The notes under the pieces were generated by a model. The model saw nothing but the letters and a program-made list of their open reading frames with translations, was not told the DNA's origin and made no database searches. The position numbers and the translations under genes are program-made. From the NCBI RefSeq assembly GCF_000472285.1, contig NZ_KI421415.1, forward strand, positions 125,269 to 174,571: a stretch of 49,303 bases of DNA. The letters are read 5' to 3'. This document shows, piece after piece, positions 1-49,303 of the stretch; position 1 is the first letter of the stretch; the number at the start of each line of letters is the position of its first letter. This DNA is from Desulfuromonas sp. TF. Lineage in GTDB: Bacteria; Desulfobacterota; Desulfuromonadia; Desulfuromonadales; ATBO01.

Positions 1-73
<73 letters not shown>

Positions 74-86
74 TCACGAATTCGAG

Positions 87-115
87 AATCTAAACTTATC
101 GCCGGGCAAAGTCAA
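87..115 (-). promoter_or_regulatory. sigma70 promoter of tRNA-fMet
   Basis: On the minus strand TTGACT (110-115) and TAGATT (87-92) are separated by exactly 17 bases. Transcription would start a few bases before the mature tRNA. A three-copy A-rich tandem repeat lies directly upstream at 117-158. Confidence 0.7.
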
Positions 116-116
116 G

Positions 117-158
117 AGATTTTTTGACAGAGATTTTTTGACAGAGATTTTTTTGACG
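117..158. repeat. three tandem copies of a 14-bp unit
   Basis: The unit agattttttgacag occurs at 117-130 and 131-144, with a third copy of 14 bases at 145-158 (one extra T, last base changed to g). On the minus strand it gives phased A6-7 tracts just upstream of the tRNA -35 box, where an UP element would lie. Confidence 0.8.
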
Positions 159-179
159 CTTTACCCGGCTCGCACTGCC

Positions 180-716
180 TTATTTCCGCGCCAGCAGCGA
201 GATACTCAGGGTCTTATCGCCGCAAGTCAGCCAGATTTCGCCATCCTGAACCGTGCACTGCAACGCCATGCTCCGCTGCACCAGGTTCGCCAGCCTCTTG
301 CTCTGCTCTTCGGGAAGCTCGATCACACGAAGGTTGGGAAAGCGCTGAAGTTTGTCAGCGTTTCGCTGCCACCACAGCCCGGCGGCGCGGCCGCCATAGA
401 TATAAAGACAGACCTGAGCCGCACGATTGCAGGCCTTGCGCACCCGCCGCTCATCGGGGAGGCCGACATCGATCCACAACTCGATCTCGCCCGTGAGACT
501 CTTCAGCCAGAGATCCGGTTCTTCGTCGACGCACAACCCCTTGGTGAAATTCAGGTTCTCATCGGCGTGCAGGGCAAAGGCGAGCAGCCGCACCATCATC
601 CGCTCCTCGGTCTCCGACGGATGGCGCGCCAGGGTCAGCTGATGGTCGCCGTAATACGGGCGATCGAGGTCGGAGATCTGCAGGTGTGCTTTGAAGATGG
701 TGGCGGTCAGGGCCAT
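180..716 (-). CDS. yaeQ: YaeQ family protein
   Basis: The 178-residue product matches YaeQ in length and pattern. It begins MALTATIFKA, followed by a segment with DRPYYGDHQLTLARHPSE and a later GLCVDEEPDLW. YaeQ proteins have a PD-(D/E)XK nuclease-like fold and an uncertain role; the E. coli protein is about 181 residues. The ATG at 714-716 is preceded by AAGGA at a normal distance, so longer reading in the same frame was not used. It is transcribed towards the tRNA and has no obvious operon partner. Confidence 0.9.
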   Translation of the reverse strand: MALTATIFKAHLQISDLDRPYYGDHQLTLARHPSETEERMMVRLLAFALHADENLNFTKGLCVDEEPDLWLKSLTGEIELWIDVGLPDERRVRKACNRAAQVCLYIYGGRAAGLWWQRNADKLQRFPNLRVIELPEEQSKRLANLVQRSMALQCTVQDGEIWLTCGDKTLSISLLARK

Positions 717-872
717 GGGGTGTCCTTGGAGAGATAAGAGAAAATTCGGCATCTTGTCGGGTGGTGCAGATGTCCGGGTGCGGGTGCGAGCAGCCAAGCT
801 CCTGCAGAAGGGCGAAGGTACCTTGAGTGATATAGGGAACAACAACTCGGGCCCCTTCAGCGCTGACTCACT

Positions 873-1139
873 TCAAACGGCTTCTTCCAAAGGGTAGAAT
901 CGTTCCCCCTCCTGACGGATCTTCTCCCTCAGCCTCTCCTCCGGCAAGCGATCCCAGTGCAGCAGATCGATCTTGAACACCAGCGGCAGGGCATCGATTT
1001 TATTCCAGAGCCGGGGAAATTCGCTGTCGCTCAGGGTCGGCGCCACCACGGTCGGGTCGAAGTCGAGCTTACCCGCTACCCGAGGCCTCATCTTATCCGA
1101 TAACCCCCGGTATTTCCATCGATAAACCTCTGTTCCCAT
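873..1139 (-). pseudogene. C-terminal stub of an MNT-type nucleotidyltransferase
   Basis: The readable 88 residues contain PRLWNKIDALPLVFKIDLL and then DRLPEERLREKIRQEGERFYP. This is the C-terminal pattern of minimal MNT-type nucleotidyltransferases, which often act in toxin-antitoxin pairs. The N-terminal GSRARG and metal-binding aspartate segment is absent and replaced by unrelated residues. No partner HEPN gene is next to it. I read it as a decayed fragment; it might also be a short gene with an odd N-terminus. Confidence 0.55.
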
Positions 1140-1149
1140 GACCACCAAT

Positions 1150-1193
1150 AAAAGAAACCGCCGCCGGGATGCTGCCCGGCCGGCGGTTTCTTG
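1150..1193 (-). terminator. rho-independent terminator after the AOR gene
   Basis: A 12-bp stem (1152-1163 with 1181-1192) is extended inward by CCGGG/CCCGG. On the minus strand it runs into TTTCTTTTATT. It lies 45 bases past the AOR stop codon. Nearly the same hairpin occurs at 23806-23847. Confidence 0.85.
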
Positions 1194-1237
1194 ACTTTCT
1201 GTCTGAGGTGGTCGTCTCCTGTTAGGGGATAACTCTC

Positions 1238-2956
1238 TCACTCCTCCCCGAAGGGAAGGGTCTCCGCCAGTTCCTCGTCCGAGAGGTCAAAACAGCCACC
1301 GACCGATTCCAGAACCTCCGTGTACATGAACTCCGGCAGGCGATCGTCCTTGGCGGTAAAGCCGGCCGCCTTGTTGAACTGCTTCTCGAGCGTCAGCGAC
1401 TGCACTCCGAGCCCCATCAGACGATTCACGTCCCAATCGCCGCCGAACTTGGCCGCCGCCATATCGACCAGATGCCCGAGAGCTTCCGGATCCTCGCAGC
1501 AGATTCCGGAGAAGATGCACATGCCCAGCGAATCGAACACGGTCATCACGATTTGCAGATTTCTCGAAAGCTCCACCTGACCGTCCTTGTTCGTTCCGCC
1601 CAGGGAGTGGTCGCCGATGGAGTTTCCAGCTGTATGGTCGGCCCCCATGGGGCTCGTCGCATAGGTGACGCCGGTGCCCTTCAGGCCCCGGGGATCATAG
1701 GCCGCCATGGACTGCCCCTTCACCGTGGGGATCCGCTTTACTCCGAGGTGGCGGCCGGTAGCTTCGGTGCCGTTGCCGAGCACCCGCCCCAGTTCCGTCC
1801 CTTCGATCATCTGCCGGGCCAGGAGCAAGGCGCCTTCGGCATCGCCGAACTCGATCACCCCTGCTTCCATGCACAGGGCGAGCGCACAACCGGTGTCCAT
1901 GGTGTCGACTCCGAGGTCGTCGCAGAGCTTGTCCAGGGAGGCGATGACGTCGATGTCCCGGATGCCGCAATTGGACCCGAACAGCCCGATGGTCTCGTAC
2001 TCGAACCCCGAGGTCAGGTAATTGCCGTCCCTGTCGTTATACACCTGGGAGCACCGGATCAGGCAGCCGTGATGGCAGATATGGGACATCTTTCCGCCCC
2101 TCTGCGCCTGCAGCTCGGCGATCCGCTCTCCGCTGATCTCCTCGGCATGCTCAAAGCGCCCCCGGCTGAAATTGTGGGTCGGCAGGATGCCCATCTCATT
2201 CGTCACGTTCACCAGAAGGGCGGTCCCCAGGGCCGGAAGGCCCTGCCCCGAAAAGGGATGCGCCATGACGGCTTTGCCGAAGGCCCTGTTGGCGGAAACG
2301 AATTTCTCCTTGTCCGCATACTCCCAACCTGTTTTTTTCACGTCCTTGAAGACGATGGCTTTCACCCCCTTGGAACCCATCAGGGCGCCGAGTCCGCCGC
2401 GGGCGGCGGACCGGGAAGGGTGTCCGTCGAGATCGGTGAACTGGACGGAGGAGTTCAGGTATCCCCGCTCTCCGCCCAGGCCGATCGAGGCAATGGAAAT
2501 ATCGCTTCCCATGTCCTTTCTCAGCTCTTCCCCAAGCCGATAGTTGTTCATCCCGAGGTAAGGCTGGGCCGACACGAACTCGACCCCCGAGGCGTCCACC
2601 ACCAGCACAAACCACTCGCCTTTTTGCGGCTGGCCTTCCAGAACCAGACCGCGCAGATCGAGGGCGGCCATCCTTTTTGCCATGGTGCCGCCGGAATTGG
2701 CCTCCTTGATCGTCCGGGTCAACGGGCTTTTACCTCCCACGGAGATCCGGCCGGAGCAGGGAGCCACGGTGTCGGCAAACAGACCGGGACAGAGAATGAG
2801 CTTGTTTCCGGGACCCAGCGGGTCGGCCTTGGCATCGACCTCCTGGTGGAGGATTGTGGCGATAAGGCTGCGTCCCCCGACGAGCGGATATTTCTCGTCA
2901 GCGGCTTCGCATGAAGTTGTCTGGCTCTCCATGTTGATACGCAAGAGCTTTTTCAT
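1238..2956 (-). CDS. aldehyde:ferredoxin oxidoreductase family (tungsten-pterin)
   Basis: The 572-residue product has the AOR family plan: an N-terminal domain with the GRISVGGKSPLT segment, a conserved SRSAARGGLGALMGSKGVKA stretch near residue 181, cysteines at 294, 298 and 302, and a later cysteine in SLGMCIF. These cysteines would hold a [4Fe-4S] cluster beside a tungstopterin that oxidises aldehydes to acids with ferredoxin. The first cluster motif reads CX3CX3C, not the CX2CX3C of the Pyrococcus enzyme. There is no signal peptide, so it is cytoplasmic. The ATG at 2954-2956 has GAAAGG upstream. Its place after the amine dehydrogenase operon suggests it removes the aldehyde product; that is inference. 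The exact substrate cannot be read from sequence. Confidence 0.92.
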   Translation of the reverse strand: MKKLLRINMESQTTSCEAADEKYPLVGGRSLIATILHQEVDAKADPLGPGNKLILCPGLFADTVAPCSGRISVGGKSPLTRTIKEANSGGTMAKRMAALDLRGLVLEGQPQKGEWFVLVVDASGVEFVSAQPYLGMNNYRLGEELRKDMGSDISIASIGLGGERGYLNSSVQFTDLDGHPSRSAARGGLGALMGSKGVKAIVFKDVKKTGWEYADKEKFVSANRAFGKAVMAHPFSGQGLPALGTALLVNVTNEMGILPTHNFSRGRFEHAEEISGERIAELQAQRGGKMSHICHHGCLIRCSQVYNDRDGNYLTSGFEYETIGLFGSNCGIRDIDVIASLDKLCDDLGVDTMDTGCALALCMEAGVIEFGDAEGALLLARQMIEGTELGRVLGNGTEATGRHLGVKRIPTVKGQSMAAYDPRGLKGTGVTYATSPMGADHTAGNSIGDHSLGGTNKDGQVELSRNLQIVMTVFDSLGMCIFSGICCEDPEALGHLVDMAAAKFGGDWDVNRLMGLGVQSLTLEKQFNKAAGFTAKDDRLPEFMYTEVLESVGGCFDLSDEELAETLPFGEE

Positions 2957-2990
2957 TTCTTTGCCTTTCTTCCTGCAGGGCACAGCCAAG

Positions 2991-3019
2991 AAGCGGGGAC
3001 GGTATGACCGTCCCCGCTT
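2991..3019. terminator. perfect 13-bp inverted repeat, possible terminator or attenuator
   Basis: Bases 2991-3003 pair perfectly with 3007-3019 around a 3-base loop. It sits between the small lipoprotein gene and the AOR gene. Neither side has a T-run, so intrinsic termination is doubtful. It may stabilise the upstream mRNA or reduce AOR expression. Confidence 0.5.
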
Positions 3020-3048
3020 GCTTGAGCTGAAAACATCCGATTCAGGGA

Positions 3049-3195
3049 TTACCTTGCTTCTTTGGTTTCAAATTCATAACCACAGGCCGGACACTTCACT
3101 TTCATCTGCGAACCACCCTCGCTGTACTTCTTGGAACATGCTGAAAAAGAAAGGGCCATAAGAAGCACCATAAAAACGACGGTTAACTTTTTCAT
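3049..3195 (-). CDS. small zinc-ribbon lipoprotein
   Basis: A 48-residue gene. The product starts MKKLTVVFMVLLMALS, continues FSAC (a lipobox, cysteine at residue 20) and ends with a CPACGYEF motif and a short charged tail. The predicted mature lipoprotein is only about 29 residues and has a single CxxC that could bind metal or take part in redox. GAGGAG precedes the ATG by nine bases. It lies 23 bases after the porin and before the AOR gene on the same strand, so it is probably cotranscribed. I do not recognise a named family. Confidence 0.75.
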   Translation of the reverse strand: MKKLTVVFMVLLMALSFSACSKKYSEGGSQMKVKCPACGYEFETKEAR

Positions 3196-3218
3196 GTATG
3201 CATCTCCTCTTCAGGGGT

Positions 3219-4601
3219 TTAGAAAGAGTAATTCAACCAGATTTGGGCAAAGTAAGTGTCCTGGTCGTCGCCGAAAATTTCCTCAGCCGCATCTCCCGGT
3301 TTGGACCAGCCCGTGCCAAGATGAACGAACAGGTGATCGTTCAGCGGGGCATCGACAAACAGATTCACCTCGTCGGCCCATTCGTCCGAAGAAGTCGGAA
3401 CAAAGAGCCAATAGTTCTCGTCGAGTTTGTGATTGAGGTACATGAGCGTCACGAATACCGCCTCGGCGGGGCTGAAACCGACCTCGGCCACGGCGACCTT
3501 CTTGTTGGAGTTGGGCAAATGCAGCTCTCCGGCAATTTCACCGATGACGAACCGGTTCCAGGCTGAGAATCCGCTGAACATCGGATCGTAATCAGAGGCT
3601 TCGTCGTCGGCCGGGTCGTCATCCCCCGAGAAGTAGAAATAGGAGCCGCGGACCCAGGGGGCGTAAGCGACGGGCAGGTTGTAGGTCGCGCTGGCGAAGC
3701 CGCCGAAAGCGTCCCGATCCCGGTCCTGGCCGGCGAGTACGCCCGCGTCGCCGGTCTGGTAGACGCCCTCGCCCTCCAGGAGCAGGCCTCCTATTCCCAG
3801 ATGAACACCGAGGTCCCATGCGGTGGTGTCGTTGTCCGCCACCAGTCCTGGACCCAGATAGAAATTGTCATCGGTCGCACGGCTGCCGTCGTCGATCTTT
3901 TGATGAACACCGGCGAAAACATAGCTGGTTTCGCTGAAATTGTACTGACCTTGAAGTCCGGCCACTTCGACGTCTTCCACCGGCCCGAACAGGGCGGTCT
4001 CATCAAGCTTCTGGAAATAGTTGTCCGAACGGGCCCAGTAGAGGGTCGTGGTCAGATCCCCGAAGTTGCCGTCCAACCGGGCGGCAAAGGGGAAGCTGTC
4101 GTGGAAGTTGAGCCAGAGAGCCTGATCCTGACCTTCGCCGTCGGCCACGACCAGCCAGTTTCCAAGCCGGATATCCTGGCGCCCGACGGTCAGGTCGAAG
4201 GGGCCGCCGTATATCTCGCTGAACTTGAGCCAGGCCTGGTCGACGCTGACGTCGCTCTGGTCCTTGGCAATCCCGTAGACGTCCTGGTCGATGGTCTGGG
4301 TATACAGGGGGGCGAATTGCCCTGAGGCCTTGGCCCAGCCCATATCCTTTTCCGCCGTCAGCCGGAACACCCCGAAAATTTCGCCGAAACCCGTCGAGTC
4401 TTTGTCCGAAGACCCCACCGGTGCACCATAATAGGGGTCGCTGTCGTACCGGTAAAAGACGTGGAGGTTCATCCCCAATGACACCTTATCCAGGACATTG
4501 CCCAGTTCCTTGATTTCGACATCCGCATGGACCGGACCGGTTTGAATCGTCACCCCCAATACCAATAATAAACACCATACAACTTTTTTCATACTTCTCA
4601 T
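3219..4601 (-). CDS. outer-membrane porin, alginate-export/phosphoporin-like
   Basis: The 460-residue product has a signal peptide (residues 1-26, ending GPVHA) and alternating aromatic and polar beta-strand pattern throughout. It ends with a terminal phenylalanine (WLNYSF), the usual signal for outer-membrane insertion. Segments such as DLTVGRQDIRLGN resemble the alginate-export porin family. The ATG at 4599-4601 is preceded by GGAGG; two further methionines (4601 and 4592) are in frame. Coming directly after the qhp genes, it may admit amine substrate. That role is inferred from position only. Confidence 0.8.
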   Translation of the reverse strand: MRSMKKVVWCLLLVLGVTIQTGPVHADVEIKELGNVLDKVSLGMNLHVFYRYDSDPYYGAPVGSSDKDSTGFGEIFGVFRLTAEKDMGWAKASGQFAPLYTQTIDQDVYGIAKDQSDVSVDQAWLKFSEIYGGPFDLTVGRQDIRLGNWLVVADGEGQDQALWLNFHDSFPFAARLDGNFGDLTTTLYWARSDNYFQKLDETALFGPVEDVEVAGLQGQYNFSETSYVFAGVHQKIDDGSRATDDNFYLGPGLVADNDTTAWDLGVHLGIGGLLLEGEGVYQTGDAGVLAGQDRDRDAFGGFASATYNLPVAYAPWVRGSYFYFSGDDDPADDEASDYDPMFSGFSAWNRFVIGEIAGELHLPNSNKKVAVAEVGFSPAEAVFVTLMYLNHKLDENYWLFVPTSSDEWADEVNLFVDAPLNDHLFVHLGTGWSKPGDAAEEIFGDDQDTYFAQIWLNYSF

Positions 4602-4650
4602 TTTCTGCCTCCGCTTCCAAAAAGTGTTAATCCAGATTCCCCCCAAAACT

Positions 4651-4683
4651 TGAGGCTGGCCTCCAGTGGCCTCGCCGGCCTCA
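4651..4683 (-). terminator. hairpin between qhpE and the porin gene
   Basis: TGAGGCTGGC (4651-4660) pairs with GCCGGCCTCA (4674-4683) at nine of ten positions. On the minus strand it is followed by AGTTTT. It could be a partial terminator that lowers porin, lipoprotein and AOR transcription relative to qhp. Confidence 0.45.
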
Positions 4684-4709
4684 CTGCAGCCGTTCCGACA
4701 TGCCGATGC

Positions 4710-5393
4710 TTAAAACCTCCCGTGTACCGTATTGATGGTTGATCCGGTCTCCATTTTGAGTGCTAAATCGAGGGTGACCCGGGCGCAGGCAAAGGAATTG
4801 CCCCAGAGATTGGCCCCGGGCGGCAGCCCATCGAGGTCTCGCGGCCACCCTGATGCTTCATGGGAATAGGGTTTTCCCGGGTTGACGGTAATTTCCCCCG
4901 GTTTAAGATGGTCAGCGGCTACCACTCCGGTCACCCCGGGCAGGGAGGCCGGGAGCAACCCCGCCTTCCCCGGATGGCCGGCCGCCACCAGGACGGATCC
5001 GGCTTCCTGAACAGCCCGGCAGGCTTCCGCGAGAACTTCGCCTCCCGGGCCGGGAGACATCCCCAGGCTGAGGTTGATGATCCGGCACCCCTCGGCGGCC
5101 GCTCTCAGCAACGCCCGGGCCACCAGGGAGGGGTAGGAATCCAGGGTCTCGTCAAAGACCCGAACGACGAAAAGCTCCGCATCGGGCAGACCCTGGCGCA
5201 GGATTCCCGCTACTGCCGTGCCATGGCCGACAAGGTCCCGAAAATCCTCATCCTCCCGTATCCTTCCTCCTGCATCCAGGAAGATGCGCATTCCGCTGAC
5301 CGCCCCTCGGACATGGGAATGCCAGGGATTCACTCCGGTGTCTACGATGCCGATGCGAAGGGGTTCGGGGGCTGAAGTAAGAAGCGGCTTCAT
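4710..5393 (-). CDS. qhpE: subtilisin-like protease, QhpE-type leader peptidase
   Basis: The 227-residue product has the subtilisin triad: Asp18 in GIVDTGVN, His57 in VGHGTAVAG and Ser200 in GNSFACA. It has no signal peptide or propeptide, so it acts in the cytoplasm. In known qhp systems QhpE removes the leader of the cross-linked QhpC. The usual oxyanion-hole asparagine (AAGN) is replaced by histidine in VAAGHPG, and the nucleophile motif reads GNS, not GTS. The ATG overlaps the stop of the ABC transporter gene (ATGA), so translation is coupled. Function is assigned from family plus operon context. Confidence 0.85.
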   Translation of the reverse strand: MKPLLTSAPEPLRIGIVDTGVNPWHSHVRGAVSGMRIFLDAGGRIREDEDFRDLVGHGTAVAGILRQGLPDAELFVVRVFDETLDSYPSLVARALLRAAAEGCRIINLSLGMSPGPGGEVLAEACRAVQEAGSVLVAAGHPGKAGLLPASLPGVTGVVAADHLKPGEITVNPGKPYSHEASGWPRDLDGLPPGANLWGNSFACARVTLDLALKMETGSTINTVHGRF

Positions 5394-7153
5394 GCGGAAC
5401 GCCTTTCCGATTGGAGGACCGATTGCGCCGTCGCGGGGAACGACGGATCATCGCCCCCGGGTTCGGATTCCGGTCCCGTTCCCAGGGCGACCTGGAGTTC
5501 TTTCTCCCCGACCTTGCGCAACTGTCCGTCACGCAGGAGATAGAGGTGATCATAGGCCTCCAGTCCTCCCAGGCGGTGCGTAATGGACAGGATGATCCGG
5601 CCCTCAAACGCCTCCCAGAAATTCCGCCGCACCAGAGCCTCGGTTTCAGGGTCCAGGGCCGAGAAGGCTTCGTCCAGCACGAGGATCTCCGGATTCCTCA
5701 AGGCGAGGCGGGCCAGCCCGATCCGCTGTCTCTGCCCGTCGGAAAGGGACTGCCCACGGCCGCCGATGACGGTGGCGTAACCCTCCGGCAAGTCGAGGAT
5801 GAAGGCATGGGCTTCGGCAAGACGGGCCGCTTCGATCATTTCCTGATGTGTGACGTCCGGGTTGCCGTAGCGCAGGTTCTCCTCCACCGTTGCGTGCAGG
5901 AGAAAAGGCTCGGCGCCGGCGTACCCCAGGTCCCCTGCCGCAGCAGCAACATTCGAGCCGAGCTCCGCGCCACCCAGGAAAAGTCTTCCTTCCTGCGGGG
6001 TGCGCAAACCGAACAGAATCTGCACCAGGGTGGATTTGCCGGCTCCGGAGGTCCCGAATATGCCCACTCTCTCTCCAGGGGAGACCCGCAAGTTCAGGCG
6101 CCGCAGCACCGGCGGATTTCCCGGGTAGGTGAAGCTGACTCCATCGACAGCCAGCTCTCCGCTGCCCATGGCTGCTTCGGCGACTGTGGCATCGAGAGTG
6201 CTTTCGCCGGCCAGCACCTCGGAAATCCTCGACAGGCTCACCCGAGCTTCCTGGAAACTGCGCACCATCCCCAACAGCCCTCGCGCCGGTCCGTAGAGCC
6301 GCCCCTGGTAAAGGATGAAGGCGACGAAGGTTCCCAGACCGATCTCGCCTGACTCCAGCAGCCTCCCCCCGAGAAGGTAGATCCAGGCAAGGCTCGCGGT
6401 CAGGGCCAGACCGGGCGCCCCCGAAGCGACGGAATCGAGGACCTGGAACCGCAGCATCTTGCGGACCATGCCGGCGTTCAGCAGGGAGAAGCGTTTTTGT
6501 TCCTCCTTTTGCGAGGCATGCAGGCGCACGGCTCGCAAGGCGCTCATCCGCTCCGAGAGAAAGTGAGACAGGTCGGCCATGGCTTCACGAAGGCCATGGG
6601 TGCCCTTTTCGATCGGATTGCGAAAGGCGGTCGTGATCACCAGGGCCACCGCGAGTCCCAGAAAGGACCACAGGGCCAGAGGCGAGGAGAGATTGAGCAG
6701 AATCACGGCGGCAACGATCAGGAACAGAACGTTCTGCAGGAAGCCGAGCACACCGTCAACGAGAAGAGCCTGTATTTTGGGAACATCGGCGCCGAAGCGG
6801 TGCAGGAGGTCGCCCTGGCGGAACCGCTCGAGTGACTCCAGGGGGGAGTTCAGACAGTGGGCAAAGAGCCTCTCCCGGATGGAGACGAGAACGTCGGCGG
6901 AGAGCCGGGCGTGGACCAGGCGCGTCACCGCTCCCAGGATAAGATCGAGTACGGCTAGGCCGACCAGCGCAGCTGCGATCTTCGGAACGACGGCATAGTC
7001 CCCCCTTTCGGCGACGGCGTCGATGAAGGTCTTCCCGATCAGCGGCGGCGCCAGAGAGACGGCTCCTCCGGCCAGTCCGAGGAAGAACATGGCCGTGATG
7101 AGCCGGCCCTTCCCTTTGAGATGCCTTGCGAACAGCCCCACCGAGGTCAGCAT
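5390..7153 (-). CDS. qhpF: ABC exporter, fused permease-ATPase, QhpF-type
   Basis: The 587-residue product has about six N-terminal membrane segments and a C-terminal ATPase. Visible are Walker A GTSGAGKST, Walker B ILVLDEAFSALDPE and the H-loop SITHR. The signature reads LSDGQ, not the usual LSGGQ. In qhp operons this transporter is thought to carry the cross-linked QhpC, which has no signal peptide, to the periplasm. The ATG at 7151-7153 follows AGGAGG and overlaps the previous gene; its own stop overlaps qhpE. A general lipid or drug exporter is possible from sequence alone, but the context supports QhpF. Confidence 0.85.
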   Translation of the reverse strand: MLTSVGLFARHLKGKGRLITAMFFLGLAGGAVSLAPPLIGKTFIDAVAERGDYAVVPKIAAALVGLAVLDLILGAVTRLVHARLSADVLVSIRERLFAHCLNSPLESLERFRQGDLLHRFGADVPKIQALLVDGVLGFLQNVLFLIVAAVILLNLSSPLALWSFLGLAVALVITTAFRNPIEKGTHGLREAMADLSHFLSERMSALRAVRLHASQKEEQKRFSLLNAGMVRKMLRFQVLDSVASGAPGLALTASLAWIYLLGGRLLESGEIGLGTFVAFILYQGRLYGPARGLLGMVRSFQEARVSLSRISEVLAGESTLDATVAEAAMGSGELAVDGVSFTYPGNPPVLRRLNLRVSPGERVGIFGTSGAGKSTLVQILFGLRTPQEGRLFLGGAELGSNVAAAAGDLGYAGAEPFLLHATVEENLRYGNPDVTHQEMIEAARLAEAHAFILDLPEGYATVIGGRGQSLSDGQRQRIGLARLALRNPEILVLDEAFSALDPETEALVRRNFWEAFEGRIILSITHRLGGLEAYDHLYLLRDGQLRKVGEKELQVALGTGPESEPGGDDPSFPATAQSVLQSERRSA

Positions 7154-8115
7154 GCCGCCTCCTTCCGCATCGGGCGGTGCCAGACGTCCGGGTAATAACA
7201 CAGATGCGCGCCCTCGCACATGGGGGCGGCCCCCCGCAGATCGACGACCGCCTGGCGGATCTCTTCCGGACCGCCTCCGTCACGGGCGATCTTCAGGGCC
7301 CTGGCGGCCAGTTCGACGGCTTTCTCCTTCCGCGGCAGGGACGCCTCGCGCCCCACCACCTTGAAGCTGGCGATCCCGATCTGCAGCAGGCGCGGCAGGG
7401 CGCACAGGCCGCAGGGTCCGACGGGATAGCCCCGGCTCGTCTGGCATCCGCAATGGTTCAAGGTCCATTTCCAGAAGGCATACCGCTCGAAGGTCTCGGG
7501 GTTCACCCCTTCAGTCCCTTCCCCGTCACCCAGGCAAAAGGTTCCGACGGCGTGGGTGGTGGCGCAGAGACCTTCCTCGAAGACGCAGCCGTCGTTCAGC
7601 AAAAAGGTCTCAAGCTCCAGGCCGGGGACGGAAATCTCTTCGATCTCGCCCAGGGCAAGATGCCTGGGCAGGATGACCCGGGAGACCCCCAGATCCCGGA
7701 AAAAGGCCGCTGAACCCGGGTTGTTGCAGGTGGCTAGGCTGGAGACGTGAAGCCTGGAGGCGGCGCCGGCTTCGGCCAGGGCCAGCAGCAGGTCCATATC
7801 GGCCACGATCAGGGCGGATGCCCCTTTTTCCAGCAGCAGGACGCCAAACTCTGCGAGCATCTCCACCGCCCCGGGAGGATACCAGGGGGCGTTTAGTGCG
7901 ACGTAGACCGGTCGCCCTGCGGACGAGTCCACCGCCACCTCGAAGTCGGCGACATCCGGCATGCCTGCCGAGGAGGGAGCGCGGCGGTTGGCCCAGGTCT
8001 GGCCGAAACACTTCTCCCAGTCGGGCGGCGTCAGCCCGCAGAAAAATTCATCGGCGCCTGCCTCCAGCAGTGGGATCGTTTCCGCTGAATTTTTTAAGGG
8101 CGCTAATATCTTCAC
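7147..8115 (-). CDS. U32-family protein within the qhp operon (candidate O2-independent hydroxylase subunit)
   Basis: The 322-residue product begins with the U32 TIM-barrel pattern (KILAPLKNS, then EAGADEFFCGL) and has ETFLLNDGC in the place of the U32 signature. It is cysteine rich: 177, 184, 194, 222, 224, 235 and 238 cluster where other U32 proteins bind [4Fe-4S]. U32 members with known chemistry (UbiU/UbiV, RlhA, TrhP) hydroxylate without O2; the old peptidase name is probably misleading. The GTG start (8113-8115) overlaps the stop of the next upstream U32 gene (GTGA), so the two are coupled and may form a heterodimer like UbiU/UbiV. The role in tryptophan hydroxylation of QhpC is my inference. 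Confidence 0.8.
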   Translation of the reverse strand: MKILAPLKNSAETIPLLEAGADEFFCGLTPPDWEKCFGQTWANRRAPSSAGMPDVADFEVAVDSSAGRPVYVALNAPWYPPGAVEMLAEFGVLLLEKGASALIVADMDLLLALAEAGAASRLHVSSLATCNNPGSAAFFRDLGVSRVILPRHLALGEIEEISVPGLELETFLLNDGCVFEEGLCATTHAVGTFCLGDGEGTEGVNPETFERYAFWKWTLNHCGCQTSRGYPVGPCGLCALPRLLQIGIASFKVVGREASLPRKEKAVELAARALKIARDGGGPEEIRQAVVDLRGAAPMCEGAHLCYYPDVWHRPMRKEAAC

Positions 8116-8939
8116 GGAGTCGGCCTTTCGTGGAGGACAATCCTGTCGCAGCGGGACAGGTGAGCCCCTGCCGAGACTTCGGAAACCTCGTAAAACAGAG
8201 TGTTGCCCGCCCTCCAGAGGGGCGTCGCGGTGTCCGGACGCTTCACGGGGAGGCAACGGTCCCGGCACAAGGCGGGGCAGCTCTTTCCAAGCCCTTTGGA
8301 GAAACTGTCCTCGGCATCCATCCCTTCGGCCTTGATCAGGCAATTGCGCCCCGAAACCGCAAAGGCGTAGGGAAGATGGATGGTTCGCTGGAGATCGGAG
8401 GCTTCGCTTTTCAGATAATTGCCCTCAAGGTCCGGATCGGTTTCGACGCCGACCACCCCGAAGCGCAGCAGGAGTGATCGCAGCCTGTCTCCCCGGTTCC
8501 GCCCCAAGGAACCCGGGGTCGGCGCTTCCCCCCGGGCCAGCCGGGGATCGCGGAGACCCCGATTGATCAACCGTCCGGCTCTTCGCTCGAAGAGGGGGTG
8601 GGAGTTTCGGAGCAGATCTAGAACCCCCCAGTCATTGAAGCTCACCGCCGGTGCGTATCCCCGCTGTCCGATCTCTGCCAGGAGCCGGTCAACCCGCTTG
8701 AGCCCCCCGGGAGTCACTATCGGGGTCATCAGCACGGCCTCGAATCCCGATTCTCGAGCCAGCTTGCAGAAGGATTCCGCCTCATCCGCGTCCGGCAGCA
8801 GGTCCTCGCAGAATTCGGTGCCGAAATAGAGAGCCTGAAGAGAACCCGGAGGAAGGGCGTCTTTCCACCGGGCCCGGCAGATGTCCCTGGGATCGGACGG
8901 CAGTTTTCCGGGGCGCGAAAGGCGTAAACCGTATTCCAT
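8112..8939 (-). CDS. divergent U32-like protein, UbiV-like cysteine pattern
   Basis: The 275-residue product looks like a TIM-barrel U32 relative. It has VLMTPIVTPGGL in the middle and ends with SGRNC, then a CPALCRDRC cluster. Cysteines 44, 200, 221 and 225 are placed much like the four [4Fe-4S] ligands I recall for UbiV (C39, C176, C193, C197). An in-frame TTG at 9006-9008 overlaps qhpB. I prefer the ATG at 8937-8939 because the extra 23 codons fall in a GC-rich hairpin region. The Shine-Dalgarno (GAAGAA) is weak. Family membership is less certain than for its neighbour. Confidence 0.65.
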   Translation of the reverse strand: MEYGLRLSRPGKLPSDPRDICRARWKDALPPGSLQALYFGTEFCEDLLPDADEAESFCKLARESGFEAVLMTPIVTPGGLKRVDRLLAEIGQRGYAPAVSFNDWGVLDLLRNSHPLFERRAGRLINRGLRDPRLARGEAPTPGSLGRNRGDRLRSLLLRFGVVGVETDPDLEGNYLKSEASDLQRTIHLPYAFAVSGRNCLIKAEGMDAEDSFSKGLGKSCPALCRDRCLPVKRPDTATPLWRAGNTLFYEVSEVSAGAHLSRCDRIVLHERPTP

Positions 8940-8965
8940 AAAGTGATTCTTCGAAAGAGGAGCGC

Positions 8966-8997
8966 GGGGTCCGGCCGTTGCCGGGCGCGGACCCCAC
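8966..8997 (-). terminator. GC-rich hairpin after qhpB
   Basis: GGGGTCC and GGACCCC arms plus an inner CCGG/CCGG pair form a bulged stem on the minus strand, between the qhpB stop and the U32 start. No long T-run follows, so it may be an mRNA-stabilising or partial stop element. Confidence 0.4.
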
Positions 8998-9004
8998 TGT
9001 TTGC

Positions 9005-10021
9005 TCAAAGTTTATGCCTGACCAGGGTCATGCCGTCGGTCTCCATGTTGATGACCTTGATGAATTCCATGGTCTCGGTATCGAAGACGGAGATGGTTGC
9101 GCTGCCCCCCGCATAAAGCTTTTTGCCGTCGCTGCTGGTCATCACACTGAAGCTGGTCCCTTCAGGGATGATCGCATGGTTGGTAATGGAATTGGTTTTC
9201 GCGTCGAGTTTGTATACCTCGTCCATGCCGCCGTAGATCTTGGAGCGATCCGGAGAATAGATCAAACTGTAGACAAAGGGCACGCCCCCCTGGACCATGC
9301 TCTGCTTGATCTCCCCATTGTGGGTATTGATCTCCAGCATGCCCAATCCTTCCATGTTGTAGTACGGGGAGAGGAAATACCCGTCGTTCTCATAGGTGTA
9401 ATGCCAGAGGGGGAAGATGTTCATCCCTTTTTCGAACATGGGATATACCTCTGCAATCTTCATCTGTTCACCGGAGACATCGATCTTGAAGAGATCCTGC
9501 CCGATGGCGTAAACTTCCTTGCCGCCCTTGACGAGAACGAGCTGGAAAATACCTCTGGGAACCTTAACGCTCCGCAGGATCTTCCCGCTTTCGAGGTCGA
9601 TCTGGGCGAGCATGGGCTCGGCGATGACGGCCTCCCCCCCTTCGGTGCGGCGGCCCACCAAATTGGCATAGATGGTTTTACCGTCACCGGCGGAGGTAAT
9701 CCCGAATTCGAACCGCTCCCAGCCGTCCTCGCCTTTGCTGATGTCGAGCGTCTTCAGCAGTTTCATATCCTTCATGTCGACGATATTCAGGTAACGGCGG
9801 CTGGCGGCGACCACCATCCGCCTGTCGTCCGGCAGGACGGTGTAGGCGCGGGTCCAGCCCTTGACCGGTATCCGGGCTTCGATCGTATCGTTCTCTCCAT
9901 TGATTACCTCGAGGACGTCGTAACCAAGGGAAAAGAGTCGATCCCTGGCCTGGGCCGGCCCGACAGGCGCCAGAAGACAGAACATCAAGGCTGTCAGAAT
10001 AAAATATTTTGTGTTTTTCAT
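9005..10021 (-). CDS. qhpB: quinohemoprotein amine dehydrogenase beta subunit
   Basis: The 338-residue product has a signal peptide (to about residue 25, GPAQA) followed by repeated beta-propeller (YVTN-like) blades such as DRRMVVAASRRYLNIVD and DGKKLYAGGSATISVFDTE. This matches the periplasmic beta subunit of quinohemoprotein amine dehydrogenase, a seven-bladed propeller that forms part of the active site next to the gamma subunit. The ATG has AGGAG six bases upstream. Its identity rests on the propeller pattern plus the unmistakable QhpC next to it. Confidence 0.9.
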   Translation of the reverse strand: MKNTKYFILTALMFCLLAPVGPAQARDRLFSLGYDVLEVINGENDTIEARIPVKGWTRAYTVLPDDRRMVVAASRRYLNIVDMKDMKLLKTLDISKGEDGWERFEFGITSAGDGKTIYANLVGRRTEGGEAVIAEPMLAQIDLESGKILRSVKVPRGIFQLVLVKGGKEVYAIGQDLFKIDVSGEQMKIAEVYPMFEKGMNIFPLWHYTYENDGYFLSPYYNMEGLGMLEINTHNGEIKQSMVQGGVPFVYSLIYSPDRSKIYGGMDEVYKLDAKTNSITNHAIIPEGTSFSVMTSSDGKKLYAGGSATISVFDTETMEFIKVINMETDGMTLVRHKL

Positions 10022-10078
10022 GTATTCTCCTATTGACTTAATTGGACATCGATATGTTCACTGCCCCAGCGGAGGAAC

Positions 10079-10417
10079 TCAGTCGTACTTGATCGTACGC
10101 CAGTCCCTGGCCATGTTCGAACAGACTTCATGGTATTCCGGGTTGTTGGTCAGCCCGTCGGGAGTCTGGGCCGGCCACCAGCAGTCGCCGGAGCACCCCA
10201 TGAAGTCGCGTACCGAGGCCTGACAGTTGCCTATCGGGTGGGTTCCGCGGGGATTAGTTTCCCAGCCGGTGTCGAAAATCGTCGTGCAACCGACCGGCAT
10301 GGCCAGTTCGGTGCCGCTCTCCAGAAGGGCTTCCACCTTTTTGCCTTCCCCTTTGGCCAACTCTTCCACGGCCTCTGCTTTCTTGTTCAGGGCCTTTATC
10401 CTCTGTTTTTTTTCCAT
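10079..10417 (-). CDS. qhpC: quinohemoprotein amine dehydrogenase gamma subunit (CTQ peptide precursor)
   Basis: The 112-residue precursor has a charged leader (about residues 1-37, rich in Lys and Glu) and a mature part with all cross-linking positions of the Paracoccus gamma subunit. The pairs are Cys44-Glu53, Cys65-Asp71 and Cys79-Asp87 (thioethers), and Cys75-Trp81, which becomes cysteine tryptophylquinone. The spacings 9, 6, 8 and 6 agree with those of the known protein (C7-E16, C27-D33, C41-D49, C37-W43). An extra Cys99 is unusual. There is no Sec signal, which fits export by QhpF after processing by QhpE. GGGAG precedes the ATG by five bases. Confidence 0.96.
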   Translation of the reverse strand: MEKKQRIKALNKKAEAVEELAKGEGKKVEALLESGTELAMPVGCTTIFDTGWETNPRGTHPIGNCQASVRDFMGCSGDCWWPAQTPDGLTNNPEYHEVCSNMARDWRTIKYD

Positions 10418-10466
10418 CTCGCTCCCTTTCGCTTAATTAATGAGCCACAATTATTTGAATGTCGGA

Positions 10467-11858
10467 TCAACAACCTGTTCTTTTCTCAAACTGTGCAAGC
10501 AGCTTGTCGGCCCCTGCGTGTCGCAGGTCGGCATAGAGTTCGATGCCGATCTGAAGCCAGCGCAGGATGAAGTTGCAGCTGCTCCCCGGAGGTATTCCCA
10601 GGGTGTTCTCCCTGAGGTGGTTTTCGTAATGACAGCCACCGGAGCAGAGAGTTCTGGCCCAGCACTTTTCACACATTTCGTCCTTTCCCGCCGTAACGTG
10701 GCCCAGGCAGGAGCGGATCTTTTCCGGATCGGGTCCGGTCTCCAGATTTCCCACCTCGAAGTCTTTCTCACCCGCCAGTCGATGGCAGAGGTAAAACTCT
10801 CCCCCGGCATCGACGGCCAGGTAGCCGTATCCCGCCCCGCAGGCGACGGCCTTGGTCTGCCCCATGTGCAGACGTCCGAGAAGTTCAATGAGATTGGCGA
10901 AGGGAAGAATCCTGCCCTCTCTGGCCGCTCTGGAGAAACGGCGGGCCATGGCGGCGAAGCTTTGCAGCAGCACGTCCTCCTGCTCCTGGTCGGGGAACAG
11001 GTCTTTACTGATGGGGCTCGCGGGGGCAATGCCGACTTCGTGGAAGCCAAGCCCCATCAGGTGGTCGAATACTTCTTCACATCGCGACCATTGATCAGGG
11101 GTCAACGTGACCCGAGCCGCAACCGCAGAGGTATTGTTCTCGAGAAGCGCCTGAACCTGGGGCAGGATCTTCGAGTAGCTTCCTTTGCCAGAGGCGTAGG
11201 GCCGGTTGGCATCATGCAGGTCGGGAGGGCCGTCGAGACTGACAGAGACAACGACCCGGTGGTCCCGAAAAAAGCTCACGATATCGGCGTTGAGCAGGGT
11301 GCCATTGGTTGTCAACGACACCAGAAGCCTTTTGCCCGCCGCAGAGGCCATTTTCTCCGCCTCCTCCACGGCGGCTTTTATCGCCGGCATGTTGAGCAGC
11401 GGCTCGCCGCCGAAGAGGACCAGGGTCAGGTCCTTGAGATCTCCCGATTCCTTGACCAGGTAACGGGCGGCTGCGCGTGCCGTCTCCGAGTCCAGAAGGC
11501 GTGACTGCCCTCCGTAGGAGCCGCCCTCTGCGTAACAGTAGGTGCAACGCAGATTGCAGTCCTGGGCCACTTCCAGCACCATGGTGCTCATGGGGAATTC
11601 CTCCGGGTCGAACCGGACGGGGGGCCACGATTTTGCGGAGCCCGCTGGTATCAGCAGGCGAATATCCCGCAACCCTTCCAGTACGTCGCGGTCGGATTCG
11701 GAGACTTTGCTCAGATCCACCGTGGGGTCGTTGCCCCAGCGGTTGATCACCTCCTGCACAGACGAGTCGATAAGGAACAGACTCGCATGATCGACCCCGT
11801 AGAGAATCGCCCCATCTTCCACTTCAAAAATGCGATGGTCGGCCCACTCGTGCGTCAT
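10467..11858 (-). CDS. qhpD: radical SAM/SPASM thioether-forming enzyme QhpD
   Basis: The 463-residue protein carries the radical SAM cluster motif C101-x3-C105-x2-C108 (DCNLRCTYCYAE) and a FGGEPLLN segment. A C-terminal SPASM cysteine array (LCHRL, then CEKCWARTLCSGGCHYE) would bind auxiliary [4Fe-4S] clusters. QhpD forms the Cys-to-Asp/Glu thioether bonds in QhpC before export. The gene sits between qhpA and qhpC and starts one base past the qhpA stop region, so translation is coupled. It is cytoplasmic. The overall match to known qhp order makes the identification strong. Confidence 0.94.
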   Translation of the reverse strand: MTHEWADHRIFEVEDGAILYGVDHASLFLIDSSVQEVINRWGNDPTVDLSKVSESDRDVLEGLRDIRLLIPAGSAKSWPPVRFDPEEFPMSTMVLEVAQDCNLRCTYCYAEGGSYGGQSRLLDSETARAAARYLVKESGDLKDLTLVLFGGEPLLNMPAIKAAVEEAEKMASAAGKRLLVSLTTNGTLLNADIVSFFRDHRVVVSVSLDGPPDLHDANRPYASGKGSYSKILPQVQALLENNTSAVAARVTLTPDQWSRCEEVFDHLMGLGFHEVGIAPASPISKDLFPDQEQEDVLLQSFAAMARRFSRAAREGRILPFANLIELLGRLHMGQTKAVACGAGYGYLAVDAGGEFYLCHRLAGEKDFEVGNLETGPDPEKIRSCLGHVTAGKDEMCEKCWARTLCSGGCHYENHLRENTLGIPPGSSCNFILRWLQIGIELYADLRHAGADKLLAQFEKRTGC

Positions 11859-11860
11859 GA

Positions 11861-13393
11861 TTACTTGACCCTTGGAACGTAGTCGGGCGGCACCACGGCC
11901 AAGTCGGCTTCGGCGGCATACTGGCGCCCGCCCCTTTCGTATTCAGCCTGGACTTTCACCAGCCCGGTGCCTTCGGTCTTGTACTCACGGGTGAGGATCC
12001 GCCCGTAGTCGCTCGTGGGGAAGTAGTTTCCGTTTTTCCCGATACCGCCGACCCAGGCAAGGTCGTCATCTCCCTCTCGGGTGACGTACTCGGTCAGCTT
12101 GAATTGGGCGGGAACAGGTCCGAGAAGCAGGTCTCCGGCGTAAGCGAAGGCTTCGAACTGGACCCCTTCTGCCGGGAAATGGACTCCACCGTGCACCCGG
12201 GCGCGCCCCAGTCCGGGAGTGACCTTGATATGGTCGATCTGGTCGGCCAGGGTTACGGGGACCGTATTGAGATTTTTCACCTCGAGGTTGGCCCGGGCAG
12301 CACCCGCACCCCGATAGGCGACTTTTGCTATGATGGTTTCTCCGTCACGCCTGGCTTCCAGTACTTCTACATTGCCGCCGTTGAATTTAAGGTCTGTGGC
12401 CTTGACTTGCGGGAGCTTCACCCCGTCCAGTGTCAGGGTCGTGGTCTCCCCGGCCAGAAGAAAGGAAGGCGTCACCTTGAGGACCCGGGCCGAACCGTCC
12501 GCGGGATACCAGGTGCTTGTCGAGGTGCGGAAATCGGGAGCGGGGAAGTGATGCTGGCCCTGAATGACCCCGTTGGTGAAGGCGTAGGCGCCCCGGGTCT
12601 CGAAACTGTTGTGCTGGGTCTTGGTGCGCAGGGCGTGTCCGCCGTACAGGACAGCCTCACCCTGGAAGCGCTCGCTCATCCCGTCGTGGAAGTTCAAGGT
12701 TCCCATAACGGTGTAGTCGCCGTTCTGATCCGCCTTGATCGAAGCGTAACCGCGATAGTCGCCTTTGCCCGGCTCATTGCCCAGAATAATCCAGGAGCCG
12801 GCGAGATTTGCCTTGGGAGCCTCCCAAGCCTTGCCGTAGGGATGACTCTTGGCCAGGGAAGCCAGCATCTTGCCGGCTTCATCGTACCATTTCATTTCGC
12901 GCATCTGGCCGTCGATCGCCGGGTCCATGTAATAGTGGAAGTCGCGGATCTTCGCCCAGGCTGACTCGGTCATGCGATAGGAATAGATCTTGCCGGCGCT
13001 GTGGCACCGGACGCAGGTGGCGAAGAGTTGCCCCTCTTCGTCGCTCTGAGGCGCCTCAACTGTCTGGGGGTTGTTGTTCAGGTTCAGGTACGAGACCTTC
13101 TCCAACTCCTCGGGAGAGAGGATCTGCGTTTCACAGATTTCCTTCAGGAGAGCATCCCTCTCGCCCTCCTTCAGCTCCATCCCGTGCAGCCGAGCCATGC
13201 GGTCGATGACGACGCCCCACTCATCGGGAGTGGCGCGGATCTCTTCAACCCTTGCCATTTTTCCTTCCTGGACTGCGTGGCACCCGGAGCACTTCTCCAT
13301 TGTCAGGGAATCCTTGCCGAATGCCATTGCACCCGTGGCGAGGGCTCCCATCGACACAAGCAACGTGATCAAAGCAATAACCGTTTTGCGCAT
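11861..13393 (-). CDS. qhpA: quinohemoprotein amine dehydrogenase alpha subunit, diheme
   Basis: The 510-residue product has a signal peptide (residues 1-24, GAMA) and two c-type heme sites, CSGCH (35-39) and CVRCH (127-131). Three beta-rich domains follow. This is the plan of the diheme alpha subunit of quinohemoprotein amine dehydrogenase, which passes electrons from CTQ to external cytochromes. It is the first gene of the operon. AGGAGG precedes the ATG at 13391-13393; an earlier in-frame ATG lacks a signal sequence directly behind it. Cytochrome maturation and the electron acceptor are not encoded nearby. Confidence 0.94.
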   Translation of the reverse strand: MRKTVIALITLLVSMGALATGAMAFGKDSLTMEKCSGCHAVQEGKMARVEEIRATPDEWGVVIDRMARLHGMELKEGERDALLKEICETQILSPEELEKVSYLNLNNNPQTVEAPQSDEEGQLFATCVRCHSAGKIYSYRMTESAWAKIRDFHYYMDPAIDGQMREMKWYDEAGKMLASLAKSHPYGKAWEAPKANLAGSWIILGNEPGKGDYRGYASIKADQNGDYTVMGTLNFHDGMSERFQGEAVLYGGHALRTKTQHNSFETRGAYAFTNGVIQGQHHFPAPDFRTSTSTWYPADGSARVLKVTPSFLLAGETTTLTLDGVKLPQVKATDLKFNGGNVEVLEARRDGETIIAKVAYRGAGAARANLEVKNLNTVPVTLADQIDHIKVTPGLGRARVHGGVHFPAEGVQFEAFAYAGDLLLGPVPAQFKLTEYVTREGDDDLAWVGGIGKNGNYFPTSDYGRILTREYKTEGTGLVKVQAEYERGGRQYAAEADLAVVPPDYVPRVK

Positions 13394-13529
13394 AAACTTG
13401 CTCCTCCTGTTTGTTGTTCGTTTCCCATCCTTTGCCATGACTTCTCCTTTTTTTTCAATAAAATGAATTCTTATCCGCTCCTTGCGTCAGGACAAAATAA
13501 ACGTACGGAACACACGCCAATCAACAACT

Positions 13530-13545
13530 ATCAAACAATGTTCCA
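13530..13545 (-). promoter_or_regulatory. candidate sigma54 promoter of the qhp operon
   Basis: The minus strand reads TGGAACATTGTTTGAT, compared with the sigma54 consensus TGGCAC-N5-TTGCW. It keeps GG at -24 but has GA for GC at -12. A start about 12 bases on would give a leader near 125 bases. A second, weaker candidate (TTGGCGTGTGTTCCGTA) lies just downstream. The adjacent NtrC-type activator is the main reason to look for sigma54 here. Confidence 0.35.
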
Positions 13546-13673
13546 TTTTGTTCACATCCCTTGGACAACAGCCCGCATGAAGCATAAGTCAGCGTTTTTA
13601 GAGTTTTAATTTATTTATTTTTTTTATCTAATGCAGAACAACGTTATCTTATGGATTTGGCGATTAATGGAAT

Positions 13674-13691
13674 TGGGACGTTTTTGTCTCA
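13674..13691. promoter_or_regulatory. 18-bp palindrome 1, likely activator site
   Basis: TGGGACG, four T, TGTCTCA. It fits the dyad TGRGACN-N4-TGTCYCA shared with the copies at 13708 and 13924. It lies about 140 bp upstream of the candidate promoter, a normal distance for an NtrC-type enhancer site. Confidence 0.65.
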
Positions 13692-13707
13692 CATGGGCTG
13701 AAAAGCG

Positions 13708-13725
13708 TGAGACATTCTTGTCCCA
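13708..13725. promoter_or_regulatory. 18-bp palindrome 2, likely activator site
   Basis: TGAGACA, ttct, TGTCCCA: the most symmetric copy, with one mismatch between half-sites. Its centre is 34 bp (about three helical turns) from that of palindrome 1, as expected for cooperative binding. Confidence 0.65.
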
Positions 13726-13923
13726 TCAAGAGGAAAAGCGGAGGAAGGATCTGACCGGTGAGGAAGAAGTTTTGAAGATCGACCACTGAATCTATAGCAA
13801 TGGGGCGAGGGGTCATTCGTCTTCCGCCGCTTGCCATGTCAGGGCTCTGGATGGAAATCGGCATCGCGATGTAATGAGAAATTTGGGGGTGGGAGCGTTA
13901 TGGACGGCAAAATTCCTGGGGCA

Positions 13924-13941
13924 TGGGACTAAAATGTCTCA
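13924..13941. promoter_or_regulatory. 18-bp palindrome 3, overlapping the regulator stop codon
   Basis: TGGGACT, aaaa, TGTCTCA. Its right half contains the TGA stop of the response regulator gene (13939-13941). It shares seven-base half-sites with the two copies near qhpA. Confidence 0.55.
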
Positions 13942-15327
13942 GTTGTTTCGATAGTGAGAGGGGTCGAGTTCGAGTTTCTGCAAAAGACGGTGAAGGTGGC
14001 GCCGATTCAGGTCTGCGTGTTCGGCTACTCGCGTAATGTTTCCCTGATAGTATTGCATCAGTTTCTGAAAATATTCGAGCCCCGCTTCCTCTAGCACGGA
14101 CTCCTTGAGATCGGCGTAATTGCCCGGGGGCAGATCCGGCGCCGATCCGGTTCGCACATGGGGGGGAAGGAGTTTCACGTCCAGGATTTCCTGTTTGTGA
14201 AAGGTCATGATTTGCTCGAGCAGGTGGACCAGTTCACGGATGTTGCCGGGCCAGGGATAATGCCGCAAGATATCCATGGCCTCGGGAGTCACCCTTTTGA
14301 CGTTGCGATTCAGCTTTCGATTCAGCCGATCCAGAAAATGGCGGACCAGCAACGGGATATCTTCCGGTCTTTCTCCCAGGGGAGGAATCTGTATTTCGAT
14401 CACCTTGAGCCGGTAGTAGAGGTCCTCTCGGAACGTGCCTTCCTTCACCTCTTTTTCGAGGTTTCTGTTGGTCGCCGCCACCACCCGCGCGTCGGTCGAT
14501 CGGCTCCGGGTCTCTCCCACCCGCGCAAACGTCTTTTCCTGGAGGACCCGCAACAGTTTTTTCTGCAGGATCAGTGGCATCTCGCCGATCTCATCGAGAA
14601 ATACCGTGCCGTCGGAAGCCGCCTCGAAATATCCGGCCCGATCCTGATGGGCGCCGGTGAAGGCCCCTTTTGCGTGGCCGAACAACTCGCTCTCCAGGAG
14701 GGAGTCCGGAATGGAGGCGCAATCGACGGTCACGAGTGGTTTTTCCTTGCGTGAGCCGGAGGCGTGTATGGCCCGTGCGACAAGTTCCTTGCCGGTTCCG
14801 CTTTCGCCGGTAACCAGCACGGTGGAGTCTGTATCCGCTACAGCCGATACAGACTCGATGACCTTGCGGATCAGTGTGCTCTTGCCGACGATACCTTCGA
14901 ATTCAGCCTTGCGGCCCGTGGTTTCCGCCAGGAGCCGGTATCGTTGCCTCTGGCCCCTGTGGTCCAGAGCCCTTTGCAGAGTCAATTCGATTTTATCCAG
15001 GTCAAAGGGCTTCTCCAGAAAATCGTAGGCGCCCTCCCGTACCGCCTGTACCGCCGTCTCTATGGTGCCGTGGGCGGAAAGGAGCAGAACAGGCAGTTCA
15101 GGCTGCACCTGAAGCGCGCGCCGCAACAATTCCAGCCCGTCCATCCCGGGCATTTTGAGATCGAATATCGCTGCATCTGGACCCCAGGAGCTGATATACG
15201 CCAGCCCCTGCTCCGATTCACACTGGCCCACCGCGTCGTAACCCATCGATTTAAGGGCCTGGACGAGTGCCGAGAGGAGAGCCTGGTCGTCGTCGACAAC
15301 TAAAATTCGAGGTTCGCTCACGGTCAT
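13939..15327 (-). CDS. NtrC-family sigma54-dependent response regulator
   Basis: The 462-residue protein has an N-terminal receiver domain (Asp pair in VVDDD, phospho-acceptor Asp56 in FDLKMPGMDG). The central AAA+ domain has Walker A GESGTGKE, the GAFTGA loop that touches sigma54, and Walker B VFLDEIGE. The C-terminal helix-turn-helix lies around VAEHADLNRRHLHRLLQKL. It should activate a sigma54 promoter when phosphorylated by the kinase whose gene overlaps it (ATGA). The most likely target is the qhp operon directly downstream, given the three palindromes in the gap. It replaces the AraC-type QhpR found in pseudomonads. Confidence 0.92.
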   Translation of the reverse strand: MTVSEPRILVVDDDQALLSALVQALKSMGYDAVGQCESEQGLAYISSWGPDAAIFDLKMPGMDGLELLRRALQVQPELPVLLLSAHGTIETAVQAVREGAYDFLEKPFDLDKIELTLQRALDHRGQRQRYRLLAETTGRKAEFEGIVGKSTLIRKVIESVSAVADTDSTVLVTGESGTGKELVARAIHASGSRKEKPLVTVDCASIPDSLLESELFGHAKGAFTGAHQDRAGYFEAASDGTVFLDEIGEMPLILQKKLLRVLQEKTFARVGETRSRSTDARVVAATNRNLEKEVKEGTFREDLYYRLKVIEIQIPPLGERPEDIPLLVRHFLDRLNRKLNRNVKRVTPEAMDILRHYPWPGNIRELVHLLEQIMTFHKQEILDVKLLPPHVRTGSAPDLPPGNYADLKESVLEEAGLEYFQKLMQYYQGNITRVAEHADLNRRHLHRLLQKLELDPSHYRNN

Positions 15328-17459
15328 TCCGCCTCTCCTTCAGGAATCAGCACGCGGAAGCGACAACCCCGGGGGCTGAGATTCTGCACCTCGATCTTGC
15401 CGGAATGCCCCTCGACGATGCTGTTCACGACCGCAAGTCCGAGCCCGGTCCCTTTACCCACCTCCTTGGTGGTAAAAAAGGGATCGAAAACATGGGGCAG
15501 CACCTCTTCCGAAATGCCCGGCCCCTCGTCCTCGACATCGAGGATGAACAGGGAAACCTCACCCCGGGCAAAAACATACCTCGTACGCACCCGAACCACC
15601 CCTCCCCTGCCCTGGGCTGCAATGGCATTCCCCAGAAGGTTCCATAACACCTGCTTGATGCCGGATTGGTCGAGATTGAACTCCCGTGGATTCTCATCCA
15701 GGAAAAGTTGCAGATCAACCCCGTGGGCCCGCGCTTCATGACCGACCATTTCAACGACATCGTACACCAGGGCATTCGGGTTCAACCGGGTTTTTACGAC
15801 GCTCTGAAGCCGGGAGAGGTCCAGAAGGTTACGCAGTTTTTCCTGAATCCTGGCGATCTCCGCCATCACCTTCTTCAGGCTGTCGGAGGCCCCGTCGGGA
15901 AGGTCGGGGCGACGCAGCAGCAGCTGGGTATAGGTTGAAATGGTCGCGAGCGGGTTGTTGACTTCGTGAGCAACCCCGGAGGCCAGACGCCCGACGGCCT
16001 TGAGTTTGCGTCCCTGTTCAACTTCGGCATACACTCTCTTAAGCTCGGATTTTTTCTCTCGAAGGCTCTCTGCCATGGAGTTGAGGGCCTGCGCCAGCTG
16101 CCCGAACTCCCCGCCTTCAACAGGCATTCTGCGGGAAAGGTTTCCGGCGCCGAAATCCTGTATCCCTCCCAGGAGGGTGCGAAGGCCCCGGGACTGGTGC
16201 GCCACCACCACATATCCGAGGCCAGCTACCGCGAGTATGGCGAAAACCAGGAGATGTACGAAATTGCCCCGGATTCGCTCAGCCTCTGAAAAAATGGCTT
16301 GAGCCTTCTCGTTCGCAGGGCCCAGGAGGTCGCTTTCAGGAACAAGGAGAAGAAGCCGCCATCCGAGGGGCTCCAGTTCGGCATATCCGACGAAAGCTCT
16401 CAAGTCTTCGGTTTCTATGAACTCTACGCCTGTTTTCTCCGATCTTGGCCTCATTGCGGCCTTTCCTGTTTCCGAAAGGTTATCCAGATCCAGAGTCTCC
16501 CCGGAAGACGAGGAGGGAGGTTCCAGGCCAAGGGCGGCAAAGGGAATATTTTTTGAGAACGCGAGAATTTCGCCCCTCGATAGAAGCAGCGAACTGGACC
16601 CCTCACTCAGATGGACCTGGCTTATCTCCTGGATAAGGGTCTCGACAGTGATGTCCACCCCGACGGTGGCCAGGTGCTCGCCTTCCACGAAGACCGGTGA
16701 GAGGCAGGAAATCATGTTGTGGCGGCTCAACGGATCGGTATAAACCTGGGTGAAAACCTCCTTTCCGGAGGGATTGTGATCAGGATCTGCAAGATAGTAG
16801 AAAGGCCAGGAGGTGACCTCCGGGTACTTTGGAAAATGCTGGAAGTCGCGCCAGGGGTATGTGCGGCTGATTCGGTCCTTATGGATGAACCATCCAAGGA
16901 CCACTCTCGGGTCCAGGTCCACCAGGGGCTTCAGGATGGTATCCAGGCTTTCTGTTGCGGCAATCAATGAATCCAGGGACGAACTGTACCCGGGCACGTA
17001 GAGATCCGAATTTTCAATATCGGCATTCTCCATGGCGGGAATCAGGGAATCCAGAGAGAAAGGGCGTCTGGGGACATACAGACTTGAATTCCCGTCATCG
17101 ACGGGATTGATGTAATCCCCCCCTTCATCCAACCGGTACCGGCTGCCGTTTCTGTACATAAAACGGGACGGATCTTCAAAGATGGCCCGGGACAAGGAAC
17201 TCAGCAAATGAACCTCATCCCTGATATTGGAGAATTCAGTGGATATCTTTTCCGCTTTTTGAGCCAAATGATTCTTCAGAAATTCGACTTGGGAAGTTAT
17301 CAGGGCGCTCCGGGCCTCCTGGAGTGAAACCTCCTTGATCGTGCGCAGGTGACGAAAGCTGAGATGGGAGATCAGCCCGATGGGCGCGAGGAAAAGAACC
17401 ATGGCGCACAGGGAGAGTTTGAAAACAAGCCGTTTTTTACTCCAGAATTCTAAAACCAT
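15324..17459 (-). CDS. sensor histidine kinase with periplasmic Cache-like domain
   Basis: The 711-residue protein has a first membrane segment (about 13-35), a large periplasmic region (about 40-395) with Cache-like features, and a second membrane segment (about 401-420). HAMP follows, then HisKA with His498 in SGVAHEVNNPLA, and an ATPase domain with NLLGNA, DEGPGI and GKGTGLGL. It probably senses a periplasmic ligand, perhaps an amine or aldehyde, and phosphorylates the overlapping NtrC-type regulator. The sensor contains two copies of a 21-residue segment with a period of 26 residues (see the repeat entry). The ligand cannot be deduced. Confidence 0.9.
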   Translation of the reverse strand: MVLEFWSKKRLVFKLSLCAMVLFLAPIGLISHLSFRHLRTIKEVSLQEARSALITSQVEFLKNHLAQKAEKISTEFSNIRDEVHLLSSLSRAIFEDPSRFMYRNGSRYRLDEGGDYINPVDDGNSSLYVPRRPFSLDSLIPAMENADIENSDLYVPGYSSSLDSLIAATESLDTILKPLVDLDPRVVLGWFIHKDRISRTYPWRDFQHFPKYPEVTSWPFYYLADPDHNPSGKEVFTQVYTDPLSRHNMISCLSPVFVEGEHLATVGVDITVETLIQEISQVHLSEGSSSLLLSRGEILAFSKNIPFAALGLEPPSSSSGETLDLDNLSETGKAAMRPRSEKTGVEFIETEDLRAFVGYAELEPLGWRLLLLVPESDLLGPANEKAQAIFSEAERIRGNFVHLLVFAILAVAGLGYVVVAHQSRGLRTLLGGIQDFGAGNLSRRMPVEGGEFGQLAQALNSMAESLREKKSELKRVYAEVEQGRKLKAVGRLASGVAHEVNNPLATISTYTQLLLRRPDLPDGASDSLKKVMAEIARIQEKLRNLLDLSRLQSVVKTRLNPNALVYDVVEMVGHEARAHGVDLQLFLDENPREFNLDQSGIKQVLWNLLGNAIAAQGRGGVVRVRTRYVFARGEVSLFILDVEDEGPGISEEVLPHVFDPFFTTKEVGKGTGLGLAVVNSIVEGHSGKIEVQNLSPRGCRFRVLIPEGEAE
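16950..17090 (-). repeat. internal duplication in the kinase sensor domain
   Basis: Residues 124-144 (NSSLYVP ... SLDSLIPAME) and 150-170 (NSDLYVP ... SLDSLIAATE) agree at about 14 of 21 positions. The units correspond to 17028-17090 and 16950-17012. It is an in-frame duplication of 78 bases that has since diverged. Confidence 0.8.
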
Positions 17460-17542
17460 GATAGTTCAAAAACAGAAGTTGCCTGCTCTCGTTTATCGTT
17501 AAGGATCATTGCAGGTATGTGCGACCCTCGCCATGCGAATGG

Positions 17543-19144
17543 TCAGGGCGGCAGCGTTCCTGAACCGATTCTCTCATCCTGCATTTTGTCGGCCAAAATT
17601 GCGGCTTGATTCGTCAGAGTCCACCATTGACAGTTGGAATGAGCGGCCCATTCCTTCCCGTCCTGCCGCGCGTCCCCCCATACGGAAAACTGATTCTTGC
17701 CGCTGCGCTTGGCGACGTACATGGCTTCATCCGCCATGCGGAGAGCGCAGGAAAGACCTTCGCAGCTCGCGGGGAAAACCGTCACCCCCAGGCTGCATCC
17801 GATCCCCATGCCGATCGCGCCCACGTTCTCCACGATTTTTCCCGCTATGATCCGTGCATGCTCCTCGATGAGTTCAGCAGGGGCGGCGACGCAGACGCCG
17901 AATTCGTCACCGCCAAGGCGACCAACCACATCGCTTTCATGGAGCGCAGCTGCCAGGGCCTCGGCTGTTTTGACCAGCATCTCGTCCCCCCTTTCATGGC
18001 CCCAGGTATCGTTCACGTCCTTGAAGTTGTCCAGGTCGACAATCATGACAGCCAGCATGTCATTGGTTTGCCGGCAATGGCTGCGGAGGTTGTTCGCCTG
18101 CTCAACGAACAACGATCTTGCCGGCAGACCCGTCAGATGATCGAGGAGCGCATGATGGAGCGCCATGTAAGCACCCTCCCTGGCGACCACCGCCTTCTCG
18201 CGCTCCGACTGCGCCTGGATCACTTTCCGGATCGAGGCATTGCCCCATCGTGCGGCGAGAATGATAATGACGACACTGAAGACCGCGATCAGGCTGACCC
18301 GCATGGTGCGGTCGCGCCAGCCTTCAGTCACGGCTTCCCAGGGAATTCCAACCAGAACCACCATCCCGGAGCCGTCAACGCGTCTGTACGCGTTTATCCG
18401 GTCGATGCCGTCCATCGGGGAAGGGGCACGGAAGACGCCGGCAAGCTTCCGCTTCAGACGTTCCTGAAACAGGGGGCGGTCTCCGATATTCTGCCCGATG
18501 AATTCTTTGACATGCGGCCGGCGCGCGACAATGTCGCCATCGGCGCTAAATACCGCGATGCCCGGGTCCTTCGTGATCCCGGAGAAAAAATCGGTCAGAT
18601 GCGAGCTGGAGACGCGGGCGGATGCGACGCCGGCAAATTCCCCTTGTCGATCCATTATGCGGCGACTGACGGTGTAGACAGCTTCGTCCCCATCTTCTTT
18701 CAAAACCGCTGGGCCGATAAAGAGAATGTCTTTCCCCACCATGATCTTCATGAATTCCCCTTCGGAAGCTCTGGTCGGGAGAGGATCCGGAGAATTTGAA
18801 CTCGCCACAATATGTCCGTCCGGGTCCACGATCAGGACGCCGGTTCCCCCCGGTATGCGATCCGCAATCCGGCGAAGCGCCTCCCGCTCCTTCCTCTCCC
18901 TGAACACCTCCAATCCGCCCCCCAAACGGACGATCTCGCCAATCTGCGAAAGGGCGAGATCCGTGTCCCGGAGCGATCGGGCGGCCTGATCGGCCACCAC
19001 GGACACCAGATCGCGCGCCATCACCTCATGTTCCGCTACGGCGCTCTCGTAGTCCCGGAGGATCGAGTAGCCCGCATTCGCAACGACGAAGAGCACCGTT
19101 GCAGCGGCGACGAAGAGATTGGCGAAGAGGGGCTTGCTGGTCAT
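17543..19144 (-). CDS. membrane diguanylate cyclase (Cache + GGDEF)
   Basis: The 533-residue protein has an N-terminal membrane segment, a periplasmic PDC/Cache-like region (for example TGVLIVDPDGHIVASS), a second membrane segment near residue 290, and a GGDEF domain. The active-site motif RLGGDEFGV is intact, so it should make cyclic di-GMP. The domain opens with LLDHLTGLPARSLF and includes DLDNFKDVNDTWGH. The ATG at 19142-19144 is chosen because an upstream TTG has no ribosome site; both are weak. It is 80 bases upstream of the kinase gene on the same strand. Any link to amine metabolism is unproven. Confidence 0.9.
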   Translation of the reverse strand: MTSKPLFANLFVAAATVLFVVANAGYSILRDYESAVAEHEVMARDLVSVVADQAARSLRDTDLALSQIGEIVRLGGGLEVFRERKEREALRRIADRIPGGTGVLIVDPDGHIVASSNSPDPLPTRASEGEFMKIMVGKDILFIGPAVLKEDGDEAVYTVSRRIMDRQGEFAGVASARVSSSHLTDFFSGITKDPGIAVFSADGDIVARRPHVKEFIGQNIGDRPLFQERLKRKLAGVFRAPSPMDGIDRINAYRRVDGSGMVVLVGIPWEAVTEGWRDRTMRVSLIAVFSVVIIILAARWGNASIRKVIQAQSEREKAVVAREGAYMALHHALLDHLTGLPARSLFVEQANNLRSHCRQTNDMLAVMIVDLDNFKDVNDTWGHERGDEMLVKTAEALAAALHESDVVGRLGGDEFGVCVAAPAELIEEHARIIAGKIVENVGAIGMGIGCSLGVTVFPASCEGLSCALRMADEAMYVAKRSGKNQFSVWGDARQDGKEWAAHSNCQWWTLTNQAAILADKMQDERIGSGTLPP

Positions 19145-19526
19145 AGGGAACAGCGCTTTCTCCAAAGTTGGAAAAACGGAGTTTTAGTCTGACACAAAGG
19201 GATAAAAAGGGTCAAGGTTCATGCGTCCGAAACAAGGCTACGGGAGCTCGCCGCAATACGGATGATCGATGATCGGAGATCTGCAGGCAGGCTCATGAAG
19301 GGGTAAAGCGCAGGGGAAATAATAGAGGGGAGTCAGCCGAGCGGCTGCTTTTCGGATCATTTTTGTCTTAATTGATTGTTTTGATGTTTTTTTGATCTTT
19401 TTTTCACCTTCCGTAGACATCCCAGGGTCTATGATGCTGCACATCTTGCCACGAGTGCAGGCATGCCGATAAACACCGCCGGTTTTTACAACAATCCCAT
19501 TTTCCCGCCCTGGAGAGTGCAACGTC
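19145..19526. other. divergent intergenic region, no gene seen
   Basis: This stretch separates the minus-strand cyclase from the plus-strand YceI/polyketide block. It has a T-rich tract at about 19365-19405 and must hold the promoters of both transcription units. I could not pick a convincing -35/-10 pair. Confidence 0.6.
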
Positions 19527-20108
19527 ATGATCATCCGCATTCTGACTTCGAGCCTGCTGCTGCTTTGGTTGACGTCCTTCGCCTCGGCCGAATCCCTCAA
19601 CGGCACCTGCACGGTCCATTTCTACGGCAAGTCGACCCTGCATGATTTCGACGGCCAGGTCGCCTGCCACCCCTTCGACCTGGTTGTTGAGGAGAACGAA
19701 TCGGGCACACAGGTCATCCGACAGGCGGTGGTGGAGATCCGTGTGCGGGAGATGGATACCGCCAACGACCGGCGCGACAACAAGATGCGCTCCATGTTCG
19801 AAAGCAGTAAATACCCTCTGATCCGGAGCCGTTTCGCCGATCTCGACCTGACGGCCTTGATTGAACGGTTGCAGGCCGGCGGTAGCGACCCTGCTCGGCT
19901 CGATTTCAATCTGCAGATCCGCGACAGGAGCCTGCCGATGCAGGCTGAAATCCGCAATATCAAGGCGGCGCCGGAGCAGATTACCTTTGATCTGGAGTTC
20001 CCGCTGTCGCTGGCCAGCTACCGACTGGAGCCGCCGAGCGTGCTCGGCCTGATCCGGGTCGACGACCTGGTCCGGGTCGAGGCCAGCGTGCAGCTGCGGC
20101 GGGACTGA
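19527..20108 (+). CDS. YceI-like periplasmic lipid-binding protein
   Basis: The 193-residue product has a signal peptide (residues 1-21, ending FASA). A YceI-like beta-barrel pattern follows: YGKSTLHDFDGQV near the start, then MDTANDRRDNKMRSMFESSKYPLI. YceI proteins bind polyisoprenoids or similar long lipids. GGAGAG precedes the ATG by nine bases. It is first in the plus-strand block with a polyketide synthase and a quinone-type methyltransferase, so it may bind the lipid product in the periplasm. That last point is inference. Confidence 0.8.
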   Translation: MIIRILTSSLLLLWLTSFASAESLNGTCTVHFYGKSTLHDFDGQVACHPFDLVVEENESGTQVIRQAVVEIRVREMDTANDRRDNKMRSMFESSKYPLIRSRFADLDLTALIERLQAGGSDPARLDFNLQIRDRSLPMQAEIRNIKAAPEQITFDLEFPLSLASYRLEPPSVLGLIRVDDLVRVEASVQLRRD

Positions 20109-20149
20109 AATCACCATTCCAGATTCTTCACTTCAACCAGGAGCCCAGC

Positions 20150-21310
20150 ATGTCTGCATGGATTCAGCATATTGAAACGATGACCCCCGGTCTGGCCTAT
20201 TCGCAGGAGTACGCCAGTCGCAAGATGCAGGAATGGATCGGGGATGAACGCCGCAAGCGGATGATCCGCATGCTTTATCAGAAGTCGGGGATCGCCCGGC
20301 GCCACAGTGTGATCAGCTCCTTCGACCAGAACCTGCCGGGCGACTTCTTTCCGATCGATGGCGACGGCCTCCGCCGCGAACCGACCACCGCCGAGCGCAA
20401 CTCCCTTTACACCCGGGAATCCCGGCCGCTGGCCGTCGATCTGGCTCGGGCGGCGATCGCCAAATGCCCCGGCATCGAGCGCAGCGACATCACCCATGTG
20501 GTGACGGTTTCCTGTACCGGGTTCTGCAACCCGGGGATCGACTATCACATCATCACCGACCTGGGCCTCTCCCCGGCCACCGAACGCTACCACCTGGGTT
20601 TCATGGGCTGTTATGCGGCATTCCCGGCTCTACGTATGGCCAAGCAGTTCTGCCAGGCCGATCCGCAGGCGGTTGTTCTGGTGGTCTGCCTGGAGCTGTG
20701 CACCTTGCACCTGCAGCTCAGTGGCAGTGAAGACTCCCTGCTGGCCAATTCACTGTTCGCCGACGGCGCCGCAGCGGCCATCGTCAGCGGTCGGCCGCCG
20801 CAGGCCGGGCGGACGGGTTACCGGCTCGGCGAGTTCCACTCGACCCTGATTCCGAGCGGCAAGGCAGACATGGCATGGACCATCGGTGATCTCGGCTTTG
20901 ACATCTCCCTGTCGAGCTACGTACCGAAGATCATCGGAGCCAATATCCGTGAGGCGCTCAGGCCCGTTTTGGACGGCCGGCAGCTCAAGCTCGACGACAT
21001 CCGTACCTGGGCGGTGCACCCAGGCGGCAGAGCGATTATCGACAAGGTAGCGGAGAGCCTCGACCTGGAGCCGGAGCAGGTCGCGGCATCACGGCAGGTG
21101 CTGCAGCAGTATGGCAACATGAGCAGCGCCACGGTGCTGTTCGTGCTCAAGCAGATCCTCGCTCAGACCGATGGACCAATGCGCGAACCGGTCTGCGCCA
21201 TGGCCTTCGGTCCCGGCCTGACCGTGGAGATGGGCCTGCTCGAAGCCGAGCGCGGTGCGGGCCATGGTGTCAACCGTCGTTGCCGCGAGGAAGCGGTGGC
21301 GGGCGCCTGA
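20150..21310 (+). CDS. type III polyketide synthase
   Basis: The 386-residue protein has the chalcone-synthase catalytic triad: Cys154 in GFMGCYAAFPA, His290 in WAVHPGGRA and Asn323 in YGNMSSATV. Length fits the family (about 350-400). Bacterial members near a methyltransferase and a hydroxylase commonly make alkylresorcinols or alkylpyrones from long acyl-CoA and malonyl-CoA. It follows the YceI gene by 41 bases and should be cotranscribed with it. The starter unit cannot be read from sequence. Confidence 0.92.
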   Translation: MSAWIQHIETMTPGLAYSQEYASRKMQEWIGDERRKRMIRMLYQKSGIARRHSVISSFDQNLPGDFFPIDGDGLRREPTTAERNSLYTRESRPLAVDLARAAIAKCPGIERSDITHVVTVSCTGFCNPGIDYHIITDLGLSPATERYHLGFMGCYAAFPALRMAKQFCQADPQAVVLVVCLELCTLHLQLSGSEDSLLANSLFADGAAAAIVSGRPPQAGRTGYRLGEFHSTLIPSGKADMAWTIGDLGFDISLSSYVPKIIGANIREALRPVLDGRQLKLDDIRTWAVHPGGRAIIDKVAESLDLEPEQVAASRQVLQQYGNMSSATVLFVLKQILAQTDGPMREPVCAMAFGPGLTVEMGLLEAERGAGHGVNRRCREEAVAGA

Positions 21311-21334
21311 TCCCGAGCTGAATCTGCTGATGAA

Positions 21335-21632
21335 CTGTCAACCTTTCCTGCCACCCGCGTCTGCTGCAGCCCGACGGCCTGGCTCTGCTCACCGACCTGA
21401 CCAGGCGGGTCGCCGCGATCGAGGGGGTCCGTCAGGTGCTCAGCCTGGCCAATGCCCGCCAACTGGTCGTCGGGCGCTATGGCGCCGGGGCCGTGCCGCT
21501 GCTGCCGGCCCCAGAGCCGCCTGGGGATTTCCAGCGGCGGCTGCAGAAGGCCTGCGGACGAATCCTCACTACGAGGGGCTGTCGGCCGGCCGGCGCACGG
21601 CCGGCCTGCTGGAACGGCTCAGTACCGAATAA
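21335..21632 (+). pseudogene. frameshifted remnant of an MMPL/RND-type transporter
   Basis: From 21361 one frame reads LLQPDGLALLTDLTRRVAA and continues through VRQVLSLANARQLVVG to FQRRLQKA. It then needs a shift near 21560 to continue as NPHYEGLSAGRRTAGLLERL before a stop. This resembles the N-terminal periplasmic domain of MMPL lipid exporters. Only about 95 codons remain, with no start and no membrane segments. It sits between the polyketide synthase and the U32 gene, suggesting the ancestral cluster had its own lipid exporter. Confidence 0.65.
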
Positions 21633-21731
21633 GGTCGTGCTGAGTACTGGATGCGAGACGGTCGCCGGTTGGCGGGCGTTCACGCGCATCGTCCATCGCG
21701 GATCGCTCGTACGAGAAGAAGGAGTTTACCG

Positions 21732-23042
21732 ATGAGACTGAGTGTGGCCACCAACTTCGACCGGGAACTGGTCGAGCAGTGCCGGGACTACCCGGTCACC
21801 GAGCTGTTCGGCAAGCTGCGCACCGACGCGGTGGGCGGCGGCCGGGCTCCCTACCAGTTGGCCAAGGTGTCGCGCCGGCAGCTGGCCGAGCATGTTCGCG
21901 ATTGCCGCGATGCCGGCTTCGCCTTCAACTATCTGCTCAATGCCTCCTGCATGGGCAATCGGGAAATCACCCGCAAGGGACAGGAGGAGATCAATCGGCT
22001 GCTCGACTGGATCAGTGACATCGGAGTCACGGCCGTGACCGTCGCCTCGCCGTTCATGCTGCAACTGATCAAGGCCCGCCAGCCGCATCTCAAGGTGCGC
22101 ATTTCGGTGTTCGGCGGGGTCGACCGGGTACGAAAGGCCCAGATGTGGGAAGAGCTCGGCGCCGACTGCATCGTTCTCGACAGCATCCTGGTCAATCGCG
22201 AACTGGAGACGCTGAGGCAGATCCGCAAGGCGGTCAACTGCGACCTCGAGCTCATGGCCAACAACAACTGCCTGACCGGCTGCGCCATGTCGCCGATGCA
22301 TATGAACGCCCTGGCCCATGCCGGCCAGTCCTGGCACGCCAACAAGGGGTTCTTCATCGACTGGTGCTTTCTCAAGTGCACTGAGATGAAGATGCGCGAC
22401 CCGGTCCACTACCTCCGTTCGGAATGGATCCGCCCCGAGGACCTGCAGATCTACGAGGAGCTCGGCTACGACCTGTTCAAGATCGCCGAGCGCGACATCC
22501 CCACCGAGATGATGATGACCCGGGTCAGGGCCTACGCCGGGCGCCGCTATGACGGCAATCTGCTCGATCTGGTACAGGCCTACGGCTTCCAGGGGATCCG
22601 TGCGGATCATGCCTATTACCGGCGCGGCCTTGGGTGGTTGCTGCGCTTCATCATCCGCCCCGGTCTGGCCAACCCGCTGCGCATGCTGCCGCTCAAGCGC
22701 TTGGCCGAATTGCGCGGCATGACCCGGCCGCTCGAAGGTCCGGCGCCGGTGGTCATCGACAACCGGGCGCTTGACGGCTTCATGGAACGTTTCCGCTCCG
22801 CCAGCTGTATCGGGGTCAATTGCGAAGACTGCCGCTGGTGCCACGAGTTCGCGGCCAAAGCGGTCAAGATCGACGACGCCAACCGTGCCGAGGCGGTGGC
22901 CGCCTATGAGGAACTGTTCGCTTCGCTGAATGGCGGCAGTATGTGGAGCTATCTCCAGGAGCGCAAAAACGAAACAGGTGCCGACGGCAACCAGGCTCCA
23001 TGCGTCGAACTGAAGGAGTGCGGACATGGCCGGCAGCGGTAA
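21732..23042 (+). CDS. U32-family protein in a polyketide/quinone-type cluster
   Basis: The 436-residue protein has the U32 TIM-barrel pattern: RLSVATNFD, then FNYLLNASCMGNREIT and RISVFGGVDRVRKAQMWEEL. Cysteines 180, 184, 212 and 216 (NNNCLTGC and DWCFLKC) form a likely [4Fe-4S] site, and a C-terminal CX4CX2CX2C at 359-370 may bind a second cluster. U32 proteins of known chemistry hydroxylate without O2. Here the gene lies between a type III polyketide synthase and a UbiE-like methyltransferase, which suggests ring hydroxylation of a resorcinol-type product. AAGGAG precedes the ATG by eight bases. The function is inferred. Confidence 0.82.
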   Translation: MRLSVATNFDRELVEQCRDYPVTELFGKLRTDAVGGGRAPYQLAKVSRRQLAEHVRDCRDAGFAFNYLLNASCMGNREITRKGQEEINRLLDWISDIGVTAVTVASPFMLQLIKARQPHLKVRISVFGGVDRVRKAQMWEELGADCIVLDSILVNRELETLRQIRKAVNCDLELMANNNCLTGCAMSPMHMNALAHAGQSWHANKGFFIDWCFLKCTEMKMRDPVHYLRSEWIRPEDLQIYEELGYDLFKIAERDIPTEMMMTRVRAYAGRRYDGNLLDLVQAYGFQGIRADHAYYRRGLGWLLRFIIRPGLANPLRMLPLKRLAELRGMTRPLEGPAPVVIDNRALDGFMERFRSASCIGVNCEDCRWCHEFAAKAVKIDDANRAEAVAAYEELFASLNGGSMWSYLQERKNETGADGNQAPCVELKECGHGRQR

Positions 23043-23769
23043 ATTCACCCTGAAGATCCGGGATTACCTGCATGCGCCGGAGCGCAAGCGGGCATACAAC
23101 GAACAACACTTCAGCGAGGCGGCAAGTCGCTATGACTTCGCCACCCGGGCCATGTCGCTCGGCCGCGACCGCGCCTGGAAACATCAGTTGGTCGCCGCCC
23201 TTCCGGATTTCCCGGCGCCGGTCTGCGTCGACCTCGCCTGCGGCACCGGCGACATCGCCTTTCTGCTTGCCGAAAAGTATGCCGACGGCAGGGTTCTCGG
23301 CATCGACCTCACCGAGCCGATGCTCGCCCTGGCCCGCCAGCGCAATCGCACCCCGCGCGTGGAGTTCGTGCGGGGCGACATGGCGGAGACCGGCCTGGCC
23401 GACGCCAGCATCGACATCGTCACCGGAAGCTACGCGGTGCGCAACGCCGCCTCCCTGCAACCAGCCTTTGCCGAGATCCGCCGCATCCTGCGCCCCGGCG
23501 GTTTCGTCGCCCTGCTCGATTTCTCCAAGCCTTCCAGCCGCTGGTTTCAAAACCTCCAGTATCTGGTTCTCAAGTACTGGTGCGGCCTTTGGGGCCTGCT
23601 GCTGCACGGCAATCCGGAGGTGCACGCCTACATCGCCGCAAGCCTCAGGGCTTTCCCGGACCGCGAAGAACTGCGCCGGCTGGTGGGGGAGAACGGCTTC
23701 GCTGTCATCCATTCGCGCAGCTTCTACTTCGGCGTGCTGGAATTATTGATACTGCAGAAGCCGTTGTGA
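23026..23769 (+). CDS. UbiE/MenG-like C-methyltransferase
   Basis: The 247-residue protein has the SAM-binding motif VDLACGTGDIAF and UbiE-type segments: YDFATRAMSLGRDRAWKHQL near residue 36, YAVRNAASLQPAF, and ILRPGGFVALLDFSKP. UbiE and MenG methylate quinone rings. The gene overlaps the end of the U32 gene by 17 bases and has its own AAGGAG, so the two are tightly coupled. A role in methylating the polyketide-derived ring fits better than housekeeping menaquinone synthesis, but the latter cannot be excluded. Confidence 0.85.
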   Translation: MAGSGKFTLKIRDYLHAPERKRAYNEQHFSEAASRYDFATRAMSLGRDRAWKHQLVAALPDFPAPVCVDLACGTGDIAFLLAEKYADGRVLGIDLTEPMLALARQRNRTPRVEFVRGDMAETGLADASIDIVTGSYAVRNAASLQPAFAEIRRILRPGGFVALLDFSKPSSRWFQNLQYLVLKYWCGLWGLLLHGNPEVHAYIAASLRAFPDREELRRLVGENGFAVIHSRSFYFGVLELLILQKPL

Positions 23770-23781
23770 CCAATTCACCCC

Positions 23782-23847
23782 GATGCGCCTCCTGGCGCAT
23801 CAAATAAGAAACCGCCGCCGGGACACTGCCCGGCTGGCGGTTTCTTT
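23782..23847. terminator. bidirectional terminator, two hairpins
   Basis: GATGCGCC/GGCGCATC (23782-23801) is followed by an 11-bp stem (23806-23816 with 23836-23846) extended by CCGGG/CCCGG. T-rich runs flank the second hairpin on both strands, between the convergent methyltransferase and epimerase genes. The second hairpin nearly copies the one at 1150-1193. Confidence 0.85.
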
Positions 23848-23884
23848 AAATCTTTTGTTTTTTGGTATCCCGCGACGCAGGAGC

Positions 23885-24880
23885 CTACTCCTCCCCATTC
23901 CCCCGAAACCACTCCACAAACCGCTCAATCCCCTCCTCGATCGCCACCTCCGGCGCGTAGGCGAGCATCTTGCGGGCCTTGGCGATATCGGCAAATGTGC
24001 AGAGGACGTCGCCGGGCTGCATGGGGAGCCGGCTGAGCTCGGGCTCGCGTCCCATGGCCTCGCCAAGCAGACGTACCAGGGTGGAGAGGTCCACCGTCCT
24101 GGATTCTCCGAGATTGAAGATCTCGTAGACGGGGCGTTTGGCTTTTTCCAGCCAGCGCAGGGCTCCGGTCACCCCCTGCAGGGTGTCGGTGACGTAGGTG
24201 TAGTCGCGCCGGGTGCTGCCGTCTCCGAAGAAGGGGAGCGGCCGGTTTTCGCTGATCAGCCGGGTGAACTTGTGGATGGCCAGATCGGGACGCTGCCGGG
24301 GTCCGTAGACGGTGAAGAATCGCAGGCAGGCGACGGAGAGGCCGTAAAGGTGATGGTAGTTGTGGCAGAGGAGCTCTCCCGCCTTCTTGGTGGCGGCATA
24401 GGGGGAGATGGGGAGGTCGACCGGGTCGGTTTCAGAGAAAGGCACCTTTTCGTTGTTGCCGTAGACCGAGGAGGAGGAGGCGAAGGCCAGCCGCTTCACC
24501 CCGGACCTCCGGCACTCTTCGAGCAGGTTCAGGGTTCCGGTGACGTTCACCTCGTTGTAGAGCAGGGGATTCTCGATGGATGGGCGTACGCCGGCCATGG
24601 CGGCCAGATGGACGACGGCGGACTTGTCGGAGGAACCCAGGGCCAGAAAGGCGCGGCGCAGATCGCCCGGAGAGCGAAGGTCTCCCCGGAGAACGGTCAG
24701 ATGCCCCTCCGTCTCAGCAGCGGTGCGACACACCGCCTCCAGATTGGCCATCTTGATTTCCGGGGAGTAAAAGTCATTGAAGTTGTCGAAGAGGACGACC
24801 CGCCGCCCCTGCCGCAGCAAGGTCTCGCAGAGATGGGAACCGATGAATCCGGCGCCGCCGGTGACCAGGATGGTGTCCAT
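23885..24880 (-). CDS. NAD-dependent sugar-nucleotide epimerase (UDP-glucuronate 4-epimerase-like)
   Basis: The 331-residue extended SDR protein has the NAD motif TGGAGFIGSHL at the N-terminus, a catalytic serine in ASSSSVYG and the YxxxK motif in SPYAATKKAGE. The segment RFFTVYGPRQRPD is typical of the UDP-glucuronate/UDP-glucose 4-epimerase group. It would supply a sugar nucleotide for surface polysaccharide. No glycosyltransferases are adjacent. The gene ends seven bases before the SPOR gene's side and is read in the same direction, probably in one operon with it. Confidence 0.88.
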   Translation of the reverse strand: MDTILVTGGAGFIGSHLCETLLRQGRRVVLFDNFNDFYSPEIKMANLEAVCRTAAETEGHLTVLRGDLRSPGDLRRAFLALGSSDKSAVVHLAAMAGVRPSIENPLLYNEVNVTGTLNLLEECRRSGVKRLAFASSSSVYGNNEKVPFSETDPVDLPISPYAATKKAGELLCHNYHHLYGLSVACLRFFTVYGPRQRPDLAIHKFTRLISENRPLPFFGDGSTRRDYTYVTDTLQGVTGALRWLEKAKRPVYEIFNLGESRTVDLSTLVRLLGEAMGREPELSRLPMQPGDVLCTFADIAKARKMLAYAPEVAIEEGIERFVEWFRGNGEE

Positions 24881-24887
24881 GAAGACC

Positions 24888-25556
24888 TCAGCGCTTTTTC
24901 ACCAGGGCCGCAAGCTTCTCCTCGGCCTGGAGCTTTTCGACGACTTGGCCGGCCGCCTCGGCGGTGGCAAAGGGTCCGACATAAACCCGGTGCCAGATCC
25001 CCTTCTCCTTCAGATCCGCCTGCTCCGTGTAGGCCGCGTAGGCCCTGCCGGACAGGCGCTCCTTGAGTTTCAGGGCGTCCTCCGAACCGCGGAAGGAGGC
25101 CGCCTGCACCACGTAGGCGCCCTCCGGCGAAGCCTGGGGCCGGGAAGCCTCCTTGACAGCGGGAGCGGCGTCAGCGTTCCGAACCGGTTCGGAAGGTGCC
25201 GCCGGCTTTTCCTGTTCCATTTTCGGAGACGCCGGCCTCGGCGGCAGGTTGATGCCGCTGCCCAGAGGCGGCTGTTCTCCCTTGGGGAGCGTATCGTAAA
25301 AGGTCAGGCTCTCCGCCGGACGCTCGGCGGCTGGGGCGGCGGGGGTAATTTCGCCCCCATCCCCCTTAGCGGCCACGGGCAAACGCGGTGCGGCAGGGGA
25401 AACCGCCGTCGCTCCGGAATCGCGGGAGCCGCTGCGGCCGACCATCACCCCCAGGGTGAAGCTGACGAGGGAAACGCCCAGAATCAGGACCAGCAGAATC
25501 AGCGCCTGCCGCTTTTCCATCCGGCGCTGGGTCCGGGAAACTACCTGACGGTTCAT
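24888..25556 (-). CDS. SPOR-domain membrane protein
   Basis: The 222-residue protein has a short basic N-terminus, one membrane helix (about residues 18-39, LILLVLILGVSLVSFTLGV), a long Pro/Ala-rich periplasmic linker and a C-terminal SPOR domain (about 145-222, starting EGAYVVQAASFRG). SPOR domains bind denuded peptidoglycan at division sites. GGGAGG precedes the ATG at 25554-25556. It lies 13 bases after argS on the same strand. Confidence 0.88.
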   Translation of the reverse strand: MNRQVVSRTQRRMEKRQALILLVLILGVSLVSFTLGVMVGRSGSRDSGATAVSPAAPRLPVAAKGDGGEITPAAPAAERPAESLTFYDTLPKGEQPPLGSGINLPPRPASPKMEQEKPAAPSEPVRNADAAPAVKEASRPQASPEGAYVVQAASFRGSEDALKLKERLSGRAYAAYTEQADLKEKGIWHRVYVGPFATAEAAGQVVEKLQAEEKLAALVKKR

Positions 25557-25569
25557 GAACACCTCCCAG

Positions 25570-27255
25570 TCACATCTGCTCCGGGGCTGAAACCCCCAGC
25601 AGGAGCAGCGCATTCTCCAGAACGACGCGTACGCAGTTGATCAGATAAAGCCGCGCCCGGCTGTCTTCGGGGTCCTCTCCCAGAACCCGGTGGCGATTGT
25701 AATAGCTGTGCAGTTGGGAAGCCAGTTCCTGCAGATAGAAGACGATGCGGTGGGGCTCGTAGTGGCGGGCGGCTCCTTCGACCGTTTCCGGGTAGCGAGC
25801 CAGAAGCTTGGCCAGGGCCAGCTCCTCCTCGAGCACCAGGCGGTCGAAATCGACTTCGCCCGGCGCGGGCGTCGTCACCCCCGCCTCTGCGGCATTGCGG
25901 TTGATGCTGCACACCCGGGCATGGGCATACTGGACGTAGTATACCGGGTTATCCGTGCTCTGCTGCTTGGCCAGATCGAGATCGAAGACTAGCTGGGCGT
26001 CGGTGCGGCGCATGAGAAAGAAAAAGCGCGTGGCGTCCCGTCCCACCTCGTCGATCAGGTCACGCAGGGTGACGTAACTGCCGGCCCGCTTGGAGATCTT
26101 CACCTCCTCGCCGCCGCGCAGCACGGTGACCATCTGGTGCAGCACGTAGTCGGGCCACCCCGGAGGGATTCCCGCATCGAGCGCCTGCAGGCCGGCCCGC
26201 ACCCGGGTAACGGTGCTGTGGTGGTCGGACCCCTGCTCGTTGACCACCCGGGTGAATCCCCGTTCCCATTTGCAAAGGTGATAGGCGACATCAGGGACGA
26301 AGTAGGTGTAGGTGCCGTCGGCCTTGCGCATCACCCGGTCCTTGTCGTCTCCGAAGTCGGTGGTGCGCAGCCAAAGGGCGCCGTCCTTCTCGTAGGTGTG
26401 CCCTTTCTCGATGAGGCGGCGCACCACGGCCTCGACGCGCCCCGCGGCATACAGGCTCGACTCGAGGAAATAGACGTCGAAACCGACGTCGAAGGCGGCC
26501 AGATCCTGATCCTGCTCCCGGCGCAGGCAGGCGACGGCGAAGCGGCGGACGGCCTCCAGGTCGTGGGGTTCGGCCGCGGAGGTGACATGCTGGTCGCCCG
26601 CGTCGACGGTCTCGCCGGCCAGGTAGGCGCGGGCGACGTCGCGGATGTAGTCGCCCTGGTAGCCGTCGGCCGGCCAGCGCGGGTCGTCCGGATCGATGCC
26701 CAGACAGCGCGCCTGCACCGAGAGGGCCAGGTTGGCGATCTGGGCGCCGGCGTCGTTGTAATAGAACTCCCGGGTGACGTCCCAGCCGGTCGCCTCCAGC
26801 AGTCGGCAGATGGAGTCGCCGACGGCCGCGCCGCGCCCGTGCCCGATGTGAAGAGGACCGGTGGGATTGGCGCTGACGAACTCCACCTGGACCTTCTGTC
26901 CGGCGCCGGTACGACTGCGCCCGTAACGGTCGCCGGCACGGGTCACCTCGTCGAGGACGCCGTACCAGCAGCGGTTGGAAAGAAAAAAGTTGATAAATCC
27001 GGGACCGGCGATTTCCACCTGCCGCCAGAGACCGTCCCCCTCTCCCAGGGCGGCGACGATCGCCTCGGCGATCTTGCGGGGAGGCTTCTTCTCCGCCCTG
27101 GCCAGCATCATGGCCGCATTGACAGCGAAATCGCCATGTTCGGCGCTGGCGGGGACTTCCAGGGTGAAATCGGGTATTTCTCCGGAATGGAGGACGCCCT
27201 GCTCATAGCAGCTCAGGAGAGCCTTCCGGACATGTGTTCTCAGTCGTTCCTTCAT
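25570..27255 (-). CDS. argS: arginyl-tRNA synthetase
   Basis: The 561-residue class I synthetase has the N-terminal arginyl-tRNA recognition domain and the HIGH motif in [20 protein letters not shown]-like loop (VKISKRAG) is present, and a C-terminal anticodon domain ends in [16 protein letters not shown]. Length is typical. It charges tRNA-Arg. The ATG at the start has only a weak upstream GAGAAAG. It heads the argS-SPOR-epimerase set. Confidence 0.97.
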
Positions 27256-27574
27256 GGGATTTTCAATCTTTCTCGGGGGGATTCAAATGGAGTGTATGTT
27301 ATCGCCACAGTCGCGGTGCTGTCAAGGAAAGGGAAGAGCAGTCGGAAAAATCCCTTCATTGCAGAAGAACCCAAAAAGTCCTGTCCGCTATGTCGATAGC
27401 GTCCGGTCAAGGGGAAGAATCGCCGGTAATATCTATGAACCTTTGATGGAGGAGTCCCGACGCGGAGCTGCGCCGGTAAGTGGATGAATTCGAGGAGGCG
27501 GTGCCGAGGATGCAGGATGCAAAAAAAACAGCAGCCCCGGACGGAGCTGCTGTTTTTCGAATATGCCTGTCAAT
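27256..27574. other. intergenic region between argS and the cold-shock gene
   Basis: I see no gene here apart from the terminator at 27521-27557. The argS promoter should lie in it, but no clear -35/-10 pair stands out. Confidence 0.6.
27521..27557 (-). terminator. terminator of the cold-shock gene
   Basis: AAAAACAGCAGC (27524-27535) pairs with GCTGCTGTTTTT (27546-27557). On the minus strand the hairpin ends in a run of eight T. Confidence 0.9.
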
Positions 27575-27781
27575 TCACTTGGGACAGACGTTCAGGGCCT
27601 GAAGCCCTTTGGCGCCGTCGGCGAGTTCGAAGGTAACTTCCATCCCCTCACTCAGTGACTTGTATCCCTCCATGAGGATGGAGGTAAAATGCACGAAAAT
27701 ATCATCCCCGTCCTCCTGGGCGATAAATCCGTATCCCTTGCTGCTGTTGAACCATTTGACTCGACCTGTCTTCATGGGCAT
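27575..27781 (-). CDS. cold-shock domain protein (CspA family)
   Basis: The 68-residue protein has the RNA-binding motifs RNP1 (KGYGFIAQ) and RNP2 (DIFVHF) and the opening [11 protein letters not shown]. It is a single-stranded nucleic-acid chaperone. The first ATG is chosen because GGAGGGAAGG lies right before it; a second ATG two codons later is possible. It is monocistronic with its own terminator. Confidence 0.96.
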
Positions 27782-27873
27782 GCCTTCCCTCCTTTTCAGG
27801 CGATCCGCCGGTGCAGAAAAGTGTTCCTTTTTCCGACGGTCTCAAATGCAATCCGTTCAGTCTTCCTTCCCCT

Positions 27874-28179
27874 TCACTCCTTTTTCCCTTGCGCAGGGAA
27901 TTGGTAAACCAGTTCATCCGCCTTGACCATCCCCAACTCCCGCCGGGCGATGTCTTCTATATAGCGGCGGTCAGAGCGCAAACTCTTGATCTCCTGGCGC
28001 AGAGCGCTATTGATCTCCTCCATTCGCTGAAGTTCCGCCTGCAGGCTCGCCTTCTGCCGGTTGAATTGAATCGCCCTCAAGATACCCTTGTCGCCGAAAA
28101 GCGCCATTCCGAGCAGTAGAAGAACCAGCAGGAGAGGCCAGACAGTTGTTTTTCGTGGGGCTGACGAAGGGGAAGACAT
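27874..28179 (-). CDS. septum formation initiator (FtsB/DivIC-like)
   Basis: The 101-residue protein has a short cytoplasmic end, one membrane helix (about 13-29) and a coiled coil (about 35-75). The FtsB/DivIC ending YIEDIARRELGMVKADELVYQF follows in two parts. FtsB-type proteins link FtsL and FtsQ in the divisome. Length and topology fit the family. Confidence 0.88.
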   Translation of the reverse strand: MSSPSSAPRKTTVWPLLLVLLLLGMALFGDKGILRAIQFNRQKASLQAELQRMEEINSALRQEIKSLRSDRRYIEDIARRELGMVKADELVYQFPAQGKKE

Positions 28180-28198
28180 CCAGAATTTCTTTCAATCA

Positions 28199-28234
28199 AA
28201 AAAACCGACGCCCGCCGGTTAAAACCGGCGGGCG
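28199..28234 (-). terminator. terminator of the ComEA-like gene
   Basis: GCCCGCCGGTT (28210-28220) pairs with AACCGGCGGGC (28223-28233). On the minus strand it is followed by GTCGG and a run of seven T. Confidence 0.9.
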
Positions 28235-28246
28235 CCTCTCCTTCAA

Positions 28247-28549
28247 CTACTCGACGGAGACCAGTTCCCTGATTTTTTCCAAGGACTTTTTGCCGATTCC
28301 CTTGACCTTGCCTAGATCATCGACTGCGCTGAAAGGTCCTTTTTCAGTGCGATAGGTAATAATACGTTCCGCCGTCACCTGACCGATTCCCGGCAGGCTC
28401 TGGAGCTCCTTTACCGTTGCGGTATTGATGTTGACGGTGGCTACATCGACGGCCGCCATCTTGACATGCTCGTCGGCGGCCAGAGATGCCACAGGCACGG
28501 TAAAGCACAAACAGGCTGCAGCCAGTACGACAGTGATGAACCTTTTCAT
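28247..28549 (-). CDS. ComEA-like helix-hairpin-helix protein
   Basis: The 100-residue product has a signal peptide (to about residue 25, SLAA) and a helix-hairpin-helix pair, with the segments VNINTATVKELQSLPGIGQ and VKGIGKKSLEKI. Such proteins bind double-stranded DNA in the periplasm, as ComEA does in DNA uptake. No other competence genes are nearby, so the role is open. Confidence 0.85.
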   Translation of the reverse strand: MKRFITVVLAAACLCFTVPVASLAADEHVKMAAVDVATVNINTATVKELQSLPGIGQVTAERIITYRTEKGPFSAVDDLGKVKGIGKKSLEKIRELVSVE

Positions 28550-28682
28550 AAAATCCCTCCTGTTTTTTTAGTGTTTATTGCCTCCTCGCCCGACCCGTGA
28601 ATTCCCCTCCGTCCCCCCTTTCACGATATAAAATGTACTGCTCGGGTCGGGGATCATGAAACACGTGAAAAAACACCCCTAG

Positions 28683-28727
28683 AAAAAAAATACTGATCTT
28701 AATTAACACAGACGCAGAGTAAGATCA
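28683..28727 (-). terminator. terminator downstream of lptD
   Basis: TGATCTTA (28694-28701) pairs with TAAGATCA (28720-28727) across an 18-base loop. On the minus strand it is followed by GTATTTTTTTTC. It lies 50 bases past the lptD stop. Confidence 0.7.
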
Positions 28728-28776
28728 ACGAAGAAGTACCCATCTCGGTGAACAAGTGAATCCACGATGCCGGCGA

Positions 28777-30885
28777 CTATCCTTCGGGACCTCCCAGACT
28801 TCCCCCGAATTCGGTCAATTTACCGACTCCGGAGAGGGCAAATGTGACCAGGTATTCCTTGTCCTCCAGGCGGTCGCGAAGGGTCAGGAAGATACTCCAG
28901 CACTGGGCCCTGTATTCGATATTCAGAACCCTTTCCAGGGTGAGTTGTTCCTCGAAATCGTAGCGGTGCTGATAGTTGACATAAAACGGCTTGAACCAGG
29001 CCATATCGAGAGCGCCGGCCAGATATCCCAGGCTTTCCTTCCTGTAGCGATATTCGAGGTCCAGGCCGTTTCCCGCTCCGTTCCGCACTCCGCCACGGGC
29101 ATTGAAAACTGTAAACCGGTTGAAACCGTCCTCTCTGGAATTCACATCGTAACGGGTATCGACATCGAGATAACTCCACCGGGTGGGTCGCAGGATAACC
29201 TCCGCTCGGATATCGGAAAAAGGGCGGAGGTCATCCTGCGGATTCAACCTGTCCCGGCGCGATTCGCGGACATCGTACTCCTGGGAAAGACGGAGATAAA
29301 GGAACTCATGATAGATGACGTTGTCCGCCTCGGGTTCGAGGCGAGCAGTAAACCTGTTGACGATGGCAAGGGCAATCTTGTTTTCGGGACCGATGTCGTC
29401 GACAGCATCAAACTGAGGGAGGTGGTCCTGATTTTCGGGAGAGATATAGGAGTAGACGAGTTCCGGCTCGATGCTGTGGCGAATTTTCTTGATCACTTCA
29501 CCGTCCGGAACGAAAACACGTGAGAAGCGGGTGACAAGCCGGTTGGAAAAATCGAAAATCCCCTCCCGCTCATGCCCGGGCCCCTCCTCGGACGTCCAGT
29601 AAAGGCGCTCCGTGTACCCGACCTCGGGCTGGACTTCAAACAGCCGACCCGCGTGAAATAAGGCGGATAGGGCCGGACGTGCGGTCAGGCGCTGGCCCTT
29701 GACCCCTTCCTGCCGCCAGAAATACGTATAGGATGAACCGAAATCAAAATAGAAGGGGGTTTCATCGAAATGGCGGAGTCCGGAAGCCAGATCGATTTCC
29801 GGCAGACGCTGCAGAGTCTGGTCATTGTTCTGTTCCAGGTCTTTGGTGTACTTGAGCAGCCCGGTCAGGTTCATTTTCTCCCAGTTGCGGCTGGCGGTGA
29901 CCACCGACTGAGCCTTGTCCTTATTGTATTCCCCGGCCACTTCCCCGAAATCGTCGAAATAATCGCGGCTGCTTACATACTCGACATCGGCCGCCAATCT
30001 GACTTTCCCGGGGAGATGGCCGAAATGCAGCCAGTCGAAGGCATAGCGGTTATCAAAGTCCTGGAAACCATTTATGTGATACCCCTTGAGGATTCCTTCA
30101 TTGTCTTCGCCGAAGATATACCGGTATTCAAGCCCCTTCCCCAGACCCATGTCCGAGAGGTAGTCCAGATAGAAGGTGGCATCGAGGTGACGGTCGATGA
30201 CCTGATAATAGGCCAGGGAGATTTCCGTGCCGCGCTTCTTCGAATAACCGTATCGGGGATTGAGGAATCCCGATTCCCGCTCCGTTTTTACCGGATAAAT
30301 GAGGTAAGGGGTATAAAGGACGGGGATATTGTGGATGTAGAATATCGCGTGTTTCGCTCTGGCGTATTTTCCCAAGGTCACATTGAACTTACGGGCGCCG
30401 AATTTCCATGAAGGAACAGGGCCATCGCAGGTGGTGAAAAATCCGTCCCGCACCTGGTAGGTCTGCTCTCCCAGTTTTTCTATTTCCGCGCCGGCAATAT
30501 GGAAATTGCGGTCGCTGAGCAGGATATGGCCATTGGTCATCCGCCCCGTGCCGGAATCGAGATCGATCACCATGTTCTCGGCCTCCAGGAGCCCTCCCGG
30601 TTCGACCAGTCGGACATGACCTTTGGCGGATGCCTCGCCGGTAGCGGTATTCCATTCGATCCGGTCGGAAAGAAGGCTTACCCCCCCTTTATGCAATTGC
30701 ACCTGTCCCGAAGCCCGGTAGGTGGAAGTCGCCTCGTCATAGGTCAGCTCATCGGCCTCGATGGCAACCGGAGATTGAGTGTCCAGGCCGGCGCCTATTT
30801 CCTGTGACCAAGAAGTCCCCGCGAGCAGCAGAGAGAAAAAAACAAACCAGGACACACTCCTGAAATAACAAAGCAGATCGTTCAC
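28777..30885 (-). CDS. lptD: LPS-assembly protein LptD
   Basis: The 702-residue protein has a signal sequence (residues 1-27, GTSWS), an OstA/LptA-like jellyroll (about 40-150, with EADELTYDEATSTYRASGQV) and a C-terminal barrel with many alternating strands. LptD inserts lipopolysaccharide into the outer leaflet with LptE. It starts with GTG (30883-30885), which overlaps the folC stop (GTGA). It is the last gene of the trpA-accD-folC-lptD run and has its own terminator. Shorter than E. coli LptD (784) but normal for this group. Confidence 0.9.
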   Translation of the reverse strand: MNDLLCYFRSVSWFVFFSLLLAGTSWSQEIGAGLDTQSPVAIEADELTYDEATSTYRASGQVQLHKGGVSLLSDRIEWNTATGEASAKGHVRLVEPGGLLEAENMVIDLDSGTGRMTNGHILLSDRNFHIAGAEIEKLGEQTYQVRDGFFTTCDGPVPSWKFGARKFNVTLGKYARAKHAIFYIHNIPVLYTPYLIYPVKTERESGFLNPRYGYSKKRGTEISLAYYQVIDRHLDATFYLDYLSDMGLGKGLEYRYIFGEDNEGILKGYHINGFQDFDNRYAFDWLHFGHLPGKVRLAADVEYVSSRDYFDDFGEVAGEYNKDKAQSVVTASRNWEKMNLTGLLKYTKDLEQNNDQTLQRLPEIDLASGLRHFDETPFYFDFGSSYTYFWRQEGVKGQRLTARPALSALFHAGRLFEVQPEVGYTERLYWTSEEGPGHEREGIFDFSNRLVTRFSRVFVPDGEVIKKIRHSIEPELVYSYISPENQDHLPQFDAVDDIGPENKIALAIVNRFTARLEPEADNVIYHEFLYLRLSQEYDVRESRRDRLNPQDDLRPFSDIRAEVILRPTRWSYLDVDTRYDVNSREDGFNRFTVFNARGGVRNGAGNGLDLEYRYRKESLGYLAGALDMAWFKPFYVNYQHRYDFEEQLTLERVLNIEYRAQCWSIFLTLRDRLEDKEYLVTFALSGVGKLTEFGGSLGGPEG

Positions 30886-32153
30886 GCGGAAGGCATCTCC
30901 TGATTCTGCAAAAATTCACGGGCGGCCGCCGCCAGAAAAAGCGAACCGGCCACCAGAACGATTTCATCACGCCGGCGGTCCCGGAGGGCCGCCGCAAGAG
31001 CAGCCTCAGGGGTCTCATATGCTTCGGCAGGTACCCCCGCCGCCGCCCCCTGCTCCGCCAGCAGTTCGGGATCGACGGACTCTTCCACGGGGGGCCGCGT
31101 ACAATACAGGGCCGAAACGTGAGGAAGCAGCGGTCCAAGAATATCCCGAATCGGCCGAATTCCCTTGATCCCCGCCACCCAACGCACGCCTGTAATCGGC
31201 AACGAGGAAAGATAGGCGGCAAGAACCCGGGCTCCTCCCTCATTGTGGGCCCCGTCAATGAGGACCTCCCGGCGCCCTCCCCACCACTCCAGACGACCAG
31301 GCCAGCGCACCCGTTCAATCCCCTCGCGCAGGGCCGCCCCGGGGATGCCCGCCCCCTGAAGGCGAAGTACGGCGGCGGCGGCGAGGGCCAAAGAGAGGTT
31401 CTCCTGCTGATGCGCTCCTAGCAGGCCGGGCCGCAGACCGGATAATTCGAGACCCATTCCGTGGAAACCGAAACCGTCCGGTCCCCCATCCGGCGAAAAG
31501 TCCCGGCCGCAGAGAAACAGGGAGGAATGACGAGAGCGGGCTTCCTCCATCAGGACCTCGAGGGCCTCCGGTTCCTGCCGGCCGACGATCACCGGAACCT
31601 TTTCCTTGATGATCCCGCCCTTCTCCCGAGCGATGGCCGCAAGGTTGTCGCCGAGATGTTCAGCGTGATCGAAACAGATCGGAGTGATCACGCAAAGACG
31701 CGGATTGACGGCGTTGGTGGCGTCCAGCCGCCCTCCCATACCGACTTCGAGAATGGCGAAATCCACCTGCCGTTGTTGAAAATGGAGCAGGGCCATGGCG
31801 GTGGTGAATTCGAAAAAGGTGGCGGGAACTCCTTCCGCCAGAGAGCGGAGTAAAATGGTGATCCGGGCCACCTCATCTTCCGCGATGGCGTCGCCATCGA
31901 CCCGGATGCGCTCGGTGAAGCTATGGAGATGGGGCGAAGTGTAGAGGCCTGTCCGGTAGCCCGCGTGCTGCAGAATTGCGGCCAGAGCGGCGGATACCGA
32001 TCCCTTGCCGTTGGTTCCCGCCACATGGATGATCCCGTACCCTCGCTCGGGATGCCCGCACCGCTCGAGCAGGGTCCGGATATTTTCCAGGCCGAGCTTG
32101 ATGCCGAATCGCTGGAGGCCATACAGATAATCGAGGCTCTCCCGGTAGTTCAC
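30882..32153 (-). CDS. folC: folylpolyglutamate/dihydrofolate synthase
   Basis: The 423-residue Mur-ligase-type protein has the ATP loop HVAGTNGKGSVSAALA and the segment LEVGMGGRLDATN. The C-terminal ligase domain begins near LIDGAHNEGGARVL. FolC adds glutamate to dihydropteroate and to folates. It starts two bases after the accD stop, so the genes are coupled. The accD-folC pairing is conserved in many bacteria. Confidence 0.95.
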   Translation of the reverse strand: MNYRESLDYLYGLQRFGIKLGLENIRTLLERCGHPERGYGIIHVAGTNGKGSVSAALAAILQHAGYRTGLYTSPHLHSFTERIRVDGDAIAEDEVARITILLRSLAEGVPATFFEFTTAMALLHFQQRQVDFAILEVGMGGRLDATNAVNPRLCVITPICFDHAEHLGDNLAAIAREKGGIIKEKVPVIVGRQEPEALEVLMEEARSRHSSLFLCGRDFSPDGGPDGFGFHGMGLELSGLRPGLLGAHQQENLSLALAAAAVLRLQGAGIPGAALREGIERVRWPGRLEWWGGRREVLIDGAHNEGGARVLAAYLSSLPITGVRWVAGIKGIRPIRDILGPLLPHVSALYCTRPPVEESVDPELLAEQGAAAGVPAEAYETPEAALAAALRDRRRDEIVLVAGSLFLAAAAREFLQNQEMPSA

Positions 32154-32155
32154 GG

Positions 32156-33004
32156 CTAGCTCTTGGTAAAGATGCGCAGAATACGGGAGAGGCGCTCCTT
32201 CATTTCCTGGCGCCGCACAATCATATCCACCATCCCGTGCTCCAGCAGATATTCGCTGCGCTGGAAGCCTTCGGGGAGCTTCTGTCGGATGGTCTGCTCT
32301 ATCACCCGCGGGCCGGCAAAACCGATCAGGGCCCTAGGCTCGGCCATATTGACATCGCCGAGCATGGCGAAGCTTGCGGTGACGCCCCCCGTCGTCGGGT
32401 CTGTCAGCACCGAAATGAAGGGGATTCCGGCCTTCTTCAGCTTGGCCAGGGCGGCGCTTGTCTTGGCCATCTGCATCAGCGAGAGGATACTCTCCTGCAT
32501 ACGGGCGCCGCCGGAAGAGGAAAAGATGAGAACCGGAGCCCGCTTTTCCAGCCCTCGTTCGATGGCGCGGGTGATTTTCTCGCCGACCACCGATCCCATG
32601 CTCCCGCCCATGAATCCGAAATCGAAGACTGCCATCGATACCTGAAGCCCGTCGATGGTGCCATCGCCGCAGATGATCGCGTCTCCCCCGCCGGCCTTCT
32701 TCACCGCGGCTTTGATCCGGTCCTTGTATTTCTTGGAATCCTTGAAATCCAGAAAATCCACCGATTCCATGCCGGCGTCATGCTCGACAAAGGATCCCTC
32801 GTCCAGAATCAGGGCGATACGCTCCCGGGCGCTGATGCGGAAATGATAATCGCACTTGGGGCAGACATTCAGGTTGCGCTCGATTTCCTTGGTATAAATG
32901 ATTTCGTTACAGTTTTTGCACTTGGTCCAGATACCTTCGGGCATCTGTACTTTTTTCGTTTCCACTGGCGCGAGGGGCGCCTTCATTTTTTTGAACCAAC
33001 CCAT
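32156..33004 (-). CDS. accD: acetyl-CoA carboxylase carboxyltransferase beta subunit
   Basis: The 282-residue protein has the N-terminal zinc ribbon with cysteines 29, 32, 48 and 51 and a crotonase-type carboxyltransferase domain with [17 protein letters not shown]. It transfers carboxyl from biotin to acetyl-CoA, forming malonyl-CoA, also the extender for the polyketide synthase in this window. GAGGTAAAGAC precedes the ATG. The 130-base gap to trpA may hold a promoter. Confidence 0.97.
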
Positions 33005-33134
33005 GTCTTTACCTCATCATTTTCTTCGGCCGGTGCCGTTCAGAAGAGAAATTTCTCCCCTCAAGCACCTGTAGTCGATCGTCTCCAAGAGAGTTCAGCT
33101 CCGCAAGAATTCCTGAAGAAACTGGGGCTTCATA

Positions 33135-33941
33135 TTATTGTTCTTCGACCCGCAGTCCCCCCTTGAGAGCCCGAACGAGAGCCTGAACCTGCGGCAGAAG
33201 TTCCGGGGATTTCCCGTAGGCCGCGATGACCTTCACCAGGGCGCTCCCCACAACCACGGCATCGGCGAACCTGCCGACCGCGGCCGCATCGGCCGGGGAG
33301 GAAATCCCGAAACCAACGGCGACCGGCACGTCGGATTCGGCTTTCAGGGTGAGAACCGCCTCCTCGATAGCGGCGGCATCCACCTGCCCGGCCCCCGTCA
33401 CCCCGGTCATGGAGACGTAGTAGAGAAACCCCTCGGCTTCTGCGGCAAGACGCGAGGCCCGCTCCGCCGGAGTCGTGGGGGCCAGCAGGGTGATCAGATC
33501 GATTCTTGCGCTGCGTAGGAAACCGGTGATCTCAGCCGATTCCTCGGGAGGCAGATCAACCAGAAGCAGTCCGTCCACCCCTGCAGAGGCGGCCTCTTCG
33601 GCGAACCGTCGGGGGCCGTAATGGAGGATCGGATTGTAGTAGCCCATGAGCACGATGGGGATATTGGTGTGTTCCCTGATGCGCCTTACCGTCTCCAGTA
33701 TTCCACCCAGGGTCGTACCCGAGGCCAGAGCCCGCTCAGAGGCCGCCTGAATGGTGGGACCGTCGGCCATGGGATCGGAAAAGGGGAATCCGAGTTCGAG
33801 CAGATCGGCTCCGGCCTCTACCAGGGCGTGAATCAGCTCTTCGGTGGTGCCGAGGTCCGGATCCCCGGCCGTGATGAAGGGGATGAGGGCCGGTTCACCT
33901 TTCTGCCGCAGGCGGGCGAAAGTCGCTTCAATGCGTCCCAT
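33135..33941 (-). CDS. trpA: tryptophan synthase alpha chain
   Basis: The 268-residue TIM barrel has PFITAGDPDL and the catalytic glutamate and aspartate in LLELGFPFSDPMADGP, plus GVTGAG in the phosphate loop. It cleaves indole-3-glycerol phosphate. It is separated from trpB by a UDG gene, an SRPBCC gene and a helicase gene, though the pair is normally adjacent. GAGG precedes the ATG. Confidence 0.97.
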   Translation of the reverse strand: MGRIEATFARLRQKGEPALIPFITAGDPDLGTTEELIHALVEAGADLLELGFPFSDPMADGPTIQAASERALASGTTLGGILETVRRIREHTNIPIVLMGYYNPILHYGPRRFAEEAASAGVDGLLLVDLPPEESAEITGFLRSARIDLITLLAPTTPAERASRLAAEAEGFLYYVSMTGVTGAGQVDAAAIEEAVLTLKAESDVPVAVGFGISSPADAAAVGRFADAVVVGSALVKVIAAYGKSPELLPQVQALVRALKGGLRVEEQ

Positions 33942-33998
33942 GGTCTTACCTCTTTTCCAACCTAAATTCCGTCAGTCTAATCGAACGACCACCCCTTT

Positions 33999-34679
33999 TC
34001 AACCGTTTTCTCCCGCCGCCAGGGTACGAACTTTCTCCAGAAGAGCAAGGAACATCTCCCGGTTCATGCGTCCGGTCTGAATGTTGTAGCGGCTGGTGTG
34101 ATAGCTGGCCACTATCCAGGGTCCGCCGGGCGGGCGGTAAGAGGCGCCATGGGCGAAGGGATAGGCGCCGATGCGATCGATGGTGCCCCGGGCACGGAGC
34201 AGACGCAGATAGCTGGTGTAGGCTCCCTGGCCCAGCAGCACCACCACCTTCAAGCGATCAAGACTCTCCAGTTCCCGGGCCAGAAAAGGCCGACAGCGTT
34301 CGAATTCGGCCGTATCCGGCTTATTGTCGGGAGGAAGGCACTTGACGGCGTTGGTGATGTAGAGGTCCCTGAGCGTCAACCCGTCGCCGCGATCGGTCGC
34401 CTCCGCCTGACCGGCAAAACCGGCTTCATGAAGCAGGGGATACATGAAATCGCCAGCCCCGTCCCCAGTGAAAGGCCGCCCGGTGCGGTTGGCTCCATGC
34501 GCTCCGGGAGCGAGCCCGACCAGGCAGATCCGGGCCTGGGGATCTCCGAAACCCGGAACGGGAGCGTTCCAGTAATCGTTTCGCGACAGTCCCCGGCGCG
34601 GCGGCAGGACGGCCATATGGCGAATCAGCCGGGAACACTGGCGGCAACCGGCCAGGCCGGGCAGATCGGCTCCGAGCAT
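33999..34679 (-). CDS. uracil-DNA glycosylase, family 5 (UDGb)
   Basis: The 226-residue protein has the family 5 motif GLAPGAHGANRTGRPFTGD and a final SYHTSRYN motif. Cysteines 12 and 15 with NAVKC and FERC would hold the [4Fe-4S] cluster. UDGb removes uracil and other deaminated bases from DNA. It starts directly after the SRPBCC stop (TAGATG). It belongs to the three-gene block between trpB and trpA. Confidence 0.92.
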   Translation of the reverse strand: MLGADLPGLAGCRQCSRLIRHMAVLPPRRGLSRNDYWNAPVPGFGDPQARICLVGLAPGAHGANRTGRPFTGDGAGDFMYPLLHEAGFAGQAEATDRGDGLTLRDLYITNAVKCLPPDNKPDTAEFERCRPFLARELESLDRLKVVVLLGQGAYTSYLRLLRARGTIDRIGAYPFAHGASYRPPGGPWIVASYHTSRYNIQTGRMNREMFLALLEKVRTLAAGENG

Positions 34680-35189
34680 CTATGACTTCTCCATCTGCTG
34701 CAGGCGAGCCTTCAGGGCGACAAGCACGGCCTCATGGTATCTGGCGAACTCTTCTTTGCCCGTAAAACCGGCCAAAAACGCCTGCGGCCCCTTGATGAAG
34801 CTCTTCAGGCTTATTCGGGTACCATCGGGTGCGGCCTCCAGCACCACCGAAGTTCGGGTCACGCTGCCAAGAATTCCCGGGCGCTCCCAGGTCATTTCCC
34901 TCGCAGGGAGGACCGTCTCGACCGTGGCGGGGTCCTTTTCCGGCCTCCCCTTGAGAACCAGGTCCAGGGTGGCCCCCTTACGCCAGCCGGGAGTTAGACG
35001 GGCCTCCCGCACTCCCGGCCACCATGCCGGCCATTTTTCCACATCGGTCAGCACCGGCCAGATTTCCATCGCCGGCCGGTCGATCGTCAGATCATTCTTC
35101 ACTGCGAAGGTCCGGTCGCTGAACGTCACCAGCAGGAAGCCGATGGCCATGCTCAGAAGACCGGCCATAATGGCGACCTTTTTCAGCAT
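34680..35189 (-). CDS. SRPBCC (START-like) domain protein
   Basis: The 169-residue protein has an N-terminal hydrophobic helix (about 8-22) and a START/polyketide-cyclase-like domain: IDRPAMEIWPVLTDVEKW, then WWPGVREARL. Such domains bind hydrophobic ligands; no specific ligand is evident. GGGAGAAG precedes the ATG. It is 17 bases past the helicase gene. Confidence 0.8.
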   Translation of the reverse strand: MLKKVAIMAGLLSMAIGFLLVTFSDRTFAVKNDLTIDRPAMEIWPVLTDVEKWPAWWPGVREARLTPGWRKGATLDLVLKGRPEKDPATVETVLPAREMTWERPGILGSVTRTSVVLEAAPDGTRISLKSFIKGPQAFLAGFTGKEEFARYHEAVLVALKARLQQMEKS

Positions 35190-35206
35190 TGCTTCTCCCG
35201 GCCGGA

Positions 35207-36499
35207 TCAGTTCTTGGGCGGCCTGCCGCCCGGAGACGAGTTTTTCGGCTTCTGGACGCTTCCCCGGCGGTGGGGACGCCGGTGCCGTATCTTCTCCCCT
35301 CCGGCGACCCTTTCGGGAACGGGGGCTTTCTTGCGGGGAACGGACCGTTTGTAGTCCCAGCAGAAATCCTCATCCTCCGGATAGGCGCTGGGAATCTTGT
35401 GTCCGATGTATTCCTCGATGTCAGGCAGGTGGAAGACCATGTCCTCATCTGCGAAGCTGATCGCCTTGCCCAGCGCGCCGGCCCGTGCGGTGCGGCCGAT
35501 GCGATGCACATAGTCCTCGGGATCCTGGGGGAGGTCGTAGTTGATCACATGGGTGACCGCTTCGACGTGGATGCCCCGGGAGGCCACGTCGGTGGCGACG
35601 AGGAAGGTCAGCTTCCCCTCCTTGAAATCGGACAGAATGCGCATCCGCTTGTTCTGGGGGATATCCCCGGAGATGACGGCGGCCTTGAACTCATTGGCCT
35701 TCAGGCGGTCAGTCAGATGTTCTGCCTCCCTCTTCGTATTGACGAAGACCAGTACCCGCCCGGCGTTCTCCTCCTTCTTCAACAGTCCCAGCAGGAGAGG
35801 AAATTTTTCCCTGCGTCCGGCGTGATAGAGTATCTGTTCCACTCGTTCGGCGGTCACCTGCTGCGGCTCGATCTTGACCCTTTCGGCCAGGTTCATGAAC
35901 TCGTAGGCCAGCTCCATGACTCGGTGCGAGAGGGTGGCGGAGAAGAGCATGGTCTGACGCTTCTCGAAGGGCGGGAGTTTGCGCATAATGTAGCGGAGGT
36001 CCTTGATGAAGCCCATGTCGAACATCCGGTCCGCCTCGTCGATCACCAGGGCTTCGATGCGGTCGAAGGAGAAGACCCGCTGCTTGGCGTAGTCGATCAG
36101 GCGCCCGGGGGTGGCGACGATGATATCCACTCCTTCCCTGAGAGCCTGGCGCTGTTTGTCGTAGTCCATCCCCCCGAAGATGGCCTGGACCTTCAAGGGA
36201 CAATGGGTTCCCAGACCCTTGGCATCCGCAACGATCTGCACCACCAGCTCCCGTGTCGGCGCCATGATCAGGGCCCGCGGGTTGTTGCTGGTCGACCGCC
36301 CGCTTTTGATGAGCCGGGTGAAGAGGGAAACGAGGAAGGCGGCAGTCTTTCCGGTCCCTGTCTGGGCCTGGGCAGCCACATCCTTTCCCTCCAGCGCCAG
36401 GGGAATGGATTCCTCCTGCACGGGGGTTAGGTCAGTGAAGCCGACATCCTCGATCCCCTTGAGGACCTCGGCGGGCAGGTCAAGTTCGGTAAATTTCAT
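35207..36499 (-). CDS. DEAD-box RNA helicase (RhlB/RhlE-like)
   Basis: The 430-residue protein has the Q motif (FTDLTPVQEESIP), motif I AQTGTGKT, DEAD (VIDEADRMFDMGF), SAT (LFSATLS) and motif VI HRIGRTARAG. A basic tail rich in Arg, Pro and Lys follows after residue 370. It remodels RNA, perhaps in ribosome assembly or mRNA decay. GGAAAGGAAATC precedes the ATG. A palindromic repeat lies between it and trpB. Confidence 0.93.
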   Translation of the reverse strand: MKFTELDLPAEVLKGIEDVGFTDLTPVQEESIPLALEGKDVAAQAQTGTGKTAAFLVSLFTRLIKSGRSTSNNPRALIMAPTRELVVQIVADAKGLGTHCPLKVQAIFGGMDYDKQRQALREGVDIIVATPGRLIDYAKQRVFSFDRIEALVIDEADRMFDMGFIKDLRYIMRKLPPFEKRQTMLFSATLSHRVMELAYEFMNLAERVKIEPQQVTAERVEQILYHAGRREKFPLLLGLLKKEENAGRVLVFVNTKREAEHLTDRLKANEFKAAVISGDIPQNKRMRILSDFKEGKLTFLVATDVASRGIHVEAVTHVINYDLPQDPEDYVHRIGRTARAGALGKAISFADEDMVFHLPDIEEYIGHKIPSAYPEDEDFCWDYKRSVPRKKAPVPERVAGGEKIRHRRPHRRGSVQKPKNSSPGGRPPKN

Positions 36500-36571
36500 G
36501 ATTTCCTTTCCAGAACAGGTTTCAGATTAAGTACAAGCTGATACCTGATGTTAATGGTTCCAGGGCGGATC

Positions 36572-36672
36572 AAAAGTGTCCGGATGCAAGGCGTCCGTCC
36601 GGCCGGCGAGTGAGGCGTACCCGGAGGGTACGTCGCAGGGAGGCGGACGGACGGCAACGCAGCAGGCGGGCG
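36572..36672. repeat. palindromic intergenic repeat (REP-like) between trpB and the helicase
   Basis: CGTCCGTCCG (36592-36601) pairs perfectly with CGGACGGACG (36644-36653), and an inner stem CGTACCC/GGGTACG (36616-36632) has a three-base loop. The flanks CAAGGCG and GCAACGCAGC recur, in opposite orientation, in the element at 48454-48616. Confidence 0.75.
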
Positions 36673-36686
36673 CTATTCATCCACCC

Positions 36687-37880
36687 CTAGAGTTCGACGC
36701 CCATGGCTTCGGCGACCGTATGGATGTCCTTGTCCCCCCGGCCGGAGAGACAGACGGCGATCACCGTCTCCCTGGGGAGGGTGGGAGCGAGCTTCATGAC
36801 CTGTGCCACGGCGTGGGCGCTCTCCAGGGCGGGAATGATCCCTTCCATTTCTGTCAGGGCCTTGAAGGCCTGCAGGGCCTCGTCATCGGTAATCGAGACG
36901 TACTCGGCCCGGCCGAGTTCGTGCAGATGGGCGTGTTCGGGGCCGACCCCCGGATAGTCGAGGCCGGCGGAGATGGAGTGGGCGTGCTCGATCTGCCCCT
37001 GATCATCCTGCAGCAGGTAGGTCTTGTTGCCGTGCAGCACCCCGACCCGTCCCGCCCCGATGGAGGCGGCATGTTTTCCCGTCCCCACGCCGAGGCCGGC
37101 GGCCTCCACCCCGAGCAGGCGCACCCCTTGGTCGTCTATGAAAGGATAGAACATCCCCATGGCGTTGGAGCCGCCGCCTATGCAGGCCACCGCCACATCG
37201 GGCAGGCGGCCCTCGGCGGCCAGGATCTGCTCGCGGGTCTCGCGGCCGATCACCGCCTGGAAATCCCTCACCATCCGGGGATACGGATGCGGACCGGCCA
37301 CGGTGCCGATGACGTAGAAGGTGTCGCGCACATGGGTCACCCAGTGGCGCAGGGCATCGTTCATGGCGTCCTTGAGCGTGGCGGTCCCGCTGGTGACGCC
37401 ATGGACTTTCGCCCCCAGCAGCTTCATGCGGAAAACGTTGAGAGACTGGCGGCGGATATCCTCCGTCCCCATGAAGATTTCGCACTCCAGGCCGAATAGA
37501 GCCGCCACAGTGGCTGTCGCCACCCCGTGCTGGCCGGCCCCGGTCTCGGCGATGACTTTTTTCTTCCCCATGCGGCGCGCCAGCAGCACCTGCCCGACGG
37601 TGTTGTTGACCTTGTGCGCCCCGGTGTGATTGAGATCCTCCCGCTTGAGATATATCCTGGCGCCGCCCAGATGCTCGGTGAGACGGCGGGCAAAATAAAG
37701 GGGGCTGGGGCGCCCCACATAGTCCTTGAGATAGTAGTCGACCTCCGCCTGAAAGGAGGGATCGGCCTGCGCCTCGCGATAAGCCTCCTCCAGCTCCAGC
37801 AGGGCCGGCATCAGCGTCTCGGCGACATAGCGGCCGCCGAACTGGCCAAAATGGCCTTTATCGTCGGGAAAATTGTACAT
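36687..37880 (-). CDS. trpB: tryptophan synthase beta chain
   Basis: The 397-residue PLP enzyme has the lysine loop HTGAHKVNN and the phosphate-binding GGGSNAMG. It joins indole to serine. Start and length fit TrpB1. The upstream spacer holds opposed heptad arrays, like those before trpD, trpG and after trpG. Confidence 0.97.
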
Positions 37881-37901
37881 CGATTATCTCCGTATGGAAC
37901 A

Positions 37902-37997
37902 AGTGATCAGTGATCAGTAATTAGTGATTGGCAAAGGCATTGCTGCAAGAAGGTTTTTGTTTTTCCACGAATCACCAGTCACGAATCACCGGTCACC
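37902..37997. repeat. opposed heptad arrays in the trpB-trpF spacer
   Basis: Left: agtgatc twice, agtaatt, agtgatt (37902-37929). Right: cacgaat, caccagt, cacgaat, caccggt (37966-37993) plus cacc. The two arms are roughly complementary. The right arm runs into trpF and encodes its last residues (VTGDS). Confidence 0.8.
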
Positions 37998-38602
37998 GCC
38001 TTTGCGTTTCTGATGAACGCCTCGACTTTTTTCGGGTCCTTGCGTCCCGGGAAAGCCTCCACTCCGCTGGAAACGTCGACTCCGTATGGACGCACCGAGC
38101 GCACCGCCTCGGCCACGTTGTCCGGATTCAGCCCTCCGGCCAGAATGATGCGACGCGTCTCGGCCGCCCGGGCCGCCAGCTCCCAGTTGAAGACATGCCC
38201 GGTGCCGCCGTAGATGCCGGAGACCCAGGCGTCGAGCAGCAGGGCTGAAACGGCGTAATCGGCCAGAGGGACCAGACTGGACGCATCCTTGACCCGCAGG
38301 GCTTTGACCACCCGATGGGGAGGGAGAAGGCAGTCTTGAGGAGTCTCGTCGCCATGCAGCTGAAGCGCATCGAGGGCACAGAATTCGGCGATTTCCCGGA
38401 CGCGCTGCGGCTCCTCATTGACGAACAGTCCCACAGCGGTCACAAAAGGCGGGAGTTCGGCAATGATTCCTCTCGCCTGCTCGGGGGATATGCAGCGAGG
38501 ACTTTTGTCGAAGAAAACGAACCCCAGCGCGTCCGCCCCGCAGTCGGCGGCATGCACAGCGTCGTCGATATTTGTTATGCCGCAGATCTTGACTTTAACC
38601 AT
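37979..38602 (-). CDS. trpF: phosphoribosylanthranilate isomerase
   Basis: The 207-residue TIM barrel begins VKVKICGITN and has LDAWVSGIYGGTGHVFNW near the phosphate site and GGLNPDNV later. It isomerises phosphoribosylanthranilate. The ATG at 38600-38602 is 10 bases past trpC. Its last codons lie in a heptad repeat, so the C-terminus may have been altered by repeat growth. Confidence 0.95.
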   Translation of the reverse strand: MVKVKICGITNIDDAVHAADCGADALGFVFFDKSPRCISPEQARGIIAELPPFVTAVGLFVNEEPQRVREIAEFCALDALQLHGDETPQDCLLPPHRVVKALRVKDASSLVPLADYAVSALLLDAWVSGIYGGTGHVFNWELAARAAETRRIILAGGLNPDNVAEAVRSVRPYGVDVSSGVEAFPGRKDPKKVEAFIRNAKAVTGDS

Positions 38603-38612
38603 AAAAAAGTCT

Positions 38613-39404
38613 CTACAACTCTCCCAACAGTTCACGCAGTTTCGCTCCGATGTTGGCCTCCCGCATCAGGCTCTCGCCGACGAGAAAGGCCCTGGCGCCG
38701 CCCCGTTGCAGCCTGACCACGTCGGCCCGGCAGTGGATGCCGCTTTCGCCGACGATCAGGCGGTTGCCGGGGACGTGTTTCGCGAGCCGCTCGGTCGTGG
38801 ACAAATCGGTGACGAAAGTGCGGAGGTCGCGGTTGTTTATGCCGACCAGCTCGCAGTTGACTTGCAGCGCCGTCTCCAGTTCCTGTTCGTCGTGGACTTC
38901 GAGGAGCACGTCGAGACCAAGCTCCCGGGCCAGAGCTGTAAAATCCCTCAATTGCACCAGGTCGAGCATGGCGGCGATGAGGAGAACGGCATCGGCTCCC
39001 GCCGCACGCGCCTCGTAGAGCTGGTAGGGATCGCAGACAAAGTCCTTGCGCAGAAGAGGAAGCTTGACGTGTCTGCGGATCTCCGTCAGATACTCCAGAC
39101 GGCCCATGAAGAAACGCTCATCCGTCAGGACGGAGAGGCAGGCGGCACCGTTGGCCTCATAGATTTCAGCGATGGCAACGGGGTCGAAGTCGGGGCGGAT
39201 CACCCCTTTCGAGGGGGAGCCTTTCTTCACCTCGGCGATTACCGGGGTCCGGCCCTCTCCCTCCACCGCGTGCAGCGCCTGAACGAAGCCGCGGGGTCGG
39301 TCCTCGAGTTCGGTCAGGCGGGCACGCAGTTCCTGCTCGGGGCTGCGGAATTTTGCCGCAGCGACCTCCTGGCGTTTATGGTCGATAATTTTGTCGAGAA
39401 TCAT
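38613..39404 (-). CDS. trpC: indole-3-glycerol phosphate synthase
   Basis: The 263-residue TIM barrel has the catalytic lysine segment VIAEVKKGSPSKG, then LRKDFVCDPYQLYEARAAGADA and VGINNRDL. It closes the indole ring. It is a separate protein from TrpF, as usual outside enterobacteria. Confidence 0.97.
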   Translation of the reverse strand: MILDKIIDHKRQEVAAAKFRSPEQELRARLTELEDRPRGFVQALHAVEGEGRTPVIAEVKKGSPSKGVIRPDFDPVAIAEIYEANGAACLSVLTDERFFMGRLEYLTEIRRHVKLPLLRKDFVCDPYQLYEARAAGADAVLLIAAMLDLVQLRDFTALARELGLDVLLEVHDEQELETALQVNCELVGINNRDLRTFVTDLSTTERLAKHVPGNRLIVGESGIHCRADVVRLQRGGARAFLVGESLMREANIGAKLRELLGEL

Positions 39405-39418
39405 GGGTCAATTCCGCG

Positions 39419-39473
39419 AGGCGTGAGGGGTGAGGCACAAAATCGATTTTCTCGCTCCTCACACCTCACGCCT
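39419..39473. repeat. inverted heptad repeat in the trpC-trpD spacer
   Basis: The 17-base arm at 39419-39435 (aggcgtgaggggtgagg) pairs with 39457-39473 with one mismatch. The loop contains the palindrome aaaatcgatttt. Further heptads (cctcacg, cctcacc) follow to 39478. Confidence 0.85.
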
Positions 39474-39486
39474 CACCTCAATGTTT

Positions 39487-40536
39487 TTATTCGTTCGTCA
39501 GTCGCACCAGACCGTCCAGCTTCTCCTGCGCCCGACCCGAGTCGATCGCTTCGGCGGCGGCGGCGATTCCCGCCTGCACCTCATCGACTACGTCGGCCGC
39601 AACGAGGGCGAAAGCTGTGTTGAGCAGAACCACGTCCCGCTTTGGGCCTTTCTTTCCTGCGAGGACATCCCGGACAATAACCGCATTCTCGCCGGCATCG
39701 CCCCCCTGCAGGTCGGCCAGAGTACAGCGGGTCAGATCGAAATCCTCGGGCTCAACCGTGTAGAGACTTACCTTGCCGTCCCTGATCTCTCCGACGCGGG
39801 TCGGAGCGCTCAAGGTCACCTCGTCCATGCCGTCCATGCCGTAGACCACGAAGCCCCGTTTGCAGCCGAGCCGAATCAGCACCGAAGCGAGAGTTTCCAC
39901 CAGCTCCTCCCGGTATACTCCCAGGACCTGCCGGTCGGCCCCGGCGGGATTGGTCAGCGGTCCGAGAATGTTGAAGATGGTGCGGATGCCGATCTCCCGG
40001 CGGGGTCCGATGGCGTGCTTCATGGCTCCGTGCAGGGCCGGGGCGAAGAGGAAACCGATCCCCACCTCCCGGATGAACTCCCCCACAGCCTCCGGCGTCA
40101 CATCGAGATTCACGCCCAGCTTTTCCAGGACATCGGCGCTGCCGCAGGCCGAGGAGATGCTGCGGTTTCCGTGCTTGGCCACCTTGATGCCGCACGCGGC
40201 CACGATGAAGGCGACGGTGGTGGATATGTTGAAGCTGCGGGTGCCGCTGCCGCCGGTGCCGCAGGTATCGAGGATGGTCTCCCGGTCGAGGTTGATATCC
40301 TCGCGGTCGATATCGAGGACGGGGCCGACCCTGATCGGGGTGGCCCGGTCGCGCATCACGCGGGCGGCGCCGGCAATCTCGGCCACCGTCTCCCCCTTCA
40401 TGCGCAACGCGGCAATGAAGGCGCCGATCTGCGCCGGAGTCGCCTCTCCTCCCATGATCTGGTTCATCACCTCGATCATCTCGGCTTCGGAAAGGTCCTG
40501 CCGCTCCACAACTTTTGCGATCGCTTTTTTGATCAT
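39487..40536 (-). CDS. trpD: anthranilate phosphoribosyltransferase
   Basis: The 349-residue protein has the PRPP loop [17 protein letters not shown] and the Mg-binding/active-site segment [18 protein letters not shown]. It joins anthranilate to PRPP. It is not fused to TrpG. Length is typical. Confidence 0.97.
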
Positions 40537-40550
40537 AAAGGCCGTCCTTT

Positions 40551-40615
40551 GTCAGTTGTCATTTGTCATCTGTTTAAGAACCGAAACCAATGACAAGTGA
40601 CCAATGACCAATGAC
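40551..40615. repeat. opposed heptad arrays in the trpD-trpG spacer
   Basis: Left: gtcagtt, gtcattt, gtcatct (40551-40571). Right: caatgac, aagtgac, caatgac, caatgac (40588-40615). The right arm read in reverse matches the left. Confidence 0.8.
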
Positions 40616-40629
40616 TCTCGACGTGGCCA

Positions 40630-41196
40630 TCAGGACACGTCGAGAAAATTCTTCAACAGCTTTTTCCCCTCCACCGAGAGGATCGACTCGGGGTGAAACT
40701 GCACTCCCCAGAGGGGAAGTTCGACGTGCTCCATGCCCATGATCTCCTGCTCCTTGGTCCAGGCGGTGATCTTCAGGCACTCCGGCAGGGATTCCAGCTC
40801 GACGATCAGCGAGTGGTACCGCGTGGCGTCGAAGGGGTTGGAGAGGTCCTTGAAAAGGCCTCGGCCATCATGATGGATGGGGCTGGTCTTACCGTGCATG
40901 AGGGAGGCGGCGCGAACCACCCGTCCCCCGAAGGCGTGGCCGATGGACTGGTGCCCGAGGCAGACACCCAGAATCGGCATCTTGCCGGCCAGTTCCCGGA
41001 TCGCCGCAACCGAGATCCCCGCCTCGACGGGAGAACACGGTCCTGGGGAAATCACCAGCCGCCGCGGCTTTTTCCGCTGGATTTCGTCAACGGTGATCTT
41101 GTCGTTGCGGAAGACTTCCACCTCCTCGCCCAGTTCCTGAAAATACTGGACCAGGTTGTAGGTGAAGGAGTCGTAATTATCGATCATCAAAAGCAT
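40630..41196 (-). CDS. trpG: anthranilate synthase glutamine amidotransferase subunit
   Basis: The 188-residue class I amidotransferase has [13 protein letters not shown], the nucleophile in [10 protein letters not shown] and the catalytic histidine in GVQFHPES. It supplies ammonia to TrpE. GAGG precedes the ATG at 41194-41196. It may also serve folate synthesis, as TrpG/PabA proteins sometimes do. Confidence 0.96.
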
Positions 41197-41213
41197 AGGA
41201 AAACCTCGAAAGG

Positions 41214-41277
41214 CCGTGAACGGTGAACCGTGAACCGGAAAAGCTGAGCCACGGATCACGGATCACGGATCACGAAT
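41214..41277. repeat. opposed heptad arrays in the trpG-trpE spacer
   Basis: Left: ccgtgaa, cggtgaa, ccgtgaa (41214-41234). Right: cacggat three times and cacgaat (41250-41277), touching the trpE stop codon. Confidence 0.85.
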
Positions 41278-42758
41278 TAATCCAACCCTTGCTGCGCCAA
41301 TTCAATCGCCTTCATCACACCCCGGGCCTTGTTCAGCGTTTCGTCATATTCGGTCTCAGGGACGGAGTCCGCGACGATTCCGGCACCGGCCTGAAGATGG
41401 ATTCGGTCCCCCTGAACCACGAGCGTGCGGATGGCGATGGCCAGATCCATGTTGCCGGAGAAGGAAAGATAGCCGACCGCTCCGCCATAAATCTCGCGCC
41501 GGCAGGGTTCCAGCTCGTCGATGATCTCCATGGCACGGATTTTGGGAGCTCCCGACAGGGTCCCCGCAGGGAATGTGGCGCGGAAAACGTCGAAGGCGTC
41601 GCGCCCGGGCTCCAGCTGGCCCCGCACATTGGAGACGATGTGCATGACATGGGAGTAGCGCTCGATCACCATCAGTTCGGAGACCTCAATGCTTCCGGTG
41701 CGGCAGACCCGCCCCAGGTCGTTGCGTCCCAGGTCTACGAGCATGATATGCTCGGCGCACTCTTTCGGATCGGCCAGCAGATCCTCCACCAGTCGAGCGT
41801 CCTCGGCGGCATCGGAACCTCGTGGGCGAGTGCCGGCGATGGGGCGCACCTCCACCTGGTCTCCTTCCTTGCGTACCAGCACCTCGGGGGAGGAGCCGAT
41901 GACCAGGGTTTCGCCGAAACGCAGGAAGAACATATAGGGGGAGGGGTTGATGGTACGCAGGGCCCGGTAGATATCGAAGGGGTCGGAGGCAAGTGGAGCG
42001 GAGAACCTCTGCGAAAGAACCACCTGGATCACATCGCCGGCGCGCACGTATTCCTTGCACTGCTCCACGGCCCGTTTGAAGGCATCCGGGGTGAAATTCG
42101 GGGTCAATTCCACCGCAGGGGAGAGCGCGGCTTGCTGCTTGCGGACGGGCAGCGGAGTCCGCAGCTGCTCGATCAGGGCATCGATCCCGGCGAGGCCCCG
42201 GCGGTAAGCGGAGGCGGGATCTTCTCCGGGCGGCAGGTGGACGTTGCAGAGCACCTTGATCTTCTGCCGCACGTTGTCGAAGATCAGCAACGTTTCGGTA
42301 AGGAGAAAACAGGCATCGAAGGTCCCTATATCCTGTTTTCCGGAATCGGGAAGGTCTTCGACGAAACGGACCATATCGTAGCCGAGATACCCGACGGCGC
42401 CGCCGAAAAAACGGGGCAGGCTCTCGATCTGCACCGGCCGGTAGGGAGCCATGAACGACTTGAGTTCATCCAGGGGATCGGAACTTTCCCCCTCGCGCAA
42501 CAAACGGCCGTTCTCAAGGATTTCGAAGCGCCGTCCGCGGCAGCGGAAGACCTTCCCCGGACCGCTGCCCAGAAAGGAGTAGCGGGCCCATTTCTCACCA
42601 CCTTCAATGCTCTCGAGAAGAAAAGAGGTCCGGCCGTCGTCGATCTTTCTGAAGGCGGAAACCGGAGTTTCCATATCGGCCATGATCTCCCGGTAGACGG
42701 GTATGAGATTGCCTTCTTCGGCGTGAGCGAGGAATTCTTCGAGGGTGGGGGAATACAT
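41277..42758 (-). CDS. trpE: anthranilate synthase component I
   Basis: The 493-residue chorismate-binding enzyme has PSPYMFFLRFGETLVIGSSP in two adjoining parts, then RPIAGTRPRG and AGAGIVADSVPE. It makes anthranilate from chorismate with TrpG. The ATG at 42756-42758 has GGAG five bases upstream and is the first gene of the trp operon; a longer in-frame start has no ribosome site and overlaps the promoter. Confidence 0.97.
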   Translation of the reverse strand: MYSPTLEEFLAHAEEGNLIPVYREIMADMETPVSAFRKIDDGRTSFLLESIEGGEKWARYSFLGSGPGKVFRCRGRRFEILENGRLLREGESSDPLDELKSFMAPYRPVQIESLPRFFGGAVGYLGYDMVRFVEDLPDSGKQDIGTFDACFLLTETLLIFDNVRQKIKVLCNVHLPPGEDPASAYRRGLAGIDALIEQLRTPLPVRKQQAALSPAVELTPNFTPDAFKRAVEQCKEYVRAGDVIQVVLSQRFSAPLASDPFDIYRALRTINPSPYMFFLRFGETLVIGSSPEVLVRKEGDQVEVRPIAGTRPRGSDAAEDARLVEDLLADPKECAEHIMLVDLGRNDLGRVCRTGSIEVSELMVIERYSHVMHIVSNVRGQLEPGRDAFDVFRATFPAGTLSGAPKIRAMEIIDELEPCRREIYGGAVGYLSFSGNMDLAIAIRTLVVQGDRIHLQAGAGIVADSVPETEYDETLNKARGVMKAIELAQQGLD

Positions 42759-42784
42759 GAAGTCTCCGGTGCTTGAAATGGGGC

Positions 42785-42814
42785 ACAATAGCACGGAAAG
42801 CGCGGAATCGTCAA
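42785..42814 (-). promoter_or_regulatory. sigma70 promoter of the trp operon
   Basis: TTGACG (42809-42814) and TATTGT (42785-42790) are separated by 18 bases on the minus strand. The start would lie about 20 bases before trpE, leaving no room for a leader-peptide attenuator, so control is probably at initiation. Confidence 0.7.
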
Positions 42815-42849
42815 GAATTGGGGCGGCAGAGGGAAAGAAGCGTGGGACC

Positions 42850-43170
42850 TTACAAATCGTTCAACAGCCGATAGATTTTCTGTTCCAGTTCCCAGACCCC
42901 CGCCGCCCGGTCTTCCTCCCCCTGCTCATCGAGCAGAAGCCGGGCTCGGTCAAGCTGAGAGTGGGCCTTGAGGAGCACGGGAGTAAGTTGGGATTCCAGA
43001 CGGATGCGGGGGATCTCCCCAACCGAATCCTGCAAATCCTTCAGCTCCAGGGTGGCTTTGCCGATCATCCTCAACTCCGCCATGTCCTCGGAAGCGGCCA
43101 CATCCTTCATTTCTTCATAATACGCCTGGATCTCGTTTACCAATTGCCGGTAACGATCTGAAATACTCAT
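42850..43170 (-). CDS. small helical protein of unknown function
   Basis: The 106-residue protein is rich in Glu, Leu and Arg and looks fully helical, probably coiled coil (MSISDRYRQLVNEIQAYYEE at the start, ending WELEQKIYRLLNDL). No signal or metal site is visible. The ATG at 43168-43170 follows AAAGAGAG. It is not part of a family I recognise. It lies upstream of trpE and downstream of the Smr gene. Confidence 0.7.
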   Translation of the reverse strand: MSISDRYRQLVNEIQAYYEEMKDVAASEDMAELRMIGKATLELKDLQDSVGEIPRIRLESQLTPVLLKAHSQLDRARLLLDEQGEEDRAAGVWELEQKIYRLLNDL

Positions 43171-43264
43171 GGGATGTTCTCTCTTTGTCAGTGATTCGAA
43201 AGACGGTCTTTTCAAAGGGTATCATCCTAGTCAAAAGTTGCGGCAAAGACAATGGAGAAACCTC

Positions 43265-43576
43265 TCAACCGTCCTTTTCCGAAGGGTTCAGGCGAACCAG
43301 GGTGGCCCCCCATCCTCCGGCGTCTTCTCCCGCCGGTCGAAAGGATCGCACCTCCGAAAGGCGGCCCAGAATGGCATGCACCCTGCGCTGGAGCACCCCC
43401 GTTCCTTTGCCGTGGATGATGCGCACATCGAGAATCCCGTGTTTCCGGCATTCTTCCAGATAATCCGGCACAAGATCCTTCACCTCCTTCGGGCGGAAGG
43501 TGTGCAAGTCAAGGACCCCGTCGATCGGCAGTTCGATGGTATCGGGAATTTCGGGCTCATCGCTTTCGACGCTCAA
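43265..43576 (-). CDS. Smr-domain protein
   Basis: The 103-residue protein is a stand-alone Smr domain with LDLHTFRPKEV and IIHGKGTGVLQRRVH. Smr domains (found at the end of MutS2) have nicking or RNA-cleaving activity. It lies six bases past the SUI1-like gene on the same strand. Confidence 0.9.
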   Translation of the reverse strand: MSVESDEPEIPDTIELPIDGVLDLHTFRPKEVKDLVPDYLEECRKHGILDVRIIHGKGTGVLQRRVHAILGRLSEVRSFRPAGEDAGGWGATLVRLNPSEKDG

Positions 43577-43582
43577 AGTCTC

Positions 43583-43936
43583 TTATCCTCCGGCCCGTTT
43601 CACCACGTAACCTCGCTTCTGCAACTCGGCCACAAGAAGATCCGCATGATCCCCCTGGATTTCGATATTGCCCTCCTTGACCGTTCCGCCGGTGCCGCAG
43701 CGGCGTTTCAGTTCTCCCGCCAATGACCTCAGCGCCTCACCCGCGAGGGGCACGCCGACGACCACGGTCACCGTCTTGCCGCCGCGGCCTTTGGACTCAC
43801 GGCGGACGCGGACGATGCCGTCCCCGCTCTCCGATGTCTTCGACCGGGCGCAGGCGCACCCGGCCACCGGCTTGCCGCACCCGGGGCAGATCCGGCCTTG
43901 ATCCGAGGAATAGACGAGTCGCGTGCCGTCTTTCAT
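43583..43936 (-). CDS. SUI1/YciH-type translation factor
   Basis: The 117-residue protein has an N-terminal zinc-binding CPGCGKPVAGCAC and a C-terminal SUI1/eIF1 domain with RCGTGGTVKEGNIEIQGDH. Bacterial YciH is thought to affect start-codon selection. The ATG at 43934-43936 has AGGTGG upstream; a TTG two codons earlier is less likely. Confidence 0.92.
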   Translation of the reverse strand: MKDGTRLVYSSDQGRICPGCGKPVAGCACARSKTSESGDGIVRVRRESKGRGGKTVTVVVGVPLAGEALRSLAGELKRRCGTGGTVKEGNIEIQGDHADLLVAELQKRGYVVKRAGG

Positions 43937-44242
43937 GAGCAACCACCTTTAATTTGGAAGCTTTTGGCTTTTACCGGGTAACCTGGCAACAGAGAGATTT
44001 AATTGAAATTCATGTTTGATCCGATTTTATCAGATTTGATCGGATGTTATCCGCGTGCAGGTTTTTGACCTTTATGGAGAGTCACGCCTTCCGAATTCTA
44101 GGGCATGGAGATCCGGTTCGTCAACCTGCGACCGCTCTGCGGATTGAACGGCTGGCGAAAAATTGACTTTCCCGGCGCCGAATGTGTTAGATTGACAGTT
44201 TGAAGATTTTTCAACATCCGTGAAAAGAAGAAAGAAACACCG
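43937..44242. other. divergent intergenic region
   Basis: No gene seen. It separates the minus-strand SUI1 gene from the plus-strand GTPase gene and contains the promoter listed at 44163-44192. A loosely palindromic stretch with repeated gatcggat/gatccgat lies near 44017-44052. Confidence 0.6.
44163..44192 (+). promoter_or_regulatory. sigma70 promoter of the rbgA-like operon
   Basis: TTGACT (44163-44168) and TTAGAT (44187-44192) with 18-base spacing, about 40 bases before the GTPase start codon. Confidence 0.55.
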
Positions 44243-45118
44243 ATGGCCATAGAATGGTACCCCGGGCACATGAGCAAGGCACGGCGGCAGATTGCCGAGA
44301 CGATGCCGAATTTCGACGTGATCGTCGAGGTTCTCGACGCCCGCCTCCCCGCCTCCAGCGCCAACCCGCTGTTGGCCGAGCTGCGCGGGGTCAAGCCCTG
44401 CATCAAGGTCCTCAACAAGAACGATCTTGCCGACCCCGCAATCACCCGGGCCTGGGTAAAACATTTTGAAAAGGAAGCCGGTGTGCGCGCCCTTCCCCTG
44501 GAAGCCCGCAAGCGCATCGAGGCGGGGCGCATTCCAAAACTCTGCCGCCACCTGGCGCCTCACCGCGGCAAGCCCGGCAAACCGCTGCGGGTCATGGTCA
44601 TCGGCATTCCCAATGTCGGCAAATCGACCCTCATCAATACCCTGGCGGGGAGGACCATCGCCCGGGTCGGCGACAAGCCCGCCATCACCACCTGTCCGCA
44701 GCAGATCGATCTGCGCAACGGCATTCTGCTCTCCGATACGCCGGGGCTGCTCTGGCCGGTGATGAGCGACCAGAATGGAGCGTATCGGCTCGCCGCCAGC
44801 GGCGCCATCGGCGACAGCGCGATGGACTATGCCGATGTGGCCCTCTTTGCCGCCGACTTAATGGCACAGTACTACCCGGAGTTTGTCCTGAAGCGCTATA
44901 AACTCGACGCAATGCCCGAGACCGCCACCGCCCTGCTCGAAGAGGTCGGCCGGCGGCGAGGCTGCCTGGTCAGCGGCGGGGAGATCGACCTGCACCGGGC
45001 CGCCGAAGCCTTTCTGCGGGAGCTTCGTGGAGGGATGCTCGGCCGGGTCAGCCTCGAAGCGCCCGGGCGGGATTCGGAAGCCGCCGGGAAGAGGGAGAAT
45101 GAAGAGGAAGGGATTTAG
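44243..45118 (+). CDS. rbgA: ribosome-assembly GTPase (RbgA/YlqF-like)
   Basis: The 291-residue protein has circularly permuted GTPase motifs: G4 NKND at 58-61 comes first, then G1 GIPNVGKST and G3 DTPG. It opens with IEWYPGHMSKARRQI, typical of RbgA/YlqF. It helps complete the 50S subunit. The G1 motif and length fit well. AAGAAAG precedes the ATG. Confidence 0.92.
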   Translation: MAIEWYPGHMSKARRQIAETMPNFDVIVEVLDARLPASSANPLLAELRGVKPCIKVLNKNDLADPAITRAWVKHFEKEAGVRALPLEARKRIEAGRIPKLCRHLAPHRGKPGKPLRVMVIGIPNVGKSTLINTLAGRTIARVGDKPAITTCPQQIDLRNGILLSDTPGLLWPVMSDQNGAYRLAASGAIGDSAMDYADVALFAADLMAQYYPEFVLKRYKLDAMPETATALLEEVGRRRGCLVSGGEIDLHRAAEAFLRELRGGMLGRVSLEAPGRDSEAAGKRENEEEGI

Positions 45119-45527
45119 CTGCCGGAACTGCGGCCACTGCTGCCTCCATCTCGTGGATGCCTACCGGGGCTGCATCTCCGACGGCGATCTCGAACGATGG
45201 AAAAGCGCGGGACGCAGCGATATAATGGCCCGGATCGACACTCTCGATCTCGGCCGGGGCAATATCCTGCATCTCGCCTGGATCGACCCCGAGACGGGTG
45301 AGGATGCCGACCGGTGCCCCTGGCTCCTGGACCTGCCGGAAGGAGCCGGCCATCTCTGCGGTATCGAAGACATCAAGCCGGACCATTGCCGCCAATTCCC
45401 CGACAATCGCAAGCATGCTCTGCAGACGGGTTGTCCGGGATATTCAATTCCGGCGGCAGGCTCACCTCCGCCGAATAGTGATGAAATGCAAGAGGCCCCC
45501 ATTCGAAAGAGGAAAAACCATGGGTAA
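45099..45527 (+). CDS. YkgJ-family CxxCxxCC cluster protein
   Basis: The 142-residue protein begins MKRKGFSCRNCGHCCLHL and has later cysteines in DRCPWL, HLCGI and DHCRQFP. This is the zinc/iron-chelating YkgJ pattern, of unknown function. The ATG overlaps the end of the GTPase gene by 20 bases and has GAGGGAG upstream. Confidence 0.85.
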   Translation: MKRKGFSCRNCGHCCLHLVDAYRGCISDGDLERWKSAGRSDIMARIDTLDLGRGNILHLAWIDPETGEDADRCPWLLDLPEGAGHLCGIEDIKPDHCRQFPDNRKHALQTGCPGYSIPAAGSPPPNSDEMQEAPIRKRKNHG

Positions 45528-45840
45528 AGACCTGTATGTAGGGAACATCTCGTTCAAGGCCACGGAAGAGGATATCCTGAAGCTGTTTTCGGTGGCCGGC
45601 CGGGTGAAATCGATCCACCTGATAAAAGACCCGAAAACGGGTCAGTTCAAGGGATGCGGATTCGTTAAGATGGCCGATGTCGAAGCCAAAAAGGCGATCG
45701 CCACCCTCGATGGCACCCTCCTGGTCGACCGCGTCATTGAGGTGAGCGAGGCCCGGCCGCAAAAGCCTGCCGAGCAGAGGAGCGCCGGCGTCAGTGAAAA
45801 ACGAGGACAGGGGCGAGGCCCCGCTGGGAGACGGAAATAG
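45520..45840 (+). CDS. RRM-type RNA-binding protein
   Basis: The 106-residue protein has one RRM: RNP2 LYVGNI and RNP1 KGCGFVKM, followed by a basic Arg/Gly-rich tail. Such small RRM proteins resemble cyanobacterial cold-induced Rbp proteins. GAGG precedes the ATG at 45520; the gene overlaps the YkgJ gene by eight bases. Confidence 0.93.
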   Translation: MGKDLYVGNISFKATEEDILKLFSVAGRVKSIHLIKDPKTGQFKGCGFVKMADVEAKKAIATLDGTLLVDRVIEVSEARPQKPAEQRSAGVSEKRGQGRGPAGRRK

Positions 45841-45866
45841 ATCGTTCCACTTTCACCTGCGGAAAC

Positions 45867-45900
45867 GTAAAAGGGCGGCCTCTTCGGACCGCCCTTTTAC
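45867..45900. terminator. bidirectional terminator
   Basis: GTAAAAGGGCGG (45867-45878) pairs with CCGCCCTTTTAC (45889-45900), between the convergent RRM and cyclophilin genes. Confidence 0.85.
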
Positions 45901-45933
45901 GGTAAACCTAAGTCAAATCCCCCCGAATGATCG

Positions 45934-46446
45934 TCAGTCGATCACCGTCACTTTCGTAATGACCACCGGCTCCACCGGCACGTCGTCATGCCCGGCCACG
46001 GAATTGGTGGGGCGCTGCTCGATCATGTAGACCACGTCCATCCCGTCCACGACCTTGCCGAATACCGCATAGCCGAAATCCGCCGGACTCGTGCCGGTGT
46101 TGTCCAGAAACTTGTTGTTCTCCGTATTGATGAAAAACTGATCCGTGGCGCTGTCGACCTCGCCGGTGCGGGCCATGGCGACGGTCCCCGTTCTGTTCTT
46201 CAGCTTGTTGCGGGCCTCATTGACGATCGGTGGCCGGGTCGTTTTCTCCTGCATGTCCTGAGTGAGGCCGCCGCCCTGGATCATGAATCCCTTGATCACC
46301 CGATGAAAGATGGTGCCGTCGTAGTGACCGGAGCGGGCATAGGAGATAAAATTCTCGACTGAGACAGGGGCCTTTTCAACATCGAGCTCGAGGATGATCT
46401 CGCCGAGGGACGTTTCCATCTGAATGAAGGGATTCGATACGCTCAT
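45934..46446 (-). CDS. cyclophilin-type peptidyl-prolyl isomerase
   Basis: The 170-residue protein has the cyclophilin core [14 protein letters not shown], then [17 protein letters not shown] and [16 protein letters not shown]. It lacks a signal peptide, so it is cytoplasmic. The ATG at 46444-46446 has GAGG upstream and agrees with PpiB length; a longer in-frame opening overlaps the promoter. Confidence 0.95.
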
Positions 46447-46492
46447 GGTGGTATACCTCTGATTGAATTTGGGGATGCACATCACGGAAGGG

Positions 46493-46521
46493 ATTATAAG
46501 TAAAACATTGCCGCGAGACAA
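46493..46521 (-). promoter_or_regulatory. sigma70 promoter of the cyclophilin gene
   Basis: TTGTCT (46516-46521) and a perfect TATAAT (46493-46498) are 17 bases apart on the minus strand. Confidence 0.75.
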
Positions 46522-46614
46522 GCAGAAGCGGGTTGATCAGGGATCCTCAAGGGTAGTATCCTCTTTTCGAAGAAACCATATCCTCCAATATAAATGCCAT
46601 GACCTGGAACAACC

Positions 46615-48456
46615 GTGAAAAAGTACGACTGGACGACTGACGATACCGACCTGCCCCGGCGCTTCATCGGGATCTTCCGTTACAGCCGGCGCGCCCTGGA
46701 GCTGGTCTGGTCGACCCGGCGCGACCTCACCCTGGTCCTCGCCCTGCTGACTCTGGTCGCGGGGATCCTGCCGGCGGCCGTCGCCTGGGTCGGCCAGCTG
46801 ATCGTCGACGGAGTGGTGGCGGCGATCGAACTGCACAAGACCTCCGGCGCCGCCGAAACCGCCCCGGTCCTCCTTCTTGTCGCACTGGAGGGCGGCCTCA
46901 TCGCGTCCATTGCCGGCGCCCAGCGCGGCATCTCCGTCTGCCAGTCTCTGCTGCGGGCTTTGATGGGGCAGCGGATCAATCTCATGATCCTGGAGAAAGC
47001 CCTCACCCTGCGCCTGGCCCATTTCGAGGATTCCGAATTTTACGACAAGCTCACCCGCGCCCGCCGCGAAGCCTCCTCGCGCCCGTTGAGCTTGGTCAAC
47101 CGCACTTTCGGACTGGTGCAGAATGCCGTCTCCCTTACGAGCTATGCGGTGCTCCTGGTGCAGTTTTCTCCCTGGGCGGTGGCGATCCTGTTTGTTGGCG
47201 GGCTTCCCGAGTTCATCGCCGAGGCCAAGTTCTCCGGCGACAAGTTCCGGCTTTTCCGCTGGCGCTCGCCGGAGTCCCGGATGCAGCTCTACATCGAGAC
47301 GGTCCTCGCCCGCGAGGACCACGCCAAGGAGGTGAAGCTCTTCCGCCTCGGGCCGAAACTGCTGCAGCGCTATCGCGACATCTTCGCCCGCCTCTATGCC
47401 GAGGACCGCCTCCTGACCCTGCGCCGGGATTTCTGGGGCTTCTCCCTCGGGCTGATCGGCACCGCCGCTTTCTATGGCGCCTATGCCTGGATTGCCCTGG
47501 CAGCCATCGAGGGCGCCATCACCCTCGGTCAGATGACCATGTACCTGATGCTGTTCAAACAGGGGCAGTCCGCCGTTTCAGCCAGCCTCTCAGCCATCAG
47601 CGGCATGTACGAAGACAACCTCTATCTTTCCAACCTTTACGAATACCTCGAGCAGGAAGTCCCCCAGCCGGCCGGGGAGTTCACCGCCGGGCCGTGTCCC
47701 GGAGACGGCGTCCGCTTCGAAGGGGCCAGCTTCACCTATCCCGGCGGCGAGCAGCCGGCGCTGAACGACATCACCCTGCACCTGAAACCCGGCCAGAGCC
47801 TGGCCCTGGTCGGAGAAAACGGCTCCGGCAAAACGACCCTGATCAAGCTGCTCACCCGCCTCTATACACCGGATTCGGGACGGATCCTTCTGGACGGCCT
47901 CGACCTGCGGCAGTGGGATACCGATGCCCTTCGCCGACGCATCGGAGTCATCTTTCAGGATTTCGGCCGCTACCAGATGCTGGTCGGCGAGAATATCGGC
48001 GCCGGCGACGTCTCCCATTTCGACGACCGGCAGCGCTGGCACGAGGCCGCCGAAAAAGGGATGGCCGCCCCTTTCATCAAACAGATGACCGAGGGCTACG
48101 ATACCCAGCTCGGCCGCTGGTTCAAGGGAGGCCGCGAGCTCTCAGGGGGGCAGTGGCAGAAGATCGCCCTGGCAAGGGCCTTCATGCGCACCGGCGCCGA
48201 CATCCTGGTCCTCGATGAACCGACGGCCACCATGGACGCCAAAGCCGAGGCGAGCCTGTACGAGCACTTCCGCGAACTCTGCGATGGAAAGATGACCATT
48301 CTCATTTCGCACCGTTTCTCCACGGTACGAATGGCGGACCATATCGTGGTCATTGGCGGAGGGCGAATCGTGGAGCAGGGGGGACATGATCAATTGATGG
48401 CGCAGGGAGGCCAGTACGCCCAGCTCTTCACTCTGCAGGCCAGGGGGTATCGCTAG
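46615..48456 (+). CDS. ABC transporter, fused permease-ATPase
   Basis: The 613-residue protein has an N-terminal membrane domain (about 40-340) and a C-terminal ATPase with Walker A GENGSGKTTLIKLL, signature LSGGQWQKIALAR, Walker B ILVLDEPTA and the H-loop ISHRFSTV. The pattern resembles peptide or lantibiotic exporters with an ABC membrane domain. GTG at 46615 is the best start, with only weak TGGAA upstream. Its TAG stop is the first three bases of a palindromic element. No substrate gene is nearby. Confidence 0.88.
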   Translation: MKKYDWTTDDTDLPRRFIGIFRYSRRALELVWSTRRDLTLVLALLTLVAGILPAAVAWVGQLIVDGVVAAIELHKTSGAAETAPVLLLVALEGGLIASIAGAQRGISVCQSLLRALMGQRINLMILEKALTLRLAHFEDSEFYDKLTRARREASSRPLSLVNRTFGLVQNAVSLTSYAVLLVQFSPWAVAILFVGGLPEFIAEAKFSGDKFRLFRWRSPESRMQLYIETVLAREDHAKEVKLFRLGPKLLQRYRDIFARLYAEDRLLTLRRDFWGFSLGLIGTAAFYGAYAWIALAAIEGAITLGQMTMYLMLFKQGQSAVSASLSAISGMYEDNLYLSNLYEYLEQEVPQPAGEFTAGPCPGDGVRFEGASFTYPGGEQPALNDITLHLKPGQSLALVGENGSGKTTLIKLLTRLYTPDSGRILLDGLDLRQWDTDALRRRIGVIFQDFGRYQMLVGENIGAGDVSHFDDRQRWHEAAEKGMAAPFIKQMTEGYDTQLGRWFKGGRELSGGQWQKIALARAFMRTGADILVLDEPTATMDAKAEASLYEHFRELCDGKMTILISHRFSTVRMADHIVVIGGGRIVEQGGHDQLMAQGGQYAQLFTLQARGYR

Positions 48457-48616
48457 TGTCCCGATTAATTAATTCCGTCCATTAATTCTGGCCCTTTTGG
48501 CCGCTAGCTGCGTTGCGTCTCCTCGGCTTAGCTCAGGCTAGGCCTGCGTCGACGCGCCTTGCCAGCAACCAAAATGCCTCAGAATTATATGAATGGACTA
48601 ACCAAACGGGACACTA
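48454..48616. mobile_element. 163-bp imperfect palindrome, MITE-like
   Basis: Ends are perfect inverted repeats TAGTGTCCCG (48454-48463) and CGGGACACTA (48607-48616). GTCCATT and TTCTG blocks pair further in, and the centre folds as GGCTTAGC-tcag-GCTAGGCC. No coding capacity. The left end includes the stop codon of the ABC transporter gene. The core shares CAAGGCG and GCAACGCAGC with the element at 36572. Confidence 0.65.
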
Positions 48617-48647
48617 GGCTGCGATCTTTCCGAAAGGGTTCCGGCTC

Positions 48648-48833
48648 TCAGGTCCTTATGCGCTTGGGAGCACAGAGATTGAAGCCCCGGTCGACCCGTC
48701 CGCCGCAAATCGCGCAGACATACTTCGGATTTTTCCTCAGAAGAGCCAGTTCGTTCTCCGGCAGATGGGTTTTCATGCTGCACAGGTGCAGATGGTGCTC
48801 ATGGGGCTTTTTGCAGGAAAGCTCCCGGGCCAT
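48648..48833 (-). CDS. small cysteine-rich (zinc-ribbon-like) protein
   Basis: The 61-residue protein starts MARELSCKKPHEHHLHLC and ends with a CAICGGRVDRGFNLC motif. The paired cysteines suggest a metal-binding ribbon. AGGAGG precedes the ATG at 48831-48833. I do not recognise a family. Its start region is repeated exactly at the window end. Confidence 0.6.
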   Translation of the reverse strand: MARELSCKKPHEHHLHLCSMKTHLPENELALLRKNPKYVCAICGGRVDRGFNLCAPKRIRT

Positions 48834-48879
48834 GGCATAATCCTCCTTTTGGGGGCGCTTTTTGCAGCGTCTCAACTCT
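48802..48879. repeat. 78-bp direct repeat, copy A
   Basis: Identical over 78 bases to 49226-49303. It covers the start of the small zinc-ribbon gene and the last bases of the EAL gene. Confidence 0.95.
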
Positions 48880-49222
48880 CCAGACGGCGGTCTTCCCGAA
48901 GCAGTCGGACGATTTCATCGGCTGGCAGCGGCTTGCTGAAGTAGTAACCCTGCAGACCGTCGCATCGGCTCTCACGCACGAAGGCCAACTGCTCCTTCGT
49001 TTCCACCCCCTCGGCAATTGCAGTGAGTCTCAGGCTGTGTGCTATGGCCACGACGCTGGTGGCGACCGCCGCGGCACCTGCATCGCTGGTGACGTCGGTG
49101 ATGAATGAGCGGTCGATCTTAAGGCTGTCGACGGGAAAACGCCGCAGGTAATTCAGACTTGAGTAGCCGGTTCCGAAATCGTCCAGGCTGAGACCGATAC
49201 CGAGTCCCTTGAGCCGGTGCAT
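48872..49222 (-). CDS. EAL-domain protein, C-terminal part only
   Basis: About 116 residues of the second half of an EAL (cyclic di-GMP phosphodiesterase) domain are present: DDFGTGYSSLNYL, then LKIDRSFI, AEGVET and GLQGYYFSKPLP. The EAL motif itself and all N-terminal parts are missing, because upstream sequence is replaced by the 78-bp repeat from 49226. The true gene is probably longer and the break probably due to assembly; a real truncation cannot be excluded. Confidence 0.8.
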   Translation of the reverse strand: MHRLKGLGIGLSLDDFGTGYSSLNYLRRFPVDSLKIDRSFITDVTSDAGAAAVATSVVAIAHSLRLTAIAEGVETKEQLAFVRESRCDGLQGYYFSKPLPADEIVRLLREDRRLES

Positions 49223-49225
49223 GGT

Positions 49226-49303
49226 TGGGGCTTTTTGCAGGAAAGCTCCCGGGCCATGGCATAATCCTCCTTTTGGGGGCGCTTTTTGCAGCGTCTCAAC
49301 TCT
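49226..49303. repeat. 78-bp direct repeat, copy B, at the window end
   Basis: An exact copy of 48802-48879 that runs to the final base. A repeat of this length exactly at the end suggests an assembler overlap. Confidence 0.95.

Follow-up and report, generated by a model that had tools for sequence, protein, structure and literature searches.

A UbiU/UbiV-like gene pair in place of QhpG in a qhp operon: a probable oxygen-independent route to cysteine tryptophylquinone

Results

A compact qhp operon with two U32-type genes

The window, i.e. the whole stretch of 49,303 nucleotides of Desulfuromonas sp. TF analysed here, carries on its minus strand a compact qhp operon in the order qhpA-D-C-B-U32b-U32a-F-E, identified by open reading frames and profile searches (Table 1). 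The alpha, beta and gamma subunits of quinohemoprotein amine dehydrogenase were all found, together with QhpD, QhpE and QhpF. The preliminary description had listed qhpA, D, C, B, F and E in this order, with two overlapping U32-type genes between qhpB and qhpF at the positions of Table 1, and both statements hold; the overlap of the U32-type genes is 4 bp, as is that of qhpF and qhpE. Its range for the operon, 7147-13393, leaves out qhpE and most of qhpF, and its start of qhpA at 13393 is a later methionine of a frame that reaches 13438, the gene itself being correctly recognized. The true start of qhpF may lie later than 7219.

Table 1. Genes of the qhp locus, with positions in the window
Feature	Position	Strand	Assignment and evidence
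qhpA	11861..13438	-	di-heme alpha subunit of quinohemoprotein amine dehydrogenase; PF09098/PF14930/PF09100
qhpD	10467..11858	-	radical SAM/SPASM maturase; quino_hemo_SAM TIGR03906, 345.7 bits
qhpC	10079..10417	-	gamma subunit precursor; QH_gamma NF037958, 116 bits; PDB 1jju_C, 1jmx_G
qhpB	9005..10021	-	beta subunit; QH_beta TIGR03907, 77.7 bits
U32b	8112..8939	-	UbiV-like member of the pair; hhalign with UbiV, cysteines, predicted fold
U32a	7147..8115	-	UbiU-like member of the pair; PF01136, hhalign with UbiU, cysteines, predicted fold
qhpF	5390..7219	-	ABC exporter; PF00664 and PF00005; place as in other qhp operons
qhpE	4710..5393	-	subtilisin-like leader protease; QH_SP NF049966, 131.7 bits
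porin-like gene	3219..4646	-	outer membrane; PF13372, 47.1 bits; downstream, accessory
aldehyde:ferredoxin oxidoreductase gene	1238..2989	-	PF01314/PF02730; accessory

QhpA scores 257.9 bits against QH_alpha (TIGR03908) and keeps both CXXCH heme motifs, at residues 50 and 142. QhpD, by family the maker of Cys-Asp/Glu thioether links, has the motif CNLRCTYC at residue 101, and QhpF would by family export QhpC. Among QhpA, D, C, B and E only QhpC passes its NCBI equivalog cut-off, a pattern consistent with a divergent branch. The aldehyde product is probably taken by the aldehyde:ferredoxin oxidoreductase, which belongs to an O2-sensitive class. A sigma-54 promoter 5' of qhpA was considered and rejected, with 15 pattern matches in the window against 18 expected by chance.

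The CTQ residues are kept and QhpG is missing

The QhpC of the window keeps the residues of cysteine tryptophylquinone (CTQ), Cys75 and Trp81 (precursor numbering; the tryptophan is Trp43 in the mature subunit), as well as each of the three thioether pairs (44/53, 65/71 and 79/87). Comparison shows this to be general: in our residue table the CTQ tryptophan is present in 95/95 QhpC and the cysteine in 94/95. Labelled by operon type, those with U32 genes have Cys37 in 51/52 and Trp43 in 52/52, and those with QhpG have both in 20/20; the exception is the U32-type QhpC of locus L029 (genome G434), where threonine replaces the cysteine. Since both residues are conserved, two oxygen atoms should still be required.

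In QhpG-type operons this step belongs to QhpG, an O2-using flavin monooxygenase that acts as a peptidyl tryptophan dihydroxylase (PDB 7ctq). Profile searches found no QhpG in the window, as had been claimed, and a qhpG elsewhere in the 4.4-Mb genome was looked for and not found: the best match to the QhpG profile scores 38.7 bits over positions 9-131 of 459, against 278-644 bits for true QhpG. Nor does the 4.4-Mb genome hold any match to the Trp_halogenase family, which the Leisingera QhpG does match.

The two proteins resemble UbiU and UbiV

U32a passes the cut-off of PF01136 (Peptidase_U32; 91 bits, cut-off 22.4), weakly matches UbiU (56.6) and TrhP (47.7), aligns with UbiU by hhalign (99.8%, E 3e-30, 291 columns) and has a predicted fold that matches PDB 5d88. 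Its invariant cysteines are 177, 184, 194, 235, 238, 300 and 306. Cysteines 177, 184 and 194 fall on UbiU ligands one to three, and Cys222 on the fourth. Since Cys222 is conserved in only 43/47 whereas the cysteines just listed never vary, the choice of ligands is uncertain; the AlphaFold model is also unreliable at 178-196, the stretch holding two proposed ligands.

At E≤0.001 U32b has no match among the families of Pfam, PF01136 included, or of NCBIfam, and we therefore call it UbiV-like rather than a member of the Pfam family. By hhalign it matches UbiV (89% over 91 columns) in its first third, where its Cys44 falls on UbiV C39. Its cysteines, C44-Xn-C200-X20-C221-X3-C225, follow the UbiV-type order and all four are conserved in 51/51 sequences, which bears out the earlier remark that one of the two proteins has cysteines placed as in UbiV; they are likely 4Fe-4S ligands. 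For comparison, the ligand motifs given in the available text of PMC6747719 are CXnCX12CX3C for UbiV and CX6CX16CX38C for UbiU. The U32 protein 5d88 is the only PDB chain that the predicted U32b fold matches at E≤0.001, with a Z of 12.9 that ties with CutC (12.6). We count U32b as a probable U32 protein on the combination of the UbiV profile comparison, the four cysteines and the predicted fold.

The window thus holds an adjacent UbiU-like and UbiV-like gene pair. When U32a and U32b were searched against PDB sequences, no match was better than E 0.27, and in trees the five UbiU rows and the five UbiV rows each group by themselves as a clade, with U32a and U32b outside.

The pair and QhpG exclude each other

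Among 68 genomes with qhpC that were searched whole, 53 have U32b only, 12 QhpG only, three neither (G505, G522 and G1213) and none both (Fisher p 6e-11, kinship ignored). U32 genes are hence far from equally common where qhpG is kept, U32b being found in 0/12 QhpG genomes. Many distant genomes share this arrangement, which is therefore not due to chance; of the 77 named loci, 66 come from metagenome bins by title. A Leisingera locus (L105) that might have indicated a genome with two systems was set aside, as its U32a match groups with UbiU.

The location of the pair varies. Locus L109 has it downstream of qhpE, where its QhpG-bearing sisters L098 and L114 (SH-aLRT 99) have qhpG, at a different distance. 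Genome G864 has the pair about 32 kb away from the qhp operon, and no match to QhpG at E≤1e-20 anywhere in the genome. In G174 a cluster D-U32b-U32a-F-E lies apart from two sets of structural genes. Aldehyde:ferredoxin oxidoreductase adjoins 17/55 U32-type loci against 0/20 QhpG-type ones, kinship not removed.

The QhpD tree was built from 83 rows after dropping same-genome duplicates and QhpD stretches below 300 bits, and so lacks L083; four more rows were dropped for the analysis of switches and the AU test, two as duplicates (L133, L134) and two for long branches (L029, L082). U32-type operons do not form one clade (AU p 3e-5), and the tree requires at least three switches between U32 and QhpG. 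With only three independent U32/QhpG pairs, a sign test has too little power (p 0.25).

Related pairs occur outside qhp operons

U32b-like proteins also occur in 29/395 genomes of the phylum that lack QhpC, in some of which a U32b-U32a pair lies beside lipB-lipA, so this type of pair is not peculiar to CTQ. A U32b match is present in each of the nine phylum genomes with QhpC, in one case truncated by a contig end. We rejected the profile score alone as proof of a qhp-specific U32b: 29 of the 38 matching phylum genomes have no QhpC, and some of their matches reach 219 bits against 215.6 for the weakest full-length qhp-linked one. One such match, in G098, scores 259 bits; it lies on a 3.1-kb contig from the genus of G174.

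Discussion

The mutually exclusive distribution and the repeated switches on the QhpD tree make the replacement of QhpG by the U32 pair, as the preliminary description had proposed, well supported by genome comparison. That U32a and U32b act as a dedicated UbiU/UbiV-like hydroxylase pair, dihydroxylating the QhpC tryptophan without O2 in CTQ biogenesis, is in our view likely. The accompanying idea that the route serves an anaerobe fits Geobacter argillaceus and Desulforhabdus, both anaerobes with U32-type operons. It may be too narrow given the U32-type operons in records named Burkholderiales and Gammaproteobacteria, and some hosts may use O2.

We infer the following order of events. QhpD would first install the thioether links in QhpC in the cytoplasm. 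U32a and U32b, probably a UbiU/UbiV-like heterodimer with one 4Fe-4S cluster per half, would then add two oxygens (C7 and C6) to Trp81 without O2. QhpE would remove the leader, QhpF would export the protein and, in the periplasm, the di-heme QhpA would finish the oxidation that yields CTQ. Prephenate is the best candidate for oxygen donor or co-substrate, by analogy with TrhP and RlhA, whose hydroxylations require it according to the available text of PMC6599085.

The pair might instead serve CTQ maturation in some way other than hydroxylation, e.g. by passing electrons to QhpD, helping with the thioethers or handling the leader, the tryptophan being oxidised by another enzyme or by the di-heme subunit. 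The family does bear the name peptidase, and the split cluster of G174, where the pair keeps company with qhpD, E and F, would suit any maturation role. Yet what the pair is swapped for is QhpG and not D, E or F, which stay beside it, and UbiU, UbiV, RlhA and TrhP are all tied to hydroxylation (available text of PMC6747719 and PMC6599085). We regard such a role as unlikely. Less probable still is that U32-type QhpC is modified differently, e.g. with a tryptophan that is singly hydroxylated or changed in some other way, and that the enzyme works without CTQ: the threonine of L029 would suit this, but the CTQ residues are otherwise kept as in QhpG-type QhpC and the window QhpA retains both heme motifs. 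Finally, the pair as a passenger from unrelated metabolism, with the tryptophan oxidised autocatalytically or by an unlinked O2-dependent enzyme, would accord with the U32b-like genes of genomes lacking QhpC, but is very improbable given the U32b match in every QhpC-bearing phylum genome, the mutual exclusion with QhpG across several phyla and the presence of anaerobes among the hosts.

A dedicated hydroxylase pair would combine features of known systems. The operon shares qhpA, B, C, D, E and F with QhpG-type operons, and its QhpC keeps the crosslink residues and CTQ tryptophan, so the same step is required; it differs in having the U32 pair where operon and genome lack QhpG. Like UbiU-UbiV of O2-independent ubiquinone synthesis, it has two adjacent U32-type genes, an O2-free pair in place of an O2-using enzyme, with U32a matching UbiU over most of its length and U32b having the N-terminal motif and cysteine order of UbiV. 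In contrast, its presumed substrate is a peptide tryptophan rather than a lipid, the operon has no UbiT-like gene, the V-like gene precedes the U-like one, cysteine spacings differ, U32a has extra invariant cysteines, and U32b and UbiV form separate clades, both on long branches. RlhA and TrhP share the U32 domain and a chemistry tied to hydroxylation and prephenate, but act on rRNA and tRNA, and U32a falls outside the group of RlhA, TrhP and UbiU in a tree with long-branch warnings. MauG, LodB and GoxB likewise oxygenate a protein tryptophan in making a quinone cofactor, but are heme or flavin proteins that start from mono-hydroxylated tryptophan; with QhpG and autocatalysis, they make up the quinone-forming tryptophan oxygenations described in the available text of PMC7876137. 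Among the literature matches listed, the titles and opening lines of abstracts, from few subscription journals, report no U32 genes in qhp operons. Within the same coverage of few subscription journals, 'quinohemoprotein amine dehydrogenase' is not mentioned together with 'U32', nor 'tryptophylquinone' with 'oxygen-independent'.

One might speculate, tentatively and against our own leaning, that an O2-independent tryptophan dihydroxylase of the UbiU/UbiV kind was the ancestral route to CTQ, and that QhpG took its place later on in aerobic lineages. In that case, oxygen would not be a requirement of tryptophylquinone enzymes, and U32 pairs would be a general, exchangeable module for O2-free hydroxylation of lipids, RNA, proteins and other substrates.

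If the pair works without O2, anaerobes can turn a protein side chain into a quinone cofactor, which would account for amine dehydrogenase genes in sulfate and metal reducers. U32 hydroxylases would gain a protein substrate besides lipids and RNA, and their unsettled chemistry could be studied on a small, ribosomally made substrate whose mass can be tracked. The pair would also offer an O2-free way to engineer tryptophan-quinone catalysts.

Results

Open reading frames and profile matches bear out the order of the qhp genes given in the preliminary description, with two U32-type genes between qhpB and qhpF: the operon reads qhpA-qhpD-qhpC-qhpB-U32b-U32a-qhpF-qhpE. All five qhp proteins for which an NCBI model exists matched it, four of them under the exact-equivalent cut-off, and a profile search identifies QhpF as an ABC exporter. 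The reading frames of U32b and U32a share 4 bp, and so do those of QhpF and QhpE; the U32 pair thus lies within a tight operon. Downstream of it, a porin-like gene is followed by one for an aldehyde:ferredoxin oxidoreductase. Upstream there are two regulatory-type genes (Table), relatives of which occur near several other U32-type operons. A pattern search of the window gave no sigma-54 promoter match above chance upstream of qhpA.

Table. Location of the features discussed
Feature	Location	Strand	Remark
Aldehyde:ferredoxin oxidoreductase	window 1238-2989	-	beside the qhp operon
qhp operon	window 13438 to 4710	-
U32a, UbiU-like	window 7147-8115	-
U32b, UbiV-like	window 8112-8939	-
NtrC-like regulator, sensor-kinase-like gene	window 13939-17459	-	upstream of qhpA; named from translation
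YceI-like gene, type III polyketide synthase, divergent U32 protein, UbiE-like methyltransferase	window 19527-23769	+	in a row; U32 protein PF01136 44.6 bits
Leisingera QhpG	L101:5708-7063		reference; 167 bits to PDB 7ctq
U32b-U32a pairs outside qhp	L146:4577-8197; L148:4967-8395		preceded directly by lipB-like and radical SAM (lipA-like) genes, followed by a dnaJ-like gene; QhpC-less genomes
Repeated peptide, Desulforhabdus sp. TSK	L076:3119-4173		like a translated CRISPR array; about 2.6 kb upstream of the qhp operon

PMC7876137 describes QhpG as the flavin enzyme giving the QhpC tryptophan both oxygen atoms, active only with QhpD present. The lack of QhpG noted earlier for the window extends to its whole genome (window G000:C4:125269-174571; 4.4 Mb, 100% complete, 2.2% contamination). 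There, a profile built from six QhpG sequences reaches at most 38.7 bits (positions 9-131 of 459), versus 278-644 bits for true QhpG. The Leisingera QhpG matches the tryptophan-halogenase family; profile searches of the window's genome return zero matches to that family. FAD_binding_3 has 12 matches in this genome (the best with 53 bits, over the family's first half) and is also matched in 14/14 control genomes.

U32b and QhpG never occur together in the qhpC genomes compared. In a first set of 61, searched whole (49 via named loci, 12 via genome handle), 52 carry U32b without QhpG, seven QhpG without U32b, two neither and none both. Weak matches to the QhpG profile are near-universal (60/61 genomes at E<=0.001), with at most 92.5 bits in U32b genomes against at least 378 in the seven QhpG genomes. 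A second set sampled, regardless of either gene, the classes of Leisingera and of L098, a locus with qhpG after qhpE; QhpC is found in 7/385 and 2/369 of these genomes, respectively, two already counted. The seven new ones have QhpG only (five), U32b only (one) or neither (one). The combined counts for 68 genomes, 53 with U32b only, 12 with QhpG only, three with neither and none with both, agree with the original proposal that the pair replaces QhpG. Among the three with neither gene, G505 has a short qhpB and no qhpE nearby, qhpD is not in view in G522, and the operon of G1213 sits on a 5.4-kb contig. The operon stretch of another genome, G864, has neither QhpG nor the pair; the pair is encoded at a distance of about 32 kb, and QhpG was not found genome-wide at E<=1e-20.

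A QhpC alignment served to scan named genomes; the 77 top-scoring loci out of at least 579 were compared, and the sample is therefore biased to relatives of the window. By title 66 are metagenome bins, and some titles may be wrong: QhpD of 'Klebsiella' bin L110 places among Binatia. Among these loci, the U32b-U32a pair occurs in records named Desulfuromonadales, Geobacter (including the isolate G. argillaceus), Desulforhabdus, Desulfobacterales and Deferrisomatales, and also Nitrospinota, Terriglobia, Burkholderiales and Gammaproteobacteria; a Poribacteria record has U32b at a contig end. QhpG is found in Leisingera, Tropicimonas, Methyloversatilis and others. An aldehyde:ferredoxin oxidoreductase adjoins 17/55 U32-type, 0/20 QhpG-type and 1/13 unlabelled loci, counts that ignore kinship and in which two U32-type loci (L056, L132) belong to the same genome and short stretches account for 17 of the 55.

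Profile comparison aligns U32a with UbiU along 291 columns (probability 99.8%, E 3e-30). For U32b, 91 N-terminal columns match the UbiV profile (89%), and the match to UbiU is far weaker (26%). According to PMC6747719, UbiU and UbiV form a heterodimer, four cysteines in each ligating a 4Fe-4S cluster. U32b Cys44, 200, 221 and 225, conserved in 51/51 sequences, had been described as placed like those of UbiV; their order is indeed the same, but their spacing differs. U32a Cys177, 184, 194, 235, 238, 300 and 306 are conserved in 47/47, the first three aligning with the first three UbiU ligands. The fourth ligand aligns with Cys222, conserved in 43/47, whereas Cys235 and Cys238 are invariant, so that any assignment of the U32a ligands is tentative. 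AlphaFold models (pLDDT 89.7 for U32b; 83.5 for U32a, low at residues 178-196) both have the U32 protein 5d88 as top PDB match; in the case of U32b, CutC is level with 5d88 in Z, and in that of U32a 171 PDB chains pass E 0.001.

The CTQ tryptophan is conserved in 95/95 QhpC sequences, the CTQ cysteine in 94/95, and the thioether residues throughout except for one gapped position in L081. To judge by these sequences, the tryptophan still requires two oxygens in these operons. The cysteine exception, L029 (G434, QhpC at about 5710), has Thr and retains the tryptophan and thioether residues; it may form a tryptophylquinone that lacks the Cys link.

Discussion

The trees indicate that the U32 pair and QhpG have been exchanged more than once. 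A single U32-type clade is rejected in the QhpD maximum-likelihood tree of 79 rows (p-AU 3e-5), which requires at least three U32/QhpG changes and contains three independent pairs, all opposite, a number too small for significance. L109, in which the U32 pair follows qhpE, has as sisters L098 and L114, in which qhpG follows it. Both the U32a and the U32b tree unite the U32 genes of L106, L108, L109 and L136 in one clade. This points either to an old pair in this group that QhpG repeatedly replaced, or to transfer of the pair between operons. The U32 type looks older under a midpoint root, the root not being inferred.

In G174, two structural-gene sets lie in stretches without qhpD, qhpE, QhpG or U32 matches (L022, with just a weak ABC-ATPase match, and L023, on an 8-kb contig), and a separate cluster (L131) reads qhpD-U32b-U32a-qhpF-qhpE. 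The U32 pair thus travels with the maturation enzymes. This 8.9-Mb genome has two qhpACB sets, and its one maturation cluster may serve two enzymes.

Pairs also exist outside qhp. U32b-like proteins without QhpC occur in 29/395 genomes of the phylum, in some with the pair directly after lipB and lipA; we read the L146 and L148 arrangements as a putative hydroxylation tied to lipoate genes. Non-qhp U32b mix among qhp-linked ones, with placement not resolved, and non-qhp U32a group with UbiU. The qhp pair is therefore part of a broader set of paired U32-like proteins. Elsewhere in the window, the polyketide synthase cluster possibly encodes an O2-free alkylquinone route with another U32 hydroxylase.

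Aldehyde:ferredoxin oxidoreductases are an O2-sensitive class. The proposed link to anaerobes rests on these neighbours and on host names, with the physiology associated with them.

We propose that QhpD would crosslink QhpC, and that the U32 pair, bound to the QhpD-QhpC complex as QhpG is, would add oxygen at Trp C7 and C6; QhpE and QhpF would process and export, and QhpA may complete the oxidation. Every step except that of the U32 pair is modelled on the scheme proposed for the QhpG system (PMC7876137). Prephenate might take part by analogy with TrhP and RlhA, which require it, its role as donor being left open (PMC6599085). With each oxygen drawn from water or prephenate, electrons would have to be removed; we infer that the U32 clusters could carry them. 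In the literature searched, partly judged by titles and abstracts, U32 genes are not mentioned with quinohemoprotein amine dehydrogenase. CTQ operons and pairs of U32 hydroxylases have each been described before; what appears to be new is that the two are combined and that the U32 substrate would be a protein.
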